Below are positions 1 to 64,000 of a stretch of DNA of 64,000 nucleotides, piece by piece (the first letter of the stretch is position 1; each line of letters begins with the position of its first letter). The translations under genes were made by a program, and so were the position numbers. The DNA is taken from assembly GCF_001542815.1 (NCBI RefSeq), contig NZ_CP006992.1, positions 912,001 through 976,000 on the forward strand. Direction: 5' to 3'. The notes under the pieces were generated by a model. It searched no databases. It was not told where the DNA came from and saw only the letters and a program-made list of their open reading frames with translations. The stretch is from Methylobacterium sp. AMS5 (GTDB lineage Bacteria; Pseudomonadota; Alphaproteobacteria; Rhizobiales; Beijerinckiaceae).

Positions 1-348
1 AACCACGCTTTCGGTCAGAAACGTCCGGTCGTCCTCAGACCGCCGTCTTGCCGTCTCGGAAGGGATCGCTGCCGTTTTCAGTCCGTTGTCAGCGGTCTCC
101 ACGCTTGCGCTGGCCACGCATCCGTCCTGGCCAGCCACTCCCTCCACAGTCAGATGAGAGACCGTGAAAACCGTGCCCGCGGGGCTGCGTAGCACGATCG
201 GCGCTTGAAGTACCTGAGCATCCGGCCACGTCTCCTGTGTCGCTGAGCAGAGGCCCGCGATCGGTATCAAGAGAAGCTGGCAGCCGCCGAGCGCAAGCGT
301 TGCCGGGCATAGTGCCGCCAACAACCCGCGGCTTTGGCGGCTCTGCAC
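1..348 (-). CDS. Putative lipoprotein, 3' end cut by window edge
   Basis: An open frame runs from a GTG at 348 to the window edge without a stop (116 codons visible). The N-terminus has basic residues, a hydrophobic stretch and a lipobox-like LALGGC, so export and lipidation are plausible. The rest matches no family I recognise. It lies about 40 bp downstream of nuoF on the same strand, so it is probably cotranscribed with the nuo genes, but nothing shows a complex I role. The overlapping ATG frame at 89-310 reads as arginine-rich shadow sequence and was not preferred. Confidence 0.5.
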   Translation of the reverse strand, partial: MQSRQSRGLLAALCPATLALGGCQLLLIPIAGLCSATQETWPDAQVLQAPIVLRSPAGTVFTVSHLTVEGVAGQDGCVASASVETADNGLKTAAIPSETARRRSEDDRTFLTESVV

Positions 349-391
349 AGCGTCCTCCGCTACCCTAGAGAGAGCAAGCGCCGACAAAGGT

Positions 392-1693
392 TCACTCCGC
401 CGCCATCGGCACCGCATCCATGTGCGGGTTGGCGCTGTACTGGTCGATCCGCTTCTCGATCTCGGGCCGGAAGTGCCGGATCAGGCCCTGGATCGGCCAT
501 GCCGCGGCGTCGCCCAGCGCGCAGATCGTGTGGCCCTCGACCTGCTTGGTGACTTCCAGGAGCATGTCGATCTCGCGCTTCTGCGCCCGGCCGGCAGCCA
601 TGCGGGTCAGCACGCGCCACATCCAGCCGGTGCCCTCGCGGCAGGGCGTGCACTGGCCGCAGCTCTCGTGCTTGTAGAAGTACGAGATGCGGGCGATCGC
701 GCCGACGATGTCGGTCGACTTGTCGAGCACGATCACCGCCGCGGTGCCCAGGCCCGAGCCGAGGTTGCGCAGGGTGTCGAAGTCCATCTTGGCGTCGATG
801 ATCTGCTCGGCCGGCACCAGCGGCACCGAGGAGCCGCCGGGGATCGAGCAGAGCAGGTTGTCCCAGCCGCCGCGCATGCCGCCGCAATGCTTGTCGATCA
901 GTTCGCGGAAGGTGATGCCGAGCTCTTCCTCGACGTTGCAGGGCTTGTTGACGTGGCCCGACACGCAGAAGAGCTTCGTGCCGGTGTTGTTCTTGCCGCC
1001 CAGCCCCGCGAACCACGCGCCGCCCCGGCGCAGGATCGTGCCGGCCACCGCGATCGATTCGACGTTGTTGACGGTCGTGGGGCAGCCGTAGAGGCCCATA
1101 TTGGCCGGGAAGGGCGGCTTCAGCCGCGGCATCCCCTTCTTGCCTTCCAGGCTCTCGATGAGCGCCGTTTCCTCGCCGCAGATGTAAGCGCCCGCGCCGT
1201 GGTGGACATAGATGTCGAACGGGTAATCGTGGACGTTCGACGGACCGACGAGACGCGCCTCGTAGGCCTCGTCCACCGCGCGCTGGAGCGCGAACTTCTC
1301 CGCCACGTACTCGCCGCGGATGTAGATGTAGCAGGCATGCGCGCCCATGGCGAAGGATGCCAGCATGCAGCCCTCGATCAGGAGATGCGGATCGTGCCGC
1401 ATGATCTCCCGGTCCTTGCAGGTGCCCGGCTCCGATTCGTCGGCGTTGACGACGAGATAGTGCGGGCGCCCATCGGATTTCTTGGGCATGAACGACCACT
1501 TGAGGCCGGTCGGGAAGCCCGCGCCACCACGGCCGCGCAGGCCGGAGCCCTTCATCTCGTCGATGATCCAGTCACGGCCCATGTCGAGGAGGAACTTTGT
1601 TCCGTCCCAGGCGCCGCGCTTCTTCGCGGCGTCCAGCCCCGGCGAGTGCAGGCCGTAGAGATTGGTGAAGATGCGATCCTGATCGGCGAGCAT
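392..1693 (-). CDS. nuoF: NADH-quinone oxidoreductase subunit F
   Basis: This 433-residue protein is the NADH-oxidising, FMN-binding subunit of respiratory complex I, in the peripheral arm on the cytoplasmic side. The glycine-rich motif [13 protein letters not shown] (residues 51-63) belongs to the FMN/NADH site. The [12 protein letters not shown] motif near residue 350 and a later Cys in HTICALGD supply the N3 [4Fe-4S] cluster. Length is normal for the family. The gene follows nuoE by 10 bp in a minus-strand nuoABCDEF run. NuoG and the membrane subunits would lie off the left edge if the order is conserved. Confidence 0.97.
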
Positions 1694-1703
1694 GATCCGC
1701 TCC

Positions 1704-2942
1704 TCAGCCCCTGCTGCCGGCGAGATCGGACGCCTGTCCGACCCAGTTCTCCCGGTCGATCCGTCCCGGGAAGGCGAGGTAGGCGCTCACCCAGGCGACC
1801 TCGGTCGGCGACCACGCGGCGACCTGATCGTAGTGCCAGACGCCGAGATCGTTGAGACGGCGCTGGTTGATCGGGCCGATGCCCTTGATCTTGGTCAGGT
1901 CGTCCGGCCGGTCGTCGCGGGGGGTGTCGAGCCCCTTGGGACGGGTGCCGGCGGCGTCGGCCCGGGCTTCCGGGTTCTCACCCTCGGGCACGTCGTCGCC
2001 CGCGCCGATCGTGGCCGGCTGCTGCGGCGGCTCGGTGCGCAGGCGCCTGTCCTCTTCGACGGCCGGGTCCCGGGCGGCCGGCGCCTTCGCGTCACGCGCC
2101 TGAGCCCGATCCTCCGGCTTGACCGGCGTTTCGCCCGCGCTCGCCCGCTCGGCGGGGGCATCGACGGCGTTCGACTCGTTGGCGCGCCCGGACGACGGAC
2201 GGGCCGGCTTGGTCTCGTCCTTGACGCGGGCCTCGGTCGAGGCGGCCTCGTCCTTCTTGACGCTCTCGCCGCCCTGGTCGGCGCCCTCGGTCTGCTCGAA
2301 GCGCTTGCGCCATGCGCCGACGCGGGAGCCGTCGAACAGCGACTCGTCCGTCAGGGTGTTGACCGCATCCTTCGGCTCGGAGGAGACCCGGCCGATCTGC
2401 GAGCCGACCTTCACGGGGCGGCCGGCGGCGAGGTCGTCCATGAGCGTGTTCAGGCTCTCGGGCGTGAGGTCCTCGTAATAGTCCTGATTGATCTGCACCA
2501 TCGGCGCGTTGCAGCAGGCGCCGAGGCATTCCACTTCGAGCCAGGAGAAATTGCCGTCCGGCGAGACGTGGCCTGCCGGGCCGAGGCGCTCGTGGAGCGC
2601 GGCCTTCAATTCCTTCGCCCCGCAGCAATCGCAGGGCACGGTGCCGCAAAGCTGGATCCAGAACCGGCCGACCGGCTCCAGGGCGAACATCGTGTAGAAG
2701 GTCGCGACCTCCAGCACGCGGATATGCGGCATGCCGAGTTCGTCGGCGACTGCCTCGATCGCCTTCTGCGGCAGCCAGCCACCGTTCTGCTCCTGCGCCT
2801 TCCACAAGAGCGGGATGACGGCCGATGCCTGCCGGCCTTCCGGATATTTCGCGATCTGGCCGCGAGCCCAGTCAGCGTTCTCGGGCGTGAACGCGAAGTC
2901 CTGGGGCTGCTCGGCGGCGGGGGCTAGCCTGCGGTTGGCCAT
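1704..2942 (-). CDS. nuoE: NADH-quinone oxidoreductase subunit E with C-terminal extension
   Basis: Residues 1 to about 190 form the thioredoxin-like NuoE module that carries the N1a [2Fe-2S] cluster. The ligands appear as C99-x4-C104 and C139-x3-C143. The protein is 412 residues, more than twice the usual length of about 160-220. After the NuoE domain comes a charged, Ala/Glu/Lys/Pro-rich linker (about 200-340), then a compact tail with [18 protein letters not shown] that resembles a helix-hairpin-helix fold. Extended NuoE proteins of this kind occur in alphaproteobacteria, and the tail's role is unknown. It sits between nuoD and nuoF with short spacers. Confidence 0.95.
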
Positions 2943-2960
2943 GACGTTCGACCCGTCTCC

Positions 2961-4151
2961 TCAGCGGTCCACTTCGCCGAACACGATGTCGAGCGTGCCG
3001 AGCACGCAGGACACGTCGGCGAGCAGGTGGCCGCGGCACATCCAATCCATCGCTTGAAGGTGGGCGAAGCCCGGAGCGCGGATCTTGCAGCGGTAGGGTT
3101 TGTTGGTGCCGTCGGAGACGAGGTAGACGCCGAACTCGCCCTTGGGGGCTTCGACCGCGGCGTAGACCTCGCCCTCGGGCACGTGGAAGCCCTCGGTGTA
3201 GAGCTTGAAGTGGTGGATGAGCGCCTCCATCGAGCGCTTCATCTCCCGGCGCGGCGGCGGCGCGAACTTGCCGTCGATCGAGGCGATCGGCCCCCCACCT
3301 GCGGGCTCGCGCAGCTTGGCCACGCATTGCCGCATGATCTTCACGGATTCCCGCATCTCTTCCATGCGGATCACCTGGCGATCGTAGGTGTCGCCGTTCT
3401 TCCCCACGGGGATGTCGAACTCCATCTCCTCGTAGAGTTCGTAGGGCTGCGACTTGCGCAGATCCCACGGGATGCCGGAGCCGCGCACCATCACGCCGGA
3501 GAAGCCCCAGGCCATCGCCTCGTCGACCGAGACGATGCCGATATCGACGTTGCGCTGCTTGAAGATGCGGTTGGCCATGACGAGGTTGTCGAGGTCGTCG
3601 ACCACCTTCAGGAACGGGTCGCAGAACGCCTCGATGTCGTCGATCAGCGCGGGCGGCAGATCCTGGTGCACGCCGCCGGGCCGGAAGTAGTTGGCGTGGA
3701 GCCGAGCGCCCGATGCGCGCTCGTAGAAGATCATCAGCTTCTCGCGCTCCTCGAAGCCCCACAGGGGCGGCGTCAGCGCGCCGACGTCCATCGCCTGCGT
3801 GGTGACGTTGAGGAGGTGGGAGAGCAGCCGCCCGATCTCGCAGAACAGGGTGCGGATGAGCTGGGCCCGGCGCGGCACCTCGATGCCCGCAAGCCGCTCG
3901 ATCGCGAGGCAGAAGGCGTGCTCCTGATTCATCGGCGCGACGTAGTCGAGCCGGTCGAAATAGGGCGTCGCCTGGAGGTATGTCTTGTGCTCGATCAGCT
4001 TCTCGGTGCCCCGGTGCAGCAGCCCGATATGCGGATCGACCCGCTCGACCACCTCGCCGTCGAGCTCGAGCACGAGGCGCAACACGCCGTGCGCCGCCGG
4101 GTGTTGCGGCCCGAAATTGATCGAGAAGTTGCGGATGTTGTGTTCGGTCAT
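2961..4151 (-). CDS. nuoD: NADH-quinone oxidoreductase subunit D
   Basis: This 396-residue protein is the 49-kDa-type subunit of complex I that helps form the quinone-binding pocket near cluster N2. The N-terminal [14 protein letters not shown] motif is diagnostic of the family, and the C-terminal DIVFGEVDR ending is typical. It is separate from NuoC, unlike the NuoCD fusion of enterobacteria. The start at 4151 lies 11 bp after the nuoC stop and the gene ends 18 bp before nuoE, consistent with one operon. Confidence 0.97.
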
Positions 4152-4162
4152 CGCCGCAGCCT

Positions 4163-4822
4163 TCAGCTCGACGTCTTCTCATCGCCCGGGAGCACGTAAT
4201 CCGTGCCCTCCCACGGCGAGAGAAAATCGAAGTTGCGGAACTCCTGGGTCAGCTTGACCGGCTCGTAGACGACGCGCGCCTCGTCCTGGTCGTAGCGGAC
4301 CTCGACGAAGCCGGTCAGCGGGAAGTCTTTTCGGAGCGGATGCCCCTCGAAACCGTAATCCGTGAGCAGCCGGCGCAGGTCGGGATGGCCCGAGAACAGG
4401 ATGCCGTAGAGGTCGTAGGTCTCGCGCTCGTACCAGTTGGCCGCCGGAAAGACGGGGATCGCGGAGGGCACCGGGGTCGCGGCGTCCGTCTGCACCTTCA
4501 CGCGCACCCGCATGTTATGACGCAAGGAGAGCAGGTGGTAGACGACGTCGAAGCGGCGCGCCCGCTGCGGGTAATCGACGCCGCAGATGTCGATGAAGCA
4601 GCGGAAGGCGCAGGCCGGCTCATCGCGCAGGTAGGTCAGCGCGTAGACGATGTCGCTGCCCTGGACGACGAGCGTCAGCTCGCCATGGGCGATGGCCCAT
4701 TCGGTGACCGCCGGGCCGAGCGCTCCGGCGATCCGCCCGCCCATGGCTCGCAGAGCGTCCTCGCCCTGAGCGGCCGCGACGGTGCGGCGAAGCGTGATGC
4801 CGTTGGTGGTGATGGCCTCCAT
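4163..4822 (-). CDS. nuoC: NADH-quinone oxidoreductase subunit C
   Basis: This is the 30-kDa-type subunit of the complex I peripheral arm. I chose the ATG at 4822 (protein begins [11 protein letters not shown]), giving 219 residues. The longer open frame reaching 5224 would overlap nuoB deeply and its extra N-terminus is Arg/Ala-rich shadow sequence. The family signature [12 protein letters not shown] followed by [23 protein letters not shown] is present. The gene lies 11 bp downstream of nuoB and 11 bp upstream of nuoD. Confidence 0.95.
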
Positions 4823-4833
4823 CGCGCCCTCCC

Positions 4834-5421
4834 TCACCGCTCGATCGTACCGATGCGGCGGATCTTCCGCTGCAGCAGCAGGACGCCGTAGAGCAGGGCC
4901 TCGGCGCTCGGCGGGCAGCCCGGCACATAGATATCCACCGGCACCACCCGGTCGCAGCCGCGCACCACCGAGTAGGAGTAGTGGTAGTAGCCGCCGCCGT
5001 TGGCACAGGAGCCCATGGAGATGACGTAGCGCGGCTCCGGCATCTGGTCGTAGACCTTGCGCAGGGCCGGGGCCATCTTGTTGGTCAGCGTGCCGGCGAC
5101 GATCATCACGTCGGATTGCCGCGGCGAACCGCGCGGCGCGAAGCCGAAGCGCTCGCAGTCGTAGCGCGGCATCGACATCTGCATCATCTCGACCGCGCAG
5201 CAGGCGAGACCGAAGGTCATCCACATCAACGAGCCGGTGCGGGCCCAGTTGATGAGCTCGTCGGCGCTGGTGACGAGGAAGCCGCGGTCCGCCAGCTCGT
5301 CGTTGATCGACAGGAAGGTCGGATCGTTCGCGCCGATCGGACGCCCGGTCGCGGGATCGATGATCCCTTTGGGCGCCGGCGCGATGTCGGGCGCGCGGGA
5401 GAAGGTCGGAGTCAGGGCCAT
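4834..5421 (-). CDS. nuoB: NADH-quinone oxidoreductase subunit B
   Basis: This 195-residue protein binds the terminal [4Fe-4S] cluster N2, which passes electrons to quinone. The expected tandem cysteines are C74-C75 in LACCAVEMM, with C139 in MGSCANGGG and C169 in [10 protein letters not shown]. Length is usual for alphaproteobacteria. Gene order nuoA-nuoB-nuoC is kept, with 52 bp between nuoA and nuoB. Confidence 0.97.
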
Positions 5422-5473
5422 CTCTGCCTCTGAGCGAGAGCGGGAGGGAAACGACGCGGGAAGAACTGCGCCG

Positions 5474-5839
5474 CTAGTCCCATTCGAGGGCGCCCTTGCG
5501 CCACTCGTAGACGAAGCCGACGGTGAGAACGCCGAGGAAGATCATCATCGACCAGAAGCCGAACCAGCCGAGTTCCCCGAAGGTGATCGCCCAGGGGAAC
5601 AGGAAGGCGACCTCGAGGTCGAAGATGATGAACAGGATCGCCACGAGATAGAAGCGCACGTCGAACTTCATGCGCGCGTCATCGAAGGCGTTGAAGCCAC
5701 ATTCGTAAGCCGAGAGCTTTTCCGGATCGGGGCTCGAATAGGCCACGATGAAGGGAGCAATCAGCAGCGCCACTGCGATGAACAGCGACACACCGAGGAA
5801 GATGATGAGCGGCAGGTAATCCGCCAATAGGCCGGTCAT
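5474..5839 (-). CDS. nuoA: NADH-quinone oxidoreductase subunit A
   Basis: This 121-residue inner-membrane subunit of complex I has three hydrophobic segments, near residues 7-30, 60-82 and 90-112. The conserved YECGFNAF and [22 protein letters not shown] features between and within the helices mark NuoA. It is the first gene of the minus-strand nuo run, so the operon promoter should lie in the non-coding DNA at 5840-6372. Confidence 0.96.
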
Positions 5840-6372
5840 GCCGCACCTCTCATGTGGTTGCGCGTGAGGATCATGAAGGACGGCCCTCGCGACGGCTTAC
5901 GGCCCGTGGAATCCCCGAGATGGAATTCCTCCAATGCCAGACTGAGCGCGGGCGAGGCTTAGACGAGCCCCCCCGGCGAAACAAGGGCATTGCGCGTCGC
6001 ACAATCACCTCTTTCGCTGACAGATGGGGGTATTCGTGCACCGGACGACGGGACGGAATCGGCGCATGCCGTGCACGGTTGACCATCGCCGTTTCATCCC
6101 CGCCGCTTCATCGACCACCGACTTTGGTATCTGGCATGCCAGCGTCGATGGTCGCAAGCACGGCCCGGCGGCGGCCAAGAAGCCCCCGACGCAGCACCCG
6201 AACGGCAGCAGCGACGCGATACGCCTGTCCTCCTTTGGCGTTTTGGGCGGCGTTTCCGCGAACCGTCGTCGGAGCGTCGCATTTCCCCAATCGGCTGCTT
6301 GACAGCCCGGGGCGCCCCACATAAACCCCGCCTCGTCGCCGACACGAGCCCAGCCGGCCGGCGACGCAGAAC
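5840..6372. other. Intergenic region upstream of nuoA
   Basis: About 530 bp separate nuoA from tRNA-Asp. Several overlapping open frames exist on both strands, but none has a recognisable domain, and they read as Arg/Ala/Pro-rich high-G+C shadows. The nuo promoter presumably lies here. I cannot place -35/-10 elements with confidence. Confidence 0.4.
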
Positions 6373-6449
6373 GCGGGCGTAGCTCAGTTGGTTAGAGTGC
6401 CGGCCTGTCACGCCGGAGGTCGCGGGTTCGAGCCCCGTCGCCCGCGCCA
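6373..6449 (+). tRNA. tRNA-Asp (anticodon GTC)
   Basis: A full 77-nt cloverleaf is visible. The acceptor arm GCGGGCG pairs with CGCCCGC, the D-arm contains AGCTCAGTTGGTTAGAG, the anticodon loop CTGTCAC has GTC at 6407-6409, and the T-arm contains GGTTCGAGCC. CCA is encoded at 6447-6449. No integrase or att-like repeat was seen beside it. Confidence 0.97.
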
Positions 6450-6667
6450 TGGTCCCGATGTCGATCCGACCGGGACACCAGAACTTCACCTTCCTCGGAC
6501 AAGTTTTTCCATCGCTGCGTGATGAGCGTGCGGTGCCGTTCGCCTTGTCCGGCGTGACCGATGCGCCACAACCGGCGCGATGTGGCAGGTCCGAGCGGAG
6601 GGTGCCCCGGTTTCGCCGCAACGGACAGGGAAGCGGGCGCATCCGATTCTCGCTGCAGCCCCCTCCG

Positions 6668-7156
6668 ATGCCGAATCTGCGCCTCTCCGCCGCCGCGGCC
6701 CTCTTCGCCCTGACACTGGCCGGCTGCGGGGGATCACCCGTTCTCGATGCGGGCGCACCGGCCGTGCCGGTGATCCTCGACGAACAAGCCGCCGCCGCCG
6801 CGCTCTCCCGCTACAGAGCGCAGCACGGGCTGAGCGCCGTCGTCATCGATTCCCGTCTGATCACCGCGGCCTCGTTCCAGGCACAAGCCAATGCGCGGGC
6901 CGGGCGGCTCAGCCACGAGATCGCCGGAAGCTTCGACAGCCGCATGGCGGGCGCCGGTTTCGGCCGGCGCTACGCCTCGGAGAACCTGAGCGCCGGGTCC
7001 GAGACCTTCGATCAGGTGCTCGCCCGCTGGAAGGCCTCGCCCGAGCACAACCGCAACATGCTGATGCCGCAGTTCCGGCGCGTCGGCATCGCCCGGTTCG
7101 ATGCTCCAGGGACGCGCTACAAGCGCTTCTGGGCGCTGGTGATGGCCGGTGACTGA
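6668..7156 (+). CDS. CAP-domain (SCP/PR1-like) lipoprotein
   Basis: The chosen ATG at 6668 gives 162 residues with a signal peptide ending in the lipobox LAGC, so the mature protein should be lipid-anchored. The mature part is a CAP domain: it has QANARAGRLSHEI, then YASENLSAG and WKASPEHNRNMLMPQFRRVGIA, matching the family's His/Glu/Glu/His pattern. Bacterial CAP proteins are extracytoplasmic and mostly of unknown function. The longer frame starting at 6449 overlaps the tRNA CCA end and adds no domain, so the shorter start is preferred. Confidence 0.85.
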   Translation: MPNLRLSAAAALFALTLAGCGGSPVLDAGAPAVPVILDEQAAAAALSRYRAQHGLSAVVIDSRLITAASFQAQANARAGRLSHEIAGSFDSRMAGAGFGRRYASENLSAGSETFDQVLARWKASPEHNRNMLMPQFRRVGIARFDAPGTRYKRFWALVMAGD

Positions 7157-7200
7157 GGCAAAGCGGCCCGAGCCCGACGCGGCCGGGCCACCCGTCACCG

Positions 7201-7635
7201 CTACCGAACCTGCGCGAAGAGCGGATCCAGGCGCTTCTGCGTCATCTTGTTGTGCGGGACGCTCTTGGCGGCCTCCAGGTTGTCGCGCTTGTCGCCGACG
7301 ACCACGAGGGCGACCATCCCCATCATGTAATGCGGCGCGCATTTGAAGCCGTAGACGCCCTCCTTGTCGAACTTGACCACGGCTTCCTGACCGACGGTCG
7401 TTTTGACGGTGTCGGCGCCGTCCGGCGCCATGCCCTTGATCGTCTCGACGTTGTGCCCCTTGTCGGTCGGCAGGAACTTGATGCTGTCGCCGGGCTTCAG
7501 CCGCACAAGCGCGGGATCGAACACCATCATCCCGCCCGGCCCGCTGTTGAGCATCTTGACCGCCACTTCGTCGGCCGCCGCCGGCAAGGCGATGGCGAGC
7601 GTGGCGGCAGTGATCAGGACCCTGAAGCTCATCAT
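7201..7635 (-). CDS. Pseudoazurin (periplasmic blue copper protein)
   Basis: This 144-residue protein has a cleavable signal peptide (about residues 1-21, ending ALPAAADE). The mature cupredoxin keeps all four type 1 copper ligands: H61 in KGHNVET, and C99, H102 and M107 in FKCAPHYMMGM. Pseudoazurins are small periplasmic electron carriers, for example donors to denitrification enzymes or peroxidases. No nitrite reductase is nearby, so its partner here is unknown. The gene converges on the CAP-domain gene, and its promoter should lie in the AT-rich DNA at 7640-7760. Confidence 0.93.
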   Translation of the reverse strand: MMSFRVLITAATLAIALPAAADEVAVKMLNSGPGGMMVFDPALVRLKPGDSIKFLPTDKGHNVETIKGMAPDGADTVKTTVGQEAVVKFDKEGVYGFKCAPHYMMGMVALVVVGDKRDNLEAAKSVPHNKMTQKRLDPLFAQVR

Positions 7636-7930
7636 TCGCTTTCTCGTATTAATTCTTAAGATAATCGACGATCGCCATCGAATAATACGATATATCGAGT
7701 CATTCTTCAGGCATAAAATCGATAATTACTTCCAAGATCGAATTATTATACTTTGAGACACGTTCTCCGAGAAGCGTCATGGGGCTGGACGGGCTGGGCC
7801 TTTCAAACCTACGCGGCTGCGTGTAAACGCGGGGCTTGACGATCATCCCAGCGCCTGCGCCCCCTTGGCGCCGCCTTCGAAACGGCGGTGCGCGAGGGCG
7901 AGCGCGCGCGAACTCGCTTCAAGGCGCTCA
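7636..7930. other. Divergent AT-rich promoter region, pseudoazurin/carB
   Basis: This 295-bp gap between divergent genes has a stretch at about 7640-7760 that is strikingly AT-rich for this chromosome (for example AATTATTATACTTTGAG near 7741). It probably holds the pseudoazurin promoter and perhaps the carB promoter. No specific regulator site was identified. Confidence 0.4.
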
Positions 7931-11404
<3,474 letters not shown>

Positions 11405-11414
11405 ATAGACGTTC

Positions 11415-11512
11415 GTGTGCCGGGCGGCCCGCCGAGCGGAAGCGGGCGGCCCGAAAGCACACAATCAAGAGCCGTTATCCCGGCCCGGAAGGAGCATGTC
11501 GCTCCGGCCGGG
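11415..11512 (+). terminator. Hairpins between carB and greA
   Basis: Two inverted repeats follow the carB stop. The first pairs GTGTGC...CGGGC with GCCCG...GCACAC (11415-11462) with small internal mismatches. The second pairs CCCGGCC and GGAGC with GCTCC and GGCCGGG (11479-11512) and is followed by CCTCTTCATT. Either could end carB transcription. Neither has a proper U-run. Confidence 0.5.
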
Positions 11513-11535
11513 CCTCTTCATTGTGGCGCGAGACC

Positions 11536-12018
11536 ATGAGCATCGACAAGCTTCCCATCACGGCACGCGGCTACGCAGCCCTCGAGGAGGAGCTGAAGCG
11601 TCGCCAGCAGGTGGAACGCCCCCGGATCATCCAGGCGATCTCCGAAGCCCGCGCGCTCGGCGACCTTTCCGAGAATGCCGAGTACCATGCGGCCAAGGAG
11701 GCCCAGTCCCACAACGAGGGCCGGGTGCTCGAACTGGAGAGCATGATCGCGCGCGCCGAGATCATCGACACTTCGAAGCTGTCGGGCGCCAAGATCAAGT
11801 TCGGCGCCCGCGTGAAACTCGTGGACGAGGACACCGAGGAGGAGAAGACCTACCAGCTCGTCGGCGAGCCGGAGGCGGATGTGCGCGAGGGCCGCGTCTC
11901 GATCTCCTCGCCCATCGCCCGCGCCCTGATCGGCAAGGCCGTCGGCGACACGGTGGAAGTCACGACCCCCGGCGGCGGCAAGTCCTACGAGGTCGTCGCC
12001 GTCGAGTGGGGAGCCTGA
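11536..12018 (+). CDS. greA: Transcription elongation factor GreA
   Basis: GreA rescues backtracked RNA polymerase by stimulating cleavage of the nascent transcript. The ATG at 11536 gives 160 residues, the usual length. The N-terminal half is a long antiparallel coiled coil with [14 protein letters not shown] at the tip, which contains the acidic residues (D, E) that act in the polymerase channel. The C-terminal half is the FKBP-like globular domain ([13 protein letters not shown]). It is separated from carB by hairpins and followed after 5 bp by a secreted-protein gene. Confidence 0.96.
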
Positions 12019-12023
12019 CCCGC

Positions 12024-12539
12024 ATGCGCGTCCCCGGCCTCGCGGCCGCGCTCGGCCTCCTGGCCGGGGTCGTGCTCGGCGTCCCGGCCGCGGCGCAGGA
12101 CTTCGACCGGGTTGACTTCGACCGGGTCGGCGGCGTCGCCGTCGATGTGCGCCCCCTGCAGGTTTATGCCCGCGGTCCGCAGACGGAACTTCTGCGAGCG
12201 GACCTGACCGAGGCGATGCGGCGCAGCTTCGGTGACCGCATCGTCCGCGGTGCGCCGACGCTGGTAGTGCGCGTGAGCGGCCTGTCGCTCGCGGCCTATG
12301 GCGGTGCGCAGGGCGGCGACCGCAGCAGCCTGGGCGGCAGCGGCACGACGGATTACCTCGACGGCGAAGCGCTGCTGGTCGGCCGTGGCGGCGAGATCCT
12401 CGCGCGCCATCCCCAGCTCTCGGCCCTGCCCGCGAGTTCCGGCGGCGCGTGGTACGATCCGGCCTCCGAGCGGCGGCGGGTCGCGGCCCTTGCCGAGCAC
12501 TACGCGCAGTGGCTGCGGCGCCGGCTCCCGGCCCAGTAG
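12024..12539 (+). CDS. Small secreted protein of unknown function
   Basis: This 171-residue protein has a Sec signal peptide (hydrophobic residues 5-24, then GVPAAAQD as the likely cleavage region). The mature sequence VDVRPLQVYARGPQTELLRADL with a following LVVRVSGLSL suggests a small periplasmic fold, but no family was recognised. The start lies 5 bp after greA, suggesting cotranscription. It is about 30 bp before the ELM1-family gene. Confidence 0.7.
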   Translation: MRVPGLAAALGLLAGVVLGVPAAAQDFDRVDFDRVGGVAVDVRPLQVYARGPQTELLRADLTEAMRRSFGDRIVRGAPTLVVRVSGLSLAAYGGAQGGDRSSLGGSGTTDYLDGEALLVGRGGEILARHPQLSALPASSGGAWYDPASERRRVAALAEHYAQWLRRRLPAQ

Positions 12540-12572
12540 GCCGGGTTTGGTGGGATCGAAGGTTTGCGTCGC

Positions 12573-13634
12573 GTGAACGAACAGGGGCCGGTGAAGCCCG
12601 ACGGCAGCGTACTGCCGGAACTCGCGCGGGCCCGCGCCTGGATCCTCACCGACGGCAAGGCCGGCGACGAGAACCAGTGCATCGGCATCGCCGAGGCGCT
12701 CGGCCTCACCTACGAGACGCGCCGGATTCCGGACGGACGGCCCCTTACCTGGATGGCCCCGTGGGGGCCGATCGACCCGCGGGACGCGCCGGGCCGATCC
12801 GGCGGCCTGCTGCAAGGCCCGCTTCCCGATCTCCTGATCGCGTCGGGGCGGCGCTCCGTACCCTATCTGCGCGCCGTGCGACGCGCCTCGGGCGAGAAGA
12901 CCTTCACGGCCTTCCTCAAGGATCCGCGCACCGGCCACGACACCGCGGATTTCATCTGGGTTCCCGACTACGACGACCTGCGCGGCCCCAACGTCTTCAC
13001 CACGCTCACCGCGCCGCATCCCGTCTCCCGCGCCCGGCTCGACGCCGCCCGCACGACCCCCGATCCGCGTCTCGCGCGCCTGCCCTGGCCGCGCATCGCC
13101 GTGCTGATCGGCGGGGACAGCCGGCATCTGCGTTACCGCCAAGCCGATATGCAGCGGCTGGTGCGCGATCTCACCAAGCTCGCCGATGGCGGCTGCTCGC
13201 TGATGTTGACGGTCTCCCGGCGCACGCCGCCGGACCTGCGCACCGCCCTCGAAAACCTGGTGAAGGACAAGGGCGGCTTCTTCTGGGACGGCACCGGCGA
13301 GAACCCTTACGTCGGCATGCTGGCGATCGCCGACCACATCGTCGTCACCTCCGATTCCGCCAACATGGTGGGCGAGGCCGCGAGCACCGGCGTGCCCCTC
13401 CTCCTATTCGATCTGCCGCGCACCTATATCCGGCATCGGCGGATGTTTGCGGGCCTCGCCATGGCCGGCGCGCTGAAGCCGTTCATCGGGCGCCTGGAAG
13501 CGCTGCGCTACGCCCCGATCGACGCGACACCGGAGATCGCTGCCGCCTTGGCGGAAGCATACATGGGCCACCGTCGACGCTGGGCGGAGGCGCGACCGGC
13601 GGTGTCCGTCCCGCTGGGACGGCCTGAGACGTGA
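12573..13634 (+). CDS. ELM1/DUF1022-family protein (glycosyltransferase-like)
   Basis: This protein of about 353 residues belongs to the family annotated as mitochondrial fission ELM1 (DUF1022), widespread in alphaproteobacteria and thought to have a GT-B-like fold. Typical features are WILTDGKAGDENQCIGIAEALG at the N-terminus, VLIGGDSRHLRY mid-protein and VVTSDSANMVGEAASTGVPLL near the C-terminus, as in nucleotide-sugar binding folds. I prefer the GTG at 12573 because a GAAGG lies about 10 bp upstream; the TTG at 12564 is the alternative. Its biochemical role in bacteria is unclear. Confidence 0.85.
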   Translation: MNEQGPVKPDGSVLPELARARAWILTDGKAGDENQCIGIAEALGLTYETRRIPDGRPLTWMAPWGPIDPRDAPGRSGGLLQGPLPDLLIASGRRSVPYLRAVRRASGEKTFTAFLKDPRTGHDTADFIWVPDYDDLRGPNVFTTLTAPHPVSRARLDAARTTPDPRLARLPWPRIAVLIGGDSRHLRYRQADMQRLVRDLTKLADGGCSLMLTVSRRTPPDLRTALENLVKDKGGFFWDGTGENPYVGMLAIADHIVVTSDSANMVGEAASTGVPLLLFDLPRTYIRHRRMFAGLAMAGALKPFIGRLEALRYAPIDATPEIAAALAEAYMGHRRRWAEARPAVSVPLGRPET

Positions 13635-13662
13635 CCGGCGCGCGGCCCGCTCCGCGCGGTGA

Positions 13663-13974
<312 letters not shown>

Positions 13975-14019
13975 AGCCCGTTCAAGTCCCCTCCGCTCCC
14001 TCGTTCGTCCAGGCACGCC

Positions 14020-15024
14020 ATGACCACTCACAAGACCAAGGTCCTCATCATCGGGGCCGGACCGGCCGGCTACACGGCGGGCATCTATGCCGCCCGGGCC
14101 AACATGAAGCCCATCATCGTGACGGGCATCCAGCCGGGCGGCCAGCTGACCATCACCACGGACGTGGAGAACTATCCCGGTTTCGCGACCGCCGTTCAGG
14201 GTCCTGACCTGATGGAGCAGATGCGCCTGCAGGCCGAGCACGTCGGCACCCGGATCCTTTCCGACACCATCGTGTCGGTCGACCTCTCGAAGCGCCCCTT
14301 CGTGGCCGAGGGGGATAGCGGCGACACCTACGTCGCCGACACCCTGATCGCCGCCACGGGCGCCCAGGCCCGCTGGCTCGGCCTACCGTCCGAGATCGAG
14401 TTTAACGGGGCGGGCGTCTCAGCCTGCGCGACCTGCGACGGCTTCTTCTACCGCGGCAAGGAGGTCGTCGTGATCGGCGGCGGCAACACCGCCGTCGAGG
14501 AGGCGCTGTACCTGGCCAACCTGGCCTCGAAGGTCACCGTCATCCACAGGCGCGACCGTTTCCGGGCGGAGCCCATCCTTCAGGATCGGCTGTTCGCCCA
14601 TCCGAAGATCGAGGTCATCTGGAACCATGTGGTCGAGGAGGTCCTCGGCCGGAGGGAGCCGGTGAAGGCCGTCACCGGCGTCCGGTTGCGCGACGCCGAC
14701 ACCGGCGCGACGCGTGACGTTCCGGCCGACGGCATGTTCGTCGCCATCGGGCACGATCCCGCGACGAAGCTCTTCGCCGGACAGCTCGAACTGCTGGAAG
14801 GCGGCTACATCAAGATCGTGCCGGGCACGACGCGGACCAACGTCGAGGGGGTCTACGCGGCCGGCGATTGCGCCGAATTCGTCTACCGCCAGGCTGTGGT
14901 CGCCGCCGGCATGGGGTGCATGGCGGCGCTTGAGGCCGAGAAGTTCCTGGCCGAGCATTCGCCGGACCCGAAGGTCAGGACCGAGGAGCTGCAGGAACCA
15001 GAGATGATCGGAGCCTACGACTAG
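14020..15024 (+). CDS. trxB: Thioredoxin reductase
   Basis: This flavoenzyme uses NADPH to reduce thioredoxin. All landmarks of the 334-residue protein are intact: the FAD site GAGPAGYTAGIYAARA (12-27), the redox disulfide C136-A-T-C139, the NADPH-binding VVVIGGGNTAVEEALYLA, and the C-terminal GVYAAGDCAEFVYRQAVVAAGMG. It follows the broken trxB stump directly. In the same frame after its TAG, codons continue to a TGA at 15177 without resembling TrxB. Degraded AraC and IS4 fragments lie downstream. Confidence 0.95.
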   Translation: MTTHKTKVLIIGAGPAGYTAGIYAARANMKPIIVTGIQPGGQLTITTDVENYPGFATAVQGPDLMEQMRLQAEHVGTRILSDTIVSVDLSKRPFVAEGDSGDTYVADTLIAATGAQARWLGLPSEIEFNGAGVSACATCDGFFYRGKEVVVIGGGNTAVEEALYLANLASKVTVIHRRDRFRAEPILQDRLFAHPKIEVIWNHVVEEVLGRREPVKAVTGVRLRDADTGATRDVPADGMFVAIGHDPATKLFAGQLELLEGGYIKIVPGTTRTNVEGVYAAGDCAEFVYRQAVVAAGMGCMAALEAEKFLAEHSPDPKVRTEELQEPEMIGAYD

Positions 15025-15272
15025 GCAGGCGGATGCGAGAGCCCGGCATCCGGCGCCACCACTTCGCTGCGGTGGCGGCTGGGCTTCGAGCCTAAGGAGG
15101 TCGAGGCCCTCGCCCGCAAGTGGGGCGAAGGCCAATGCTTCCCCCTGGTCGCGCGAATGCATGAATGGACGGCCTGAGAGCGCCCTTCAGGAATGCCGAC
15201 TTTGAACGTGGCGGCATCCAGGCGTGCTGGCCGATTGGCCCACACGCGGATCGTGGCTCTCTCGGATGGTCG

Positions 15273-15648
15273 CTACCTGGGCCGGCAACGGTACGCCCCC
15301 GGGTTCACCCCGGTCCACTTCCGGAACGCGCGGAAGAACGAGCTGGCCTCGGAGAAGCCCGCCGCCTCGGCAAGCGCCGCGAGGCTCAGGTCCGTGGTCC
15401 GCAGGAGGTGCACCGCAATTTCCTTGCGGACGGTGTCCTTGATCTCCTGGAACGACTGCCCTCGGCCTCGATCCGTCGGTGCAGGGTCGATGCCGACAGG
15501 TCGAACCGTTGCGCGACCTCGTCGAAATCCAGCCAGACGTCGGGGTTTTGCGAGCGCAGCAGGTGCTTGACCCTCGCGACCGCCCCGGCGTCGTTGCGGT
15601 ATTTGACAAGGATGTTCGCCGGCGCGCGCTGGAGGAAGGCGTCGCGGT
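15273..15648 (-). pseudogene. AraC-family regulator fragment, frameshifted
   Basis: Read on the minus strand from about 15648, one frame gives LVKYRNDAGAVARVKHLLRS, then DVWLDFDEVAQRFDLSASTLHRRIEAEG. The next frame continues GQSFQEIKDTVRKEIAVHLL and then LAALAEAAGFSEASSFFRAF and RKWTGVNPGAYR to a TAG at 15273. Together these make the two helix-turn-helix units of an AraC-type DNA-binding domain. A one-base shift near 15455 breaks the frame, and the N-terminal ligand domain is missing, replaced by IS4 sequence. No functional product is expected. Confidence 0.75.
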
Positions 15649-16026
15649 CACCGACCACAGCAGGGGCACGCGAAACCGGCGCGTGACAATGGCCAGCATC
15701 CAGATGTTGACGTCGGTTCGGCCGAGTTTCCACTGGGTGGGATCCAGCGCCAGGCATTTGGACCGGGCCAGATGGAGCATGCGCACCACGAGGGTCGCAA
15801 CCACCGCCTGATCGAGCCGCACATACTGGAAGAAGCGCTGCAGACGGCGGTACTTCGAAGCGTGCCGCGCCGGCCCGTGACAGTGGCTGGCGATATGGCC
15901 GAGGTTGACCGTCCGACGATGGATCAGCCCGGTCATCAGGGCGCCGAGCGTCTCCGGACGCGAGTGGTTCAGGCCCAGATGCGCCGCAAAACTCGCGATC
16001 AGGGCGGTGCGGGGAGACAGAGACAT
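15649..16026 (-). pseudogene. IS4-family transposase, N-terminal fragment
   Basis: From the ATG at 16026 the protein reads MSLSPRTALIASFAAHLGLN, then RFFQYVRLDQAVVATLVV and LALDPTQWKLGRTDVNIWML, ending in RVPLLWSV. This is the start of an IS4-type transposase, and the D in LALDPTQWK is the first catalytic aspartate. Similarity stops near 15648, where the frame runs into the AraC-type fragment. The rest of the transposase is absent, so the copy is dead. Confidence 0.75.
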
Positions 16027-16235
16027 GGGGGGATCCTCTTGCCGGAGAATCCTTCAGCCCAGCACTTCGCACCGCCCGCCGCGACCCTGTCGTGTACGGT
16101 GAGGGAACGGACTCGACGATGCATAAGATTTTGGAATTATTCAGTTTTATCCGGAAATACGGTGGACAACCGACCACTTTGAATGCGCACAACTTCCAGG
16201 CTCAGAAGAGCCCTGCGAAGGCTACGACCGAGTAG

Positions 16236-16555
16236 GTGCCTGGGCTGCGGGCGTTTCAAGTACTGTTCAAAAGAACGCCCGCTTCGCCATCGTGTCGGAC
16301 ACGGAGACCGACCGGGGACAGGCGCTGTCGAAGCATTCAAGACGTTGTTCGACACGCATTTCCCTGTTGATGGCGGAAATGACGCAACCAAATTGCAAGC
16401 TTGTCGTCCTAACCTGAAAGCTGCGGGAGCCGGCAGGTTTCGCGAAGAAGCCTTTCGCCGGGTATGGCAGGGCAACAGACTGGCGTCGTGCAACGCCCGA
16501 AGGTCGTGGCCCCCCGTGCGGGCTGACTGCGACGGGCCGACCTCGACGGGCGGGA
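16236..16555. other. Non-coding stretch upstream of the LysR gene
   Basis: About 320 bp between the IS4 scrap and the LysR gene hold no recognised gene. A 38-codon frame (16119-16235) and frame fragments on both strands are low-scoring. The LysR promoter is expected here, but no specific element stands out. Confidence 0.35.
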
Positions 16556-17455
16556 GTGACGGCCTTGGATTGGGACAAGATCCGGATTTTCCTCAACGTC
16601 GCGGAGGCCGGGAGCTTCACGCGGGCGGGCGACGACATCGGCCTCAGCCAGTCGGCGGTGAGCCGGCAGATCAGCGCCCTCGAGCGGGAGTTGAAGGCGC
16701 CGCTGTTCCACCGGCACGCTCGCGGCCTGATCCTGACCGAGCAGGGCGACCTGCTGTTTCGCGCCGCACGCGACATGAAGCTCAGGCTGGAGAACACCCG
16801 CGCCCGCCTCGTCGAGACGAGCGAGCGCCCCTCCGGCGACCTGCGGGTGACGACGACGGTGGGCTTAGGCACATCCTGGCTGTCGCAGCGTGTCTCGGAA
16901 TTCCTCGACCTCTATCCGGATGTGCGGATCGAGCTGGTGCTCACCAACGAGGAGCTGGACCTCGCCATGCGCGAGGCCGACATCGCGATCCGTATGCGCC
17001 GCCCGGCCCAGCCGGACCTGATCCAGCGGCGGCTGTTCACGGTGCATTATCACGCCTTTGCGAGCCCCGATTACGTCAAACGCTTCGGTGAACCCAAAAC
17101 CATCGCCGACCTCGACGAGCACCGCCTCGTCTCGTTTGGCGGCAACGAGCCGTCCTATCTGCTCGCGACCCACTATCTCGCCAGCATCGGCCGCGAGGGG
17201 GACGAGCGCCGTCCGGTCCACTTCACGGTCAACAACATCACCGCCCTCCACAAGGCGATGGAGGCCGGCGTCGGCGTCGGCATCCTGCCGGACTACGCCG
17301 TCGACGGGAACGAGAGCCTCGTTCAGGTGCTGCGCGAGAGCGAGATGCCGACGATGGAGAGTTATCTCGTCTATGCCGAGGAGATGCGCTCGGTGGCCCG
17401 CGTCCAGGCCTTCCGCGATTTCCTCGTGAACAAGGCACAACGCTGGACTTATTGA
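16556..17455 (+). CDS. LysR-family transcriptional regulator
   Basis: This 299-residue protein starts at a GTG. Residues 5-65 form the winged helix-turn-helix (SFTRAGDDIGLSQSAVSRQISALERELKAPLFHR). Residues 95-295 form the periplasmic-binding-protein-like effector domain. LysR proteins usually sense a small molecule and control a nearby gene. The nearest candidates are trxB upstream and aroQ-accBC downstream on the same strand, but the target cannot be told from sequence. The gene ends about 115 bp before aroQ. Confidence 0.92.
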   Translation: MTALDWDKIRIFLNVAEAGSFTRAGDDIGLSQSAVSRQISALERELKAPLFHRHARGLILTEQGDLLFRAARDMKLRLENTRARLVETSERPSGDLRVTTTVGLGTSWLSQRVSEFLDLYPDVRIELVLTNEELDLAMREADIAIRMRRPAQPDLIQRRLFTVHYHAFASPDYVKRFGEPKTIADLDEHRLVSFGGNEPSYLLATHYLASIGREGDERRPVHFTVNNITALHKAMEAGVGVGILPDYAVDGNESLVQVLRESEMPTMESYLVYAEEMRSVARVQAFRDFLVNKAQRWTY

Positions 17456-17571
17456 AAGCTTGGCCGGGCAACCGGCCGGCAACCGCCCTTGTCGCGCACC
17501 GACGCACTCGTCTAAGACCGCCCCTCCTGCCGGGCGGTTCGCGAAGCCTCCGGCCGAAGCAGCCGGACGGC

Positions 17572-18027
17572 ATGATCGCGATTCACTGCCTCAACGGGCC
17601 GAACCTCAATCTCCTGGGCCAGCGCGAGCCGGGCATCTATGGTGCCGCCACGCTCGCCGACATCGAGCAAAACCTGCGGGAGCAGGCGGCCCGCCTCGAT
17701 ATCGCCCTGACCTTCCGTCAGACGAATCACGAGGGCGAACTCGTGACGTTCGTGCAGGAGGCCGGCGCCGCCGGGGCCGGGGTGCTCATCAACGCCGCCG
17801 CCTATACGCATACCTCGATCGCGCTTCGCGACGCGATCAAGGGCGCGGGGGTGACGGCGGTGGAGATCCACCTCTCCAACGTCCACGCCCGCGAGGACTT
17901 CCGCCACGTCTCGCGGATCGCGCCGGTCTGCGCCGGTTTGATTTCGGGCTTCGGTGCCCACAGTTACGTCCTGGGGCTCGACGCCCTCGCCCATCTCCTT
18001 CGTGGACGCACCCCGTCCGCCTCCTGA
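17572..18027 (+). CDS. aroQ: 3-dehydroquinate dehydratase, type II
   Basis: This enzyme dehydrates 3-dehydroquinate to 3-dehydroshikimate in the shikimate pathway. The ATG at 17572 (MIAIHCLNGPNLNLLGQREP) gives 151 residues, the family norm; the longer frame from 17452 adds unrelated sequence. The family hallmarks are the NGPNLNLLG loop, the lid containing TYGAA-like GIYGAATL, FRQTNHEGE, INAAAYTHTS and VEIHLSNVHARE. It is followed 18 bp later by accB, an arrangement common in alphaproteobacteria. Confidence 0.96.
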   Translation: MIAIHCLNGPNLNLLGQREPGIYGAATLADIEQNLREQAARLDIALTFRQTNHEGELVTFVQEAGAAGAGVLINAAAYTHTSIALRDAIKGAGVTAVEIHLSNVHAREDFRHVSRIAPVCAGLISGFGAHSYVLGLDALAHLLRGRTPSAS

Positions 18028-18045
18028 CCTCAGAACTACGAGCCG

Positions 18046-18516
18046 ATGGCCAAGAACGAACCCTTCGATCCCGAACTGGTGCGCGAACTCGCCCGGATGG
18101 TCGCCGAGACCGATCTGACCGAGATCGAGGTCGAGAAGGGCGATCTGCGCATCCGCGTCGCCCGAAAGATCGAGACGGTCTCGGTTCAGGTCGCGCCCGC
18201 CGCCTCGGCCGCTGCGGCGGCACCGGTCGCGGCGGCGCCCGCCGCTCTGGCGCCGGCACCCGCCAAATCCGGCGCGGGCCATCCCGGCGCCGTGCCGTCG
18301 CCCATGGTCGGTACCGCCTACCTGCGCCCCTCGCCGGACGCGAAGCCGTTCATCGAGATCGGCACGAAGGTCCAAGCGGGCGACAAGCTGTTGCTGGTCG
18401 AGGCCATGAAGACCTTCAACGAAATCGTCGCGCCCCGCGCCGGTACGGTGACCGCGATCTTCATCGAGGATGGGATGCCGGTCGAGTACGGCGAAGCCCT
18501 CCTCGTGCTCGAGTAG
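18046..18516 (+). CDS. accB: Acetyl-CoA carboxylase biotin carboxyl carrier protein
   Basis: This 156-residue carrier holds the biotin that moves CO2 from biotin carboxylase to carboxyltransferase in the first step of fatty acid synthesis. The N-terminal part is followed by an Ala/Pro-rich flexible linker (about 47-75) and then the biotinyl domain with [10 protein letters not shown], where K122 is the biotinylated lysine. It lies between aroQ and accC with gaps of 18 and 10 bp, so the three are probably one transcript. Confidence 0.97.
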
Positions 18517-18526
18517 CCTCCCCGCG

Positions 18527-19894
18527 ATGTTCGACAAGATCCTGATCGCCAACCGGGGCGAGATCGCACTCCGCATCCTGCGGGCGGCGAAGGAGCTCGG
18601 TATCGCCACAGTCGCGGTCCACTCGACGGCGGATGCCGACGCCATGCATGTGCGGCTGGCCGACGAGAGCGTCTGCATCGGCCCGCCGGCCGCCCGCGAC
18701 AGCTACCTCAACATCCCCTCGATCATCGCCGCCTGCGAGATCACCGGGGCGGACGCCGTGCATCCCGGCTACGGCTTCCTGTCGGAGAACGCCCGGTTCG
18801 CCGAGGTTCTGGCGCATCACAATATCGGCTTCATCGGCCCCAAGGCCGAGCATATCCGCATCATGGGCGACAAGATCGAGGCCAAGCGCACCGCCAAGCG
18901 CCTCGGTATCCCCTGCGTGCCGGGCTCGGAGGGTGGCGTCACCGATCCGGACGAAGCCAAGCGCGTGGCTGCCGAGATCGGCTATCCCGTCCTGGTGAAG
19001 GCCGCCTCCGGCGGCGGCGGGCGCGGCATGAAGGTCGCCCGCTCGGAGAGCGAGCTGGAGCAGGCGCTCGACATGGCCCGCACCGAGGCCAAGGCCGCCT
19101 TCGGCGACGATGCGGTCTACCTCGAGAAGTACCTGACCAAGCCCCGCCATATCGAGGTGCAGATCCTCGGCGACGGGAAGGGCCACGCGGTGCATCTGGC
19201 CGAGCGCGACTGCTCGCTGCAACGCCGCCACCAGAAGGTCTGGGAGGAAGGCGGCTCTCCGGCCCTCAACGAGGCGATGCGCGCCGAGATCGGCGGCATC
19301 TGCGCCAACGCCATGCGCGAACTCGGCTATCTCGGCGCCGGCACCATCGAGTTCCTCTACGAGGACGGGCGGTTCTACTTCATCGAGATGAACACCCGCA
19401 TCCAGGTGGAGCACCCCGTCACCGAGATGATCACCGGAATCGATCTCGTGAACGAGCAGATCCGGGTCGCGGCCGGCGGCGGCCTGTCGGTGGCTCAAGA
19501 GGATATCAAGGTCGAGGGCCACGCCATCGAGTGCCGGATCAACGCCGAGCACCCCTCGACCTTCCGGCCCTCGCCGGGGCTGATCACCTATTTCCACCCG
19601 CCGGGCGGCCTCGGCGTCCGGGTCGATTCGGCCGCGTTCCAGGGCTACCGAATCCCGTCCAACTACGACTCGCTGATCGGCAAGCTGATCGTGCATGGGC
19701 GCACCCGCAACGAGTGCCTGATGCGCCTGCGCCGGGCGCTGGACGAGTTCGTGGTCGATGGAATCGACACCACGCTGCCGCTGTTCCGCACGCTGGTGCG
19801 CAACGCCGACGTGCAGAACGGCCTCTACGACATCCACTGGCTCGAAGGCTTCCTGGCCCGCGAGGAACTGAACGGCGTCGAGACGCGGCGCTGA
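18527..19894 (+). CDS. accC: Acetyl-CoA carboxylase biotin carboxylase subunit
   Basis: This 455-residue ATP-grasp enzyme carboxylates biotin on AccB using bicarbonate and ATP. It has the N-terminal [20 protein letters not shown], the glycine-rich ATP loop [12 protein letters not shown], the active-site [15 protein letters not shown] and the C-terminal [10 protein letters not shown]. The ATG at 18527 is preferred because the upstream frame overlaps accB. The stop codon lies inside a strong GC-rich inverted repeat that probably ends the operon. Confidence 0.97.
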
Positions 19895-19943
19895 GAAAGC
19901 GGGGCGGGGCGGGGCGGGGCCGGTCGGTCCGCCCCGCTTTCTC
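19893..19943 (+). terminator. Hairpin after accC
   Basis: GAGAAAGCGGGGCGG at 19893-19907 is perfectly complementary to CCGCCCCGCTTTCTC at 19929-19943. The 15-bp stem starts within the accC stop codon and spans the GGGGC tandem repeats in the loop. There is no long T-run after it, so strength is uncertain. Confidence 0.6.
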
Positions 19944-19986
19944 CTGACGGCTGGTGTTCGCGCCCGGAGCGCGCGACAACGCTTCG

Positions 19987-20661
19987 ATGCACGACAGGCC
20001 GCCCGTGGACATCACGCCCGACATCCTGCTCAAGGCCTATGCCGCCGGGATCTTCCCGATGGCCGAGGATGCGGACGATCCAACGATCTACTGGGTCGAG
20101 CCCCGCGCCCGCGGGGTGCTGCCCCTCGACCGCTTCCACGTGCCCAAGCGGCTCGCCCGCACCGTGCGCTCCGACGGGTTCGAGGTCGTCAGCGACCGGG
20201 ATTTCGATGCGGTGATCGAGGGCTGCGCCGCCCCGCGCCGGGATACCGCCCGCACCTGGATCAACGCCCGCATCCGTGACCTCTACGGCGCGCTGTTCGA
20301 ACTCGGGCATTGCCACACGATCGAGGTCTACCACGAGGGCCGCCTCGCGGGCGGACTCTACGGCGTCTCGCTCGGGGCGGCCTTCTTCGGCGAGAGCATG
20401 TTCCACGAGGTGCGCGACGCCTCGAAGGTCGCCCTGGTCCACCTCGTGGCCCGGCTGCGCTCGGGCGGTTACCGGCTCGCCGACACGCAATTCCTCACAG
20501 AGCACCTGAGCCAGTTCGGCGTCGAGGAAATGCCGCGCCACATCTACAAGCGCCAACTCGCCGCCGCGATCTCCGAGCGGGCCGAGTGGGGTCCGCCGGA
20601 CCGGGTCTTCCGTGGCGCCGAAGCCCTGGCCGCCCTCGGGATCGGGCACACCGAGGCGTAG
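19987..20661 (+). CDS. aat: Leucyl/phenylalanyl-tRNA-protein transferase
   Basis: Aat adds Leu or Phe from aminoacyl-tRNA to proteins with N-terminal Arg or Lys and so marks them for ClpS/ClpAP degradation (N-end rule). The ATG at 19987 gives 224 residues. Signature segments are [50 protein letters not shown] and [14 protein letters not shown]. It follows the accC hairpin, so it may have its own promoter or be read through. It converges on the TetR gene. Confidence 0.95.
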
Positions 20662-20693
20662 GGAGGACGTCGGAGCGCTGCCCCGATACCCCG

Positions 20694-20714
20694 CCAAAGG
20701 GATGATCCCTTTGG
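20694..20714. terminator. Palindrome between convergent aat and TetR genes
   Basis: CCAAAGGGAT and ATCCCTTTGG form a perfect 10-bp inverted repeat around a single central base. It lies in the 66-bp gap between two convergent genes, so a two-way terminator is the likely role. Confidence 0.5.
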
Positions 20715-20727
20715 GATCCCGGCTCTT

Positions 20728-21348
20728 TCAGTCTGGAATCGGTTCGAGCCGCAGCAGGCGGCTGGCGAGCGCAGCGGCCGCCTGCGGGTCGGTCCGCACG
20801 GCCTCACCGAGCAAGCCGTCGATGACGAGCGCGGCGATGCCGTGGACGAGCGCCCAGGATCGCAAGGCTTCGTCGGAGGCGGCGTCCCCCGGCAGCAGCG
20901 TCGCAACCCGCTCGGCGAGCACCGCGTAGGCGGCGGCGGAGGCTTCGCACAACGCCTCGGGCCGTGAGCCGCCGGAGCGCGCGCCGCCGAACATCAGGCG
21001 AAACAATCCGGGCTGCGCACAGGCAAAGGCGACGTAGGCTGCCCCTTGCGCGTAGAGGGCCTCGCGTCCCGCCCCCTCCCCTCCCCGATCCGCCACCTCC
21101 AGCGCCGCGCGCAGCCGCTCGAAGCCGACGATGGCCACCGCCGCAAGCAGGGCGTCCTTGTCGGGAAAGTGCCGGTAGGGCGCCATCGCCGACACACCCG
21201 CCCGGCGCGCGGTCTCGCGCAGGCCGAGCGAGGCCGGATCGCCCCCCTCCTCCAGGATCGACAGGCCCGCCGCGACCAGGGCCTCGCGCAAATCGCCGTG
21301 GTGGTAGCCGCCCTTGCCCGGGTTCGGCTCGCCCTTCGATGTTGACAC
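20728..21348 (-). CDS. TetR/AcrR-family transcriptional regulator
   Basis: This protein of about 206 residues has an N-terminal helix-turn-helix (GYHHGDLREALVAAG, then LRETARRAGVSAMAPYRHFPDKDALLAAVA). Its C-terminal domain resembles the TetR group that has a WHG-type ligand domain. I chose the GTG at 21348: the upstream ATG at 21405 would overlap the divergent gene's start and the apparent operators. It probably represses itself and the divergent DUF4188 gene. Confidence 0.88.
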   Translation of the reverse strand: MSTSKGEPNPGKGGYHHGDLREALVAAGLSILEEGGDPASLGLRETARRAGVSAMAPYRHFPDKDALLAAVAIVGFERLRAALEVADRGGEGAGREALYAQGAAYVAFACAQPGLFRLMFGGARSGGSRPEALCEASAAAYAVLAERVATLLPGDAASDEALRSWALVHGIAALVIDGLLGEAVRTDPQAAAALASRLLRLEPIPD

Positions 21349-21379
21349 TGTAAGCAACGCGCCTATGATTACACCGTAA
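21343..21379. promoter_or_regulatory. Two operator-like sites for the divergent TetR regulator
   Basis: TGACACTGTAA (21343-21353) and TTACACCGTAA (21369-21379) share the form TKAC-N3-GTAA. The second is a perfect TTAC...GTAA palindrome. They sit 26 bp apart between the TetR start and the DUF4188 start, where a repressor would block both. The first site overlaps the chosen GTG start. Confidence 0.5.
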
Positions 21380-21395
21380 ACATGGGGTTGGTGCC

Positions 21396-21875
21396 ATGCA
21401 GACATCGGATAGGCAAGCGACCGCGAATGGCCGCCCCACGCGGGACTCGGTCGATCTCTCGGCCTATCCGGGTCTTGTCGTGGTCTATCTCGGCTTTCGC
21501 GTCGGACGGATACGGGGCTTGAAGGCGCTGCTCGGCATCGGGCGCGAGTTGGCCCAGATGCAGCGCGAGCGGCCGGATGGGCTGCTGGCGCACGAGAACC
21601 TCGTCTACGGCCTCAACCATATCGGCATGCGACAGTACTGGCGCGATCTGGAAAGCTTGGAGGCCTTCACCCGCTCGGACCCGCACAAGACATGGTGGCG
21701 GGATTTCGGCCGCGATCCGGCCGGCAACGGCTTCTGGCACGAGGCCTACCGGCTCTCGGGCGGGATGGAGGCGATCTATGTCGGCATGCCGCGCCCGATC
21801 GGGCTCGCGTCCTTCGCCGCCGCCCGCCAGCCGCTCGGGCCCTTCATGACCTCGCGGCAGCGGCTGGCTTCATAG
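21396..21875 (+). CDS. DUF4188-family protein
   Basis: This 159-residue protein resembles the DUF4188 family, small heme- or monooxygenase-like (dimeric alpha/beta barrel) proteins of unknown role. Supporting segments are VVVYLGFRVGRIRGLKALLGIG, GLNHIGMRQYWRDLESLEAFTRSD and HKTWWRDFGRD, then NGFWHEAYRLSGGMEAIYVGMP. It is transcribed divergently from a TetR regulator with operator-like repeats between them, so it is probably an inducible stress or detoxification gene. It ends 6 bp from the convergent DUF2155 gene. Confidence 0.75.
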   Translation: MQTSDRQATANGRPTRDSVDLSAYPGLVVVYLGFRVGRIRGLKALLGIGRELAQMQRERPDGLLAHENLVYGLNHIGMRQYWRDLESLEAFTRSDPHKTWWRDFGRDPAGNGFWHEAYRLSGGMEAIYVGMPRPIGLASFAAARQPLGPFMTSRQRLAS

Positions 21876-21881
21876 AGATGC

Positions 21882-22541
21882 CTAGCGGAAGATCGCGTCG
21901 AAGATCGATTGCGGCTCGCGCGGCGGCGGCGGGGCCGCTGCCGGCCCTTCGTTGTTCGGGAAGAACTTGCGCGAGGGCTTCTGCTTGGGCTGGACCGGCA
22001 CGCCGCGCGGCCCCTCGACGTCGACCTGACCGTTCTGGTTGACTTGGGCGGACGTCTTGGTCGGGTCCGCGCCCTTCTTCTTCGGCTTGTCCTGGCGCGA
22101 GGCGAGCGCGGGCACGTCCTCCTGCTCCTTCGCCTCGGCGATCACGTCGGAGCCGCCCTTACAATCGGTCAGCCACACATCGTAGATCGGGTGCTCGATG
22201 GCGTGCAGGCCGGGGCTCGCCGCGAACATCCAGCCGGTGAAGATACGCCGGTACTTGCTGTCCAGCGTCACCTCGTCGACCTCGAGGAAGGCCGTGGTCT
22301 TCGGCGTCTCGGTGGGCGGGCGCGAGTAGCAGACCCTCGGCGTCATCTGCAGGGCGCCGAACTGCACCGTCTCGTCGATGGCGACCTCGAAGGTCACGAT
22401 CCGGCCGGTGATCTTGTCGAGGCCGGAGAACACCGCGGTCGGGTTCTTGATCTTGTCGGCGGAGGCCGGCAGCGCACAGAGCGCCAGGGCGAGCGTGCCG
22501 AGCGCGGTCCGGCGCAGGATCGTTGCGGGGATGCGGCTCAA
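21882..22541 (-). CDS. DUF2155-family secreted protein
   Basis: This 219-residue protein has a Sec signal peptide (about 1-28, ending LPASADK). The conserved core reads AVFSGLDKITGRIVTFEVAIDETVQFGALQMTPRVCYSRPPTETP and then IFTGWMFAASPGLHAIEHPIYDVWLTDC, typical of DUF2155 proteins. The C-terminus is a basic, proline-rich tail. In alphaproteobacteria it is commonly found near aat and an NDUFA12-like gene, as here. Function is unknown; it acts in the periplasm by inference. Confidence 0.85.
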   Translation of the reverse strand: MSRIPATILRRTALGTLALALCALPASADKIKNPTAVFSGLDKITGRIVTFEVAIDETVQFGALQMTPRVCYSRPPTETPKTTAFLEVDEVTLDSKYRRIFTGWMFAASPGLHAIEHPIYDVWLTDCKGGSDVIAEAKEQEDVPALASRQDKPKKKGADPTKTSAQVNQNGQVDVEGPRGVPVQPKQKPSRKFFPNNEGPAAAPPPPREPQSIFDAIFR

Positions 22542-22718
22542 GGCGCCCTCTTGAGTCTGGAACCGGCCATCGCGGCCGGCAAACGGTGCGGCCGTTCCAA
22601 CACCCCAAGGGTGGTGGAAAAAGGGCGGCCGGGCCGTGATGCTCTTAAGTTCCGCCCGCGCTTCGCGCCGACCGCCCTGCGGCAGATCGCGACCAGCCGG
22701 CGCGCGGCATGGCTTCGT

Positions 22719-23135
22719 CTACTCGGCGGGCGTCCACGGCACGTAGTCGCCGGTCGCGGCCGGCCGCTGGCCCCAGGAGAGTTGCGAGCCCTTCGGCCGG
22801 TAGGCCGCCGCCGTACCGGTGAGGTTCTCCTCGTGGGCCTTCTGCCACTCGCGAGGCTGGTAATCCTCCTCGCTCGGGGCGACGTCGCCGTTGTGGCACA
22901 GCCAGGCCCGCCAGCCCGGCGGCACGCGGGACGCGTCGGCATAGCCGTTATAGACGACCCAGCGCCGCTCCGGGCCGACCGAGCGGTCGATCAGAGGGCC
23001 CAGCGCCTTGTAGTATTTGTTGCCGAGTTCGTCCGAACCGACGAACTGGCCGCTGCGCGCGGTATAGAGCGCGAGCGACATCGTCTGCCCGTTCCACCAG
23101 GTGAAGATGCGCAGCAGCGTGTCCTTGAGGGCCAT
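22719..23135 (-). CDS. NDUFA12-family complex I accessory subunit
   Basis: The ATG at 23135 gives 138 residues. The sequence ALKDTLLRIFTWWNGQTMSL, then GSDELGNKYYKA and RRWVVYNGYADASRVPPGWRAWL, is characteristic of the NDUFA12/B17.2 family. In mitochondria and alphaproteobacteria this small subunit binds the peripheral arm of complex I. It is unlinked to the nuo genes here, as is usual. The 5' extension to 23231 adds no conserved sequence. Confidence 0.92.
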   Translation of the reverse strand: MALKDTLLRIFTWWNGQTMSLALYTARSGQFVGSDELGNKYYKALGPLIDRSVGPERRWVVYNGYADASRVPPGWRAWLCHNGDVAPSEEDYQPREWQKAHEENLTGTAAAYRPKGSQLSWGQRPAATGDYVPWTPAE

Positions 23136-23400
23136 GATTCCTCCGGCGAGCGACGGACCCGCGGTGCCGTCGCCGCGGTCGTTATGGTCGTCACGCGCGT
23201 GTGAGTCCAGCACCCCGGGCCGCTGTCGCATTTACGGCACGCTCCCCCTGTCTCGCGCGGCCGTTAACCCTGTCCGACCCTGTCGAGGGCGGTCGAACGC
23301 ATCGCCTTCCCTGTGGACCGAAAAATTTTCCCGGCGGATTCGATCAAGCCGAAAGGCCACTTAGCGAACCGCCTCGAATATCCACAGATTTATGATGAAG
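23136..23400. other. Intergenic region between NDUFA12 and nrdJ, left part
   Basis: The divergent gap between the NDUFA12-like gene and nrdJ is about 520 bp. The left half holds the presumed NDUFA12 promoter and no recognised gene. I looked for a cobalamin riboswitch before nrdJ and saw no convincing B12-box. Confidence 0.35.
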
Positions 23401-23401
23401 G

Positions 23402-23448
23402 ACACAACATCTAGGGCGGAACACGGGTAGCCGGCACTAGTTATTGAC
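23402..23448 (+). promoter_or_regulatory. Pair of NrdR-box-like sites upstream of nrdJ
   Basis: ACACAACATCTAGGG (23402-23416) and GCACTAGTTATTGAC (23434-23448) both fit CACWANWTNTWG, close to the NrdR consensus acaCwAtATaTwGtgt. Their starts are exactly 32 bp apart, the roughly three-turn spacing usual for NrdR box pairs. NrdR is the ATP/dATP-sensing repressor of ribonucleotide reductase genes, and the next gene is nrdJ, about 205 bp downstream. Confidence 0.6.
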
Positions 23449-23654
23449 GCAGATGGCCGCTCGGACGTAAGGTCCCGGCATCGCTTCGAACGGTTCGGCG
23501 GGGTTTGGGAAGAACCCCGTTTTCGCATGGCGGACAGGCTCCCACGTCGTCTGTGGCGGGGCCCCGAACCGGCCGAGGCACATCCGGCTTTTCATCCATG
23601 ATCCGCGGCCTGCGCCGCGGCACGGGGTCGCTTGACTCCGAGGGAGAGGGATTC

Positions 23655-26600
23655 ATGCGGTTCGAGCGGCGCTACACGACGGCGGGCCAGTCGCCCTACG
23701 CAGCCATCGCCTTCCGCAAGGCTGTGAGCGAGATTCGCAACCCGGACGGCTCGATCGTCTTCCGGCTCGACGGCATTTCCGTGCCGGAGAGCTGGAGCCA
23801 GGTCGCCGCCGATGTGCTGGCGCAGAAATATTTCCGCAAGGCCGGCGTTCCGGCCCGCCTGAAGAAGGTGGAGGAGAACAGCGTTCCCTCCTTCCTCTGG
23901 CGCGCCGTGCCGGATGAGGCCGCGCTCGCCGAACTGCCGGAGGAGGAGCGCTTCGTCTCCGAGATCTCGGCGACCCAGGTGTTCGACCGGCTCGCCGGCT
24001 GCTGGACCTATTGGGGCTGGAAGGGCGGCTACTTCTCGTCCGAGGAAGACGCTGCCGCCTTCATGGACGAGCTGCGCTTCATGCTCGCTCGCCAGATGGT
24101 AGCGCCGAACTCGCCGCAATGGTTCAACACCGGCCTGCACTGGGCCTACGGCATCGACGGGCCGAGCCAGGGCCACTTCTACTGCGACCCGAAGACCGGC
24201 GTGCTGACGAAGTCGGCCACCGCCTACGAGCACCCGCAGCCGCATGCCTGCTTCATCCAGTCCGTGCAGGACGACCTCGTCAACGAGGGCGGCATCATGG
24301 ACCTGTGGGTGCGCGAGGCGCGCCTGTTCAAGTACGGCTCGGGCACCGGCTCGAACTTTTCACAGCTGCGTGGGGAGAACGAAAAACTCGGCGGCGGCGG
24401 CAAGTCGTCGGGCCTGATGTCCTTCCTCAAGATCGGCGACCGCGCGGCCGGCGCGATCAAGTCGGGCGGCACCACCCGGCGCGCCGCCAAGATGGTGATC
24501 GTCGACATCGACCATCCCGACGTCGAGAGCTTCATCGACTGGAAGGTGAAGGAGGAGCAGAAGGTCGCCGCGCTGGTGACCGGCTCCAAGGTCGTCTCCA
24601 AGCACCTCACCGCGGTGATGAAGGCCTGCACCCAGTGCGAGGCCGAGGGCGACGCCTGCTTCGACCCCGAGCGCAACCCGGCGCTCAAGCGCGAGATCAA
24701 GGCCGCCCGCAAGGCGATGGTGCCCGACGCCTACATCAAGCGCGTGGTGCAGTTCGCCCGCCAGGGCTTCACCAAGATCGACTTCCCCGTCTACGACACC
24801 GATTGGGATTCGGAGGCCTATCTCACGGTCGCCGGCCAGAACTCCAACAACTCGGTCTCGCTGACCGACGAGTTCCTGCGCGCGGTGGAAGCGGATGGGC
24901 CGTGGAGCCTGACCTCGCGCACCACCGGCAAGGTCGTGAAGACGCCTCAGGCGCGCGACCTGTGGGAGAAGATCGGTGAGGCCGCCTGGGCCTCGGCCGA
25001 TCCGGGTCTGCACTTCAACACCACGATGAACGACTGGCACACCTGCCCGGAGGGCGGGCGGATCCGGGCCTCGAACCCGTGCTCCGAATACATGTTCCTC
25101 GACGACACGGCCTGTAACCTCGCCAGCGCCAACCTGCTGACGATGTACGATCGTGGGGCCAAGCACTTCGACGTCGAGGCGTTCGAGCACCTCAACCGGC
25201 TCTGGACCGTGGTGCTCGAAATCTCGGTGATGATGGCGCAGTTTCCGTCCAAGGAGATCGCCGAGCTTTCCTACAAGTACCGCACGCTGGGCCTCGGCTA
25301 CGCCAATATCGGCGGCCTGCTGATGACCATGGGCCTGCCCTACGACTCCGATAAGGGCCGGGCGCTGGCCGGCGCGCTCACCGCGATCATGACGGGCGTG
25401 GCCTACGCCACCTCCGCCGAGATGGCGGCCGAACTCGGCACCTTCGAGGCCTACCCGGACAACGCGGAGCACATGCTGCGGGTGATCCGCAACCATCGCC
25501 GTGCGGCGCATGGCGAGGCCGCCGGCTATGAGGGCCTCAACGTCAGCCCCGTACCGCTCGACCACGCCAACATCCCGCAGGCCGATATCGGCGCCCATGC
25601 CCGCGCGGCCTGGGACCGGGCGCTGTCGCTCGGCGAGCGGCACGGCTACCGCAACGCGCAGGCCACCGTGATCGCGCCGACCGGCACGATCGGTCTGGTG
25701 ATGGATTGCGACACCACCGGCATCGAGCCCGACTTCGCCCTGGTGAAGTTCAAGAAGCTCGCCGGCGGCGGCTACTTCAAGATCATCAACCAAGCCGCCC
25801 CCGACGCCCTGCGGGCGCTGGGCTACCGCGAGGCCGAGATCGCCGAGATCGAGGCTTACGCCGTCGGCCACGGCTCGATGGGTCAGGCCCCCGCGATCAA
25901 CCCGGGATCGCTCCGCGCCAAGGGCTTCACCGACGACAAGATCGCGGCGGTGGAAGCCGGCCTGAAGTCGGCCTTCGACATCAAGTTCGTGTTCAACCGC
26001 TGGAACCTCGGCGACGACTTCCTCAAGGACACCCTCAAGGTGCCGGCGGAGAAGTTGGCTGATCCCACCTTCGAACTCCTCCCGTTCCTCGGCTTCACTC
26101 GCAAGGAAATCGAGGCCGCCAACACCCATGTCTGCGGAGCGATGACGCTGGAGGGCGCGCCCTTTCTCAAGCCCGAGCACTACGCGGTGTTCGATTGCGC
26201 CAACCCGTGTGGGCGCACCGGCAAGCGCTACCTCTCGGTCGAGAGCCACATCCAGATGATGGCCGCGGCGCAGCCCTTCATCTCGGGGGCGATCTCCAAG
26301 ACCATCAACATGCCCAATGACGCCACGGTGGAGGATTGCAAGGCGGCCTACCTGCTGTCCTGGCGCCTCGCGCTCAAGGCGAACGCCCTCTACCGCGACG
26401 GCTCCAAGCTCTCGCAGCCGCTCAACTCGGCGCTGATCGCCGACGACGAGGAGGAGGCCGACGAGGCTCTCGAGGCGATCATCCAGGCTCCGGCCGCCGC
26501 CAAGGCGACGGCGGCGGCGGAGAAGATCGTCGAGCGCGTGATCGAGCGCATCGAGCGGATCCGCTCGCGCGAGAAGATGCCGGACCGGCGCAAGGGCTAT

Positions 26601-27383
26601 ACTCAGAAGGCGGTCGTCGGCGGCCACAAGGTCTACCTGCGCACCGGCGAATACGATGATGGCCGCCTCGGCGAAATCTTCATCGACATGCACAAGGAAG
26701 GCGCGACCTTCCGAAGCCTGATGAACAACTTCGCCATCGCGATCTCGCTCGGCCTCCAATACGGCGTTCCGCTGGAGGAATACGTGGAGGCCTTCACCTT
26801 CACCCGTTTCGAGCCGGCGGGCTTCGTGCAGGGCAACGACGCGATCAAGAACGCGACGTCGCTGCTCGACTACGTGTTCCGCGAACTGGCGGTCTCGTAT
26901 CTCGGCCGGACCGATCTCGCCCACGTCAACCCGGCCGAGATCGGCGGCACGGTGCTCGGCGGCGGCGAGGGCGACACGACCCGCGAATCCAAGGCGGCGC
27001 CTGCGGCGGCCTCGGTGGTGTCCCGCGGCCTGCTGCGCGGCTCGGCCGACCGGCTCACCCTGATCCAGGGCGGCCCGGCAGGCGCCACGACCGGAATCGG
27101 CGCGGCCGCCACAGGCCAGACGGCCCCAGCCGGCGGCACGGTCCACGCCGTGCGGGGCGCGACCGCCCTGAAGGCGGAGCCGCAAAGCGTCGGCAGCATC
27201 GAGACGCTGCCCTTCGCCAAGCCGGAACCGAAGGCGGAGCGGAGCATCGCCGACCGCCGGGCCGAAGCGAAGATGAAGGGCTATGTCGGCGAGGCCTGCC
27301 CCGAATGTGCGAACTTCACGCTGGTCCGCAATGGCACCTGCCTGAAATGCGACACCTGCGGAAGCACAACAGGGTGTAGCTGA
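23655..27383 (+). CDS. nrdJ: Adenosylcobalamin-dependent ribonucleotide reductase (class II)
   Basis: This enzyme reduces ribonucleotides to deoxyribonucleotides with a B12-derived radical and so works without oxygen or a diferric cofactor. The ATG at 23655 has a strong GGGAGAGGG upstream and gives 1242 residues, typical of the long alphaproteobacterial form. Seen motifs include [11 protein letters not shown], the active-site N474-P-C-S-E478, the C-terminal DUF3320-like region, and a tail with CPEC and [13 protein letters not shown], whose cysteines are suited to re-reducing the active site. A pair of NrdR-box-like sites lies upstream. Confidence 0.96.
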
Positions 27384-27847
27384 TTATGCCGTGTGTGTAA
27401 CGGAGAGGGGGATGTCCAGCGACAGATAGTTTTAGTCCTCGGACGCTAAGTTGGGGCTCAAACGAATCATAGTAGTGGCAGAGCGTGGCTGGGAGTGGCC
27501 CGGGCGACGTTCGCTCGGGCCACTGAGAGGAATGGTTACGTCGAACGGTGATCGGCGGGCGGACTCAAGGGTCCGCCTGCCGCATCGATTCCGATGCAGA
27601 CTTGTATCGCGGACCCGGGGAAGGAACCCCGATGACTTCACCGCCTGTCGGGCGGATCGTTCATACTGCTTGCGGGGGCGCAAAACCCGCAAGGATCACC
27701 CTGTACTGGCCAGCGTTTCGGGCCGCTCTCTTCGGACCTTGGGTCCGAGGTATCGCCGCTGCGGCGCTGTTTTTTCCAGCGCCGCGCTACCGGATCGTAG
27801 CCGGCCCCTGCGCTACCGGGGCAGGCTCTCGCATGACGAGGGCACGT
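27384..27847. other. Non-coding left boundary of the accessory region
   Basis: About 460 bp between nrdJ and the sigma-like gene. It holds a 14-bp hairpin with a 3-nt loop (27494-27524) and a second one, GGCGGGCGGAC pairing with GTCCGCCTGCC, near 27551-27578. No integrase, tRNA or clear att repeat is seen. The core-to-accessory change seems to fall here, and the promoter of the seven-gene cluster is expected at about 27700-27830. Confidence 0.4.
27494..27524 (+). terminator. Strong hairpin downstream of nrdJ
   Basis: AGTGGCCCGGGCGA and TCGCTCGGGCCACT form a 14-bp stem (one G-T pair) closed by a CGT loop. It lies about 110 bp after nrdJ. No T-run follows, so it may be a terminator or another structured element. 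Confidence 0.5.
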
Positions 27848-28504
27848 ATGAACGCCGACATCGGTGTTTCGCAGGAGCGACTGCGTGAGTTTTGGACGGG
27901 GATCGTCGAGCGCGGCGGCCTGGCGGGGCAGGACCCACGGCAGATCGTGGCCGGTTGCCGTCGGCTTCACCCGCGGAGGGATGAGCGCCTCCGCGGCGAC
28001 CTGGTCATCCATCTTGCGGAGCGGGCCGAACGCGTCCTCCGCGCCCTCGCGGGAGCCAGCCTGCGGCACGGCGGCGAAGATCCGGTCGGCGACGTCGTGG
28101 ACGCGATGGTCGAGGCCGTCCTCGACCCGAACTCGGCGGACGGGGCTGGCTTCGAGCAGTCGTTTCGCGGCAAGCTGCGGCACCGCCTTATCGACAAAAT
28201 CCGCCGGGGTAAGGTCCGCCGTGACATCGAACAGCCCGCCGTCTGCGACGCCGAGGGCCAGCCGGTCGAACCCATCGATGGATCGTCGCTCGGGCCGGAG
28301 GACGAGGCCATGATCCAATCGGTCCTCGCTCAGCTGCCGGAGAAGCATCGCTTGGCGTTCAAGCTGTTCCGCCAAGGGTTTGACTTTAGCTCAAAGGCGG
28401 ACAAGAGCATCGCCGGGATGCTGAATATCACGCCGAAGACCGCGAAAGACTGGGTCGATCGCGCGAAGGAGCGCATCGCCCATGAACTCGGTCGTACGCC
28501 ATGA
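27848..28504 (+). CDS. RNA polymerase sigma factor-like protein
   Basis: From the ATG at 27848 this is a 218-residue protein. The middle (FEQSFRGKLRHRLIDKIRRGKVRRDI) resembles the end of sigma-70 region 2. The C-terminal part (MIQSVLAQLPEKHRLAFKLF and then SIAGMLNITPKTAKDWVDRAKERIAHEL) reads as a region 4 helix-turn-helix. It may be a dedicated sigma factor for the gene cluster that follows, with which it overlaps by 4 bp (ATGA) at the next start. The fold call is by eye; a non-sigma HTH protein is possible. An upstream in-frame ATG at 27833 is an alternative. Confidence 0.6.
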   Translation: MNADIGVSQERLREFWTGIVERGGLAGQDPRQIVAGCRRLHPRRDERLRGDLVIHLAERAERVLRALAGASLRHGGEDPVGDVVDAMVEAVLDPNSADGAGFEQSFRGKLRHRLIDKIRRGKVRRDIEQPAVCDAEGQPVEPIDGSSLGPEDEAMIQSVLAQLPEKHRLAFKLFRQGFDFSSKADKSIAGMLNITPKTAKDWVDRAKERIAHELGRTP

Positions 28505-29100
28505 GCGAACGCCCTGAAGACTTGGAGGACGTGCTGATCCGCTTCCACGAAGCGGTTGAGGCGATCACCCCGGAGGTGATCCGAGCCTGGACGACGCGAT
28601 ATCCGCACTTCGCCGACGCGATCCGGGCCGAGGCGCTGGAGATCCTCGATCTCGACCACGGGGGGCGTCCACATGTCGCCGAGCCCGCCGTACGCGACTA
28701 TGCGGACAAGGTCCGCGACGCGGCCCGCCGCGCTGCCGAGCGGGCGGACCCCGTTGATGTGCCGGATCTGCGCGGAGCCCTCAAGCAGCACCACACGGAC
28801 GTGAGGACCTTCGCCGGCACACTTGGCATCGCGCGATCGATCATCGCCGACATCAGCACCGGGCAGATCGTCCCGTCGACGATCACGCCGCGTTTCCGGC
28901 GCTTGGGTGCCGAACGCCTCGGGTGCGCCCGCGCGTGGTTCGAGGCCGTCTTAGAGAACTCTCAGCCCCGCGCCATGACGGCGGCGTTCAAGGCCTCCGA
29001 CCTCCCGACGATGGGGCGGGCGCGGACCTGGGAGGAAGCGATTCGCGCGTCGAGCATGCCAGAGGACCGCAAGGCGTTCTGGCTCGCGGACGAGGCGTAG
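28501..29100 (+). CDS. HTH-like regulatory protein upstream of the ImmA/IrrE fusion
   Basis: This 199-residue protein belongs to no family I can name with certainty. The segment from about 95 to 145 (TDVRTFAGTLGIARSIIADISTG, then STITPRFRRLGAERLG) has the shape of a helix-turn-helix like the XRE-type partners usually found before ImmA/IrrE peptidases. The N-terminal half is acidic and helical. Its start overlaps the sigma-like gene by 4 bp, and the next gene begins 4 bp after its stop, so it belongs to the same transcript. A substrate of the ImmA domain is an attractive guess. Confidence 0.55.
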   Translation: MSERPEDLEDVLIRFHEAVEAITPEVIRAWTTRYPHFADAIRAEALEILDLDHGGRPHVAEPAVRDYADKVRDAARRAAERADPVDVPDLRGALKQHHTDVRTFAGTLGIARSIIADISTGQIVPSTITPRFRRLGAERLGCARAWFEAVLENSQPRAMTAAFKASDLPTMGRARTWEEAIRASSMPEDRKAFWLADEA

Positions 29101-29104
29101 GCGG

Positions 29105-32100
29105 GTGGATGCTTGGCGCGGCATCCGGGTTATCGCCCGGCGCGTGCACGCCGACGCCGCCGCGCGCGCGGTCGATGGGACGGCGTCGGCGCTTGTCGCG
29201 GCGGCGCTCGAACTGGCCGACCTTGAGGTCGATACGCTCGAACCCGGGGCCGTGTACGGCCCCGAGGTGGTCGGCGTCCTTGAGCGGGGCGACGGGTTCG
29301 TCCGCCTCGCCGCTGGCCTCGACGCGGGATGGCGCACCGTCGTCACCGCGCACGAGATCGGGCACTTCCACCTGCACGACGAGCGCCAATCCCTCGTGCG
29401 TACAGCCGAGCCCGGTTTCGGCGGCCAGGCATTCGAGACCGGGGTAGAGCGGGTTGTCGCCTACTCGCCGCGCGAGCGGCGCGAGACACAGGCCGACGTA
29501 TTCGCGCAGGAGTTCCTGCTGCCGGCCGACCTGCTGCGCCAGCGCTTGGTGCGTGATCGCCAGACGCCCTCGCAGATCGCGCAGGAGGTCGGGCTTCCAC
29601 TGCCGTTCGTGACGATGCAGGCGATCCGGGCACTGCTTCTGCCCCCGCTGCCTGAACTGGACGCGATCGAGGAGCCGCCGCCGGCGATCCCGCTTGACCC
29701 GGACCAGCGGGCCGCCGCGGAATGGGACGAGCGGCCGCTCATTCTCGACGCTGGGCCGGGCACCGGTAAGACGCGCACGCTCGTGGGGCGGATCGAGTAC
29801 CTCCTCGGTATCGGCGTTCAGCCGTGGGAGATCCTCGCGCTCACCTTCTCGAACAAGGCGGCCGCGGAGATGCGCGAGCGGGTCGAGCGCCTCGACGCGG
29901 CCGCGCAGATGTGGATCGGCACCTTCCACGCGTTCGGCCTGGAGATCCTGCGCCTGTACGCGGCGCAGGCTGGGCTGCGCGCCGACTTCGACGTCCTCGA
30001 CGAGGCGCATGGGCTTGGCCTGCTCGAAGATATACTGCCGGACCTCAAGCTCCGGCATTTTCAGAATCTGTGGGACCCGACGCTCGAGCTGCGCCCGATC
30101 CTCCGGGCGATCTCGCGCGCGAAGGACGAGATGGTCAGCCCAGCCGCGTACCTTGCGGCGGCCGAGGCGGCGCTGGCCGCGGCCGAGACGCAGGAGGCCG
30201 TCGAGGCGGCCGAGAAGGCGGTCGAGGTCGGCGGCGTCTACACGGCGTACCAAGAGGCGCTCGATGCCAGGGGCGCGGTCGATTTTGGCGACCTCGTTGG
30301 CAAAGCGGCCAGGGTCCTCGCCGACCATGCAGGGGCGAGGGCCACCGTGCGGGACCGCCACCGGTGGATCCTCGTGGACGAGTACCAGGACGTGAACGCG
30401 GCCGGCACCGCGCTGCTGGACCAGATCGCGGTCGACGGGCGGCGCGTCTGGGCCGTGGCCGACCCGCGGCAGTCGATCTACCGGTTCCGCGGCGCGGCCC
30501 CAGCCAACGCGGCCGGCTTCGCGTCCCGCTACCCGAACGGGCAGAGCCGTTCGCTCACCACGAACTACCGCTCGGGCGAGGCGGTGGTGAAGCTGTTCGA
30601 ACACTACGGGCGTGACATCGCCGCGGCCCCCAAGCCACCGGTCGAATGGCATCCCCACCGGGGGGCGGTGGGGTACGTCGACCATCTGCAGGCCGAGGAT
30701 CTGCGCTCGGAAGTCTACGCGGTGCGCGACCAGATCGAACGGTTCAAGGCCGAGGAAATCCCCTACGACCGGCAGGCCATCCTCGCGCGGACCCACCTGT
30801 GCCTCGCCCGGTTCGGCCGGCTGCTCCAGGAGTTCGACGTCCCGATCCTCTACCTCGGCGACCTGTTCGAGCGGCCGGAGATCCGGGACCTGCTCTCCGT
30901 CGTGTCGCTCGGGGCCGACGCGGACGCGGCCGGGCTGATCCGCGTGGCGCAGCTGCCGGAGTATGGTGCGACGCGCGCGGACGCGCTCGTAGCGATCCGG
31001 GAGGCGGACGCCGCGCGCGAGGATATCGTCGCGGTGTGCGCGCGGGCCGAGGCGATCGTGGGGTTCACGGATGCGGGGCGCGCGGGCCTGATTCGGCTGG
31101 CCGGTCAGCTCACCGGGGTCAACCGGGGTACGACGGCCTGGCGTATGCTTGTGGGCTACCTGTTCGAGGGTAGCGGCTATCTCCGGCGCTTCGTCGAAGA
31201 CCCGAGCGTCCGGTCACAGCAGTGCCTCGTCGCGATCTACCAGCTGCTCAAGTTCGCCCGCGAGCACTCCGACGCCACCGGCGGGCGGGGCGGGCGGCGC
31301 GCGTTCTTGGAGCGGATCCGCCGCATCGAGCGCCTCGACGACGATCGCGCGTTCCGCGTCGTGCCGCCGGAGGCCGACGGAATCCCCGCGGTGCGCATGA
31401 TGACCGTGCACGCGGCCAAGGGCTTGGAGTTCGCGGCCGTGCACCTGCCTCAGGTGGCCACGCGCTACGTGCCGGGCAAACGCCAGAGTGTGCGCTGCCC
31501 CGCCCCGCCCGGAATGGAGCATCTCGCGATTGGTCCGACTGACCACGACGCCGAAGAGGAGTGCCTCTTCTTCGTCGCCCTGTCGCGGGCGCGGGACGTC
31601 CTCTCGATTACCAGCGCCAAGCGCTATACGGCGAAGGCGACCTGCAACCCGTCGAAGTACCTTAAGGGCCTCGGGGCGCGGCTGCCGAAGCCCCGGCCCG
31701 CGCCGACGGTCGCCCCGGGGACGCGGCCCGTCGAGGTTGTGGCCGTCGTACCCGTGGACGCCCACGACGGGCGCGACCTGCTGATCTGGACGAAGTGCCC
31801 GGCGCGCTACCGCTACGAGGTGCTGGATGACCTCGGCGACCGGAGCGCAGCCGGAGCCTACCTCGCGTTCCGCCGGTGCGTGCGGGCGACCATCGACTGG
31901 ATCTCCACCCAGCAAGCCGGGGGCGAGGCCGTGGATCCGGCCGCGGCTCGCCAGCGCCTCACCGAGGTCTGGGCCGAGCGCGGGCCCGTCGATCACGGGT
32001 TCGAGCCGGTCTACCGCGCCGCTGCCGAGACCATGGTCGAGAACGCCGTCGCGCTGCTCGACGACGGCGGTCGGGCCGTAGACCGACGGTGGCACGCCGC

Positions 32101-32461
32101 CACCGCAGGCGGCACGATCGGCGTGCGCGCGGACCGCGTCGTGGAACGCCCAGACGGGAGCATCATAGCGCAGGTCTACCGGACGGGACGCAAGTCGAAG
32201 AGCGAGGCGCAGAAAGCGATCTGGGAGCTCCTGGGCGAGGCACTCCGTCAGGCTCACCCCGACCGCACGGTCAGGCTGCAGGCGGTCTACCCGGCCACCC
32301 CCGAGGCGGTGGACATCGACCCGGACCAGGGCGGCGCGGGCCTCGCCGCGTACGCCGATGCCATCGCCGGGATCGAGGCCGGTCGCTTCCCGCCGACCCC
32401 ATCGGGGGACTGTCCCACCTGCCGGTTCTACTTCGTCTGCACCGCCGAAGATTCTTTTTAG
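29105..32461 (+). CDS. ImmA/IrrE peptidase + UvrD helicase + Cas4/AddB-like nuclease fusion
   Basis: This 1118-residue protein starts at a GTG and joins three modules. Residues 1-180 are an ImmA/IrrE zinc peptidase: H83-E84-I-G-H87 and the distal E127 in ETQADVFAQEFLLP. Residues 195-880 are a UvrD/Rep superfamily 1 helicase with Walker A GPGTGKT (K222), motif Ia ALTFSNKAAAEMRERV, DEYQD (425-429), TNYRSGE, VHAAKGLEFAAVH and VALSRARDV. Residues 890-1118 resemble the Cas4/AddB nuclease fold with four cysteines, C898 and C1103, C1106, C1112, able to hold an Fe-S cluster. The expected catalytic D-x-K strand reads QVYRTG, so nuclease activity is doubtful. Confidence 0.85.
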   Translation: MDAWRGIRVIARRVHADAAARAVDGTASALVAAALELADLEVDTLEPGAVYGPEVVGVLERGDGFVRLAAGLDAGWRTVVTAHEIGHFHLHDERQSLVRTAEPGFGGQAFETGVERVVAYSPRERRETQADVFAQEFLLPADLLRQRLVRDRQTPSQIAQEVGLPLPFVTMQAIRALLLPPLPELDAIEEPPPAIPLDPDQRAAAEWDERPLILDAGPGTGKTRTLVGRIEYLLGIGVQPWEILALTFSNKAAAEMRERVERLDAAAQMWIGTFHAFGLEILRLYAAQAGLRADFDVLDEAHGLGLLEDILPDLKLRHFQNLWDPTLELRPILRAISRAKDEMVSPAAYLAAAEAALAAAETQEAVEAAEKAVEVGGVYTAYQEALDARGAVDFGDLVGKAARVLADHAGARATVRDRHRWILVDEYQDVNAAGTALLDQIAVDGRRVWAVADPRQSIYRFRGAAPANAAGFASRYPNGQSRSLTTNYRSGEAVVKLFEHYGRDIAAAPKPPVEWHPHRGAVGYVDHLQAEDLRSEVYAVRDQIERFKAEEIPYDRQAILARTHLCLARFGRLLQEFDVPILYLGDLFERPEIRDLLSVVSLGADADAAGLIRVAQLPEYGATRADALVAIREADAAREDIVAVCARAEAIVGFTDAGRAGLIRLAGQLTGVNRGTTAWRMLVGYLFEGSGYLRRFVEDPSVRSQQCLVAIYQLLKFAREHSDATGGRGGRRAFLERIRRIERLDDDRAFRVVPPEADGIPAVRMMTVHAAKGLEFAAVHLPQVATRYVPGKRQSVRCPAPPGMEHLAIGPTDHDAEEECLFFVALSRARDVLSITSAKRYTAKATCNPSKYLKGLGARLPKPRPAPTVAPGTRPVEVVAVVPVDAHDGRDLLIWTKCPARYRYEVLDDLGDRSAAGAYLAFRRCVRATIDWISTQQAGGEAVDPAAARQRLTEVWAERGPVDHGFEPVYRAAAETMVENAVALLDDGGRAVDRRWHAATAGGTIGVRADRVVERPDGSIIAQVYRTGRKSKSEAQKAIWELLGEALRQAHPDRTVRLQAVYPATPEAVDIDPDQGGAGLAAYADAIAGIEAGRFPPTPSGDCPTCRFYFVCTAEDSF

Positions 32462-32545
32462 CCCGACTACCGAATCGCCGTCCCCGGCCGCGCTGGAGGG
32501 ATCAGAAGGGCGGCCGCGGGGCCGCCTACGGGCGGCGAGAGTGCG

Positions 32546-33268
32546 ATGCACGGACACGGAGAGGACCGCGTGGCGGTCCAGATCGGCGACGAGAACCTGA
32601 ACTTCACCGAGGTCCACCTCACGGACCCGGTACCCACGGGGCGGCAGATCATCAAGGCGGCAGGCAAGCACCCCGTCGACGACTACGCCGCCCTCGCCCT
32701 GTTGCCGGACAACGCGCTGGAGCCGCTGCGGCTCGACGAGACATTCGATCTGCGCCACCACGGTGTCGAGCGGTTCCTGGTTTGCCGCTGCGACACCCTC
32801 TACCGCTTCTTCATCGACGGGCAGGACCAAGAATGGCCGGTCCGCCGGATCACGGGCGTCGTCCTGAAGAAGCTCGCCGGCGTCGATCCCGCCGCCTTCG
32901 ATGTGTACCTCGTCCTGCCCGGGGCCGACGACGTCCGCGTGGCCGATCACGAGATGTTCGATCTCGCGCGGGAGGGGGTTGAGCACTTTCAAACGGTCAA
33001 GCGGCGGGCCCCCGCCGCCCGCGACATCACCCTCAAGGTGATCGTCAACGGTACCGAGATCGCGCTCAAGGTCCGCCCGGACACCCCGCTCGCGCAGGTC
33101 CGCACCGAGGCGCTGCGGAAGTCCGAGAACGTCGGGCGGCCCGAGGACGAGTGGCAGCTGAAGGACGAGCACGGCACCCCGTACGACCTGACGCAGACCG
33201 TCGCTGGCGTCGGGCTGCACGATGGCGACCTCGTGTGGTTGAGCCTCAAGGCGGGGGTCGCCGGGTGA
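32546..33268 (+). CDS. Tandem ubiquitin-like protein (multiubiquitin type)
   Basis: This 240-residue protein seems to contain three ubiquitin-like units. Units 1 (about 8-83) and 2 (about 86-148) resemble the prokaryotic multiubiquitin domain (GRQIIKAAGKHPVDDYAALAL; VVLKKLAGVDPAAFDVYLVL). Unit 3 (about 160-240) resembles the DUF2604-like beta-grasp (LKVIVNGTEIALKVRPDTPL, ending VWLSLKAGVAG). The C-terminus ends in glycine, as needed for activation by an E1. Its stop overlaps the next start (GTGA). It is the predicted modifier of the conjugation system. Start codons upstream in frame were not seen. Confidence 0.8.
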   Translation: MHGHGEDRVAVQIGDENLNFTEVHLTDPVPTGRQIIKAAGKHPVDDYAALALLPDNALEPLRLDETFDLRHHGVERFLVCRCDTLYRFFIDGQDQEWPVRRITGVVLKKLAGVDPAAFDVYLVLPGADDVRVADHEMFDLAREGVEHFQTVKRRAPAARDITLKVIVNGTEIALKVRPDTPLAQVRTEALRKSENVGRPEDEWQLKDEHGTPYDLTQTVAGVGLHDGDLVWLSLKAGVAG

Positions 33269-33885
33269 GCGGCCCGCAGACCGTCGACCCCGCGGTCTCC
33301 CGCGCGAAGTTCGCGCGGGAGGTCACCGCCTATCGGGCCCTGGAGGGGACCTACCGCAAGCGCGGCCAGATCCTGCTCGACGCCGAGTTCCCCGAGGTGT
33401 GCGTGATGTTCGCGGCCCCCAAGCTGCGCCCGTCGCCCATCGTCGCCTGCGTGGTCGTCGATTTCACCGATTACGACGTCCAGCCGCTTTCGGTGCGCTT
33501 CGTCGACCCTTTCACCCGCGCGCCGATCAAGGCGAGCGAGCTCAACATCAACATGCTGCGCCGGCCACCGATGCCGCCGGGGATGCCAAAGGAGATGTAC
33601 CTCCAGCTCATCCAGATGGGGCAGATGCCGGCAACGGACTTGATGCAGTTCAACTCGCCCGACGACCCGCCATTCCTGTGCCTGCCCCGCGTCCGGGAAT
33701 ACCACGACAACCCCGCGCACACAGGTGACGCATGGCTTCTGCACCGCCGCTCTGGCGAAGGCTCCTTGGCCTTCATCCTCGACACGATCTGGAGCCACGG
33801 GGTCAACCCGATCGAGAACTACCAGCTGGTCGCGCAGATGCCGGCGATCGGCATGGGGTTGAATCTCGCGCGCGTCCCGGAGTGA
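33265..33885 (+). CDS. CEHH-type putative metal-binding protein (possible E2-like partner)
   Basis: This 206-residue protein starts at a GTG that overlaps the Ubl stop. The invariant-looking cluster C139, E145, H147, H152 in CLPRVREYHDNPAHTGDAW fits the predicted metal-binding CEHH family known from bacterial ubiquitin-like operons. No gene in the cluster has a clear E2 fold with a conserved catalytic cysteine in an HPN context, so this protein may take the E2-like position, with C139 as the candidate residue. That is inference. The next gene again starts at an overlapping GTGA. Confidence 0.65.
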   Translation: MSGPQTVDPAVSRAKFAREVTAYRALEGTYRKRGQILLDAEFPEVCVMFAAPKLRPSPIVACVVVDFTDYDVQPLSVRFVDPFTRAPIKASELNINMLRRPPMPPGMPKEMYLQLIQMGQMPATDLMQFNSPDDPPFLCLPRVREYHDNPAHTGDAWLLHRRSGEGSLAFILDTIWSHGVNPIENYQLVAQMPAIGMGLNLARVPE

Positions 33886-34370
33886 GCGGGCTCGCGGCAG
33901 TGCGGGCGGTCTCGCTTCCCCAGGCGTGCGCGGACGCAGCCCAGGAGCACATGCGCTCGGTCGGCCGCGCCGGCCATGAAGGGCTGGCGCTCTGGGTCGG
34001 CCGTCAGGACGGTGAGCGGTTCGCGGTCGAGCAGACCTGGGTCCCCGCCCAGCGCCACGTCCGCACCGACGACGGCGTCTGCGTCTGCATCGGCCCGGAC
34101 GAACTCCACCGCATCAACGTCCGGCTTCACCGCGAAAAGCTCGTGCTCCTGGGGCAGGTCCACAGCCACCCGGGCCGGGCCTACCACTCGGACACCGACG
34201 ACGCCTTCGCGATCGCCACTGCGGTCGGCAGCCTGTCGCTCGTCGTGCCCGACTACGCGGTCCGCCCGTTCGCGCTCCCCGACATCGCCGCCTACCGGCT
34301 CGACGCCCGCGCCCATTGGGCGCGGGTCCCCGCGGGCGCGCTGGCGCAGCTCATCACCATCACGGGTTGA
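33882..34370 (+). CDS. JAB/JAMM-family metallopeptidase (predicted Ubl protease)
   Basis: The 162-residue protein carries the JAMM zinc motif: E33, then H94-S-H96, S103 and D106 in VHSHPGRAYHSDTDDAF. Such prokaryotic JAB peptidases mature ubiquitin-like proteins or remove them from targets. Its GTG start overlaps the preceding stop, and the E1-like gene starts 2 bp after its own stop. The first 20 residues are weakly conserved. It should process the C-terminus of the Ubl encoded two genes upstream. Confidence 0.85.
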   Translation: MSGLAAVRAVSLPQACADAAQEHMRSVGRAGHEGLALWVGRQDGERFAVEQTWVPAQRHVRTDDGVCVCIGPDELHRINVRLHREKLVLLGQVHSHPGRAYHSDTDDAFAIATAVGSLSLVVPDYAVRPFALPDIAAYRLDARAHWARVPAGALAQLITITG

Positions 34371-34372
34371 TC

Positions 34373-35902
34373 ATGGCCCTCGCGAACTTCTTCGACCGCG
34401 CCGCCACCGCCGCTTCGCAGGTTCTGGCGGGCTTCGGCACGGCCGCCTTCTCGGAGCGGCTTCGGGCGCAGGTCGTCGGCCTCGCCTTCGACGGGGAGGC
34501 CGCGCATTCAGCGGAAGGCGCGGCCCTGCTCGACCTCACGGTCCGCTTGCTCGCCCGCCTGTACCCGACCCTCGCGATCCACGCCCTCGACGGCCCAGCC
34601 GCAGAACGTGCCGTCGAGCTGTGCGGCTTGGCCCGAGCGATCAACCCAGCCATCGATCTGGGGGGCGACGTCGGACGGGCGAGCGTCACCGTCTGCGTCG
34701 GCCGCACCGCGCTGGCCATCCCAGGCCAGGCGCTGTTTGCTGGGTCGGACGGCTGGATCGCGCGTTTCTCCCCGACGGCCCCGGTCGGGTGCGGGCGGAG
34801 CGTCAACCCGTTCGGTGCGGGGGCCGCGGCCTGCATCGCGGCCGCGAACGTGTTTCGGGCCGTGTTCGCCGACCAGATCCCGGGCGGGGGCCTTGACGGA
34901 GAGGTCGCCCTCGACCTTCGCAGCTACCGCCCGGCCGCACCGGGGGCCGCGGGCGGCGAGGTTGGCCCCGTCGACCTGGGTGAGGCGCATCTCGTCGGCT
35001 TCGGGGCCATCGGCAACGGCGCAGTTTGGGCGCTCGCCCGCCTGCCCGCCCTGGCCGGAACGCTGCACCTCGTCGACCACGAGGCCGTCGACCTGTCGAA
35101 TCTGCAGCGCTATGCGATGGCGGCGCAGGTCGACGTCGATCGTGCGAAGGTCGAGGTTGCTGCCCCCCTGCTGGCCGTGACCGGGCTGCGCGTTGCACGC
35201 CACCGCGCGACGTGGGCCGAGTATCTCGCCGCGCGGGACGACTGGCGGCTGGATCGGGTTGCCGTCGCCCTGGACACGGCGCGCGACCGCGTCGCGGTCC
35301 AGGGTGCCCTCCCCCGATGGACCGTCAACGCCTGGACCCAGGAGGGCGACCTCGGTGTCTCACGGCACGGGTTCGCGGACGGCAAGCCCTGCCTCGCCTG
35401 CCTCTATCTCCCCGCCGGCGTGGTGAAGGACGAGGACGATCGCATCGCTGAGGAACTGGGTATGCCCGAGGCGCAGCCGGAGGTGCGGCGGATGCTGCAG
35501 ACTTCGGAACCGGTCCCCGCCGCGTTCGTCGAGCGGATCGCCGCCGCGCTGGGCGTTCCAGCCGAGCCCCTGCGACCCTTCGCGGGGCAGCCCCTGCGGA
35601 GCTTTTATCAGCACGCCGTGTGCGGAGGCATCGTCTTCCAGCTGACCGATGGCGGACAGCCGGTCGGAGCCACCGTCCCGATGGCGTTTCAGTCGGCACT
35701 CGCCGGCGTTATGCTTGCCGCCGACCTCGTGAGGCACGCCCGGGGGGAACCGGACGCGCCGACGGCCGTCATACGCATCAACTTGCTGCGACCGCTCGGC
35801 ACCCACCTCGCCGATCCCCACGCGCGCGACACCACGGGCCGCTGCATCTGCAGGGACCGCGACTTTCAGGCCGCCTACCGACACAAGTACACTGCCGCAT
35901 AG
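34373..35902 (+). CDS. ThiF/E1-like ubiquitin-activating enzyme
   Basis: This 509-residue protein has an N-terminal region (1-195) without recognised motifs, perhaps an inactive or accessory domain as in other bacterial E1s. A ThiF/E1 adenylation domain follows, from about 200. Its nucleotide site is VGFGAIGNGAVWAL (G209, G211, G214) with the acidic D235 and the D-L-S-N-L-Q-R segment (240-246) that positions ATP. Cysteines C340 and C343, C417, and the C-I-C pair at 491-493 could be catalytic or zinc-binding. It is the last gene of the cluster and would adenylate the Ubl C-terminus. Confidence 0.85.
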   Translation: MALANFFDRAATAASQVLAGFGTAAFSERLRAQVVGLAFDGEAAHSAEGAALLDLTVRLLARLYPTLAIHALDGPAAERAVELCGLARAINPAIDLGGDVGRASVTVCVGRTALAIPGQALFAGSDGWIARFSPTAPVGCGRSVNPFGAGAAACIAAANVFRAVFADQIPGGGLDGEVALDLRSYRPAAPGAAGGEVGPVDLGEAHLVGFGAIGNGAVWALARLPALAGTLHLVDHEAVDLSNLQRYAMAAQVDVDRAKVEVAAPLLAVTGLRVARHRATWAEYLAARDDWRLDRVAVALDTARDRVAVQGALPRWTVNAWTQEGDLGVSRHGFADGKPCLACLYLPAGVVKDEDDRIAEELGMPEAQPEVRRMLQTSEPVPAAFVERIAAALGVPAEPLRPFAGQPLRSFYQHAVCGGIVFQLTDGGQPVGATVPMAFQSALAGVMLAADLVRHARGEPDAPTAVIRINLLRPLGTHLADPHARDTTGRCICRDRDFQAAYRHKYTAA

Positions 35903-35979
35903 ACAGGAAATCCCCACACGCACCTACCGCGGCGCACGCGGAGGTGCATAGATAGCCTGCATACGAGGACTGATGATAT

Positions 35980-36603
35980 ATGGCATTAAGAAGCATCGCC
36001 GACGTATTTATCATTGAGTCCTTAGACTTCGCCGATGAAAAATCTCGCAAGGAAGGCGAAATAATTTTCCGCGCGCTTCAGATGTCCGGAAAATCCCCAA
36101 TCTATCATTACGTTAGAACGCGCCAGGAACTTCAGCATTTCATAGGTGAATTCCGCGCTAGCGATTATCGATACCTTCACATGTCTTGCCACGGAAACGT
36201 TGATACGTTCGGCCTGACGCTCGAAGCCCTAACGGGCGAGGATCTCGCAGACCTATTCGGCAACGCTTTGGACAGGAGAAGACTTTTCCTTTCGACGTGC
36301 TTGGCGGCTAATGCCGACTTCGCCAGCAAGATTTTCCAACGTTCATCGTGTTTTTCTGTCGCCGGACCGATCGGTGAGATAGCATTCGACGACTCGGCAG
36401 TCCTATGGACGGCGTTCTATCATTTGATGTTTAAGGAGAGGCCCGATGCTATGAACCATAAGAGGCTAATGCTCAACCTTGGTAAGTCCGCCCTTGTTTT
36501 TGATCAGCAAATGAATCTATTCTTGGCGGAAAAGAATGGTCGGTCCCGGCACATCGTTCTGCCGCCGCGTAGCAAGAAGCTCGAGGAGAGCGACATGCCA
36601 TAG
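35980..36603 (+). CDS. CHAT/caspase-like putative cysteine peptidase
   Basis: This 207-residue protein has noticeably lower G+C than its neighbours. The segment YRYLHMSCHGNVDTFGLTLE has the shape of the CHAT-domain strand ending in the catalytic histidine (H71), and RRLFLSTCLAAN places a cysteine (C107) at the end of the next core strand. That His-Cys pair is the hallmark of caspase-like peptidases, often effectors in bacterial immunity. The gene starts 77 bp after the E1 gene on the same strand, so it could be an effector of that system or a separate unit. No sensor domain is fused. Confidence 0.55.
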   Translation: MALRSIADVFIIESLDFADEKSRKEGEIIFRALQMSGKSPIYHYVRTRQELQHFIGEFRASDYRYLHMSCHGNVDTFGLTLEALTGEDLADLFGNALDRRRLFLSTCLAANADFASKIFQRSSCFSVAGPIGEIAFDDSAVLWTAFYHLMFKERPDAMNHKRLMLNLGKSALVFDQQMNLFLAEKNGRSRHIVLPPRSKKLEESDMP

Positions 36604-37157
36604 GCGTTGGGCGAGACGGTCCGCAGCGCCTGCGCATGCTGCAGTGCGCGTACGGGATCCTGCCGGCTGACTGTGCCTACGAGGAGCCGATCCACCTCGC
36701 AGCCAACATAAATGTCGTCCCGGCCTGCGCATCGGCACGAAGTGCCTAGGCGCAGAGGGTCTGGCAGAGGCCGGCGTCACTCTTGACGACGAGCGGGTTA
36801 AACACGGAGGACTTGGTTCGGCGCGGCTAGAAGTGAGGATGGAACGTCATGATTATTTGGGAGTGCTAGACAAAATCGGCAGATATCCTTAGTGCCCGCC
36901 TCGAAACCTTCCTATCAGACAAGCCGCTGCGCCGCCGACGCCCGGTGCAAGCCCCGTACAGGGTCGAGGATCGAAGCGCCGTCGGCGGCCGGACCCTTAG
37001 GCCGCAAGGCCAGCGCATCAAGCCCGGCTGTCACTGTGCCTCGTGGACTTGAGGATGAAGGCTGCGGTGGGCCAGCACGCTTCGCCCCTTCACCACGCCC
37101 TATGGCGGATGAGCCCAATCGGAACGATATCACCATAGACTTCGACCGGAGATGGGC
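36604..37157. other. Non-coding stretch between the CHAT-like gene and TIR operon
   Basis: About 550 bp with no frame that looks like a gene. Short frames are present but lack a domain or ribosome binding site. The promoter of the TIR operon should lie in the last 150 bp. I see no CRISPR, repeat array or IS end here. Confidence 0.4.
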
Positions 37158-37646
37158 ATGGCCAGACGGGTCTTCTTCAGCTTCCACTACGACCGCGATG
37201 TCCGACGGATCGTCCAGGTCCGTAACTCGTGGCTCATCCGTGCCAAGGGCGAGGCACAGCCGTTCTACGATGCCGCCGCCTTCGAGGAGGCAAAGCGGCG
37301 TGCGGGCGGCATCGAGAAGTGGATCGAGGACCAACTGAAGGGCACTTCCGTGACGGCGGTCCTGTTCGGCGCACAGACCTCCGAGCGCGAATGGGTTCGC
37401 CACGAGATCAAGCGCAGCCACGAACTCGGGAAGGGCCTCCTTGCCATCGACATCCACAAGGTGAAGGATCCGCAGCTCGGCGCGGACATCCAGGGCAGAA
37501 ACCCGCTGTCGTGCTGGTCGGCCAAGAGCGGCGGGCAGACGATCCCGTTCAGCAACCTTTACCGGACGTACGATTGGGTCGCCGACGATGGGTACAACAA
37601 CATGTCCGCGTGGATCGAGGCGGCTGCCAAGGCGGCAGGGCGTTGA
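37158..37646 (+). CDS. TIR-like domain protein, DUF1863 (ThsB-like) type
   Basis: This 162-residue protein is a stand-alone TIR-like domain of the DUF1863 (MTH538) group, the group that includes the Thoeris signal-producing enzyme ThsB. Typical pieces are RRVFFSFHYDRDVRRIVQVRNSW, IEDQLKGTSVTAVLFGAQTSER and WVRHEIKRSHELGKGLLAIDIH. E83 in RHEI is the candidate catalytic residue. A GGAG lies 6 bp upstream of the ATG at 37158; the ATG at 37152 is the alternative. The second TIR gene begins 9 bp after the stop. Confidence 0.8.
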   Translation: MARRVFFSFHYDRDVRRIVQVRNSWLIRAKGEAQPFYDAAAFEEAKRRAGGIEKWIEDQLKGTSVTAVLFGAQTSEREWVRHEIKRSHELGKGLLAIDIHKVKDPQLGADIQGRNPLSCWSAKSGGQTIPFSNLYRTYDWVADDGYNNMSAWIEAAAKAAGR

Positions 37647-37655
37647 GGCCAGTCG

Positions 37656-38816
37656 ATGAGCCTGTACGAGCTGGCGATTCTGGGGTGCGCGACGCCGGAC
37701 GAGAGGACGATTTTGACCGCGACGCTGCGCGGCATGATCGAGGACTTCGGTCTCGCGATCGACGCCGACGTGCGCGTCCTCGATGGCGCAAACGTCGCGG
37801 GCCGCGACAAGCGCGCGGCCTTTGCGGCGGCCTATTTCGCTGGCGACGATCCCTCCGACGTGGAGGCCGCGCGCGCGGTGGTCCGATCCAGCGCGCCGGT
37901 GATCCCAACGGTGGGACCGGCCGGCGACTTCGTACGGCAGGTCCCCGACTTTCTGCAATCCGCGAACGGGTTGAGGCGTCGCGCCGACGATGGCGCGTTC
38001 GTCGAGCTGGCGTCGGCGATGCTCGAATGCGTGGGGCTGCTGCGGAAGCAGCGCCGGGTGTTCGTCAGCTATCGCCGCACCGAGTCGCGCGCGGCCGCCC
38101 TGCAACTGCACGACCTCCTCACCGCCCGGGGGTTCGACGTGTTCCTCGACACGCACGACATCCGCCCCGGGGACCCGTTCCAGGACGTCCTGTGGCAGCG
38201 CTTAGTCGACGCCGACGTCATGGTGATGCTCGACACGCCGACCTACTTCGAGAGCCGCTGGACGCGGCATGAGATCGGCCGCGCCCGCGCCAAGGACATT
38301 CACGTGCTGCGGGTCATATGGCCCGAGCACGTGCCCAGCCGGCTCACCGATCTGGCTGAGACCATCTACCTCGAACCCGCCGAGCTCGAGGGTACGGACG
38401 GGCCGGTGGTAAACGCGGTCGCCGAGAACATAGTAGGCCGCGTCGAGCGCTTGCGCAGCCGGGCCATCGCGGCCCGGTACATGGCGATCACCGGCAAACT
38501 GCGTGCCGACGTCGAGAAGTTCGGCGGGTCGGTGGAGGGCGTCGGAGCTCATCGTGCCGTCGCCATACGGCTTCTCGACGACCGGAAGATCTGGGCTTAC
38601 CCTGTCGTCGGCGTGCCCAACGCCGAGATCCTCAACGACATCGCCGAGAAGGCCCGCCGCGCCGACCAGGGCGAGGTCCCGGTGCTGGTCTACGACCACG
38701 TCGGCATCCGCGACGCCTGGAACGCGCACTTGGTCTGGCTGGGCGAACACATCCGGGCCGTGCGTTCCATAAAGGTCGCGGAAGCCGGTTGGGCGCTCGC
38801 CGCGTGGGAGGGATGA
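37656..38816 (+). CDS. TIR-domain protein with extra N- and C-terminal domains
   Basis: A 386-residue protein with a central TIR domain (about 132-250): RRVFVSYRRTESRAAALQLH, LLTARGFDVFLDTHDIRPGD and DADVMVMLDTPTYFESRWTRHEI, with E206 as the candidate catalytic glutamate. Residues 1-125 and 255-386 are alpha/beta-like but match no family I recognise; the C-terminal part contains VLVYDHVGIRDAWNAHLVWLGEHI. Its stop overlaps the SLOG gene start (ATGA). It is a different TIR subtype from the upstream gene. Confidence 0.8.
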   Translation: MSLYELAILGCATPDERTILTATLRGMIEDFGLAIDADVRVLDGANVAGRDKRAAFAAAYFAGDDPSDVEAARAVVRSSAPVIPTVGPAGDFVRQVPDFLQSANGLRRRADDGAFVELASAMLECVGLLRKQRRVFVSYRRTESRAAALQLHDLLTARGFDVFLDTHDIRPGDPFQDVLWQRLVDADVMVMLDTPTYFESRWTRHEIGRARAKDIHVLRVIWPEHVPSRLTDLAETIYLEPAELEGTDGPVVNAVAENIVGRVERLRSRAIAARYMAITGKLRADVEKFGGSVEGVGAHRAVAIRLLDDRKIWAYPVVGVPNAEILNDIAEKARRADQGEVPVLVYDHVGIRDAWNAHLVWLGEHIRAVRSIKVAEAGWALAAWEG

Positions 38817-39475
38817 ACATGGCCGACGCCGTCTTCCTCTCCGCGGGCGTCCCTGATCCCCGGCGGGGTCCGCAGTACGCGGCGACCGCCGACACGGTGG
38901 CGATTACCGCGGCAGTGTCGGCCCTCGTCCACGTGACGCTTGGCCGCCGCATCCTCGTTTGGGGCGGTCACCCGGCGATCACACCAATGGTCTGGACGAT
39001 CGCGCAGGACGTCGGCGTCGACTACGGGCGCTGGGTCCGCCTGTATCAATCACGGCATTTCGCGGACGAGTTCCCCGAGGACAACGAGCGGTTCCAGAAC
39101 GTCACCTTCACGGACGACGTCTCCGGCGATCGCGAGAAGAGCCTCTTGGTGATGCGCGAGCGCATGTTCTCAGACCACGGCTTCAAAGCCGCCGTGTTCA
39201 TCGGCGGGATGGGCGGCATAACGCAGGAGTACGAGATGTTCCGCCGCCTGCAGCCGGACGCCGCGGTCATCCCGGTTGTTTCCACCGGGGGCGCGACCCT
39301 CGACGTGGCGGCGCGAGCCGGGCCGCTCGACCCCGACCTAGCCGACGACCTCGACTACGTGGCGCTGATGCACCGCCACCTCGCCGTGTCCGTGCGGGAG
39401 GAGCGGTTCAAGGACCCGGACGACCAGCCAGCGTCGATCCAGGATCGATTCTGGCGGCCCGGTAAGAAGGCCTAA
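38813..39475 (+). CDS. Stand-alone SLOG-domain protein
   Basis: This 220-residue protein has a SLOG-type Rossmannoid fold: VFLSAGVPDPRRG at the N-terminus, ILVWGGHPAITPMVWTIA (48-64) and VFIGGMGGITQEYEMFRR (128-145), the last being the glycine-rich loop with a conserved glutamate. SLOG domains bind nucleotide-derived ligands; in Thoeris ThsA one senses the TIR-made signal. Here no NADase or other effector domain is fused. The start overlaps the preceding TIR gene by 4 bp, and the next TIR gene begins 6 bp downstream. Confidence 0.8.
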   Translation: MNMADAVFLSAGVPDPRRGPQYAATADTVAITAAVSALVHVTLGRRILVWGGHPAITPMVWTIAQDVGVDYGRWVRLYQSRHFADEFPEDNERFQNVTFTDDVSGDREKSLLVMRERMFSDHGFKAAVFIGGMGGITQEYEMFRRLQPDAAVIPVVSTGGATLDVAARAGPLDPDLADDLDYVALMHRHLAVSVREERFKDPDDQPASIQDRFWRPGKKA

Positions 39476-39481
39476 CCGCGC

Positions 39482-40102
39482 ATGGCATTCTTGCGCGAAG
39501 CTGATGTCCGCGCGCGAGCGCGGCGGAGGGCCGGAGCAGCGGGTATCAGCGTCTCGGAGGCTTTGGGCCGGGTCGCCCGACGTCGTCGCGCCCGATACGA
39601 TATCTTCCTCTCTCAGACGATCCGCGACGCCGAGATCGTCCTCGGCGTCTACGACATCCTTACCAACGCCGGGTATGAGGTGTTCTGCGATTGGATCGAA
39701 GCGCCGGAGACTGATCGGAGCCAAGTCACACCTGCGAACGCCGAATTTGTCCGTGCGACCATGGACATGAGCGATACGCTGCTGTTCCTTGACACCGAAA
39801 ACGCGGCCCAATCGCTATGGATGTGTTGGGAATTAGGTTGGTTCGACGGGCGTAAAGGTCTTGTATCTGTCCTTCCAGTCCTGCCCGACGGCGAGCAATA
39901 CTACCGCAGCCGCGAGTTCCTCGGCCTCTACCCGTATGTCGAGCTGGACGAGGAGGGACGGCTCAAGGTCGTCAGGCCAGTAGTTACGAGTCCGAGCGGC
40001 GTAACAATGTTTGAAGCGCCGAACTCACGAACGTTCGAATCTTGGCGGACCGACCCGCGCGATTTCATGAGGCCGCGCGTGATAGGCGGATTAGGTCGGT
40101 AG
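39482..40102 (+). CDS. TIR-like domain protein (third TIR of the operon)
   Basis: This 206-residue protein has a basic N-terminal 38 residues and then a TIR-like domain: RYDIFLSQTIRDAEIVLGVY, LTNAGYEVFCDWIEAPETDR, then DMSDTLLFLDTENAAQSLWMCWELGWFDG with E117 as the candidate catalytic glutamate. The C-terminal part (about 130-206) contains a short region common to DUF-type TIR proteins. It is unlike the other two TIR proteins in sequence. An AAGAAGG precedes the start by about 8 bp. It is the last gene of the operon. Confidence 0.75.
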   Translation: MAFLREADVRARARRRAGAAGISVSEALGRVARRRRARYDIFLSQTIRDAEIVLGVYDILTNAGYEVFCDWIEAPETDRSQVTPANAEFVRATMDMSDTLLFLDTENAAQSLWMCWELGWFDGRKGLVSVLPVLPDGEQYYRSREFLGLYPYVELDEEGRLKVVRPVVTSPSGVTMFEAPNSRTFESWRTDPRDFMRPRVIGGLGR

Positions 40103-40350
40103 GTCGGTGCGGTGCGCCCGCAGGCCAAGCTGGTGGTGCTGATGGCGGCGGCGGAACGCACTGCGTGGCTCCCGGCACCGTGGTCTGGGGCGCAGGCGTT
40201 CCGCCGCCATTGTCCGATGGGGCGCTACGGGTCACGGGACAACGGCCGCTGAACGCCCATGGGGTGCGGACGGACGGAGCTGACTGATACGCTTGCACTC
40301 TGGCCAACGCGCGCGGTCGCGTTTGGCGTGGTTCGGCGTTGTGGCCTGCT

Positions 40351-40383
40351 CCCTGAAAAGTGGTCCTTTCTGAGGTATGGCTT
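40351..40383 (+). repeat. IS3-type end fragment, copy 1
   Basis: CCCTGAAAAGTGGTCCTTTC at the start of this 33-bp stretch matches 45056-45088 at all but two bases, including the following TGAGGTATGGCTT. The second copy is the left end of a deleted IS3 element. No transposase sequence follows here, so this is only the tip of an element. Both copies have the same orientation and flank the DUF262/patatin genes. Confidence 0.7.
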
Positions 40384-40396
40384 TGAGCTGCGGTCA

Positions 40397-40418
40397 TGGA
40401 CGACCCTGGGGTCGTCCA
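40397..40418. terminator. Palindrome, likely two-way terminator
   Basis: TGGACGACCC pairs perfectly with GGGTCGTCCA around a 2-nt centre. It is located between convergent units, the TIR operon and the DUF262 pair. There is no T-run on either side. Confidence 0.45.
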
Positions 40419-40510
40419 GACCCTGCCGCTCCGCGGGGAAGCACTGGGTGCCGGTGCCGGTTCGCAGGCCCCATCCGACCCGCAACTGCCCGGCGGCGGC
40501 GACAACTTCT

Positions 40511-41338
40511 TCAGGACCACGAATCCGACTGCGGATGGCGCGTCCCGAGCATGTACACGCCGCTGTGCGCGTCGATGAGGCCCCAGCTTGGCAGACCGGC
40601 GCACAATTCCTGCAAGAGGCTGTTGTTGACGTACAGCGCGCCGGGCTCGAAAGCCTGATCGTCGAGCTCGGTCGAGGCCGGGCCGTTCCTCAGAACGCCG
40701 GCCTTGTGCAGCATCTGCAGCCCCCGGAAGATCGGTCCGCCGGGCGGCAGCATCGGCTTCGGCTCGACTTGAGAGGCCGCCAAGCCGGGTTGGGCGAAGA
40801 GGGCGACCATGAACATCGCCGTCGCGTTCCAGCTGCCGATGTAGCGCGGTCGATCCGGCCCCGTCAGGATCGGTGCGAACCAGCGCTGCTGGGCCGTCGC
40901 GAGGCGATCGAGGGTCGTCGGCAGCGCGTCCGGTAGCAGCACCCGCCCGAACAGGTTGTGCGCGCCGCGGAGCGACTGCTCGATCGGCGTGGGCCCGCGC
41001 TCCATGTGGAACGTCTTCGCGGCGGCGAGGTCGCCGTCGTTCCAGTGGCCGAGCACGCCCGCGACCGCCCCAGTGAAGTTGACGTCGAGACGGGCGAGAT
41101 GTCCCCAGGACAAACCGATGGCGAAACACACGTGCCAGGGGTTGGCGCTTGGATAGGCCGCCAGATGGGCCTGCGCTTCCCGGTGCGCGAGCAAGTTGAG
41201 GCTTTTTCCGCTGGCGCGGAGCAATTCCAAGACCTTGCCGCGGGGTGCAGCGCCCCGCGCGCCGCCGCCCGCCTCGCACAGGCGCAGGAACTCGCGCTGG
41301 GTCTCGTTGACCGGTCGGGGGAACCCCTTCGTATCCAT
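40511..41338 (-). CDS. Hypothetical protein paired with DUF262 protein
   Basis: The 275-residue product matches no family I can name. It is mainly alpha-helical in appearance, with VCFAIGLSWGHLARLDVNFTG and NATAMFMVALFAQPGL in the middle and a C-terminal region GALYVNNSLLQELCAGLPSW. No catalytic motif, signal or membrane span is obvious. Its start is 15 bp after the DUF262/DUF1524 gene stop on the same strand, so the two probably work together. It may be the specificity or immunity partner. Confidence 0.65.
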   Translation of the reverse strand: MDTKGFPRPVNETQREFLRLCEAGGGARGAAPRGKVLELLRASGKSLNLLAHREAQAHLAAYPSANPWHVCFAIGLSWGHLARLDVNFTGAVAGVLGHWNDGDLAAAKTFHMERGPTPIEQSLRGAHNLFGRVLLPDALPTTLDRLATAQQRWFAPILTGPDRPRYIGSWNATAMFMVALFAQPGLAASQVEPKPMLPPGGPIFRGLQMLHKAGVLRNGPASTELDDQAFEPGALYVNNSLLQELCAGLPSWGLIDAHSGVYMLGTRHPQSDSWS

Positions 41339-41353
41339 GACCGCCTCTTCCGA

Positions 41354-43207
41354 TCACGCCGCTCCGGCCGGCGGTGCGGGCGGGGCCTGCCAGAGCTGCG
41401 CAGCGACCTTGAATAAAGACGTCCCGCGGGCCGTAATCGTGTCTTCATTCCAATCGGCGTGGTCGTGCAGCTCGCGGTTGAGAACGAGCGCCGATTGCGC
41501 CCGAATGGCCGGCATCTTCACGGAGAAAGCTCCGTTGGAGACAGAGGCGTTCAGCGCATGGGTGAGCAGCGTCAGATTACCCAGCGTGTGCACTTTGCCC
41601 TCTCGCGCAGCCTGTCGCGAGAGGTACTCGGCGCTCGGTGCGGCCTCGTCTTCGTGACCGAACCCAGAGATCGGCCAATGCGTCCGCCACTTCTGGGGCA
41701 TGATGTGCTCGAGGGTGAGATCCGTCTTGATCTCGACGATCTCCGAGGCATTCGCCCGCTTGCGTTCCTCGAGCCGCTCGAACAGGTGACGCAGCCTGCC
41801 TTGCCGCGCCGGCTTGTACTGGGTGCGGGAGCGCCAGGCATCGCCGAACTCGGCATCATCAGGCCAGCGAACCGTATCGAGGGTCCCCGCGGCCAGACCG
41901 TCTCGCAAGGTGCCTAGCAGAGCTTGGCGTTCCACCGACCGCAGGCGCGAGATGAGGTCGGTGAAGACCTTGTTGTAGCCCGCCGTCGTCAGCCCGCAGA
42001 TGTCACGGCGGACGATGAACGACTCGATGATGGCGAGTGCCGATCCCAGTTCGGCAGGGTCGTCGATCGTCGTGCCGAGGTAGAGGACCAGCGGTGTCGC
42101 CGTCGAGACGTCGAAGGCGCGCGAGAACCGGCCGAAGCGTCCGAGCACATCGTCCTTGTCGCCCCCGGACAGCCGGCGGAATACGGTCGCGCTCGCGGCG
42201 ATCGCCCGCAGTTCCGCCTCGACGTCGCCACCGAATGGCTTCCCGTCGACGATCCAGCGCCGGTAGCTGTCGAACAGCGTCTCTACGGACACCAGTTCGG
42301 CCTTCATCATCGCCAGGTGATCGGACAGGAGCCAGTCCAGCCGCGGACGGGTCAGGCGGCCGCGGGTGTCACCCTCCCGCCAGAACCAGGCGTCGAGGGG
42401 CAGCCAGTACCCCCGGTACAGCTGATCGATGGCGAGATCGCCCGCGACCATTCCCAAGCCGGTCGCGCGCTGGAAGATGAAGTTGCGCATCAGGTCGCCG
42501 GCGGTGAGATCGACACCGCGGCTATTCAGGGTCTCGAAGATCGTCTGCGGGTCGTCGCCGCCCTCCAACTCGATCGAGACGACCGCCAAGCCCGTCTTCA
42601 GCGCCTCGAACAGCTTCTCCAGCTTGAATGGATCGTAGGCCCCATCCGGGCAGATGTGCGCTTCGATGCGCTGCGCGAAGTAGGCGTGCGCGGCCGTCGC
42701 CGGGCGGACGACCCCGTCGCCGTCGGCGTCGATCCCGTCGAGCCCGGGCACCACAGCGGTCGGATCAACGACCCGCGTGAACGCGCGGCGATCAGCGAGC
42801 GACGGCCAGAGCTTGAACCGCTCGATCGCAGGATCCTCCATCACGCCGTCGTTAATGAGGTGCTTGGCGCTCTCGGCCGCGTATTCCGGGGAGTAGTTGG
42901 CGGCGACGTCGCGGAGCGCGACCATCAGGAGCTGGAATGTCGTCAGCCTCTGTTGGCCGTCGATAACCTCGAACGCCTGAACCTGTTTGCCGAAGGTCTT
43001 CACCTGCGCGATCACGATCGCGCCCATGAAATGCGGTGCTACCGCCCCGCCGCCGACTTCCAGCCGGCCTGCCTCGCGAGCGATATCCTGCCACAAGAGC
43101 TCAAGCTGCGGCGTGACCTTCCAGGCGTACTGCCGTTGATAGAGCGGGATCAGATAGCGACGCTTACCGTCGAACAGGTCGATGATCGTCCGTGTGAACG
43201 GCTTCAT
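41354..43207 (-). CDS. DUF262/DUF1524 (GmrSD-like) restriction-type protein
   Basis: The ATG at 43207 gives 617 residues. The N-terminal DUF262 domain has IPLYQRQYAWK and IDGQQRLTTFQLLM, then ETLNSRGVDLTAGDLMRNF, a ParB/Srx-like NTPase with DGQQR. The C-terminal DUF1524 domain has the HNH-type nuclease signature LTLEHIMPQKW (E499-H500 region) and HTLGNLTLLTHALN. GmrS/GmrD-type proteins of this layout are type IV restriction enzymes that cut modified phage DNA; many homologues are untested. It is followed by a hypothetical gene, and a patatin gene lies upstream in the opposite direction. Confidence 0.88.
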   Translation of the reverse strand: MKPFTRTIIDLFDGKRRYLIPLYQRQYAWKVTPQLELLWQDIAREAGRLEVGGGAVAPHFMGAIVIAQVKTFGKQVQAFEVIDGQQRLTTFQLLMVALRDVAANYSPEYAAESAKHLINDGVMEDPAIERFKLWPSLADRRAFTRVVDPTAVVPGLDGIDADGDGVVRPATAAHAYFAQRIEAHICPDGAYDPFKLEKLFEALKTGLAVVSIELEGGDDPQTIFETLNSRGVDLTAGDLMRNFIFQRATGLGMVAGDLAIDQLYRGYWLPLDAWFWREGDTRGRLTRPRLDWLLSDHLAMMKAELVSVETLFDSYRRWIVDGKPFGGDVEAELRAIAASATVFRRLSGGDKDDVLGRFGRFSRAFDVSTATPLVLYLGTTIDDPAELGSALAIIESFIVRRDICGLTTAGYNKVFTDLISRLRSVERQALLGTLRDGLAAGTLDTVRWPDDAEFGDAWRSRTQYKPARQGRLRHLFERLEERKRANASEIVEIKTDLTLEHIMPQKWRTHWPISGFGHEDEAAPSAEYLSRQAAREGKVHTLGNLTLLTHALNASVSNGAFSVKMPAIRAQSALVLNRELHDHADWNEDTITARGTSLFKVAAQLWQAPPAPPAGAA

Positions 43208-43451
43208 GGAATCTCCCGTGCAGCCGCTATCGTTCTTTGCCGACTCGGTGATGGTTCGGTCTGCGGGTTGGGACGATAGACAGAAGCGACCCCGTCGGCC
43301 ACGCCGTCCTCGAACTCGGTGAACGATACGATCCCGGTGTTGCACACGCGCAATTGCTTGATGGCGACCGGAGCATGAAACTTCAGGTCGCCATCAGACG
43401 CATGCGCCGTCCTCATGCGGTGGCACTCTGCTACGCCACATATAGGGCCAA
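43208..43451. other. Divergent promoter region, DUF262/patatin
   Basis: This 244-bp gap lies between two divergent genes and becomes AT-richer on the right. No domain-bearing frame is seen. It should carry both promoters. Confidence 0.35.
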
Positions 43452-44369
43452 ATGCGAATGAATAACTTTGACAAAGATGTAGATAATATCTCACTTTGCT
43501 TCTCTGGTGGCGGGTTGAGAGCGACTTTCTTCCATCTTGGTACATTTCTGGCCTTGAAAGATGCGGGGTATACAAAGAATATCAATGAAATCTATAGCGT
43601 TTCTGGCGGAAGTATTGCTGCAGCGCACATCGTTTTAAATTGGGATAAATATAATGATACAAATCAAACGGAATTAGAGGCGACAAAAGAACTCATTGGA
43701 GCCGGATCTCTAGACATACGGGGAAGAGTTTTCCGACGTGAATTGATATTGCTTATGAGCCTTCCATTTTTCAATCAATTTTTGTCATTTTTCGGATTTC
43801 CCATTATATGGCCGAGGACCAAGATAGCAATCGATCAATATAAGAATTTATTTGAAAGGAAAAAACTAAATGATCTTTCTTCAGATGGGACGCCGAAGTT
43901 ATATTTGTTGGCCACTAGCCTCACTAAAGGGAAAGTTGCGGCATTTGGCCGGGAAGGACTATCCATTGGAAGCGAAAAGTACGAGGGAGAAGAAATTCAA
44001 ATTGCGCTAGCTGTTGCAGCTTCCAGTGCATTCCCGCCACTATTTCCTCCTATCACGCTTCCAGCAAAAATGTTTGGCGCGAGGCGAGATAGATTCCCAG
44101 TGGACGAAGAGCTTCTCAGCGACGGGGGTGTATACGACAATTTGGGATGTTACATCCCTATGAATCGAGGATCTTCGGATTGGATTGTATTAAGCGATGC
44201 AAGCGCGAGTATTGATAATATATACAACAAAAGCTTCAATTCCCTCGTATCAAGAGCTGTCAGGTCGACTAATATTGTTATGGAGCGACTGAGCGAGGAG
44301 ACTCTGAAGGCGCTCCATGAGCGTGGAAAGTTCGCCCATGTTCGAATTGGGAATTTGAGGTTCGCGTAA
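43452..44369 (+). CDS. Patatin-like phospholipase (ends at in-frame TAA)
   Basis: The AT-rich frame encodes about 305 residues of a patatin-like acyl hydrolase. The oxyanion-hole glycines are in SGGGLRATFFHLG, the nucleophile elbow is SVSGGS (S51; the usual first Gly is Ser), and the catalytic aspartate is in LLSDGGVYDNLG. These enzymes can degrade membrane phospholipids and serve as effectors in several phage-defence systems. A TAA at 44367-44369 stops translation in the middle of an open frame that continues. A start at 43458 is also possible. Confidence 0.8.
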   Translation: MRMNNFDKDVDNISLCFSGGGLRATFFHLGTFLALKDAGYTKNINEIYSVSGGSIAAAHIVLNWDKYNDTNQTELEATKELIGAGSLDIRGRVFRRELILLMSLPFFNQFLSFFGFPIIWPRTKIAIDQYKNLFERKKLNDLSSDGTPKLYLLATSLTKGKVAAFGREGLSIGSEKYEGEEIQIALAVAASSAFPPLFPPITLPAKMFGARRDRFPVDEELLSDGGVYDNLGCYIPMNRGSSDWIVLSDASASIDNIYNKSFNSLVSRAVRSTNIVMERLSEETLKALHERGKFAHVRIGNLRFA

Positions 44370-44744
44370 AGCTCACCTCCCGAAAGTTCGATTTACCTGG
44401 CCCCAGAGACCCATGCCGCGACTGCCGCCATCAGAACAGACCTTGATATCTTCAGTGCTAGCGAGATTAAGGCTCTGGCGATAAATGGATATATACAATG
44501 CGCCAATGTACTGGGTATGCAAGTAGACCAAAATAAAATTGCAAGGCTTAACTTTATAACTAACGAGAAGGTGGAGCGGGCCGATCTAGATATCTCAAGC
44601 GAAAGAAGATTGTTCTACGGCAATTGGAGGGATTGGACATCTTATGTGATTACTGTTATATTTGCCACGCAGATCACGTCCGTAATTTTTGTCGCCATAA
44701 TGATATTAGATAGTTATTTTCGATTCATGCCGTGGTGGCGGTAA
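44370..44744 (+). pseudogene. Continuation of the patatin frame after the stop
   Basis: In the same reading frame as the patatin gene, 124 codons stay open after the TAA: THAATAAIRTDLDIFSASEIKAL, then GYIQCANVLGMQ and a hydrophobic stretch WTSYVITVIFATQITSVIFV followed by AIMILDSYFRF that looks like a membrane helix. The intact product would be about 430 residues and membrane-tethered. The stop could be a recent nonsense mutation, a sequencing error, or a programmed readthrough. The base composition is AT-rich like the first part. Confidence 0.6.
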
Positions 44745-45052
44745 CTTCAAGGTATCTTCGTAAGCTGCTATGCGAGATCGAGTCTGAGCTGGGGGATGCA
44801 GTCCAAGATTCGAATGCGCGCGTGGGGCTTAGCATATGGAGAACTCGCGACAGTTTTTCCACAAAATAGTGCGACCGCGCTCGACATAGTATTGTCCTTA
44901 GTAGTTGGTCCGCCCTCGTGTGCACGGGCCTGATCAGACAAGAAGACTGCCACCCACCAAAAAGACACGAGCAGGCGATCGTGTCAGTCACGGAAAAGCT
45001 CAATGGTGTCGATCATTCGCATTTCAGGCAACGGTGCGTGGGGAACTGGCTT
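44745..45052. other. Non-coding stretch left of the IS3 remnant
   Basis: About 300 bp between the patatin frame and the deleted IS3 element hold no recognised gene or repeat. Short frames on the minus strand lack any known domain. Confidence 0.35.
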
Positions 45053-45477
45053 GCCCCCTGAAAAGTGGTCCTCCCTGAGGTATGGCTTCGCGCCATGTGG
45101 AGGATATTATGATGCGTCGGAAGAAGCATACGGCTGAAGAGATCGTCGCCAAGCTGCGTCAAGTCGAGGTTTTGGTCTCGCAAGGCCGCAAGGTCTCTGA
45201 AGCAATCCGGTCCATCGCGGTGACCGAGGTCACGTACGGGATGAACTCCTCAGCGGCGAGGTGTTCTACACCCTCAAGGAAGCCAGCGTCGTGATCGAGC
45301 AATGGCGGACGCACTACAACAGCATCCGGCCGCACTCATCCCTCGGCTACTGCCCGCCTGCGCCGGAGGTCGTCATGTGGCCAACGGAACCGAGCGGCTC
45401 AGTGCCGTCCGCTCGGCCTGCCATCGTACCGCGACCGACAATGCACTAACTTTAATCCTGGGCCACCCGATGGGGGC
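45053..45477 (+). mobile_element. Internally deleted IS3-family element
   Basis: The imperfect inverted repeats are GCCCCCTGAAAAGTGG at the left (from 45053) and, read inward on the minus strand, GCCCCCATCGGGTGG at the right (to 45477). Between them lie the start of OrfA (MRRKKHTAEEIVAKLRQVEVLVSQGRKVSEAI, about 45115-45230) and the tail of OrfB (EQWRTHYNSIRPHSSLGYCPPAPE). The core of the transposase is missing, so the element is about 425 bp and cannot move itself. It has cut a flagellin gene on its right. Confidence 0.75.
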
Positions 45478-45807
45478 AGGCCAAACGGCACGGCCGGGGC
45501 CGGGGAATTCAACATCCAGACCGACAAGGGCCTGTCCTCCATGCAGGACACGCTCAAGACGGCGCTGGCCAGCCTGAAGAGGCTTCAGTCGACCCTGGGC
45601 TCGAACCTCTCGGTCGTCCAGACCCGACAGGACTTCACCAAACAGCTCAACACCATCCTCGACACCGGGGCGGCCAACCTGGTGAACGCCGACATGAACG
45701 AGGAGGCGGCCAACTCGCAGGCCCTGGCCACGCGTCAGTCACTGGGTGTCTCGGCGCTATCGCTGGCCAACACCGCACAGCAGGGCATCCTCCAGCTTCT
45801 GCGCTGA
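45478..45807 (+). pseudogene. Flagellin C-terminal fragment
   Basis: From the right end of the IS3 element the frame reads NGTAGAGEFNIQTDKGLSS, then LKTALASLKRLQSTLGSNLSVVQ and NMNEEAAN-like NADMNEEAANSQALATRQSLGVSALSLAN, ending AQQGILQLLR. This is the typical flagellin C-terminal coiled-coil domain that polymerises in the filament. The N-terminal half is absent from the window. With no N-terminus, no filament subunit can be made. An internal ATG at 45541 would give an 88-residue peptide. Confidence 0.8.
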
Positions 45808-46154
45808 CGCGGCAGCGGCAGCGGCGCGCGGCGGTCCCAAGGCCACCGCGCGCCGATCGGCTGTCCAGTGATCGTGCGGAGCTGATTGCTCGACCTTTTC
45901 GGGCTGCGCCGGGACGGTTCGGTTGGAAATCACACTTTCACAGGGCCTGCAACGGATCGCGAGCGGCTCCTGGCGGCGAATACCAAACGGACCGGTGCAG
46001 ACAGACGCCATTCGGGCTTGGTCTCCACCTTGCTGCATCCCCACAGGCGCGCGGTCATCCGAGGGCCAGCATTTTCTGAATTGTGGCCGATTCAACCTTG
46101 AATGGCTCATGCCAACTCGGCAAACCGTGCGTAACAAAGGTACGGGGTGCGACA
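45808..46154. other. Non-coding stretch right of the flagellin fragment
   Basis: About 350 bp with no recognised gene. A GC-rich inverted repeat (GGCGCGCGGCGG with CCACCGCGCGCC, near 45825-45855) lies just after the flagellin stop and may be its old terminator. Confidence 0.4.
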
Positions 46155-46602
46155 ATGGCCCGGGGCGGAACGCGCGGTTTTCTGTTGGTCGCAGTGGTCA
46201 CCGCATCAATCGTGCCGGCCATCGCCCAGGTCACGCCGCTCGACATCTTCGGGGGGCTTCTCGGTGCCGCACAGGCGCAGGCCGCCCGTGATGCCTGGGC
46301 TCGGCTCTCCAATACGGACCGGTTCTGCCTCGATCGCGCACTCGCGCGCCGGAACGCCGACATCGCCGGCATGATCCAGCGTGGCATCGGACCGGATGAC
46401 GGGCGTCTCGGCACCTTCTTCTCCGAGTGCCGACGCTTCACCGAGCCGAACCTGCGGCGCGGCTTCAGTTGCACCACGTCCGATGAGAACGGCTGGTCGG
46501 TCTCGACCACCTGCAACCAGTCCTTCGCCTACCGCGACGGCAGCAACCGCGTCCTGGCCGTCGAGCCGCGCGAGGCAATCGAGCTGCATTTCTCTGGCAC
46601 CC
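46155..46602 (+). pseudogene. Secreted protein truncated by IS481
   Basis: From the ATG at 46155 the frame encodes a signal peptide (about 1-25, ending VPAIAQ) and an unrecognised mature part with cysteines in DRFCLDRALARR, SECRRFTEPN, SCTTSDENGWS and TTCNQSFAYRD. At 46603 the frame runs into the IS481 end, so the natural C-terminus is lost; the read-through frame stops at 46685. Function is unknown, and the product is probably not stable. Confidence 0.6.
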
Positions 46603-46612
46603 TGTACGGTCC

Positions 46613-46840
46613 CGGCATGTGGTGTGACGGATCGACTCTGAAGCGTTCGGGCTCTTTGGTCCAGGCTTGGCAGATGCGTTCGTAGGGTGTCAGGCCGCGT
46701 AGCGTCTTGAGGCGGCGGGCGTGGTTGTAGGCATCCACGAAGAGCTGGAGGTGATCTCTGAGCTGATCGTGGCTGTCGTAATGGTAGCGCTTGACCGTCG
46801 CATCCTTGATCGTGCGGTTCATCCGTTCGACCTGGCCGTT
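46613..46840 (-). pseudogene. IS481 transposase, C-terminal part
   Basis: This minus-strand segment reads NGQVERMNRTIKDATVKRYH, then YDSHDQLRDHLQLFVDAYNHARR and LKTLRGLTPYERICQAW, the DDE-transposase region that carries the final catalytic glutamate (VERMNRT). It is separated from the N-terminal part by the inserted IS110 element. Confidence 0.8.
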
Positions 46841-46845
46841 ATCCG

Positions 46846-48420
46846 GCATGATGACCCTCGGTGCCCTCGCGTTCCGCTGATCTTCGGATCGGCGCTATGG
46901 TGAGCCCATCCGGGACACGGGGCACCGGGAGCACGTGCGTGCGGGCAGGCCGACCCTTAGACGATGGGCTGCGAGCCCGAGCCGTTATCTGGCCGCCCCT
47001 GCGGCTCGCCCGGATGCGCTGCGAGCGCGGATCCGTAGTTGCCGTGTTGCCCGCCAGCTCCCGCAATCGAGACGAGGAGACAGGCTCATGCGGGTTGTGG
47101 GATTGGACATCCACCGCGTTTTCGCCGAGGCGGTAATGCTGGAGAACGGCGCGGCCCGGCGTCTTGGTCGGATCGGCATGACGCGCGATCACCTGACGGC
47201 GTTCGCCAAGACGCTGACGCACGACGACCATGTCGTCGTGGAGGCGACCGGCAACGCCAGCGCGGTCGCGGAGGTGATCCGGCCGCATGTCGGTCGGGTG
47301 GTGATCGCCAACCCGCGCCAGGTGCGGCTGATCGCCGAGGCGCGGATCAAGACCGACGTCATCGACGCGACCGTGCTGGCGCGGCTCTATGCCAGTGGCT
47401 TTCTGCCAGAGGTCTGGATCCCGGACGAGGCAACGCTTGCGCTCCGGCGCCAGGTCACACGCCGCACCCAGATCGTCCGGCAGCGGACGCGGCTGAAGAC
47501 GATGGTGCAGTCGATCCTGCATGCGCATCTAGTGCCGCCCTGTCCCCACGCCGATCTGTTCGGGCCGCGGGGACGGACCTGGCTGCTGGCACAGCCGCTG
47601 CCCGGCGACGAGAGCGATGCCGTCGCCCGGCACCTGCGTGAGTACGACCGGCTGAGCGAGGACGTGAAGGTCGTCGAGCGTGAACTGGCGCGCGAGGCGC
47701 GCGCCGACGCGAACGTCACGCGGCTGATGACGATCCCAGGCATCGACCTGGTGGTCGCAGTCGGGCTGATCGCCGCCATCGGACCCGTGGCGCGGTTCGC
47801 CGGCCCGGATCGGCTCGTGGCCTATCTTGGGCTGAACCCGAGCGTGCATCAGTCCGGATCCGGCAAGCCACGGCATGGACGCATCACCAAGCAGGGGCGC
47901 AGCCACGCCCGCACGATGTTGGTCGAGGCGGCCTGGCAGGCCGTGCGGGGGCCCGGTCCACTGCGCGCCTTCTTCCAGCGCGTGTCGGCGCGGCGTGGGC
48001 CTCACGTCGCGGCCGTGGCGGTCTCACGCAAGCTGGCGGTGATCATCTGGCACCTGCTCACGCGGGGCGAGGACTACGCTTGGGTGCGTCCGGCGCTCCA
48101 CGCCAAGAAGCTGCGGGAACTGGAGCTGCGCTCGGGCGAGCCGGCACGGCGTGGTCAGCGCGGAACGGCCTACGCCTACAACCTGACCCGCGTCCGACAG
48201 GAGGAGCGGCGGCGTGTCGAGCAGGCGGAGGTCGCCTACCGACACCTGACCGAGGGCTGGAGCCGGCGTGGGCGACGCGTACCCACGGGCGCCGCAAAGG
48301 AGGAGCGACTCTGAAGACGGCGCGGCCAGGCTTGCACCTCGAACCCGGCTCTTCGTCACACGGTCGCCCGTGGGCGGCAACAAAATAGTACGGATCGCAA
48401 CAAAGGGACTGTTCAACCTC
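46846..48420 (+). mobile_element. IS110-family element inserted in IS481
   Basis: The 1575-bp insert is bordered on both sides by ATCCG (46841-46845 and 48421-48425). Deleting it plus one ATCCG restores the IS481 transposase frame exactly, which fixes the borders. IS110 elements have no long inverted repeats, as seen here. The transposase gene occupies 47088-48314. The leading 240 bp could encode a guide (bridge) RNA as known for this family. Confidence 0.8.
47088..48314 (+). CDS. IS110-family transposase
   Basis: This 408-residue protein has the N-terminal DEDD RuvC-like domain (MRVVGLDIHRVFAEAVMLEN with D7, VVVEATGNASAVAE with the E, IKTDVIDATVLARLYASG with the D pair) and the C-terminal transposase_20 domain (LMTIPGIDLVVAVGLIAAIG, GRITKQGRSHARTMLVEAAW). 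The frame is intact, so this copy may still be active. ATG at 47088 is chosen over upstream frames because it starts at the conserved VGLDI. Confidence 0.93.
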   Translation: MRVVGLDIHRVFAEAVMLENGAARRLGRIGMTRDHLTAFAKTLTHDDHVVVEATGNASAVAEVIRPHVGRVVIANPRQVRLIAEARIKTDVIDATVLARLYASGFLPEVWIPDEATLALRRQVTRRTQIVRQRTRLKTMVQSILHAHLVPPCPHADLFGPRGRTWLLAQPLPGDESDAVARHLREYDRLSEDVKVVERELAREARADANVTRLMTIPGIDLVVAVGLIAAIGPVARFAGPDRLVAYLGLNPSVHQSGSGKPRHGRITKQGRSHARTMLVEAAWQAVRGPGPLRAFFQRVSARRGPHVAAVAVSRKLAVIIWHLLTRGEDYAWVRPALHAKKLRELELRSGEPARRGQRGTAYAYNLTRVRQEERRRVEQAEVAYRHLTEGWSRRGRRVPTGAAKEERL

Positions 48421-48425
48421 ATCCG

Positions 48426-49134
48426 TGGTCCAGGGATGGTTCACCTTGGTTAGCCGGTGCTCGATGTCGTTCTCTGCGCAGACGCGGCCGAAGATGTGCG
48501 CGAAGGCATAGGTATCCTTCTTGCGGTTGGTGAACTGAATGCCGTTATCCGTCAGGACGATGTGGATGCGGTAGGGCACCGCCATGATCAGATCACGCAG
48601 GAACTGCGCCGCCTCCATCTTGCCAGCACTCTCGACAAGATGGACGAAGGCGAACTTGCTGGTACGGTCGATCGCCACGAACAGGTACAGCTTGCCCTCT
48701 TCGGTGCTGACCTGTGCGATATCGATATGGAAGTAGCCGATCGGATATTGCTTGAAGCGCTTCTTCTCGGGCTTGTCGCCTTCGACTTCCGGCAGGCGGC
48801 TGATGCCGTGCCGCTGCAGGCACCGGTGCAGGCTGGAGCGGGTCAGATGGGGGATCGTGGGCTGCAAACCGTAGAGGCAGTCGTCCAGCGGCAGCAGGGT
48901 ATGCCGCCGGAAAGCGACGACGATCGCCTCCTCCTCCGGTGTCAGAACGGTCGAGCGCGGCTCCTTCGGACCCATGGCCGCGTCGGCCGTCGTCTCCCGA
49001 TCACGCCACTTCTGGATCGTCGTCGGGCTGACGCCGTAGCGTTTAGCCGCCGCTCTCACGCTTTCTTGACGGAGCTGTATCGCGCGACGGACTGCCTCCG
49101 TCGTGCGGGCGCTGCCGTGAAGAATTTGGCCCAT
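48426..49134 (-). pseudogene. IS481 transposase, N-terminal part
   Basis: From the ATG at 49134 this reads MGQILHGSARTTEAVRRAIQ and a HTH (SVRAAAKRYGVSPTTIQKW), then YFHIDIAQVSTEEGKLYLFV (first catalytic D), VLTDNGIQFT (second D) and LTKVNHPWTTD, where the insertion of the IS110 element cuts it. Beyond the join the frame runs into nonsense. Confidence 0.82.
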
Positions 49135-49219
49135 AGCGCATCCCTCGCCGCGTGATGCTCAATCGTACCACCACACCGAGGGATCAAACACCTAGGGTCC
49201 GTCGATGAGGAGACGGACG

Positions 49220-49486
49220 ATGAAGAAGAGCCGGTTCAGCGAAGAGCAGATCATCGGCATCCTGAAGGAGCAGCAGGCTGGGCTGCTGGTCGCCGAGATC
49301 TGCCGCCGCCACGGGATCAGCGACGCGACGTTCGACACGTGGCGCTCGCGTTTCGGCGGCATGGAGGTCTCTGACGCGCGTCGCCTCAAGGCGCTCGACG
49401 AGGAGAACCGCAAGCGTAAGAAGCTCTTGGCCGAGGCGATGCTCGACGTGGCGACGCTGCGTGAGGCGCTGGGAAAAAACTTCTGA
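49220..49486 (+). CDS. IS3-family transposase OrfA
   Basis: This 88-residue protein has the HTH_Tnp_1 domain: KKSRFSEEQIIGILKEQQAG, then VAEICRRHGISDATFDTWRSRFGGM, and a leucine-zipper-like tail (RRLKALDEENRKRKKLLAEAML). It would be joined to OrfB by programmed frameshifting, but OrfB is interrupted. Confidence 0.88.
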   Translation: MKKSRFSEEQIIGILKEQQAGLLVAEICRRHGISDATFDTWRSRFGGMEVSDARRLKALDEENRKRKKLLAEAMLDVATLREALGKNF

Positions 49487-50034
49487 CGCCCGGCGCACGG
49501 AGAACGGCCGTGAGCTGGGCCATCGAGGAGAAGGGCACTTCGCAGCGTCGCGCCTGCGGGCTGATCGGCCTGGAGCCGAAGACGTACGTACCGCTACGCC
49601 TCGACCCGCGGTGACGATGCAGCCGTGCGGGCACGCCTGCGCAGCCTGGCCCGGCGAGCGCCGCCGGTTTGGCGACCGGCGCCTGCTCATCCTGCTGCGG
49701 CGTGAGGGCCTCGCTCTCAACCACAAGAAGCTCTTTCCGCCTCTATCGGGAAGAGCGGCTGTCGGTGCGCAAGCGCGGTGGGCGCAAACGAGCCCTTGGC
49801 ACGCGGGCACCGGCCGCCGTGCCGCAGGAGCCGAACCAGCGCTGGAGCCTGGACTTCGTCTCCGACACGCTCGACGACGGGCGCCGCTTCCGCATCCTCG
49901 TCGTGGTCGACGACTGCACGCGGGAGTGTCTCGCGCTGGTGGTCGACACGTCGCTGTCTGGACAGCGGGTCGCGCGCGAACTCGACCGGATCATCAAGGA
50001 CCGGGGCAAGCCGCTGATGATCGTCTCGGACAAC
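49487..50034 (+). pseudogene. IS3 OrfB, N-terminal part, frameshifted
   Basis: Pieces of OrfB occur in two frames: RFGDRRLLILLRREGLALNH and KKLF in one, then FRLYREERLSVRKRGGRKRA, PNQRWSLDFVSDTLDDGRRF and VVDDCTRECLALVVDTSLSG in another. The switch is near 49735. The sequence stops at IVSDN, where the IS110-type element is inserted. Confidence 0.75.
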
Positions 50035-51697
50035 GTCCTACGTAGCGAGGAAGGCCGGTAGGCTGGACAACAGGTCTCTGTCCGCGAACATGCGCCCGCG
50101 GTGTGTTTGTCGTCGACGTCGATCCAGAGGCGGCTCCTGCCGATCCGGAAGAACTCTCGGCCATAGCGAACACAGGATCCAGCCGATGCACGCGGCACCG
50201 TGGTCCTCACCGTCCTCAACACGAGATGCCAATCCAGGCAGGAGACCCGAGCCTTGTCTACAGGGTCGCGGTTCTCACGCCCTCACGGCTCTGCTGAGAG
50301 GGGTTCTCCCACCTGGCACCGGCCCCTCGACGAAGGGCCGGTAGTCGTCACCGGTCTTGATGACGGCGTGCACCACGCGCGCCATCTTGGCGGTGATCGC
50401 GGTCAGCGCCTTGCGCCGCAGGTCGGCATTGTGCCGGTCGCGGGCGATGTAGCGCTCGAACTTGTCGCGGAAGCCGTTCTCCCGCTGCCGGATGGCGACC
50501 TGTCCCGCCAGCCACAGGGTCCGGCGCAGGCGGGCGTTGCCGTACTTCGACAGCTTGGTCTGGCCGCGGAAGGTGCCGGATTGCTGCGTGGTCAGATCGA
50601 GGCCACAGAACTTCAGGAACTGGCGGTGATGGCTGAAGCGGCGTAGATCGCCGGCCTCGGCCAGGATGGTCAGGGCGTTGATCGGGCCGATGCCGGGGAT
50701 GCGGCGCAGGAGCTTGTAGTCAGCGCTGTCCGTCAGGAGGGCGTCGGCCGTGGCCTCGATGGCGTCGCGCTGCTGGATCAGCCCGCGCACCGCGCCGATG
50801 ACGAGCCGGAACATGCTCACCGCCGGAGCATCGGGCGGCACCGGCAGGCCGATCGAACTGCGAGCCGTCTCGTAGATGTCGCCGAGCAGTTGCGCCTTGG
50901 CCCCCTTGCGCCCGACGACATCCCAGGCGGCGGCGATGAAGGCCTCCTTGCTCAGCGTGGTGATGCTGGCGGGCGTGGGGAAGCGATCGAGGAAGGCGAA
51001 GAACCAGTCCGAGCGGCTGTTATGGCGGAAGCGGTCGACCTCCGGGAAGTACAGCGGCAGGTAGTGGGTCAGGATTCGATGCAGCACCTCGGTCTTGGCC
51101 CGCGAGACGGCGTCGTGCGTCTTGGACAGTTCCTGCACGTCGTTGATGCCGGCGGCGAGCGGGTCGTGGTCCACCTGCGAGGCGCCGATGCGGATCATGT
51201 GCAGCATGACCTGGCGTCCTTCGGGTCGTTCTTGTCCCAGCCGTTGTGCAGAGCCTCGCGTGTGCGAGCGAGGGCCACAGACGAGATCAGGCGTACGGCA
51301 AAGCCTGCTTGAAGCAGGCGCCAGGCGATCGGGCGGTGATAGTTGCCGGTGGCCTCGAACCCGCAGGTCACCGGTTGACCGAGGTCCGACAGCTGGGCGA
51401 TCAGACGGTCGTGCTCGGCGCGGGTGTTGAGGACGCTCAGCCGGCGTCGGCGGGCGAGGCCGGGCACCTCGATGAGGACCTCGTTGCGAGCCTTGGCGAC
51501 GTCGATGGCTACGAGAACGCCGGCCGGCGGCGTGAGCTGCGGTCTGGTCATGGTCGATCCGTCTCCGGAATGAGGCTTCGAACACCGTCACTCTCGAGAC
51601 CTGTCGATCGGCCATGACCGCCCAGGGCGGCGCGCTGCGCTCAGCATGGCTTCGCGCGCCGCCCCAGAACCGTCGAGCCATCTTCCTGATGTGCTAC
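50035..51697 (-). mobile_element. IS110-family element inserted in IS3 OrfB
   Basis: The 1663-bp insert separates DN (left, 50034) from GTELTSHA (right, 51698) of OrfB, which fixes its borders to within one or two bases. Its transposase is on the minus strand at 50275-51551. It is a different IS110 subgroup from the first element. No target duplication is clear. Confidence 0.75.
50275..51551 (-). pseudogene. IS110-family transposase, frameshifted
   Basis: The N-terminal part (from 51551) reads VLVAIDVAKARNEVLIEVPG, CGFEATGNYHRPIAWRLLQA and NGWDKNDPKDA with the DEDD residues. The rest continues in a different frame: QVMLHMIRIGASQVDHDPLAAG, LLRRIPGIGPINALTILAEAG and SKYGNARLRRTLWLAGQVAI. A single-base shift near 51205 separates them. 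The product is truncated unless frameshifting occurs. Confidence 0.8.
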
Positions 51698-52000
51698 GGC
51701 ACCGAACTGACCTCGCACGCCATCCTGCGCTGGCAGGAGGAGCGTGCGGTCGAGTGGCACTACATCGCCCCCGGCAAGCCGCAGCAGAACGGTTTTGTCG
51801 AGAGCCTGAACGGGCGCTTGCGCGACGAGTGCCTGAACGAGCATCTGTTCCGAAGCCTCCCGGCGGCCCAGACCATCATCGAGGCGTGGCGGGTCGACTA
51901 CAACACCTGCCGCCCCCACACGAGCCTCGGCGGGCTCACCCCGAACGCGTTTGCAACCCGGTCCCGACAGGACCAGAACCAGAACGGACTCTGGTTATGA
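51698..52000 (+). pseudogene. IS3 OrfB, C-terminal part
   Basis: The frame [51 protein letters not shown] and [24 protein letters not shown] is the end of an IS3 OrfB with its final catalytic glutamate (FVESLNG). It is cut from the N-terminal part by the IS110-type insertion. Confidence 0.8.
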
Positions 52001-52446
52001 ACGGGGGCAAACGGGGGGCAAGGCCACGCACTACGAGGCGCAGCCCAGCATCGACTAGCGCCCAAACCGCGAGCGGCTGACGGAGCAGGTGAGCGTCGAA
52101 CTCAAAAAAGTTGCGAAGGGTCGTGCGAATTTTTCTTTGTCGTCCCACAGGGATTTCGAAAGCTTAGCAGAGCGGAGGCTCATCATGCGCCAGTGCAATT
52201 TGGATTCAGGCGCGTTGCCCGACTTATCGGGCCAAACGCCCTGAATACCGAATTTATTCCGCGACGCGACCAGGCCAGATCCGGTTTCCGGAAAATGAGA
52301 ACCATTGCCGCACACATAGATTATATGGTATTTATCTGGTAATATTGTTATGTTTCGATTGTATTGAACAAAATTATAGATTTTTATAATGCCCATGAGA
52401 GCGAAGCAACCAAGTAACATCGTGAAATCTAGTAGGAGACCTCGAC
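52001..52446. other. AT-rich region upstream of the first Hint gene
   Basis: About 445 bp. The right half (52250-52440) is AT-rich and contains a promoter-like TTGAAC/TATAAT pair. Frames on the minus strand look random. This seems to be the right border of the IS-rich region. Confidence 0.4.
52364..52390 (+). promoter_or_regulatory. Possible sigma-70 promoter of Hint gene 1
   Basis: TTGAAC (52364-52369) and TATAAT (52385-52390) are spaced by 15 bp, slightly shorter than ideal, in AT-rich DNA about 55 bp before the start. Transcription would begin near 52397. Confidence 0.35.
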
Positions 52447-53589
52447 ATGTCCTCCGGACCCAGCCCATCACTGACATATAGAACCTTCGTCGAGCTCAAC
52501 TCCACCGACGCTTCGACAAGCAGTTTCAGGATCGGCAACGTCGAACCGCAAAGAGTTGACGCTCCGGACGCTCCCACTTTCGTCGTCACCGATAGTGATA
52601 ACAGTGGTATTCTGGGCGATACGCCCGGCGAGTTGGCGCGCATCACAACGACGCCGGCAAATTATTTCACCACACAACAAAATTATTCTTATTGGGGGAA
52701 ATCTCAGGACAATGGGACCATTGTTCGGTTCCCATCCACCAGAACTCCGGATGGATTCACTTATTTTCTGCTGACGAACAGTGAACCATCTTCCTTCAGG
52801 GCATTTGATATTGTCCCAAGTTCCAATTTCTCGCAGGCGCCCCTCGTTCTCTGCTTCGCGTCGGGCACGCGGATCCTGACGAGCCGCGGCGAAGTGGCGG
52901 TCGAGCATCTGCAGATCGGCGACACCGCCGTCACCGCCTCCGGCCGCCATCGCCCGATCACCTGGATCGGCCAGCGCGACCTCGGCAGCGCCGAGAGGCC
53001 GATGCCCCGCGATCAGGCCCCCGTCCGGGTGCGCGCCGGTGCGTTCGGGCACGCCCGGCCTGTCCGCGACCTTCTTCTCTCCCCAGGGCACCCCGTCCTG
53101 GTCGGAGCCGATGCCGACAACACCGGCGGCGTGCTCGTGCCGGTGATGTGCCTGATCAACGGTACCTCCATCGCCCGCACCGAGCAGGCCAGCGTCACCT
53201 ACTGGCACGTCGAACTCGACGCCCACGACATCCTGCTCGCCGAGGGCCTGCCGGCGGAAAGCTTCCTCGATTTCGGATGCCGTCCGTTCTTCGAAGGCGC
53301 CTCCGACTTCGCCCTGCACAACCCGGATTTCGTGCCTCCGGGCCTCTCGGGCCGCTGTCGCCCCGTGGCCGTCGACGGCGCGCTCGTCGAGGCCGAGCGC
53401 GCTCGCATCGACGGTCTCTTCCTCGAGACGCTGACCGGCCATTGCGCGTGGACCGAAGCCGATGGCGTCGTCTCGGAGACTTTCCCGATCGCATGGCAAT
53501 CGGGCATGGTTCCGAGCCGCTGTTTTGACGCTCTCTCGCTCGCTGCACCGGTTTACACTTCGGCTCGGAGTGCTCTCGCGGCTGCTTAG
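52447..53589 (+). CDS. Hint-domain protein 1
   Basis: This 380-residue protein has a unique N-terminal 130 residues followed by a Hint (hedgehog/intein-type) domain beginning at C136 in LCFASGTRILTSRGEVAVEH, then VLVPVMCLINGTSIA and the family features GDTAVTASGRHRPITW and LLLSPGHPVLVG. The Hint part (nt 52849-53456) is almost identical to that of the next gene. The N-terminal part has no signal peptide I can see. Hint modules can self-cleave; here the role is unknown. GGAGACC precedes the start. Confidence 0.85.
   Translation: MSSGPSPSLTYRTFVELNSTDASTSSFRIGNVEPQRVDAPDAPTFVVTDSDNSGILGDTPGELARITTTPANYFTTQQNYSYWGKSQDNGTIVRFPSTRTPDGFTYFLLTNSEPSSFRAFDIVPSSNFSQAPLVLCFASGTRILTSRGEVAVEHLQIGDTAVTASGRHRPITWIGQRDLGSAERPMPRDQAPVRVRAGAFGHARPVRDLLLSPGHPVLVGADADNTGGVLVPVMCLINGTSIARTEQASVTYWHVELDAHDILLAEGLPAESFLDFGCRPFFEGASDFALHNPDFVPPGLSGRCRPVAVDGALVEAERARIDGLFLETLTGHCAWTEADGVVSETFPIAWQSGMVPSRCFDALSLAAPVYTSARSALAAA
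52849..53456 (+). repeat. 608-bp repeat encoding the Hint core, copy 1
   Basis: This segment matches 54345-54952 with no gaps at a fixed offset of 1496 bp and only scattered base changes. Encoded differences are few (I/V, G/D, V/A, A/P, H/D). Flanks on both sides are unrelated. Confidence 0.85.
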
Positions 53590-53951
53590 AGTGCATTCTG
53601 ACGATGTAAAAATAGACTCGTCAAGAAATCCGCCTCGAAACAGGGCCCGAGAGACACCGGCCTGATGTAATCAGATCCGATACAGCTCTCGGCCCTCCTA
53701 CAAAATGCCCTCTGCGCTGCCGCCGGCAAAGAAAGGTCGACAGCCGTAAGTGTGTGACACACTCGGAATCGCGACCGATCCTATCGCATGTCTTGGCACG
53801 ATCCCTTTTGCAGAAGCGGATGGCGATCAGGAGCGGCGGGATCCTCAAAGCCTGTCCATTTCATGGCCCTGCCGCGACTCCCATTCTGCGCCAGATTCGC
53901 AACAAATTGGACATGTGGAAGTATTTTCACTGACATAAAAAGGGACGGATC
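53590..53951. other. Gap between the two Hint genes
   Basis: About 360 bp with no recognised gene. The last 100 bp are AT-richer and should carry the promoter and ribosome binding site (AAAAAGGGACGG) of Hint gene 2. Confidence 0.35.
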
Positions 53952-54980
53952 ATGGCATCGACATCTGCGCCATCTCAATCTTTCACGCGCGTTTACTCGC
54001 TGAGCAATCCAGCCGGCAATCTGGGGTTTGATCGGATCAGCCCACAAAGCACCAGCGGAGGAACCGTCGGCACCTTCACTTTGACCGATTTGCCGGCGGC
54101 AAGCGGCGCTGACGACCTCGCCGTGCTCGGCGACAGTCCGAACGATAACATGCAGGCCGTACATAACTTCAACGGCAGAATAACGACGCTCACCAACAGA
54201 GAGTACGTTGGGCAACTTGCGAATAACGGCGGTGTCGTTACAAGGTCCTTTTCGACGCCATTAGGTGGATATGCTTACGTCCTGTATTCGGACCAGTCTT
54301 TCGAGCCCGGTACGCCGGTCACGATTTCGTCCGCGCCTTTCGCTCTCTGCTTCGCGTCGGGCACGCGGATCCTGACGAGCCGCGGCGAAGTGGCGGTCGA
54401 GCATCTGCAGGTCGGCGACACCGCCGTCACCGCCTCCGGCCGCCATCGCCCGATCACCTGGATCGGCCAGCGCGACCTCGGCAGCGCCGAGAGGCCGATG
54501 CCCCGCGATCAGGCCCCCGTCCGGGTGCGCGCCGATGCGTTCGGGCACGCCCGGCCCGCCCGCGACCTTCTTCTCTCCCCAGGGCACCCCGTCCTGGTCG
54601 GAGCCGATGCCGACAACACCGGCGGCGTGCTCGTGCCGGTGATGTGCCTGATCAACGGTACCTCCATCGCCCGCACCGAGCAGGCCAGCGTCACCTACTG
54701 GCACGTCGAACTCGACGCCCACGACATCCTGCTCGCCGAGGGCCTGCCGGCGGAAAGCTTCCTCGATTTCGGCTGCCGTCCGTTCTTCGAAGGCGCCTCC
54801 GACTTCGCCCTGCACAACCCGGACTTCGTGCCGCCGGGTCTGTCGGGCCGCTGCCGGCCGGTCGCCGTCGACGGCCCGCTCGTCGAGGCCGAGCGCGCTC
54901 GCATCGACGGCCTCTTCCTCGAGACGCTGACCGGCGATTGCGCATGGACCGATGGATTGGATGACTTCCGCGCCGCCTGA
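53952..54980 (+). CDS. Hint-domain protein 2
   Basis: This 342-residue paralogue of the preceding gene has a different N-terminal 130 residues (FTRVYSLSNPAGNLGFDRIS, FTLTDLPAASGADDLAVLGD) and then the same Hint domain from C133 (LCFASGTRILTSRGEVAVEH). The C-terminal end also differs and is shorter. A strong intrinsic terminator lies 70 bp downstream, so the gene is probably the end of a transcript. Confidence 0.85.
   Translation: MASTSAPSQSFTRVYSLSNPAGNLGFDRISPQSTSGGTVGTFTLTDLPAASGADDLAVLGDSPNDNMQAVHNFNGRITTLTNREYVGQLANNGGVVTRSFSTPLGGYAYVLYSDQSFEPGTPVTISSAPFALCFASGTRILTSRGEVAVEHLQVGDTAVTASGRHRPITWIGQRDLGSAERPMPRDQAPVRVRADAFGHARPARDLLLSPGHPVLVGADADNTGGVLVPVMCLINGTSIARTEQASVTYWHVELDAHDILLAEGLPAESFLDFGCRPFFEGASDFALHNPDFVPPGLSGRCRPVAVDGPLVEAERARIDGLFLETLTGDCAWTDGLDDFRAA
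54345..54952 (+). repeat. 608-bp repeat encoding the Hint core, copy 2
   Basis: Near-identical to 52849-53456, direct orientation, no gaps. Such a direct repeat could recombine and delete the 1496 bp between equivalent points, leaving one hybrid gene. Confidence 0.85.
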
Positions 54981-55050
54981 GGTTTGAGGCGTTCACGGCT
55001 TGCTGTTCCCGCGGCCGGCCGTTGAATGCCCCCCGTTACGCCACGTGCCC

Positions 55051-55090
55051 GAGCGCCTCGTCCTGGATGCAGGACGAGGCGCTCTTTTTT
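55051..55090 (+). terminator. Strong intrinsic terminator after Hint gene 2
   Basis: GAGCGCCTCGTCCTG (55051-55065) pairs perfectly with CAGGACGAGGCGCTC (55070-55084) over a 4-nt loop, and six Ts follow (55085-55090). It separates the Hint genes from the exbB operon. Confidence 0.9.
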
Positions 55091-55329
55091 AGCCGCCTTT
55101 CTTCGAAGGTCGGCGACCGCCGTCCTGGGATGGTGCGAAGGCTCGCCGCACCGTCGCGGCTGCCCTGCAGCGCCGGACTGGACTCGCATCGGATCCGTCA
55201 AACGCCGAAGCGCGGTCGCAAATCTTACCCACAAACTGAAAAACCGAGCCGATGGCCGTGTCAGTTTGCCGGCCTCGTTGCACAGACCCTTCGAAACCCG
55301 ACGGTCACCGCAACGAAGGTGAAAGCGCG

Positions 55330-56289
55330 ATGACAGTACTGAAGGACTTGCAACAGTCTGTTTCAACGCCCGGTCTTGGGCGGTTCCTCACCCGGACACT
55401 GGTGAAGGCCCTCTTTCTCGGCGCGCTGGCCCTGTCCACGCCGGCCGCGGCGCAGGATCCACAGCCAGCGCCTCCCGCAGCAGCCCCTTTGGCGCCTACC
55501 GCAGAGGCCGCCCCGGCTGCGACGCCAGCAGAGGCCGCCCCGGCTGCGACGTCAGCAGAGATCCCGGCCGCACCCCGGAAGCCCGAGGCCGCCCACGACC
55601 TTTCGCCGATGGGGATGTTCCTCGCAGCCGATCCGGTCGTGCAGGCCGTGATGCTGATCCTGGTCGCCGCCTCGGTGGTCACCTGGACCATCCTGCTCGT
55701 GAAGGTCCTGAGCCTCGTCTTCGCCAAGCGGGGGATGAGGGCCAGCCTCAAGGAGATCCGGGCGTCCGCCACCCTCGCGGAGGCCGGTCAGCGTGTTCGC
55801 CGCGGCGTCGGCGCCCTTCTTCTGGTCGAGGCCGAGGAAGAGTTGACTCTTTCGCGGGGCCTGCCGAGCGAGGGCGTCAAGGAGCGGGCAGCGATCGCTC
55901 TAAGCCGGATCGAGACCATGGTCGGAAAGCGCATGGCGTCCGGAACCGGCATCCTGGCCACCGTCGGCTCGATCGGCCCCTTCGTCGGCCTGTTCGGCAC
56001 CGTCTGGGGCATCATGGGCAGCTTCATCGGCATCGCCAACTCGAACACCACCAACCTCGCGGTCGTGGCGCCGGGCATCGCCGAGGCGCTGCTCGCCACC
56101 GGCATCGGCCTTGTCGCCGCCATCCCCGCCGTCGTCATCTACAATGCGCTGACCCGCTCCATCACCGGCTACCGCGCCATGACCGGCGACGCCGTCGCGC
56201 TGATCATGCGCCACCTCTCGCGTGACCTCGACCGCCGCGAGCTCAATACCTACGGCGGCAAACCCGGCATCCGCGTCGCGGCGGAGTAA
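55330..56289 (+). CDS. exbB: TonB-system energizer ExbB
   Basis: ExbB forms the proton-driven motor with ExbD that energises TonB at the inner membrane. The ATG at 55330 gives 319 residues: a signal-like hydrophobic N-terminus (about 20-46), an Ala/Pro-rich periplasmic linker with imperfect repeats (47-85), then the ExbB core with membrane segments near 115-135, 200-230 and 250-275 (GSIGPFVGLFGTVWGIMGSF, LLATGIGLVAAIPAVVIYNAL). exbD follows after 4 bp. Confidence 0.95.
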   Translation: MTVLKDLQQSVSTPGLGRFLTRTLVKALFLGALALSTPAAAQDPQPAPPAAAPLAPTAEAAPAATPAEAAPAATSAEIPAAPRKPEAAHDLSPMGMFLAADPVVQAVMLILVAASVVTWTILLVKVLSLVFAKRGMRASLKEIRASATLAEAGQRVRRGVGALLLVEAEEELTLSRGLPSEGVKERAAIALSRIETMVGKRMASGTGILATVGSIGPFVGLFGTVWGIMGSFIGIANSNTTNLAVVAPGIAEALLATGIGLVAAIPAVVIYNALTRSITGYRAMTGDAVALIMRHLSRDLDRRELNTYGGKPGIRVAAE

Positions 56290-56293
56290 GGGC

Positions 56294-56731
56294 ATGGCCG
56301 TCAATCTCGGATCCAACGACGGCGGGGATCTCGCCGAGAACGCCGACATCAACATCACGCCGTTCATCGACGTGATCCTGGTGCTGCTCATCATCTTCAT
56401 GGTGGCAGCGCCGCTCTCGACGGTCGACGTGCCGGTCGAGCTGCCGGTCTCCGCGGCGCCGCAGCAGCCGCGCCCCGACAAGCCGATCTTCGTCAGCGTC
56501 AAGGCCGATCTCGGCGTCGCGCTGGGCGAGGACGCGGTGGCCCGGCCGGCTCTGGGGGCAGCCCTTGATGCCGCGACCAAGGGCAACAAGGATGAGCGCA
56601 TCTTCCTGCGCGCGGACAAGGGCGTGCCCTACGGCGAGTTGATGGGGGTGATGAACCTTCTGCGCGCGGCCGGCTACCTCAAGGTCGGCCTCGTCGGTCT
56701 CGAAGACGTTTCGAGCGGAACGCAGCCATGA
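56294..56731 (+). CDS. exbD: TonB-system transport protein ExbD
   Basis: This 145-residue protein has one membrane helix (ITPFIDVILVLLIIFMVAAP) with the aspartate (FID) that carries protons, and a periplasmic domain. ATG at 56294 is used since the upstream frame overlaps exbB. Its stop overlaps the tonB start (ATGA), showing translational coupling. Confidence 0.95.
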   Translation: MAVNLGSNDGGDLAENADINITPFIDVILVLLIIFMVAAPLSTVDVPVELPVSAAPQQPRPDKPIFVSVKADLGVALGEDAVARPALGAALDAATKGNKDERIFLRADKGVPYGELMGVMNLLRAAGYLKVGLVGLEDVSSGTQP

Positions 56732-57603
56732 TTCATCCGCCGCCCGAAGCCTTCGTGCGGGCCGCCGAGCGGGGCCGCACGCATCAGGAGAGCCGCGAAT
56801 CCTCGTCGGCGGTCCAGATCCTGGGCTGGGCGGCGGCGGGCCTGCTGACGCTCGGTGTTCATATCGGCCTCTACCTCCTCCTGACCCGTCAAGCCGAGAC
56901 GCCGGCCGCCCCCCTCGAAATGCCGGCGGCGGTGATGATCGACATGTCGCCGGAGCCGACCGTAGCGAAGTCCGAGGTCGACAACGCCGCGGAGGGGCCA
57001 CCCGTCCCCGCCAGCGACGAGGCCGAGCCCGAACCGGTCGAGGAGGCGCCGCCGCCGGACGCGGAACCGGTGATCGAGGCCCCGCCCCCGGTGGTCAAGC
57101 CGCAGGCCGTGCTGCCGCCGACGCCGCCCAAGGCGGTGACGAAGCCCGCGCCGAAGCCTCCCGAGAAGAAGACGGAGAAGAAGCCGCTCGAGAAAAAGAA
57201 GCCCGAAAAGCCCGTCCTGAAGAAGGACCACCCGAGCACTGCCGCACGTAGCAGCGGCGGCCCCCGCTCGGATCAGGCAACGGCCGACCGTACGGCGGCC
57301 TCCGCCGCCGGCGCTTCGATCAGCCAAGCGTCGCGGGCGTCCTGGCAGAACGAAATGCGGATACGGATTGTGCGCGCCAAGCGGTTTCCCCCAGGGGCGG
57401 CGGGGGCGACCGGGGTGGCGGTGGTCAGCGTGAGCTTTGCGGGCAACGGCAGCGTGACCGGCGCACGTCTCATCGCCTCATCCGGCAATGCCGCCCTCGA
57501 TGCCGAGGCCGTGGCGGTGATGTACCGGGCCGCGCCCTTCCCGCCGCCCCCCGGCGGCCAGCCGATGACGCTGACCGTCCCGATGAACTTCAACCGCCGC
57601 TGA
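56728..57603 (+). CDS. tonB: TonB-family energy-transducing protein
   Basis: This 291-residue protein has an N-terminal membrane anchor (about 30-54), a long Pro/Glu/Lys-rich periplasm-spanning region (about 70-170) and a C-terminal TonB domain (RFPPGAAGATGVAVVSVSFAGNG, ALDAEAVAVMYRAAPFPPPPGG). It passes ExbBD energy to outer-membrane receptors, for example for siderophores or B12. No receptor gene lies in the window. Confidence 0.93.
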   Translation: MIHPPPEAFVRAAERGRTHQESRESSSAVQILGWAAAGLLTLGVHIGLYLLLTRQAETPAAPLEMPAAVMIDMSPEPTVAKSEVDNAAEGPPVPASDEAEPEPVEEAPPPDAEPVIEAPPPVVKPQAVLPPTPPKAVTKPAPKPPEKKTEKKPLEKKKPEKPVLKKDHPSTAARSSGGPRSDQATADRTAASAAGASISQASRASWQNEMRIRIVRAKRFPPGAAGATGVAVVSVSFAGNGSVTGARLIASSGNAALDAEAVAVMYRAAPFPPPPGGQPMTLTVPMNFNRR

Positions 57604-57667
57604 GACGGTCAAGGCGTTCCGGTGCAAACGGGCACCGGGACGGGGCGATCGCAAGAAACCGAGACCG

Positions 57668-58978
57668 ATGCTTCCGAATTCCTCCTCTTCGAGCGGGCAT
57701 GCTGCCTCCGCCGTCCCCGCCTCGGCCTTCCGGCTCGACAACGGGATGCAGGTCGTCGTTATTCCGGATCGACGCAGCCCGATCGTCACGCACATGGTCT
57801 GGTACCGGAACGGATCGGCCGACGATCCGGCGGGCAAATCCGGCATCGCTCACTTCCTCGAACACCTGATGTTCAAGGGCACCGACGATCACCCGGCCGG
57901 AACGTTCAGCACCCTCCTGGCCTCCGTGGGTGGCGAGGAGAATGCCTTCACGGGCTGGGATTTCACGGCCTACTACCAGCGCGTACCCAAGGAGTATCTG
58001 TCCACTTGCATGGCCTACGAGGCGGACCGGATGCGCGGCCTCGTGCTCGACGAGGCGGTGGTGGCCGCCGAGCGCGCCGTCATTTTGGAAGAGCGCTCCA
58101 TGGTCGCCGATGCCAATCCGCCGGGGCTCCTCGGCGAGGCCGTGGCGCTCACTGCGATCCCCTCCCACCCCGCCGGCCGGCCCATCATCGGCTGGCGCCA
58201 TGAGATCGAGAGCCTGACCCGGGCGGACGCGCTCGCCTATTACCGGCGGTTCTACACACCCGAGAACGCCCTCCTCCTCGTCGCGGGCGATGCCGAGCCG
58301 CAGGCGGTGCTGGACCTCGCCGCCGGGATCTACGGCTCGATCAGTCCCTCCGGCGTCCCTCTGGCGCGCAGCCATCCTCAGGATCCGCCGATCCGCGCCC
58401 ACCGGCAGGTCACGCTGGCCGACCCGACGGTGAGCGAGCCGCAATTGATGCGGCTCCACACCGTACCTTCCCCCGGCACGGCGGCGCCCGGCGAGGCCGA
58501 GGCTCTGGAACTGCTCGCCTTCCTGCTTGGCGGGGACGATACCTCGGTCCTGCATACCCGGCTCGCCGTGGAGCGATCCTGCGCGACCCGCATCCAGGCC
58601 TCCTATTGGAGCAGCCTCTTTGCGGGCCGCTCGCGCTTCTACATCAGCGGCCTCCCCGCACCCGGGACCACGCTCGATGAACTCGATCAGGCGGTCGATG
58701 CGGTTCTCGGCGGCCTGCGCGAAACCGGGTTCGAGGCGCAGGCGGTCGAGCGTGCCAAGACGCAGCTCGTCGCCAGTGCGCTCTATGCTCGCGACAATCA
58801 GGTCAGTCTCGCCAACTGGTACGGCATGGCCCTGTGCTGCGGGCTGCGTCTCGAGGAACTCGCGACGTGGCAGGATCGCATCGAGGCGGTCACGCCCGAG
58901 GCGCTGAGCGCGGCCCTGCTCCTTCTGGACCGGCAGGGCGGGGTCTCCGGCCATCTCGTCCGGTCCGAAGCGGCCTAA
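57668..58978 (+). CDS. M16-family zinc peptidase (active type)
   Basis: The 436-residue protein has the inverted zincin motif H62-F-L-E65-H66 in HFLEHLMFKGTDDHPAG and the third-ligand region with E in AERAVILEERSMVADANPP. It would be the catalytic half of an M16 heterodimer with the next gene, like alpha/beta mitochondrial processing peptidase or PqqF/PqqG pairs. Its substrate is unknown. It starts 64 bp after tonB and ends 18 bp before its partner. Confidence 0.9.
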   Translation: MLPNSSSSSGHAASAVPASAFRLDNGMQVVVIPDRRSPIVTHMVWYRNGSADDPAGKSGIAHFLEHLMFKGTDDHPAGTFSTLLASVGGEENAFTGWDFTAYYQRVPKEYLSTCMAYEADRMRGLVLDEAVVAAERAVILEERSMVADANPPGLLGEAVALTAIPSHPAGRPIIGWRHEIESLTRADALAYYRRFYTPENALLLVAGDAEPQAVLDLAAGIYGSISPSGVPLARSHPQDPPIRAHRQVTLADPTVSEPQLMRLHTVPSPGTAAPGEAEALELLAFLLGGDDTSVLHTRLAVERSCATRIQASYWSSLFAGRSRFYISGLPAPGTTLDELDQAVDAVLGGLRETGFEAQAVERAKTQLVASALYARDNQVSLANWYGMALCCGLRLEELATWQDRIEAVTPEALSAALLLLDRQGGVSGHLVRSEAA

Positions 58979-58996
58979 GGAGCGGAGGCGCCCGTC

Positions 58997-60274
58997 ATGA
59001 CGATCCACGTCCCCCCCCCTGCCACGACCTTCGCCGAACGCGTGCAGCGCGTGCGAAGCCCCGGCGGACTCGAGGCCTGGCTGGTCGAGGACCACACGCT
59101 GCCGATCCTGTCGGTGCAGTTCGGGTTCCGCGGCGGACCGGTGCTCGATCCGTCGGATCGGGCCGGCGCGGCGCGGATGCTCGCCGATCTGCTCACGGAA
59201 GGTGCCGGGCCACTGGAGGGCGGCGCGTTCCGGCGGGCCCTGGGCGACCAGGCCATCCGCCTGTCCTTCTCGATCTGGAGCGACACGCTGCGAGGCGAGC
59301 TCAAGACCCTCTCGCGCAACGCGGAGCGGGCCTTCGAGTTGCTCGGACTCGCCCTTCGCGCGCCGCTTTTGGCACCCGACGACGTGGCGCGTATCCGGGG
59401 CGCCGTCGCGTCCGAGGTGCGCGCAGGCCTGAGCCAGCCGGACAAGGTCGCAGGCCGGGCCTTCGCCGCCCGCGGCTTCGAAGGGCATCCCTATGCCCGC
59501 CCCGCCAACGGCGACCTCGCCAGCCTCGAGCGCATCGAACGCGTAGACCTCGTCGCCCTGCACGCGCGCATGGTGAGCCGCGGCAATCTTCGCGTTGCCG
59601 TCGTCGGTGCGATCGGGCCCGAGGCGCTCGGCGCCGCGCTCGACCGCGCCTTCGCCGAGCTTCCGCCGGAAGCGGTGGCGCCGACACCCGCCACCGTACT
59701 CGGCGGCCTCGGCGACCGGGTCGTGACGCGCCTGGAGTTGCCGCAATCCACGATCCGGTTCGGGCGGCCCGGCATTCCCCGCACGGACCCGGATTTCGCG
59801 GCCGCCATGGTCGTGAATCAGGGCCTCGGCGGCGGCGACCTGTCCTCGCGCCTGTTCCGCGCCGTCCGTGAGCAGCGGGGCCTGTGCTACTCGGTCCGCT
59901 CGATGCTTCAACTCGCGGACGGTGCCAGCACGCTGGTGGGCACGACGGCGACGCGCAACGACCGCGCGGCCGAGGCGCTCGGCGTGATCCAGGACGAGAT
60001 CCATCGCCTCTCTCGCGAGGGCCTCGCCGCCGAGGAGATCGACAGGGCCAAGGGCTATCTGCTCGGCTCGCATAAGCTTCGCCTCGACACCTCCCCGGCC
60101 ATCGCCGCCCTCATGCTCCAGTTGCAGCTGGATGGGCGCGAGCCGGACTGGCTCGATACGCGCAACCGCTGCATCGCGGCGGTGAGTCCGGCGGACGGCC
60201 GGCGCGCGGCCGAGCGTCTGCTCGGTGATGGCGGGCTGCTCGTCGCGGTGGCCGGCGATCCGGAGGGGCTGTGA
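58997..60274 (+). CDS. M16-family peptidase-like subunit, catalytically inactive type
   Basis: This 425-residue paralogue of the preceding protein keeps the M16 fold (LEAWLVEDHTLPILSVQFGFRGG, LVALHARMVSRGNLRVAVVG, REQRGLCYSVRSMLQLADG) but has DRAGAARMLADLLTEG where HxxEH should be. It is therefore predicted to be the non-catalytic partner that shapes the substrate chamber. Confidence 0.9.
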   Translation: MTIHVPPPATTFAERVQRVRSPGGLEAWLVEDHTLPILSVQFGFRGGPVLDPSDRAGAARMLADLLTEGAGPLEGGAFRRALGDQAIRLSFSIWSDTLRGELKTLSRNAERAFELLGLALRAPLLAPDDVARIRGAVASEVRAGLSQPDKVAGRAFAARGFEGHPYARPANGDLASLERIERVDLVALHARMVSRGNLRVAVVGAIGPEALGAALDRAFAELPPEAVAPTPATVLGGLGDRVVTRLELPQSTIRFGRPGIPRTDPDFAAAMVVNQGLGGGDLSSRLFRAVREQRGLCYSVRSMLQLADGASTLVGTTATRNDRAAEALGVIQDEIHRLSREGLAAEEIDRAKGYLLGSHKLRLDTSPAIAALMLQLQLDGREPDWLDTRNRCIAAVSPADGRRAAERLLGDGGLLVAVAGDPEGL

Positions 60275-60344
60275 GCGTGCCGGTCCGGCCGCGCGCGCAC
60301 GAGGACAGAGGGCGGCACGGACCGCCGGACTGGGAGGTGAGAGC

Positions 60345-60842
60345 ATGAGACCGATCGTCGTGATGAGCCTGGGCCTGATCCTCGCCCTGCCGAGCGCGGC
60401 CGGGGCGCAGCCATCGCCGCAGGACGCGGGCGCGGCCGCCGTGCCGGGCCAGCCGCTGGACGCCGCGTTGCGGCGACGGGCGGACCAGAATGCGATGGCG
60501 GCGGAGACGCGCGGCACGCTCCTGGCTCCCGGAGCCCCGCCGCAGGCGGGAGGCTCCGCTACGCCGGCCCAGAGGCCCCCGCGGCCGGAGAAGGCCATCG
60601 GACCGGATCTGGCGGGCTACATCTTCGCACCGATCGGAGTGATCGTCGGACCGATCACCGAGGGGCTTCACGCCTTCGATGCCGCTATCGCCCCGATCAA
60701 CGAGGCGCTCCAACCCATCACCGGCCCCTACGGCGCCGCGCTGGTGGTGGGGCCGGACGGCGCACCGGTTCCACCGGAGGTGGCCGTCGCCGAACCGCCC
60801 CCCCCCGAGCCGCCGCGCTCCGCGCGCGGTCCGCGCAAGTAG
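60345..60842 (+). CDS. Small secreted Ala/Pro-rich protein
   Basis: This 165-residue protein has a signal peptide (about 1-22, ending SAAGAQ), a strong GGGAGGTGAG ribosome binding site, and low-complexity Ala/Pro/Gly sequence around a hydrophobic core (GPDLAGYIFAPIGVIVGPITEGLHAFDAAIAPIN). No family was recognised. It follows the M16 pair by 70 bp. Confidence 0.65.
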   Translation: MRPIVVMSLGLILALPSAAGAQPSPQDAGAAAVPGQPLDAALRRRADQNAMAAETRGTLLAPGAPPQAGGSATPAQRPPRPEKAIGPDLAGYIFAPIGVIVGPITEGLHAFDAAIAPINEALQPITGPYGAALVVGPDGAPVPPEVAVAEPPPPEPPRSARGPRK

Positions 60843-60941
60843 CCGCGCCCACCCCTCCACACGGCCCGGCCGGCGCGTCGCGGGCCGAAGGCCGCTCAGC
60901 CCCGCTGAAATCCAGCGCAAGCCTGGAAAAGGTTCTCACCC

Positions 60942-62048
60942 ATGTCCCTCTCGGAACTGCTAATCGGCGATCCGGCACCCGCGATCCAGGTCGAGACCTT
61001 CCTGAAGGGAGAGCCGATCGTTGTCCTCGCACCGGGGACCGTCCACGTCATCGAGTTCTGGGCGACTTGGTGCGGGCCCTGCAAGGCCAGCCTCCCGCAC
61101 CTCACGGAACTCCAGAACCGCCACCCTCAGGTTCCGGTCATCGGCGTCGCGGTGGGGTGGACCGATCTCGACGAAGTACGCGCCTTCGTGCGCGAGCATG
61201 ACGATGCGATCGGCTACCGGATCGCCGTTGATCGGGCACCGGCCGAAGGCGCGCGCCGGAGCCGGATGCGCGCAGCTTGGTGCGACGCCGCCTATGAGCA
61301 GGGCGTGCCGTCCGCCTTCATCGTCGACGGCAAGGGCCGGATCGCTTGGATCGGTCATCCGATGGATCTTGACGAGCCGCTCGCGGCGGTGATCGAAGGG
61401 CGATGGGACCTGCCTGCCGCGGCCGAAGCACACCGGGATCAGCTGGTGCAGAACAAGGTCCGCGAGGCCAGGGCTCTGGAACGGGCGGTCGCTGCCAGTT
61501 TCGCGGCGGGCGATCGCGAGGGGATCATCCGAGCCTACGACACGGCCTTCGCGGCCGAGCCCGAACTCGAACGGACGCACGGCTTCGGCAGGTTCAAGCA
61601 ACTCGCGCCCGGGAGCGACGCCGCGCTGGATTACGGACTGCATCTGGTCGTGCGCGCGGCGGTCGATGACGTCAACACGCTCTTCAAGATCGGCACGAGC
61701 CTAATACAGGATATCGGCGCCCTGAAGGGACCGGCCCTGAAGCGCACCGCAGCCCTGAGCGTCGAGGCGCTGGAACGGGTGCGCCTCCTGATCGGCCCCG
61801 AACCCAGCCCCAGCCTCGCCATGCGTCTCTCGCAGGCCCTCGCGGAGGCCCTGCTCGCGTCGGGCCGGGCAGGCGAAGCGGCCTCTGCGGCCGGGCGGGC
61901 GCGGCAGGCCGGGATCGAGGCCGGGGCATCCGCCGAAGCGCTGACGTCAATCGAGGTCCTGCGGGACCGTTGCGCCAGCGCCGCGCCGCCGCAGCCGGCC
62001 GAGCCGCGGACGGTGATCTGCGTGGGCGACAGTTGCCGCCTCGCCTGA
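60942..62048 (+). CDS. Thioredoxin-fold (TlpA-like) protein with C-terminal helical region
   Basis: The 368-residue protein begins with a thioredoxin-like domain: VIEFWATWCGPCKASLPHLTEL with C44 and C47, then VPSAFIVDGKGRIAWIGHPMD with the cis-proline. Residues 160-345 are helical and may be TPR-like. There is no signal peptide or lipobox, so it is probably cytoplasmic. A terminator lies about 110 bp downstream. A disulfide reductase role is inferred. Confidence 0.85.
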   Translation: MSLSELLIGDPAPAIQVETFLKGEPIVVLAPGTVHVIEFWATWCGPCKASLPHLTELQNRHPQVPVIGVAVGWTDLDEVRAFVREHDDAIGYRIAVDRAPAEGARRSRMRAAWCDAAYEQGVPSAFIVDGKGRIAWIGHPMDLDEPLAAVIEGRWDLPAAAEAHRDQLVQNKVREARALERAVAASFAAGDREGIIRAYDTAFAAEPELERTHGFGRFKQLAPGSDAALDYGLHLVVRAAVDDVNTLFKIGTSLIQDIGALKGPALKRTAALSVEALERVRLLIGPEPSPSLAMRLSQALAEALLASGRAGEAASAAGRARQAGIEAGASAEALTSIEVLRDRCASAAPPQPAEPRTVICVGDSCRLA

Positions 62049-62160
62049 CGGCGCCGCACAACCTACACAGGATAGGATCGGTAGATTCATCCAGAAATAT
62101 GCGCGGCAGGCGTGTGAAGTTCGGCGTCTCGTCCCACAAGGAATGAGCGGCCGCGGACCA

Positions 62161-62195
62161 GCGCCGGTGAGACGCGCGTTTCACCGGCGCGTTTT
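62161..62195 (+). terminator. Intrinsic terminator after the thioredoxin-fold gene
   Basis: GCGCCGGTGA pairs perfectly with TCACCGGCGC across a 10-nt loop, followed by GTTTTCTG. It is about 110 bp after the stop. Confidence 0.7.
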
Positions 62196-62255
62196 CTGCC
62201 TTGGGGTAATCGCCCCGCGGTGTGCCCCGCTGCGGCACGAGCCGAATGCACCTCG

Positions 62256-62861
62256 ATGACCCTCCATACTTGGCTCGCCTTCGTGGCGACCTCCTGCATC
62301 GTGCTTGCGATCCCGGGGCCGACCGCCCTGATCATTCTGCGCTACGCCACCCTGGGTGGCCGCGCGACGCTCCCCCGCGTCGTCGCGGGCGCGGTTCTGG
62401 GGGATAGCGTCGCCCTCACCATCTGCAATTTCGGCCTCGGCGCCCTGCTCGCGGCCTCTTCGGGCCTCCTGTCGATCCTCAAGGTGGCCGCGGCGGCCTA
62501 CCTGATCGGTCTCGGCCTCACTTCCCTGTTCGGCCGGGCGGCCACCTCCGAGGCAACGGGTGCGGCGCCCCCACACGGCGGTCGTCCCTTTGCCAGCGTC
62601 TTCCTCGTCACCGCGCTGAACCCGAAAGGCCTCGTCTTCTTCTGTGCGCTGCTGCCCCAGTTCGTCGAGGCTTCGGAGCCCGTCCTGCCGCAGCTCGTGC
62701 TGCTCCAGGCCACGTTCTGCGGGCTCTCCCTGGTCGCGGCGATGAGCTGGGCCCTGGCGGGCACGCTCCTGGCCCGTACCACGGGTGGTCTGTTCCGGCG
62801 CGTCACGGGCGTTGCCCTGATCGGCGCCGGGGTGGCGCAGATGACGGGGAGGCTCGCATGA
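62256..62861 (+). CDS. LysE/RhtB-family amino acid exporter
   Basis: The ATG at 62256 gives 201 residues with about six hydrophobic segments. The N-terminal [28 protein letters not shown] is the LysE/RhtB signature and [21 protein letters not shown] follows. Its stop overlaps the next gene's start (ATGA). The pairing suggests it may export an amino acid, perhaps a sulphur amino acid handled by its neighbour. A GTG at 62220 is possible. Confidence 0.85.
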
Positions 62862-63970
62862 GCGCGGAATGCGAGCCGCCGGGCACCGCGCGGACGCGCC
62901 GCTGGATCGCGGAAGCGGTGGAGACGATCGAGGCGGATTTCAATCGCTCCGCCGACACCCATCTCCTGCGGGTCCCGCTCCCGGCCTTCCCCCACATCAC
63001 CCTCTACCTCAAGGACGAATCGACCCATCCCACCGGCAGCCTCAAGCATCGGCTGGCGCGCTCGCTGTTCCTCTACGGTCTGTGCAGTGGGCGGATCGGT
63101 CCCCACACCACGGTGGTCGAGGCATCGAGCGGCTCCACCGCCGTGAGCGAAGCCTATTTCGCGCAACTCCTCGGCCTGCCCTTCGTCGCGGTGATGCCGC
63201 GGGCGACCTCCGCCGAAAAGGTGGTGCAGATCACCCGCTACGGCGGTCGCTGCCACTTCGTCGAGACGCCGTGCGCCGTCTACGCCGAGGCCGAGCAGCT
63301 CGCGGCCGCCCTGGATGGCCATTACATGGACCAGTTCACCTTCGCCGAGCGGGCGACGGACTGGCGCGGCAACAACAACATCGCCGAATCGATCTTCGCG
63401 CAGATGGCGCGCGAGGTGCACCCGATCCCCGCCTGGGTCGTCGTCGGCGCCGGAACCGGCGGCACTTCGGCTACGATCGGCCGCTTCATCCGCTATCGGC
63501 GCCTGGCGACCCGGCTCTGCCTCGCCGATCCGGAGGCCTCGGTCTTCCACCGCCACCTCGCCGACCGGTCGGTGCGCCTCGCCGACGGGCGATCCTCCAT
63601 CATCGAGGGGATCGGCCGCGGGCGCTGCGAGCCCTCCTTTCTGCCCGATCTGATCGACCGCGCCGAGGCGGTGCCGGACGCTGCCAGCCTCGCCGCCGCA
63701 CGGGTGCTCTCCGAGCGGCTCGGCCGTTCCTGCGGTGGCTCGACCGGCACCAATCTCTGGGCAGCGGCCCGGATCATCGCCGACATGTCGGCGCGGGGCG
63801 AGACCGGCTCGGTGGTGACGCTGCTGTGCGATTCGGGCGAGCGCTACCGCAGCACCCATCTCGACCCGCGCTGGCTCGCCGAGCGCGACCTCGTGCTCGA
63901 TCCCTATCGGGCGGCCGTGGACGCATTCTTCGATCGCGGCCTTTGCCCCGCCGCCGCTTTGTCGGTCTGA
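62858..63970 (+). CDS. PLP-dependent cysteine synthase-family enzyme
   Basis: The 370-residue protein is a fold-type II PLP enzyme. K63 in [15 protein letters not shown] should form the Schiff base, [15 protein letters not shown] is the substrate loop, and [19 protein letters not shown] binds the PLP phosphate. It resembles cysteine synthase/cystathionine beta-synthase relatives; substrate is unknown. Its start overlaps the LysE gene, so they form one operon. Confidence 0.88.
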
Positions 63971-64000
63971 GACCCCATCCACACGATTTTGCTGCGCGAT

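Follow-up and report, generated by a model that had tools for sequence, protein, structure and literature searches.

The 64,000-nucleotide stretch of the Methylobacterium sp. AMS5 genome analyzed here (the window) carries a ubiquitin-like (Ubl) conjugation gene set at 32546..35902, and this locus raises two questions: which kind of system the genes encode, and what would switch it on.

The four-gene set is a bil operon by homology

The four genes lie on the plus strand, overlapping or abutting, exactly where a first-pass annotation of the sequence had placed them, and its reading of the locus as a full Ubl conjugation set with defence genes nearby was borne out by Pfam and PDB matches. The first gene, bilA (32546..33268), encodes a 240-aa ubiquitin-like protein that ends in glycine (AGVAG) as originally read, and that, like the solved M. 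brachiatum Ubl-BilA (PDB 8u38, 1.5e-129), has a three-domain form. The product of bilB (33265..33885, 206 aa) matches 8tyz chain C (9.7e-64) with its C139, E145, H147 and H152 aligned; a review (PMC11354881) gives these CEHH residues as the active-site motif of BilB. The CEHH protein is thus the E2 (BilB), contrary to the initial view that the set had no obvious E2. The JAMM peptidase encoded by bilC (33882..34370, 162 aa) matches 8tyx chain B (1.5e-62), with the aligned residues comprising the previously noted H94-S-H96 and D106 together with Glu33 (E33) of the JAMM motif. The E1 encoded by bilD (34373..35902, 509 aa) matches 8tyz chain A over its full length (2.2e-183), including the inactive and active adenylation halves, and contains Cys417 and, as annotated, GFGAIG at 209. 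Both bilB and bilC have GTG start codons, each overlapping the stop of the preceding gene. In Pfam searches, all the expected families were matched by the expected genes: Multi_ubiq (9.4e-34, in two stretches) and DUF2604 (2.2e-23) by bilA, Metal_CEHH (1.2e-80) by bilB, Prok-JAB (5.1e-07) by bilC, and Prok-E2_C (1.1e-33) and ThiF (1.8e-10) by bilD.

All four proteins match their solved Bil counterparts at E <= 1.5e-62, the catalytic residues checked are all there, and the genes are intact. The locus shares its four genes, their order and the catalytic residues with the Bil CEHH-E2 subtype (8tyx, 8tyz, 8u38); the window BilA stops at glycine, whereas 64 of 66 relatives carry one extra residue. 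In the neighbourhood survey, the bilA-bilB-bilC-bilD order was unchanged in 65 of the 66 related loci, and in the remaining one (L073) the contig begins 392 bases before bilB. The DUF7665-E2 subtype, represented by the PADLOC BilA-D models, has the same four roles and order and differs in its E2 family; the window proteins match these models weakly or not at all. By sequence, then, the set is bilABCD of the CEHH-E2 subtype, an anti-phage operon of a known kind, and a chance origin is excluded. We infer that the window copy would conjugate BilA and act in phage defence. In such a pathway BilD (E1) would activate BilA, BilB (E2) would hand it to targets, and BilC would trim or remove it.

Further defence-type genes lie downstream of bilABCD. 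The ORF at 35980-36603 was considered as an additional bil member and rejected, as no homologue was found at 1e-4 across the 66 related loci.

Three tightly packed genes precede bilA

Since A-B-C-D is the known bil order, the four-gene layout by itself is not new. The first-pass annotation had taken the arrangement to be a seemingly less studied one. The UvrD fusion that it noted in front does merit attention: together with a sigma factor it forms part of a three-gene module, which has its own promoter-like element and had been missed. The trio runs, in this order, from an ECF-like sigma factor through an Xre-like HTH protein to an M78-UvrD-nuclease fusion, with a short gap of 84 bp between the fusion gene and bilA.

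The first protein (27848..28504, plus strand, 218 aa) was classed as ECF-like from the NCBIfam sigma70-ECF model (6.4e-07; 29.1 bits, under the curated cut-off of 42.9), its homologues, a family profile and Foldseek. Its gene starts with the ATG at 27848, an alternative ATG at 27833 being possible. The homologues are 218 aa long, and several are annotated as sigma factors.

Pattern scans of the loci and the whole genome revealed a promoter-like element before the sigma gene (P1, TACCGG, 17 nt, CGCT; 27788..27814, plus strand), and the scans found a matching one before bilA (P2, TACCGA, 17 nt, CGCT; 32468..32494, plus strand). Both conform to a putative promoter pattern, T(A/T)CCG(A/G)-16/17 nt-CG(ATT/ACT/CT). 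Its strict form was present in 26 of 37 gaps before the Ubl gene (absent from 11) and upstream of the sigma gene in 12 of 39 loci (absent from 27), counts to be read with the pattern having been derived from the same gaps and the loci being related. Both elements occur in 11 of 39 loci including the window, and the second box is identical within the locus in 11/11. Folding of the 58 nt immediately before bilA also gave an 8-bp inverted repeat (32508..32527, plus strand); the mean z over 37 loci was -2.8, and the window leader has a z of -0.59, so the hairpin there is not significant. In the DUF6527-type loci, a promoter-like site lies inside the sigma coding sequence in 15 of the 18 loci with a DUF6527 hit. 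Among selected loci the internal site was counted in 17/18 against 0.19 expected, the selection comprising 19 loci, 17 of them chosen for having the hit, and L174 being without the protein motif.

The assignment of the first protein has one competitor, namely a DNA-binding activator carrying a sigma-4/LuxR-like HTH, for which the paired element would be the operator. NarL/FixJ-type HTH domains are matched by the family profile as well as or better than ECF sigma factors from the PDB, and plasmid annotations vary between sigma factor, response regulator and LuxR family. Against this, the profile can be aligned to RpoE (2q1z) across positions 55-251, covering regions 2 to 4 (2.2e-05; region 4 alone also matches NarL/FixJ), ECF sigma factors occupy the top Foldseek positions (best E 1.7e-3), and the two boxes of the element have a sigma-like spacing of 16-17 nt. 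We consider the activator improbable and describe the protein, from its sequence and predicted fold, as a divergent ECF-like sigma factor.

The second gene (28501..29100, plus strand) encodes an Xre-like HTH protein whose C-terminal tail is conserved; it is presumably a repressor or an anti-sigma factor. Its Pfam result was weak or uninformative and its profile reached 0.031 at best against PDB sequences; Foldseek searches with the sigma-like and HTH models never reached E <= 0.001. A search of plasmids with the window HTH protein gave zero matches at 1e-5, and a search of the order sample gave matches in 8 of 297 genomes: its own, four trio genomes and three with weak matches (6.6e-4 to 9.6e-4).

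The third gene (29105..32461, plus strand) encodes a fusion of 1118 aa, in which Pfam identifies Peptidase_M78 (ImmA/IrrE; 1.4e-10), UvrD-helicase (2e-61) and PDDEXK_1 (1.2e-06), the last being a degenerate PD-(D/E)XK, Fe-S nuclease-like domain. The protease and motor motifs are intact across 38 fusions: HExxH (HEIGH at residues 83-87 in the window) is found in 37, Walker A in 37 and DExQD in all 38. The acidic residue of the nuclease [D/E]xK is kept in none of the 38. A PADLOC-type model scan matched the fusion to GajB models at 8.8e-65 (among the best 25 of 53 matches for this protein). A UvrD-type helicase domain is shared with GajB of Gabija, to which the window protein adds the fused M78 and Fe-S nuclease-like domains; the locus was rejected as Gabija, the scan of ten proteins in 27548-38813 having given no GajA match (for the fusion, among its best 25 of 53). 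The trio was likewise rejected as a phage gene set, as the M78 part was unmatched at 1e-3 across 50,697 phage records. Viral contigs gave eight helicase matches (best-segment identity 24-37%), and all of these start at residue 190 or later, so the M78 part is absent from them.

The trio is linked to several types of Ubl-E1 operon

In three genome draws, 17/17 fusions had the sigma and HTH genes upstream and Ubl and E1 genes downstream on one strand. On plasmids, the Ubl and E1 genes followed on the same strand in 17 of the 20 loci examined out of 90 matching records, with two of 45 Acinetobacter plasmid records included. Generic M78 loci served as a control, and 15 of the 17 had no such gene. 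The cargo behind the trio is either Bil, of two subtypes, or DUF6527/Bub-like; the DUF7665 subtype has the trio in front in an R. phaseoli plasmid and in three order-sample genomes above the DUF7665 cut-off. The survey, which left out L083-L085, found the trio in Alpha-, Beta- and Gammaproteobacteria and in one cyanobacterium. In a tree of the loci the cargo varies while the trio is constant; we labelled the cargo manually, using gene order and tblastn classes. L081, whose helicase frame is broken, was omitted, and the positions of L096 and L167, both on long branches, are unsure. The trio could be an unrelated neighbour, brought by chance into a defence island where other defence-type genes do lie downstream, and we strongly disfavour this in view of the uniform genome loci, the plasmid linkage, the short gap and the matched promoter-like elements.

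The window bil operon has the trio in front, like those of M. brachiatum and M. phyllostachyos and unlike the 64 other CEHH-type loci among the 66 relatives, which gave no trio hit (four of them, L022, L061, L063 and L073, carry < 2 kb before bilB and are hard to judge). Among order-sample genomes, four have Metal_CEHH and the window's own is the only one of these with the fusion. The trio was therefore rejected as essential for CEHH-type Bil, and bil can work without it.

Alternatively, the M78-UvrD fusion might serve mainly as an effector or a partner of the conjugation system, with the sigma and HTH genes merely regulating the whole unit. The helicase might then act on phage DNA, be a conjugation target, or bring the Ubl to DNA-bound proteins, and both its intact motor motifs and the use of UvrD-type helicases by other defence systems, as in the GajB match, would suit such a role. 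We nevertheless regard it as unlikely: the nuclease motif is degenerate throughout, the fused M78 family and the adjoining HTH gene indicate regulation, and most CEHH-type bil loci do without the fusion.

A candidate controller of bacterial ubiquitin-like pathways

The reading we favor, and hold to be probable, is a seven-gene unit in which a helicase-coupled protease would cleave the HTH protein and the sigma factor would transcribe both itself and the bil operon. The fusion would load on abnormal DNA, that is, single strands or ends arising from phage replication or damage, and this loading would switch on its M78 protease. The activated protease would cleave the Xre-like HTH protein, and the freed ECF-like sigma factor would transcribe from P1, its own promoter, and from P2 before bilA.

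Parts of this scheme have counterparts elsewhere. The PprI/IrrE - DdrO pair of Deinococcus likewise consists of an M78 protease and an Xre-like HTH protein; it is not known to have an adjoining Ubl operon, a helicase fusion or a sigma factor. According to PMC10904395, single-stranded DNA is demonstrated as the signal for this pair and activates cleavage of HTH repressors by the PprI and CapP M78 proteases. CapH + CapP, an HTH repressor and an ssDNA-activated M78-type protease that control immune operons (PMC13373217), resembles the window in that a small Xre-like HTH protein adjoins an M78 protease ahead of an immune operon. It differs in that the window protease is not stand-alone but forms one protein with UvrD and a dead nuclease domain, and in that the window adds a sigma-like gene and two matched promoter-like elements. 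CapK + CapS, which the same source places in front of immune operons including Bub and Bil and describes as responding to DNA damage, is a kinase with a STAS-wHTH repressor, without the protease, helicase and sigma factor of the trio. That source also gives CapW or CapH+CapP with 219 of 544 Bub operons and describes a phage-defence role of Bub operons as not demonstrated (PMC13373217). Some of those 219 controllers could be this trio.

A description of the trio was not found in the literature searched (titles and abstract starts, with the primary Bil and Bub papers outside the scope). On an evenly balanced judgment, the trio may represent a new class of immune controller serving several bacterial ubiquitin-like types, combining a DNA-reading helicase-protease, repressor cleavage and a private sigma factor acting on two matched promoters; the DUF6527-type loci would add a sigma-internal promoter and a structured leader pairing with the ribosome-binding region as a second lock. 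How bacterial ubiquitin-like pathways are triggered is a question of current interest. Should the trio be a private sigma system, their activation would become directly testable. The trio with its promoter-like element also offers a sequence handle to find more Ubl operons.

A complete Bil operon

The four genes at 32546-35902 (+) are all intact, with neighbours that overlap or abut, and their products were compared with solved Bil proteins by sequence search: BilA, the ubiquitin-like protein (Ubl), matched M. brachiatum Ubl-BilA (PDB 8u38; 1.5e-129), BilB matched 8tyz chain C (9.7e-64), the JAMM peptidase BilC matched 8tyx chain B (1.5e-62) and the E1 BilD matched 8tyz chain A (2.2e-183). Judged by sequence, each is the Bil protein of the corresponding role. 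The catalytic residues are kept in BilB (C139/E145/H147/H152), BilC (E33/H94/H96/D106) and BilD (Cys417); the review PMC11354881 describes the CEHH residues as part of the BilB active site and Cys417 as the residue used by BilD. Since the CEHH residues belong to that active site and BilB matches the BilB structure, the role of E2 falls to this 'metal-binding CEHH protein', and the view of the first-pass annotation that the set has no obvious E2 does not hold. Its description of a complete Ubl conjugation set is borne out by the four matched roles and the kept residues; by sequence, the operon is a full Bil set of a known type.

In genome contigs, 66 related bil loci were found, by title alphaproteobacterial except for L052, titled only 'Bacterium'. 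The A-B-C-D order was present in 65 of them; the contig of the other, L073, begins too near bilB. By pattern search, BilA extends one residue past its terminal GVAG in 64 of the 66 relatives, and in the remaining two it stops at glycine as does the protein of the window (C terminus at 33245-33268), which may thus not need trimming by BilC.

Further genes follow the operon. Directly after bilD, an ORF of 207 aa (35980-36603, +) weakly resembles CHAT/caspase-like proteins (Pfam CHAT 0.029) and looks like a His/Cys protease; no counterpart was found in the 66 related loci. A TIR/SLOG cluster (37152-40102, +) comprises a ThsB-type TIR gene, ThcB4 (Thoeris type III; NCBIfam 9.3e-140), SLOG cluster3 (1.2e-80) and another TIR match, which is weak; 41354-44369 holds a GmrSD-type restriction gene (-) and a patatin-like gene (+). 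Two Rhizobium loci (L070 8844-9442; L071 3618-4216) also carry homologues of the window's ThcB4 and SLOG genes, upstream of bilA and in divergent orientation, so Bil and the TIR/SLOG system co-occur elsewhere too.

A three-gene unit linked to Ubl operons

Three genes precede bilA on the + strand, overlapping or separated by at most 4 nt: one for a sigma-70-like protein (27848-28504), one for an HTH protein (28501-29100) and one for a fusion of 1118 residues joining an M78 (ImmA/IrrE) protease, a UvrD helicase and a PD-(D/E)XK domain (29105-32461). The first 195 residues of the fusion have homologues in 135 proteins, and among the best 120 of these most are ~1,100 residues long; by sequence, the fusion is a real protein family.

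Overlapping draws of 297, 385 and 398 genomes were searched with an alignment of ten M78 parts. The matches formed two classes of 17 distinct members each. The strong ones had E below 1e-38 and lay in open frames of >1,100 aa, save for one broken frame (G284); the weak ones were to generic M78. Neighbourhoods were obtained for all 34, the window included among the strong. Every one of the 17 fusions is preceded by sigma and HTH genes and followed by Ubl and E1 genes, all encoded on one strand, whereas 15 of the 17 weak controls had no such gene in the stretch obtained. The other two were L159, with a weak E1 match alone (8.8e-07), and L148 (G310), with a Ubl-E2-JAB-E1 operon close to the M78 gene. 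The M78 gene of L148 is a stand-alone one on the strand opposite to that operon, and its product is possibly a CapP-type counterpart of the fused protease.

On plasmids, 90 records matched the M78 part, 45 of them from Acinetobacter, and 20 were examined, including two of the Acinetobacter records. Their hosts were Alpha-, Beta- and Gammaproteobacteria and the cyanobacterium Leptolyngbya. Ubl and E1 genes lie downstream of the fusion on the same strand in 17 of the 20; of the others, a Robbsia plasmid has them divergent and upstream, an Aquincola plasmid yielded a Ubl match alone, and a P. koreensis plasmid has an IS66-type gene after the fusion. By tblastn, the sigma protein had no match in two of the 20 loci (L096, L167) and the HTH protein none in one (L096), and annotated hypothetical genes occupy those places. 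AbiEii-type and DUF6088 genes lie immediately 5' of the trio on four rhizobial and Agrobacterium plasmids (L169, L170, L173, L176).

The operons downstream differ in type. That of R. phaseoli matched each of the four PADLOC models for Bil, its E2 being DUF7665; in the order-level draw of 297 genomes, the three above the DUF7665 cut-off were all trio loci, and a fourth match lay below it. Other loci carry multi-Ubl with DUF6791-ThiF and DUF6527, Ubl with a JAB-ThiF fusion and a DUF6527-like gene, or multi-Ubl with a small gene and ThiF (two loci, one with an SbcD-like gene next). An SbcD-like exonuclease gene and then an SbcC/AAA-type gene follow the Ubl operon in L081, L095, L096 and L161. When six hand-assigned operon labels were placed on a tree built from 38 fusion proteins, seven changes were needed (minimum 5; mean after shuffling 19.2). 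The group of the window was sister, with full support, to a locus of the JAB-E1/DUF6527 type. These changes indicate that the trio is kept while the conjugation operon switches type. In the other direction the link, from CEHH-type bil to the trio, is loose: only two of the 66 related loci have it, both in Methylobacterium (four others hold too little upstream sequence for a verdict), and among the four Metal_CEHH genomes in the draw of 297 the fusion occurred only in the window's own.

Matched promoter-like elements and structured Ubl leaders

With the gene starts chosen, 84 bp separate the fusion and Ubl genes in the window and 69-119 bp do so in the other loci, L081 aside. Inspection of this gap by eye showed T(A/T)CCG(A/G), 16-17 nt, and then CGATT, CGACT or CGCT. 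The strict pattern occurred in 26 of 37 gaps, where its rate in the remainder of these loci predicts 0.14, and a looser one in 33 of 37 against 1.0 expected. Ahead of the sigma gene, 12 of 39 loci had the strict pattern, against 1.0 expected. In all 11 loci with both sites the second-box variant was identical (shuffle mean 4.5; 11 reached in 5 of 20,000 shuffles). Because the pattern was drawn from the gaps then counted, the sigma-upstream sequences had also been seen beforehand and the loci are related, these figures support the element without proving it. In the window's genome, TACCGRATC-14 nt-CGCT occurs three times: before the sigma gene (P1, 27788-27814), before bilA (P2, 32468-32494) and on the opposite strand in a repetitive stretch elsewhere; the reversed control pattern has no occurrence there. 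A copy also lies within the sigma coding sequence in 15 of 18 DUF6527-type loci and two others. In a codon-use test, 17 of 18 loci had it against 0.19 expected, but 17 of the 19 loci tested had been chosen for having it.

In most loci, the 58 nt immediately ahead of the Ubl start form a more stable fold than dinucleotide shuffles do (mean z -2.8; below -1.5 in 28 of 37, against a mean of -0.14 and 7 of 74 in coding controls). In the 37 loci, the window included, the stems are similar in position and varying in sequence, the outer one in many cases pairing with the AAGG-type ribosome-binding region. An RNA lock and a DNA operator both fit this structure. In the window, the fold of the leader (32488-32545) is not significant (z -0.59).

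A possible DNA-sensing controller

PMC10904395 and PMC13373217 describe the M78 proteases PprI and CapP as activated by ssDNA to cut the HTH repressors DdrO and CapH. By analogy, engagement of phage or damaged DNA by the helicase would activate the M78 domain, which would cleave the HTH protein, either a repressor at P1 and P2 or an anti-sigma; the sigma factor could then drive transcription of bil as well as of its own operon. Observed are the gene content, the conserved motifs and the paired promoter-like elements; every other step of this scheme is inferred.

Bil itself is already known. For a controller that combines a sigma factor of its own with a helicase-fused protease and is tied to several Ubl operon types, no description was found in the literature searched, mainly titles and abstract openings, and the primary Bil/Bub papers may mention one; the main text of Iyer et al. 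2006 (PMC1779556) does not contain 'helicase', 'sigma factor' or 'UvrD'. Given the loose link of CEHH-type bil to the trio and the non-independent element counts, we see an even chance that the trio is a new class of immune controller for Ubl systems of several types, in which a DNA-reading, helicase-coupled protease, a repressor-like target and a private sigma factor with two matched promoters would act together.
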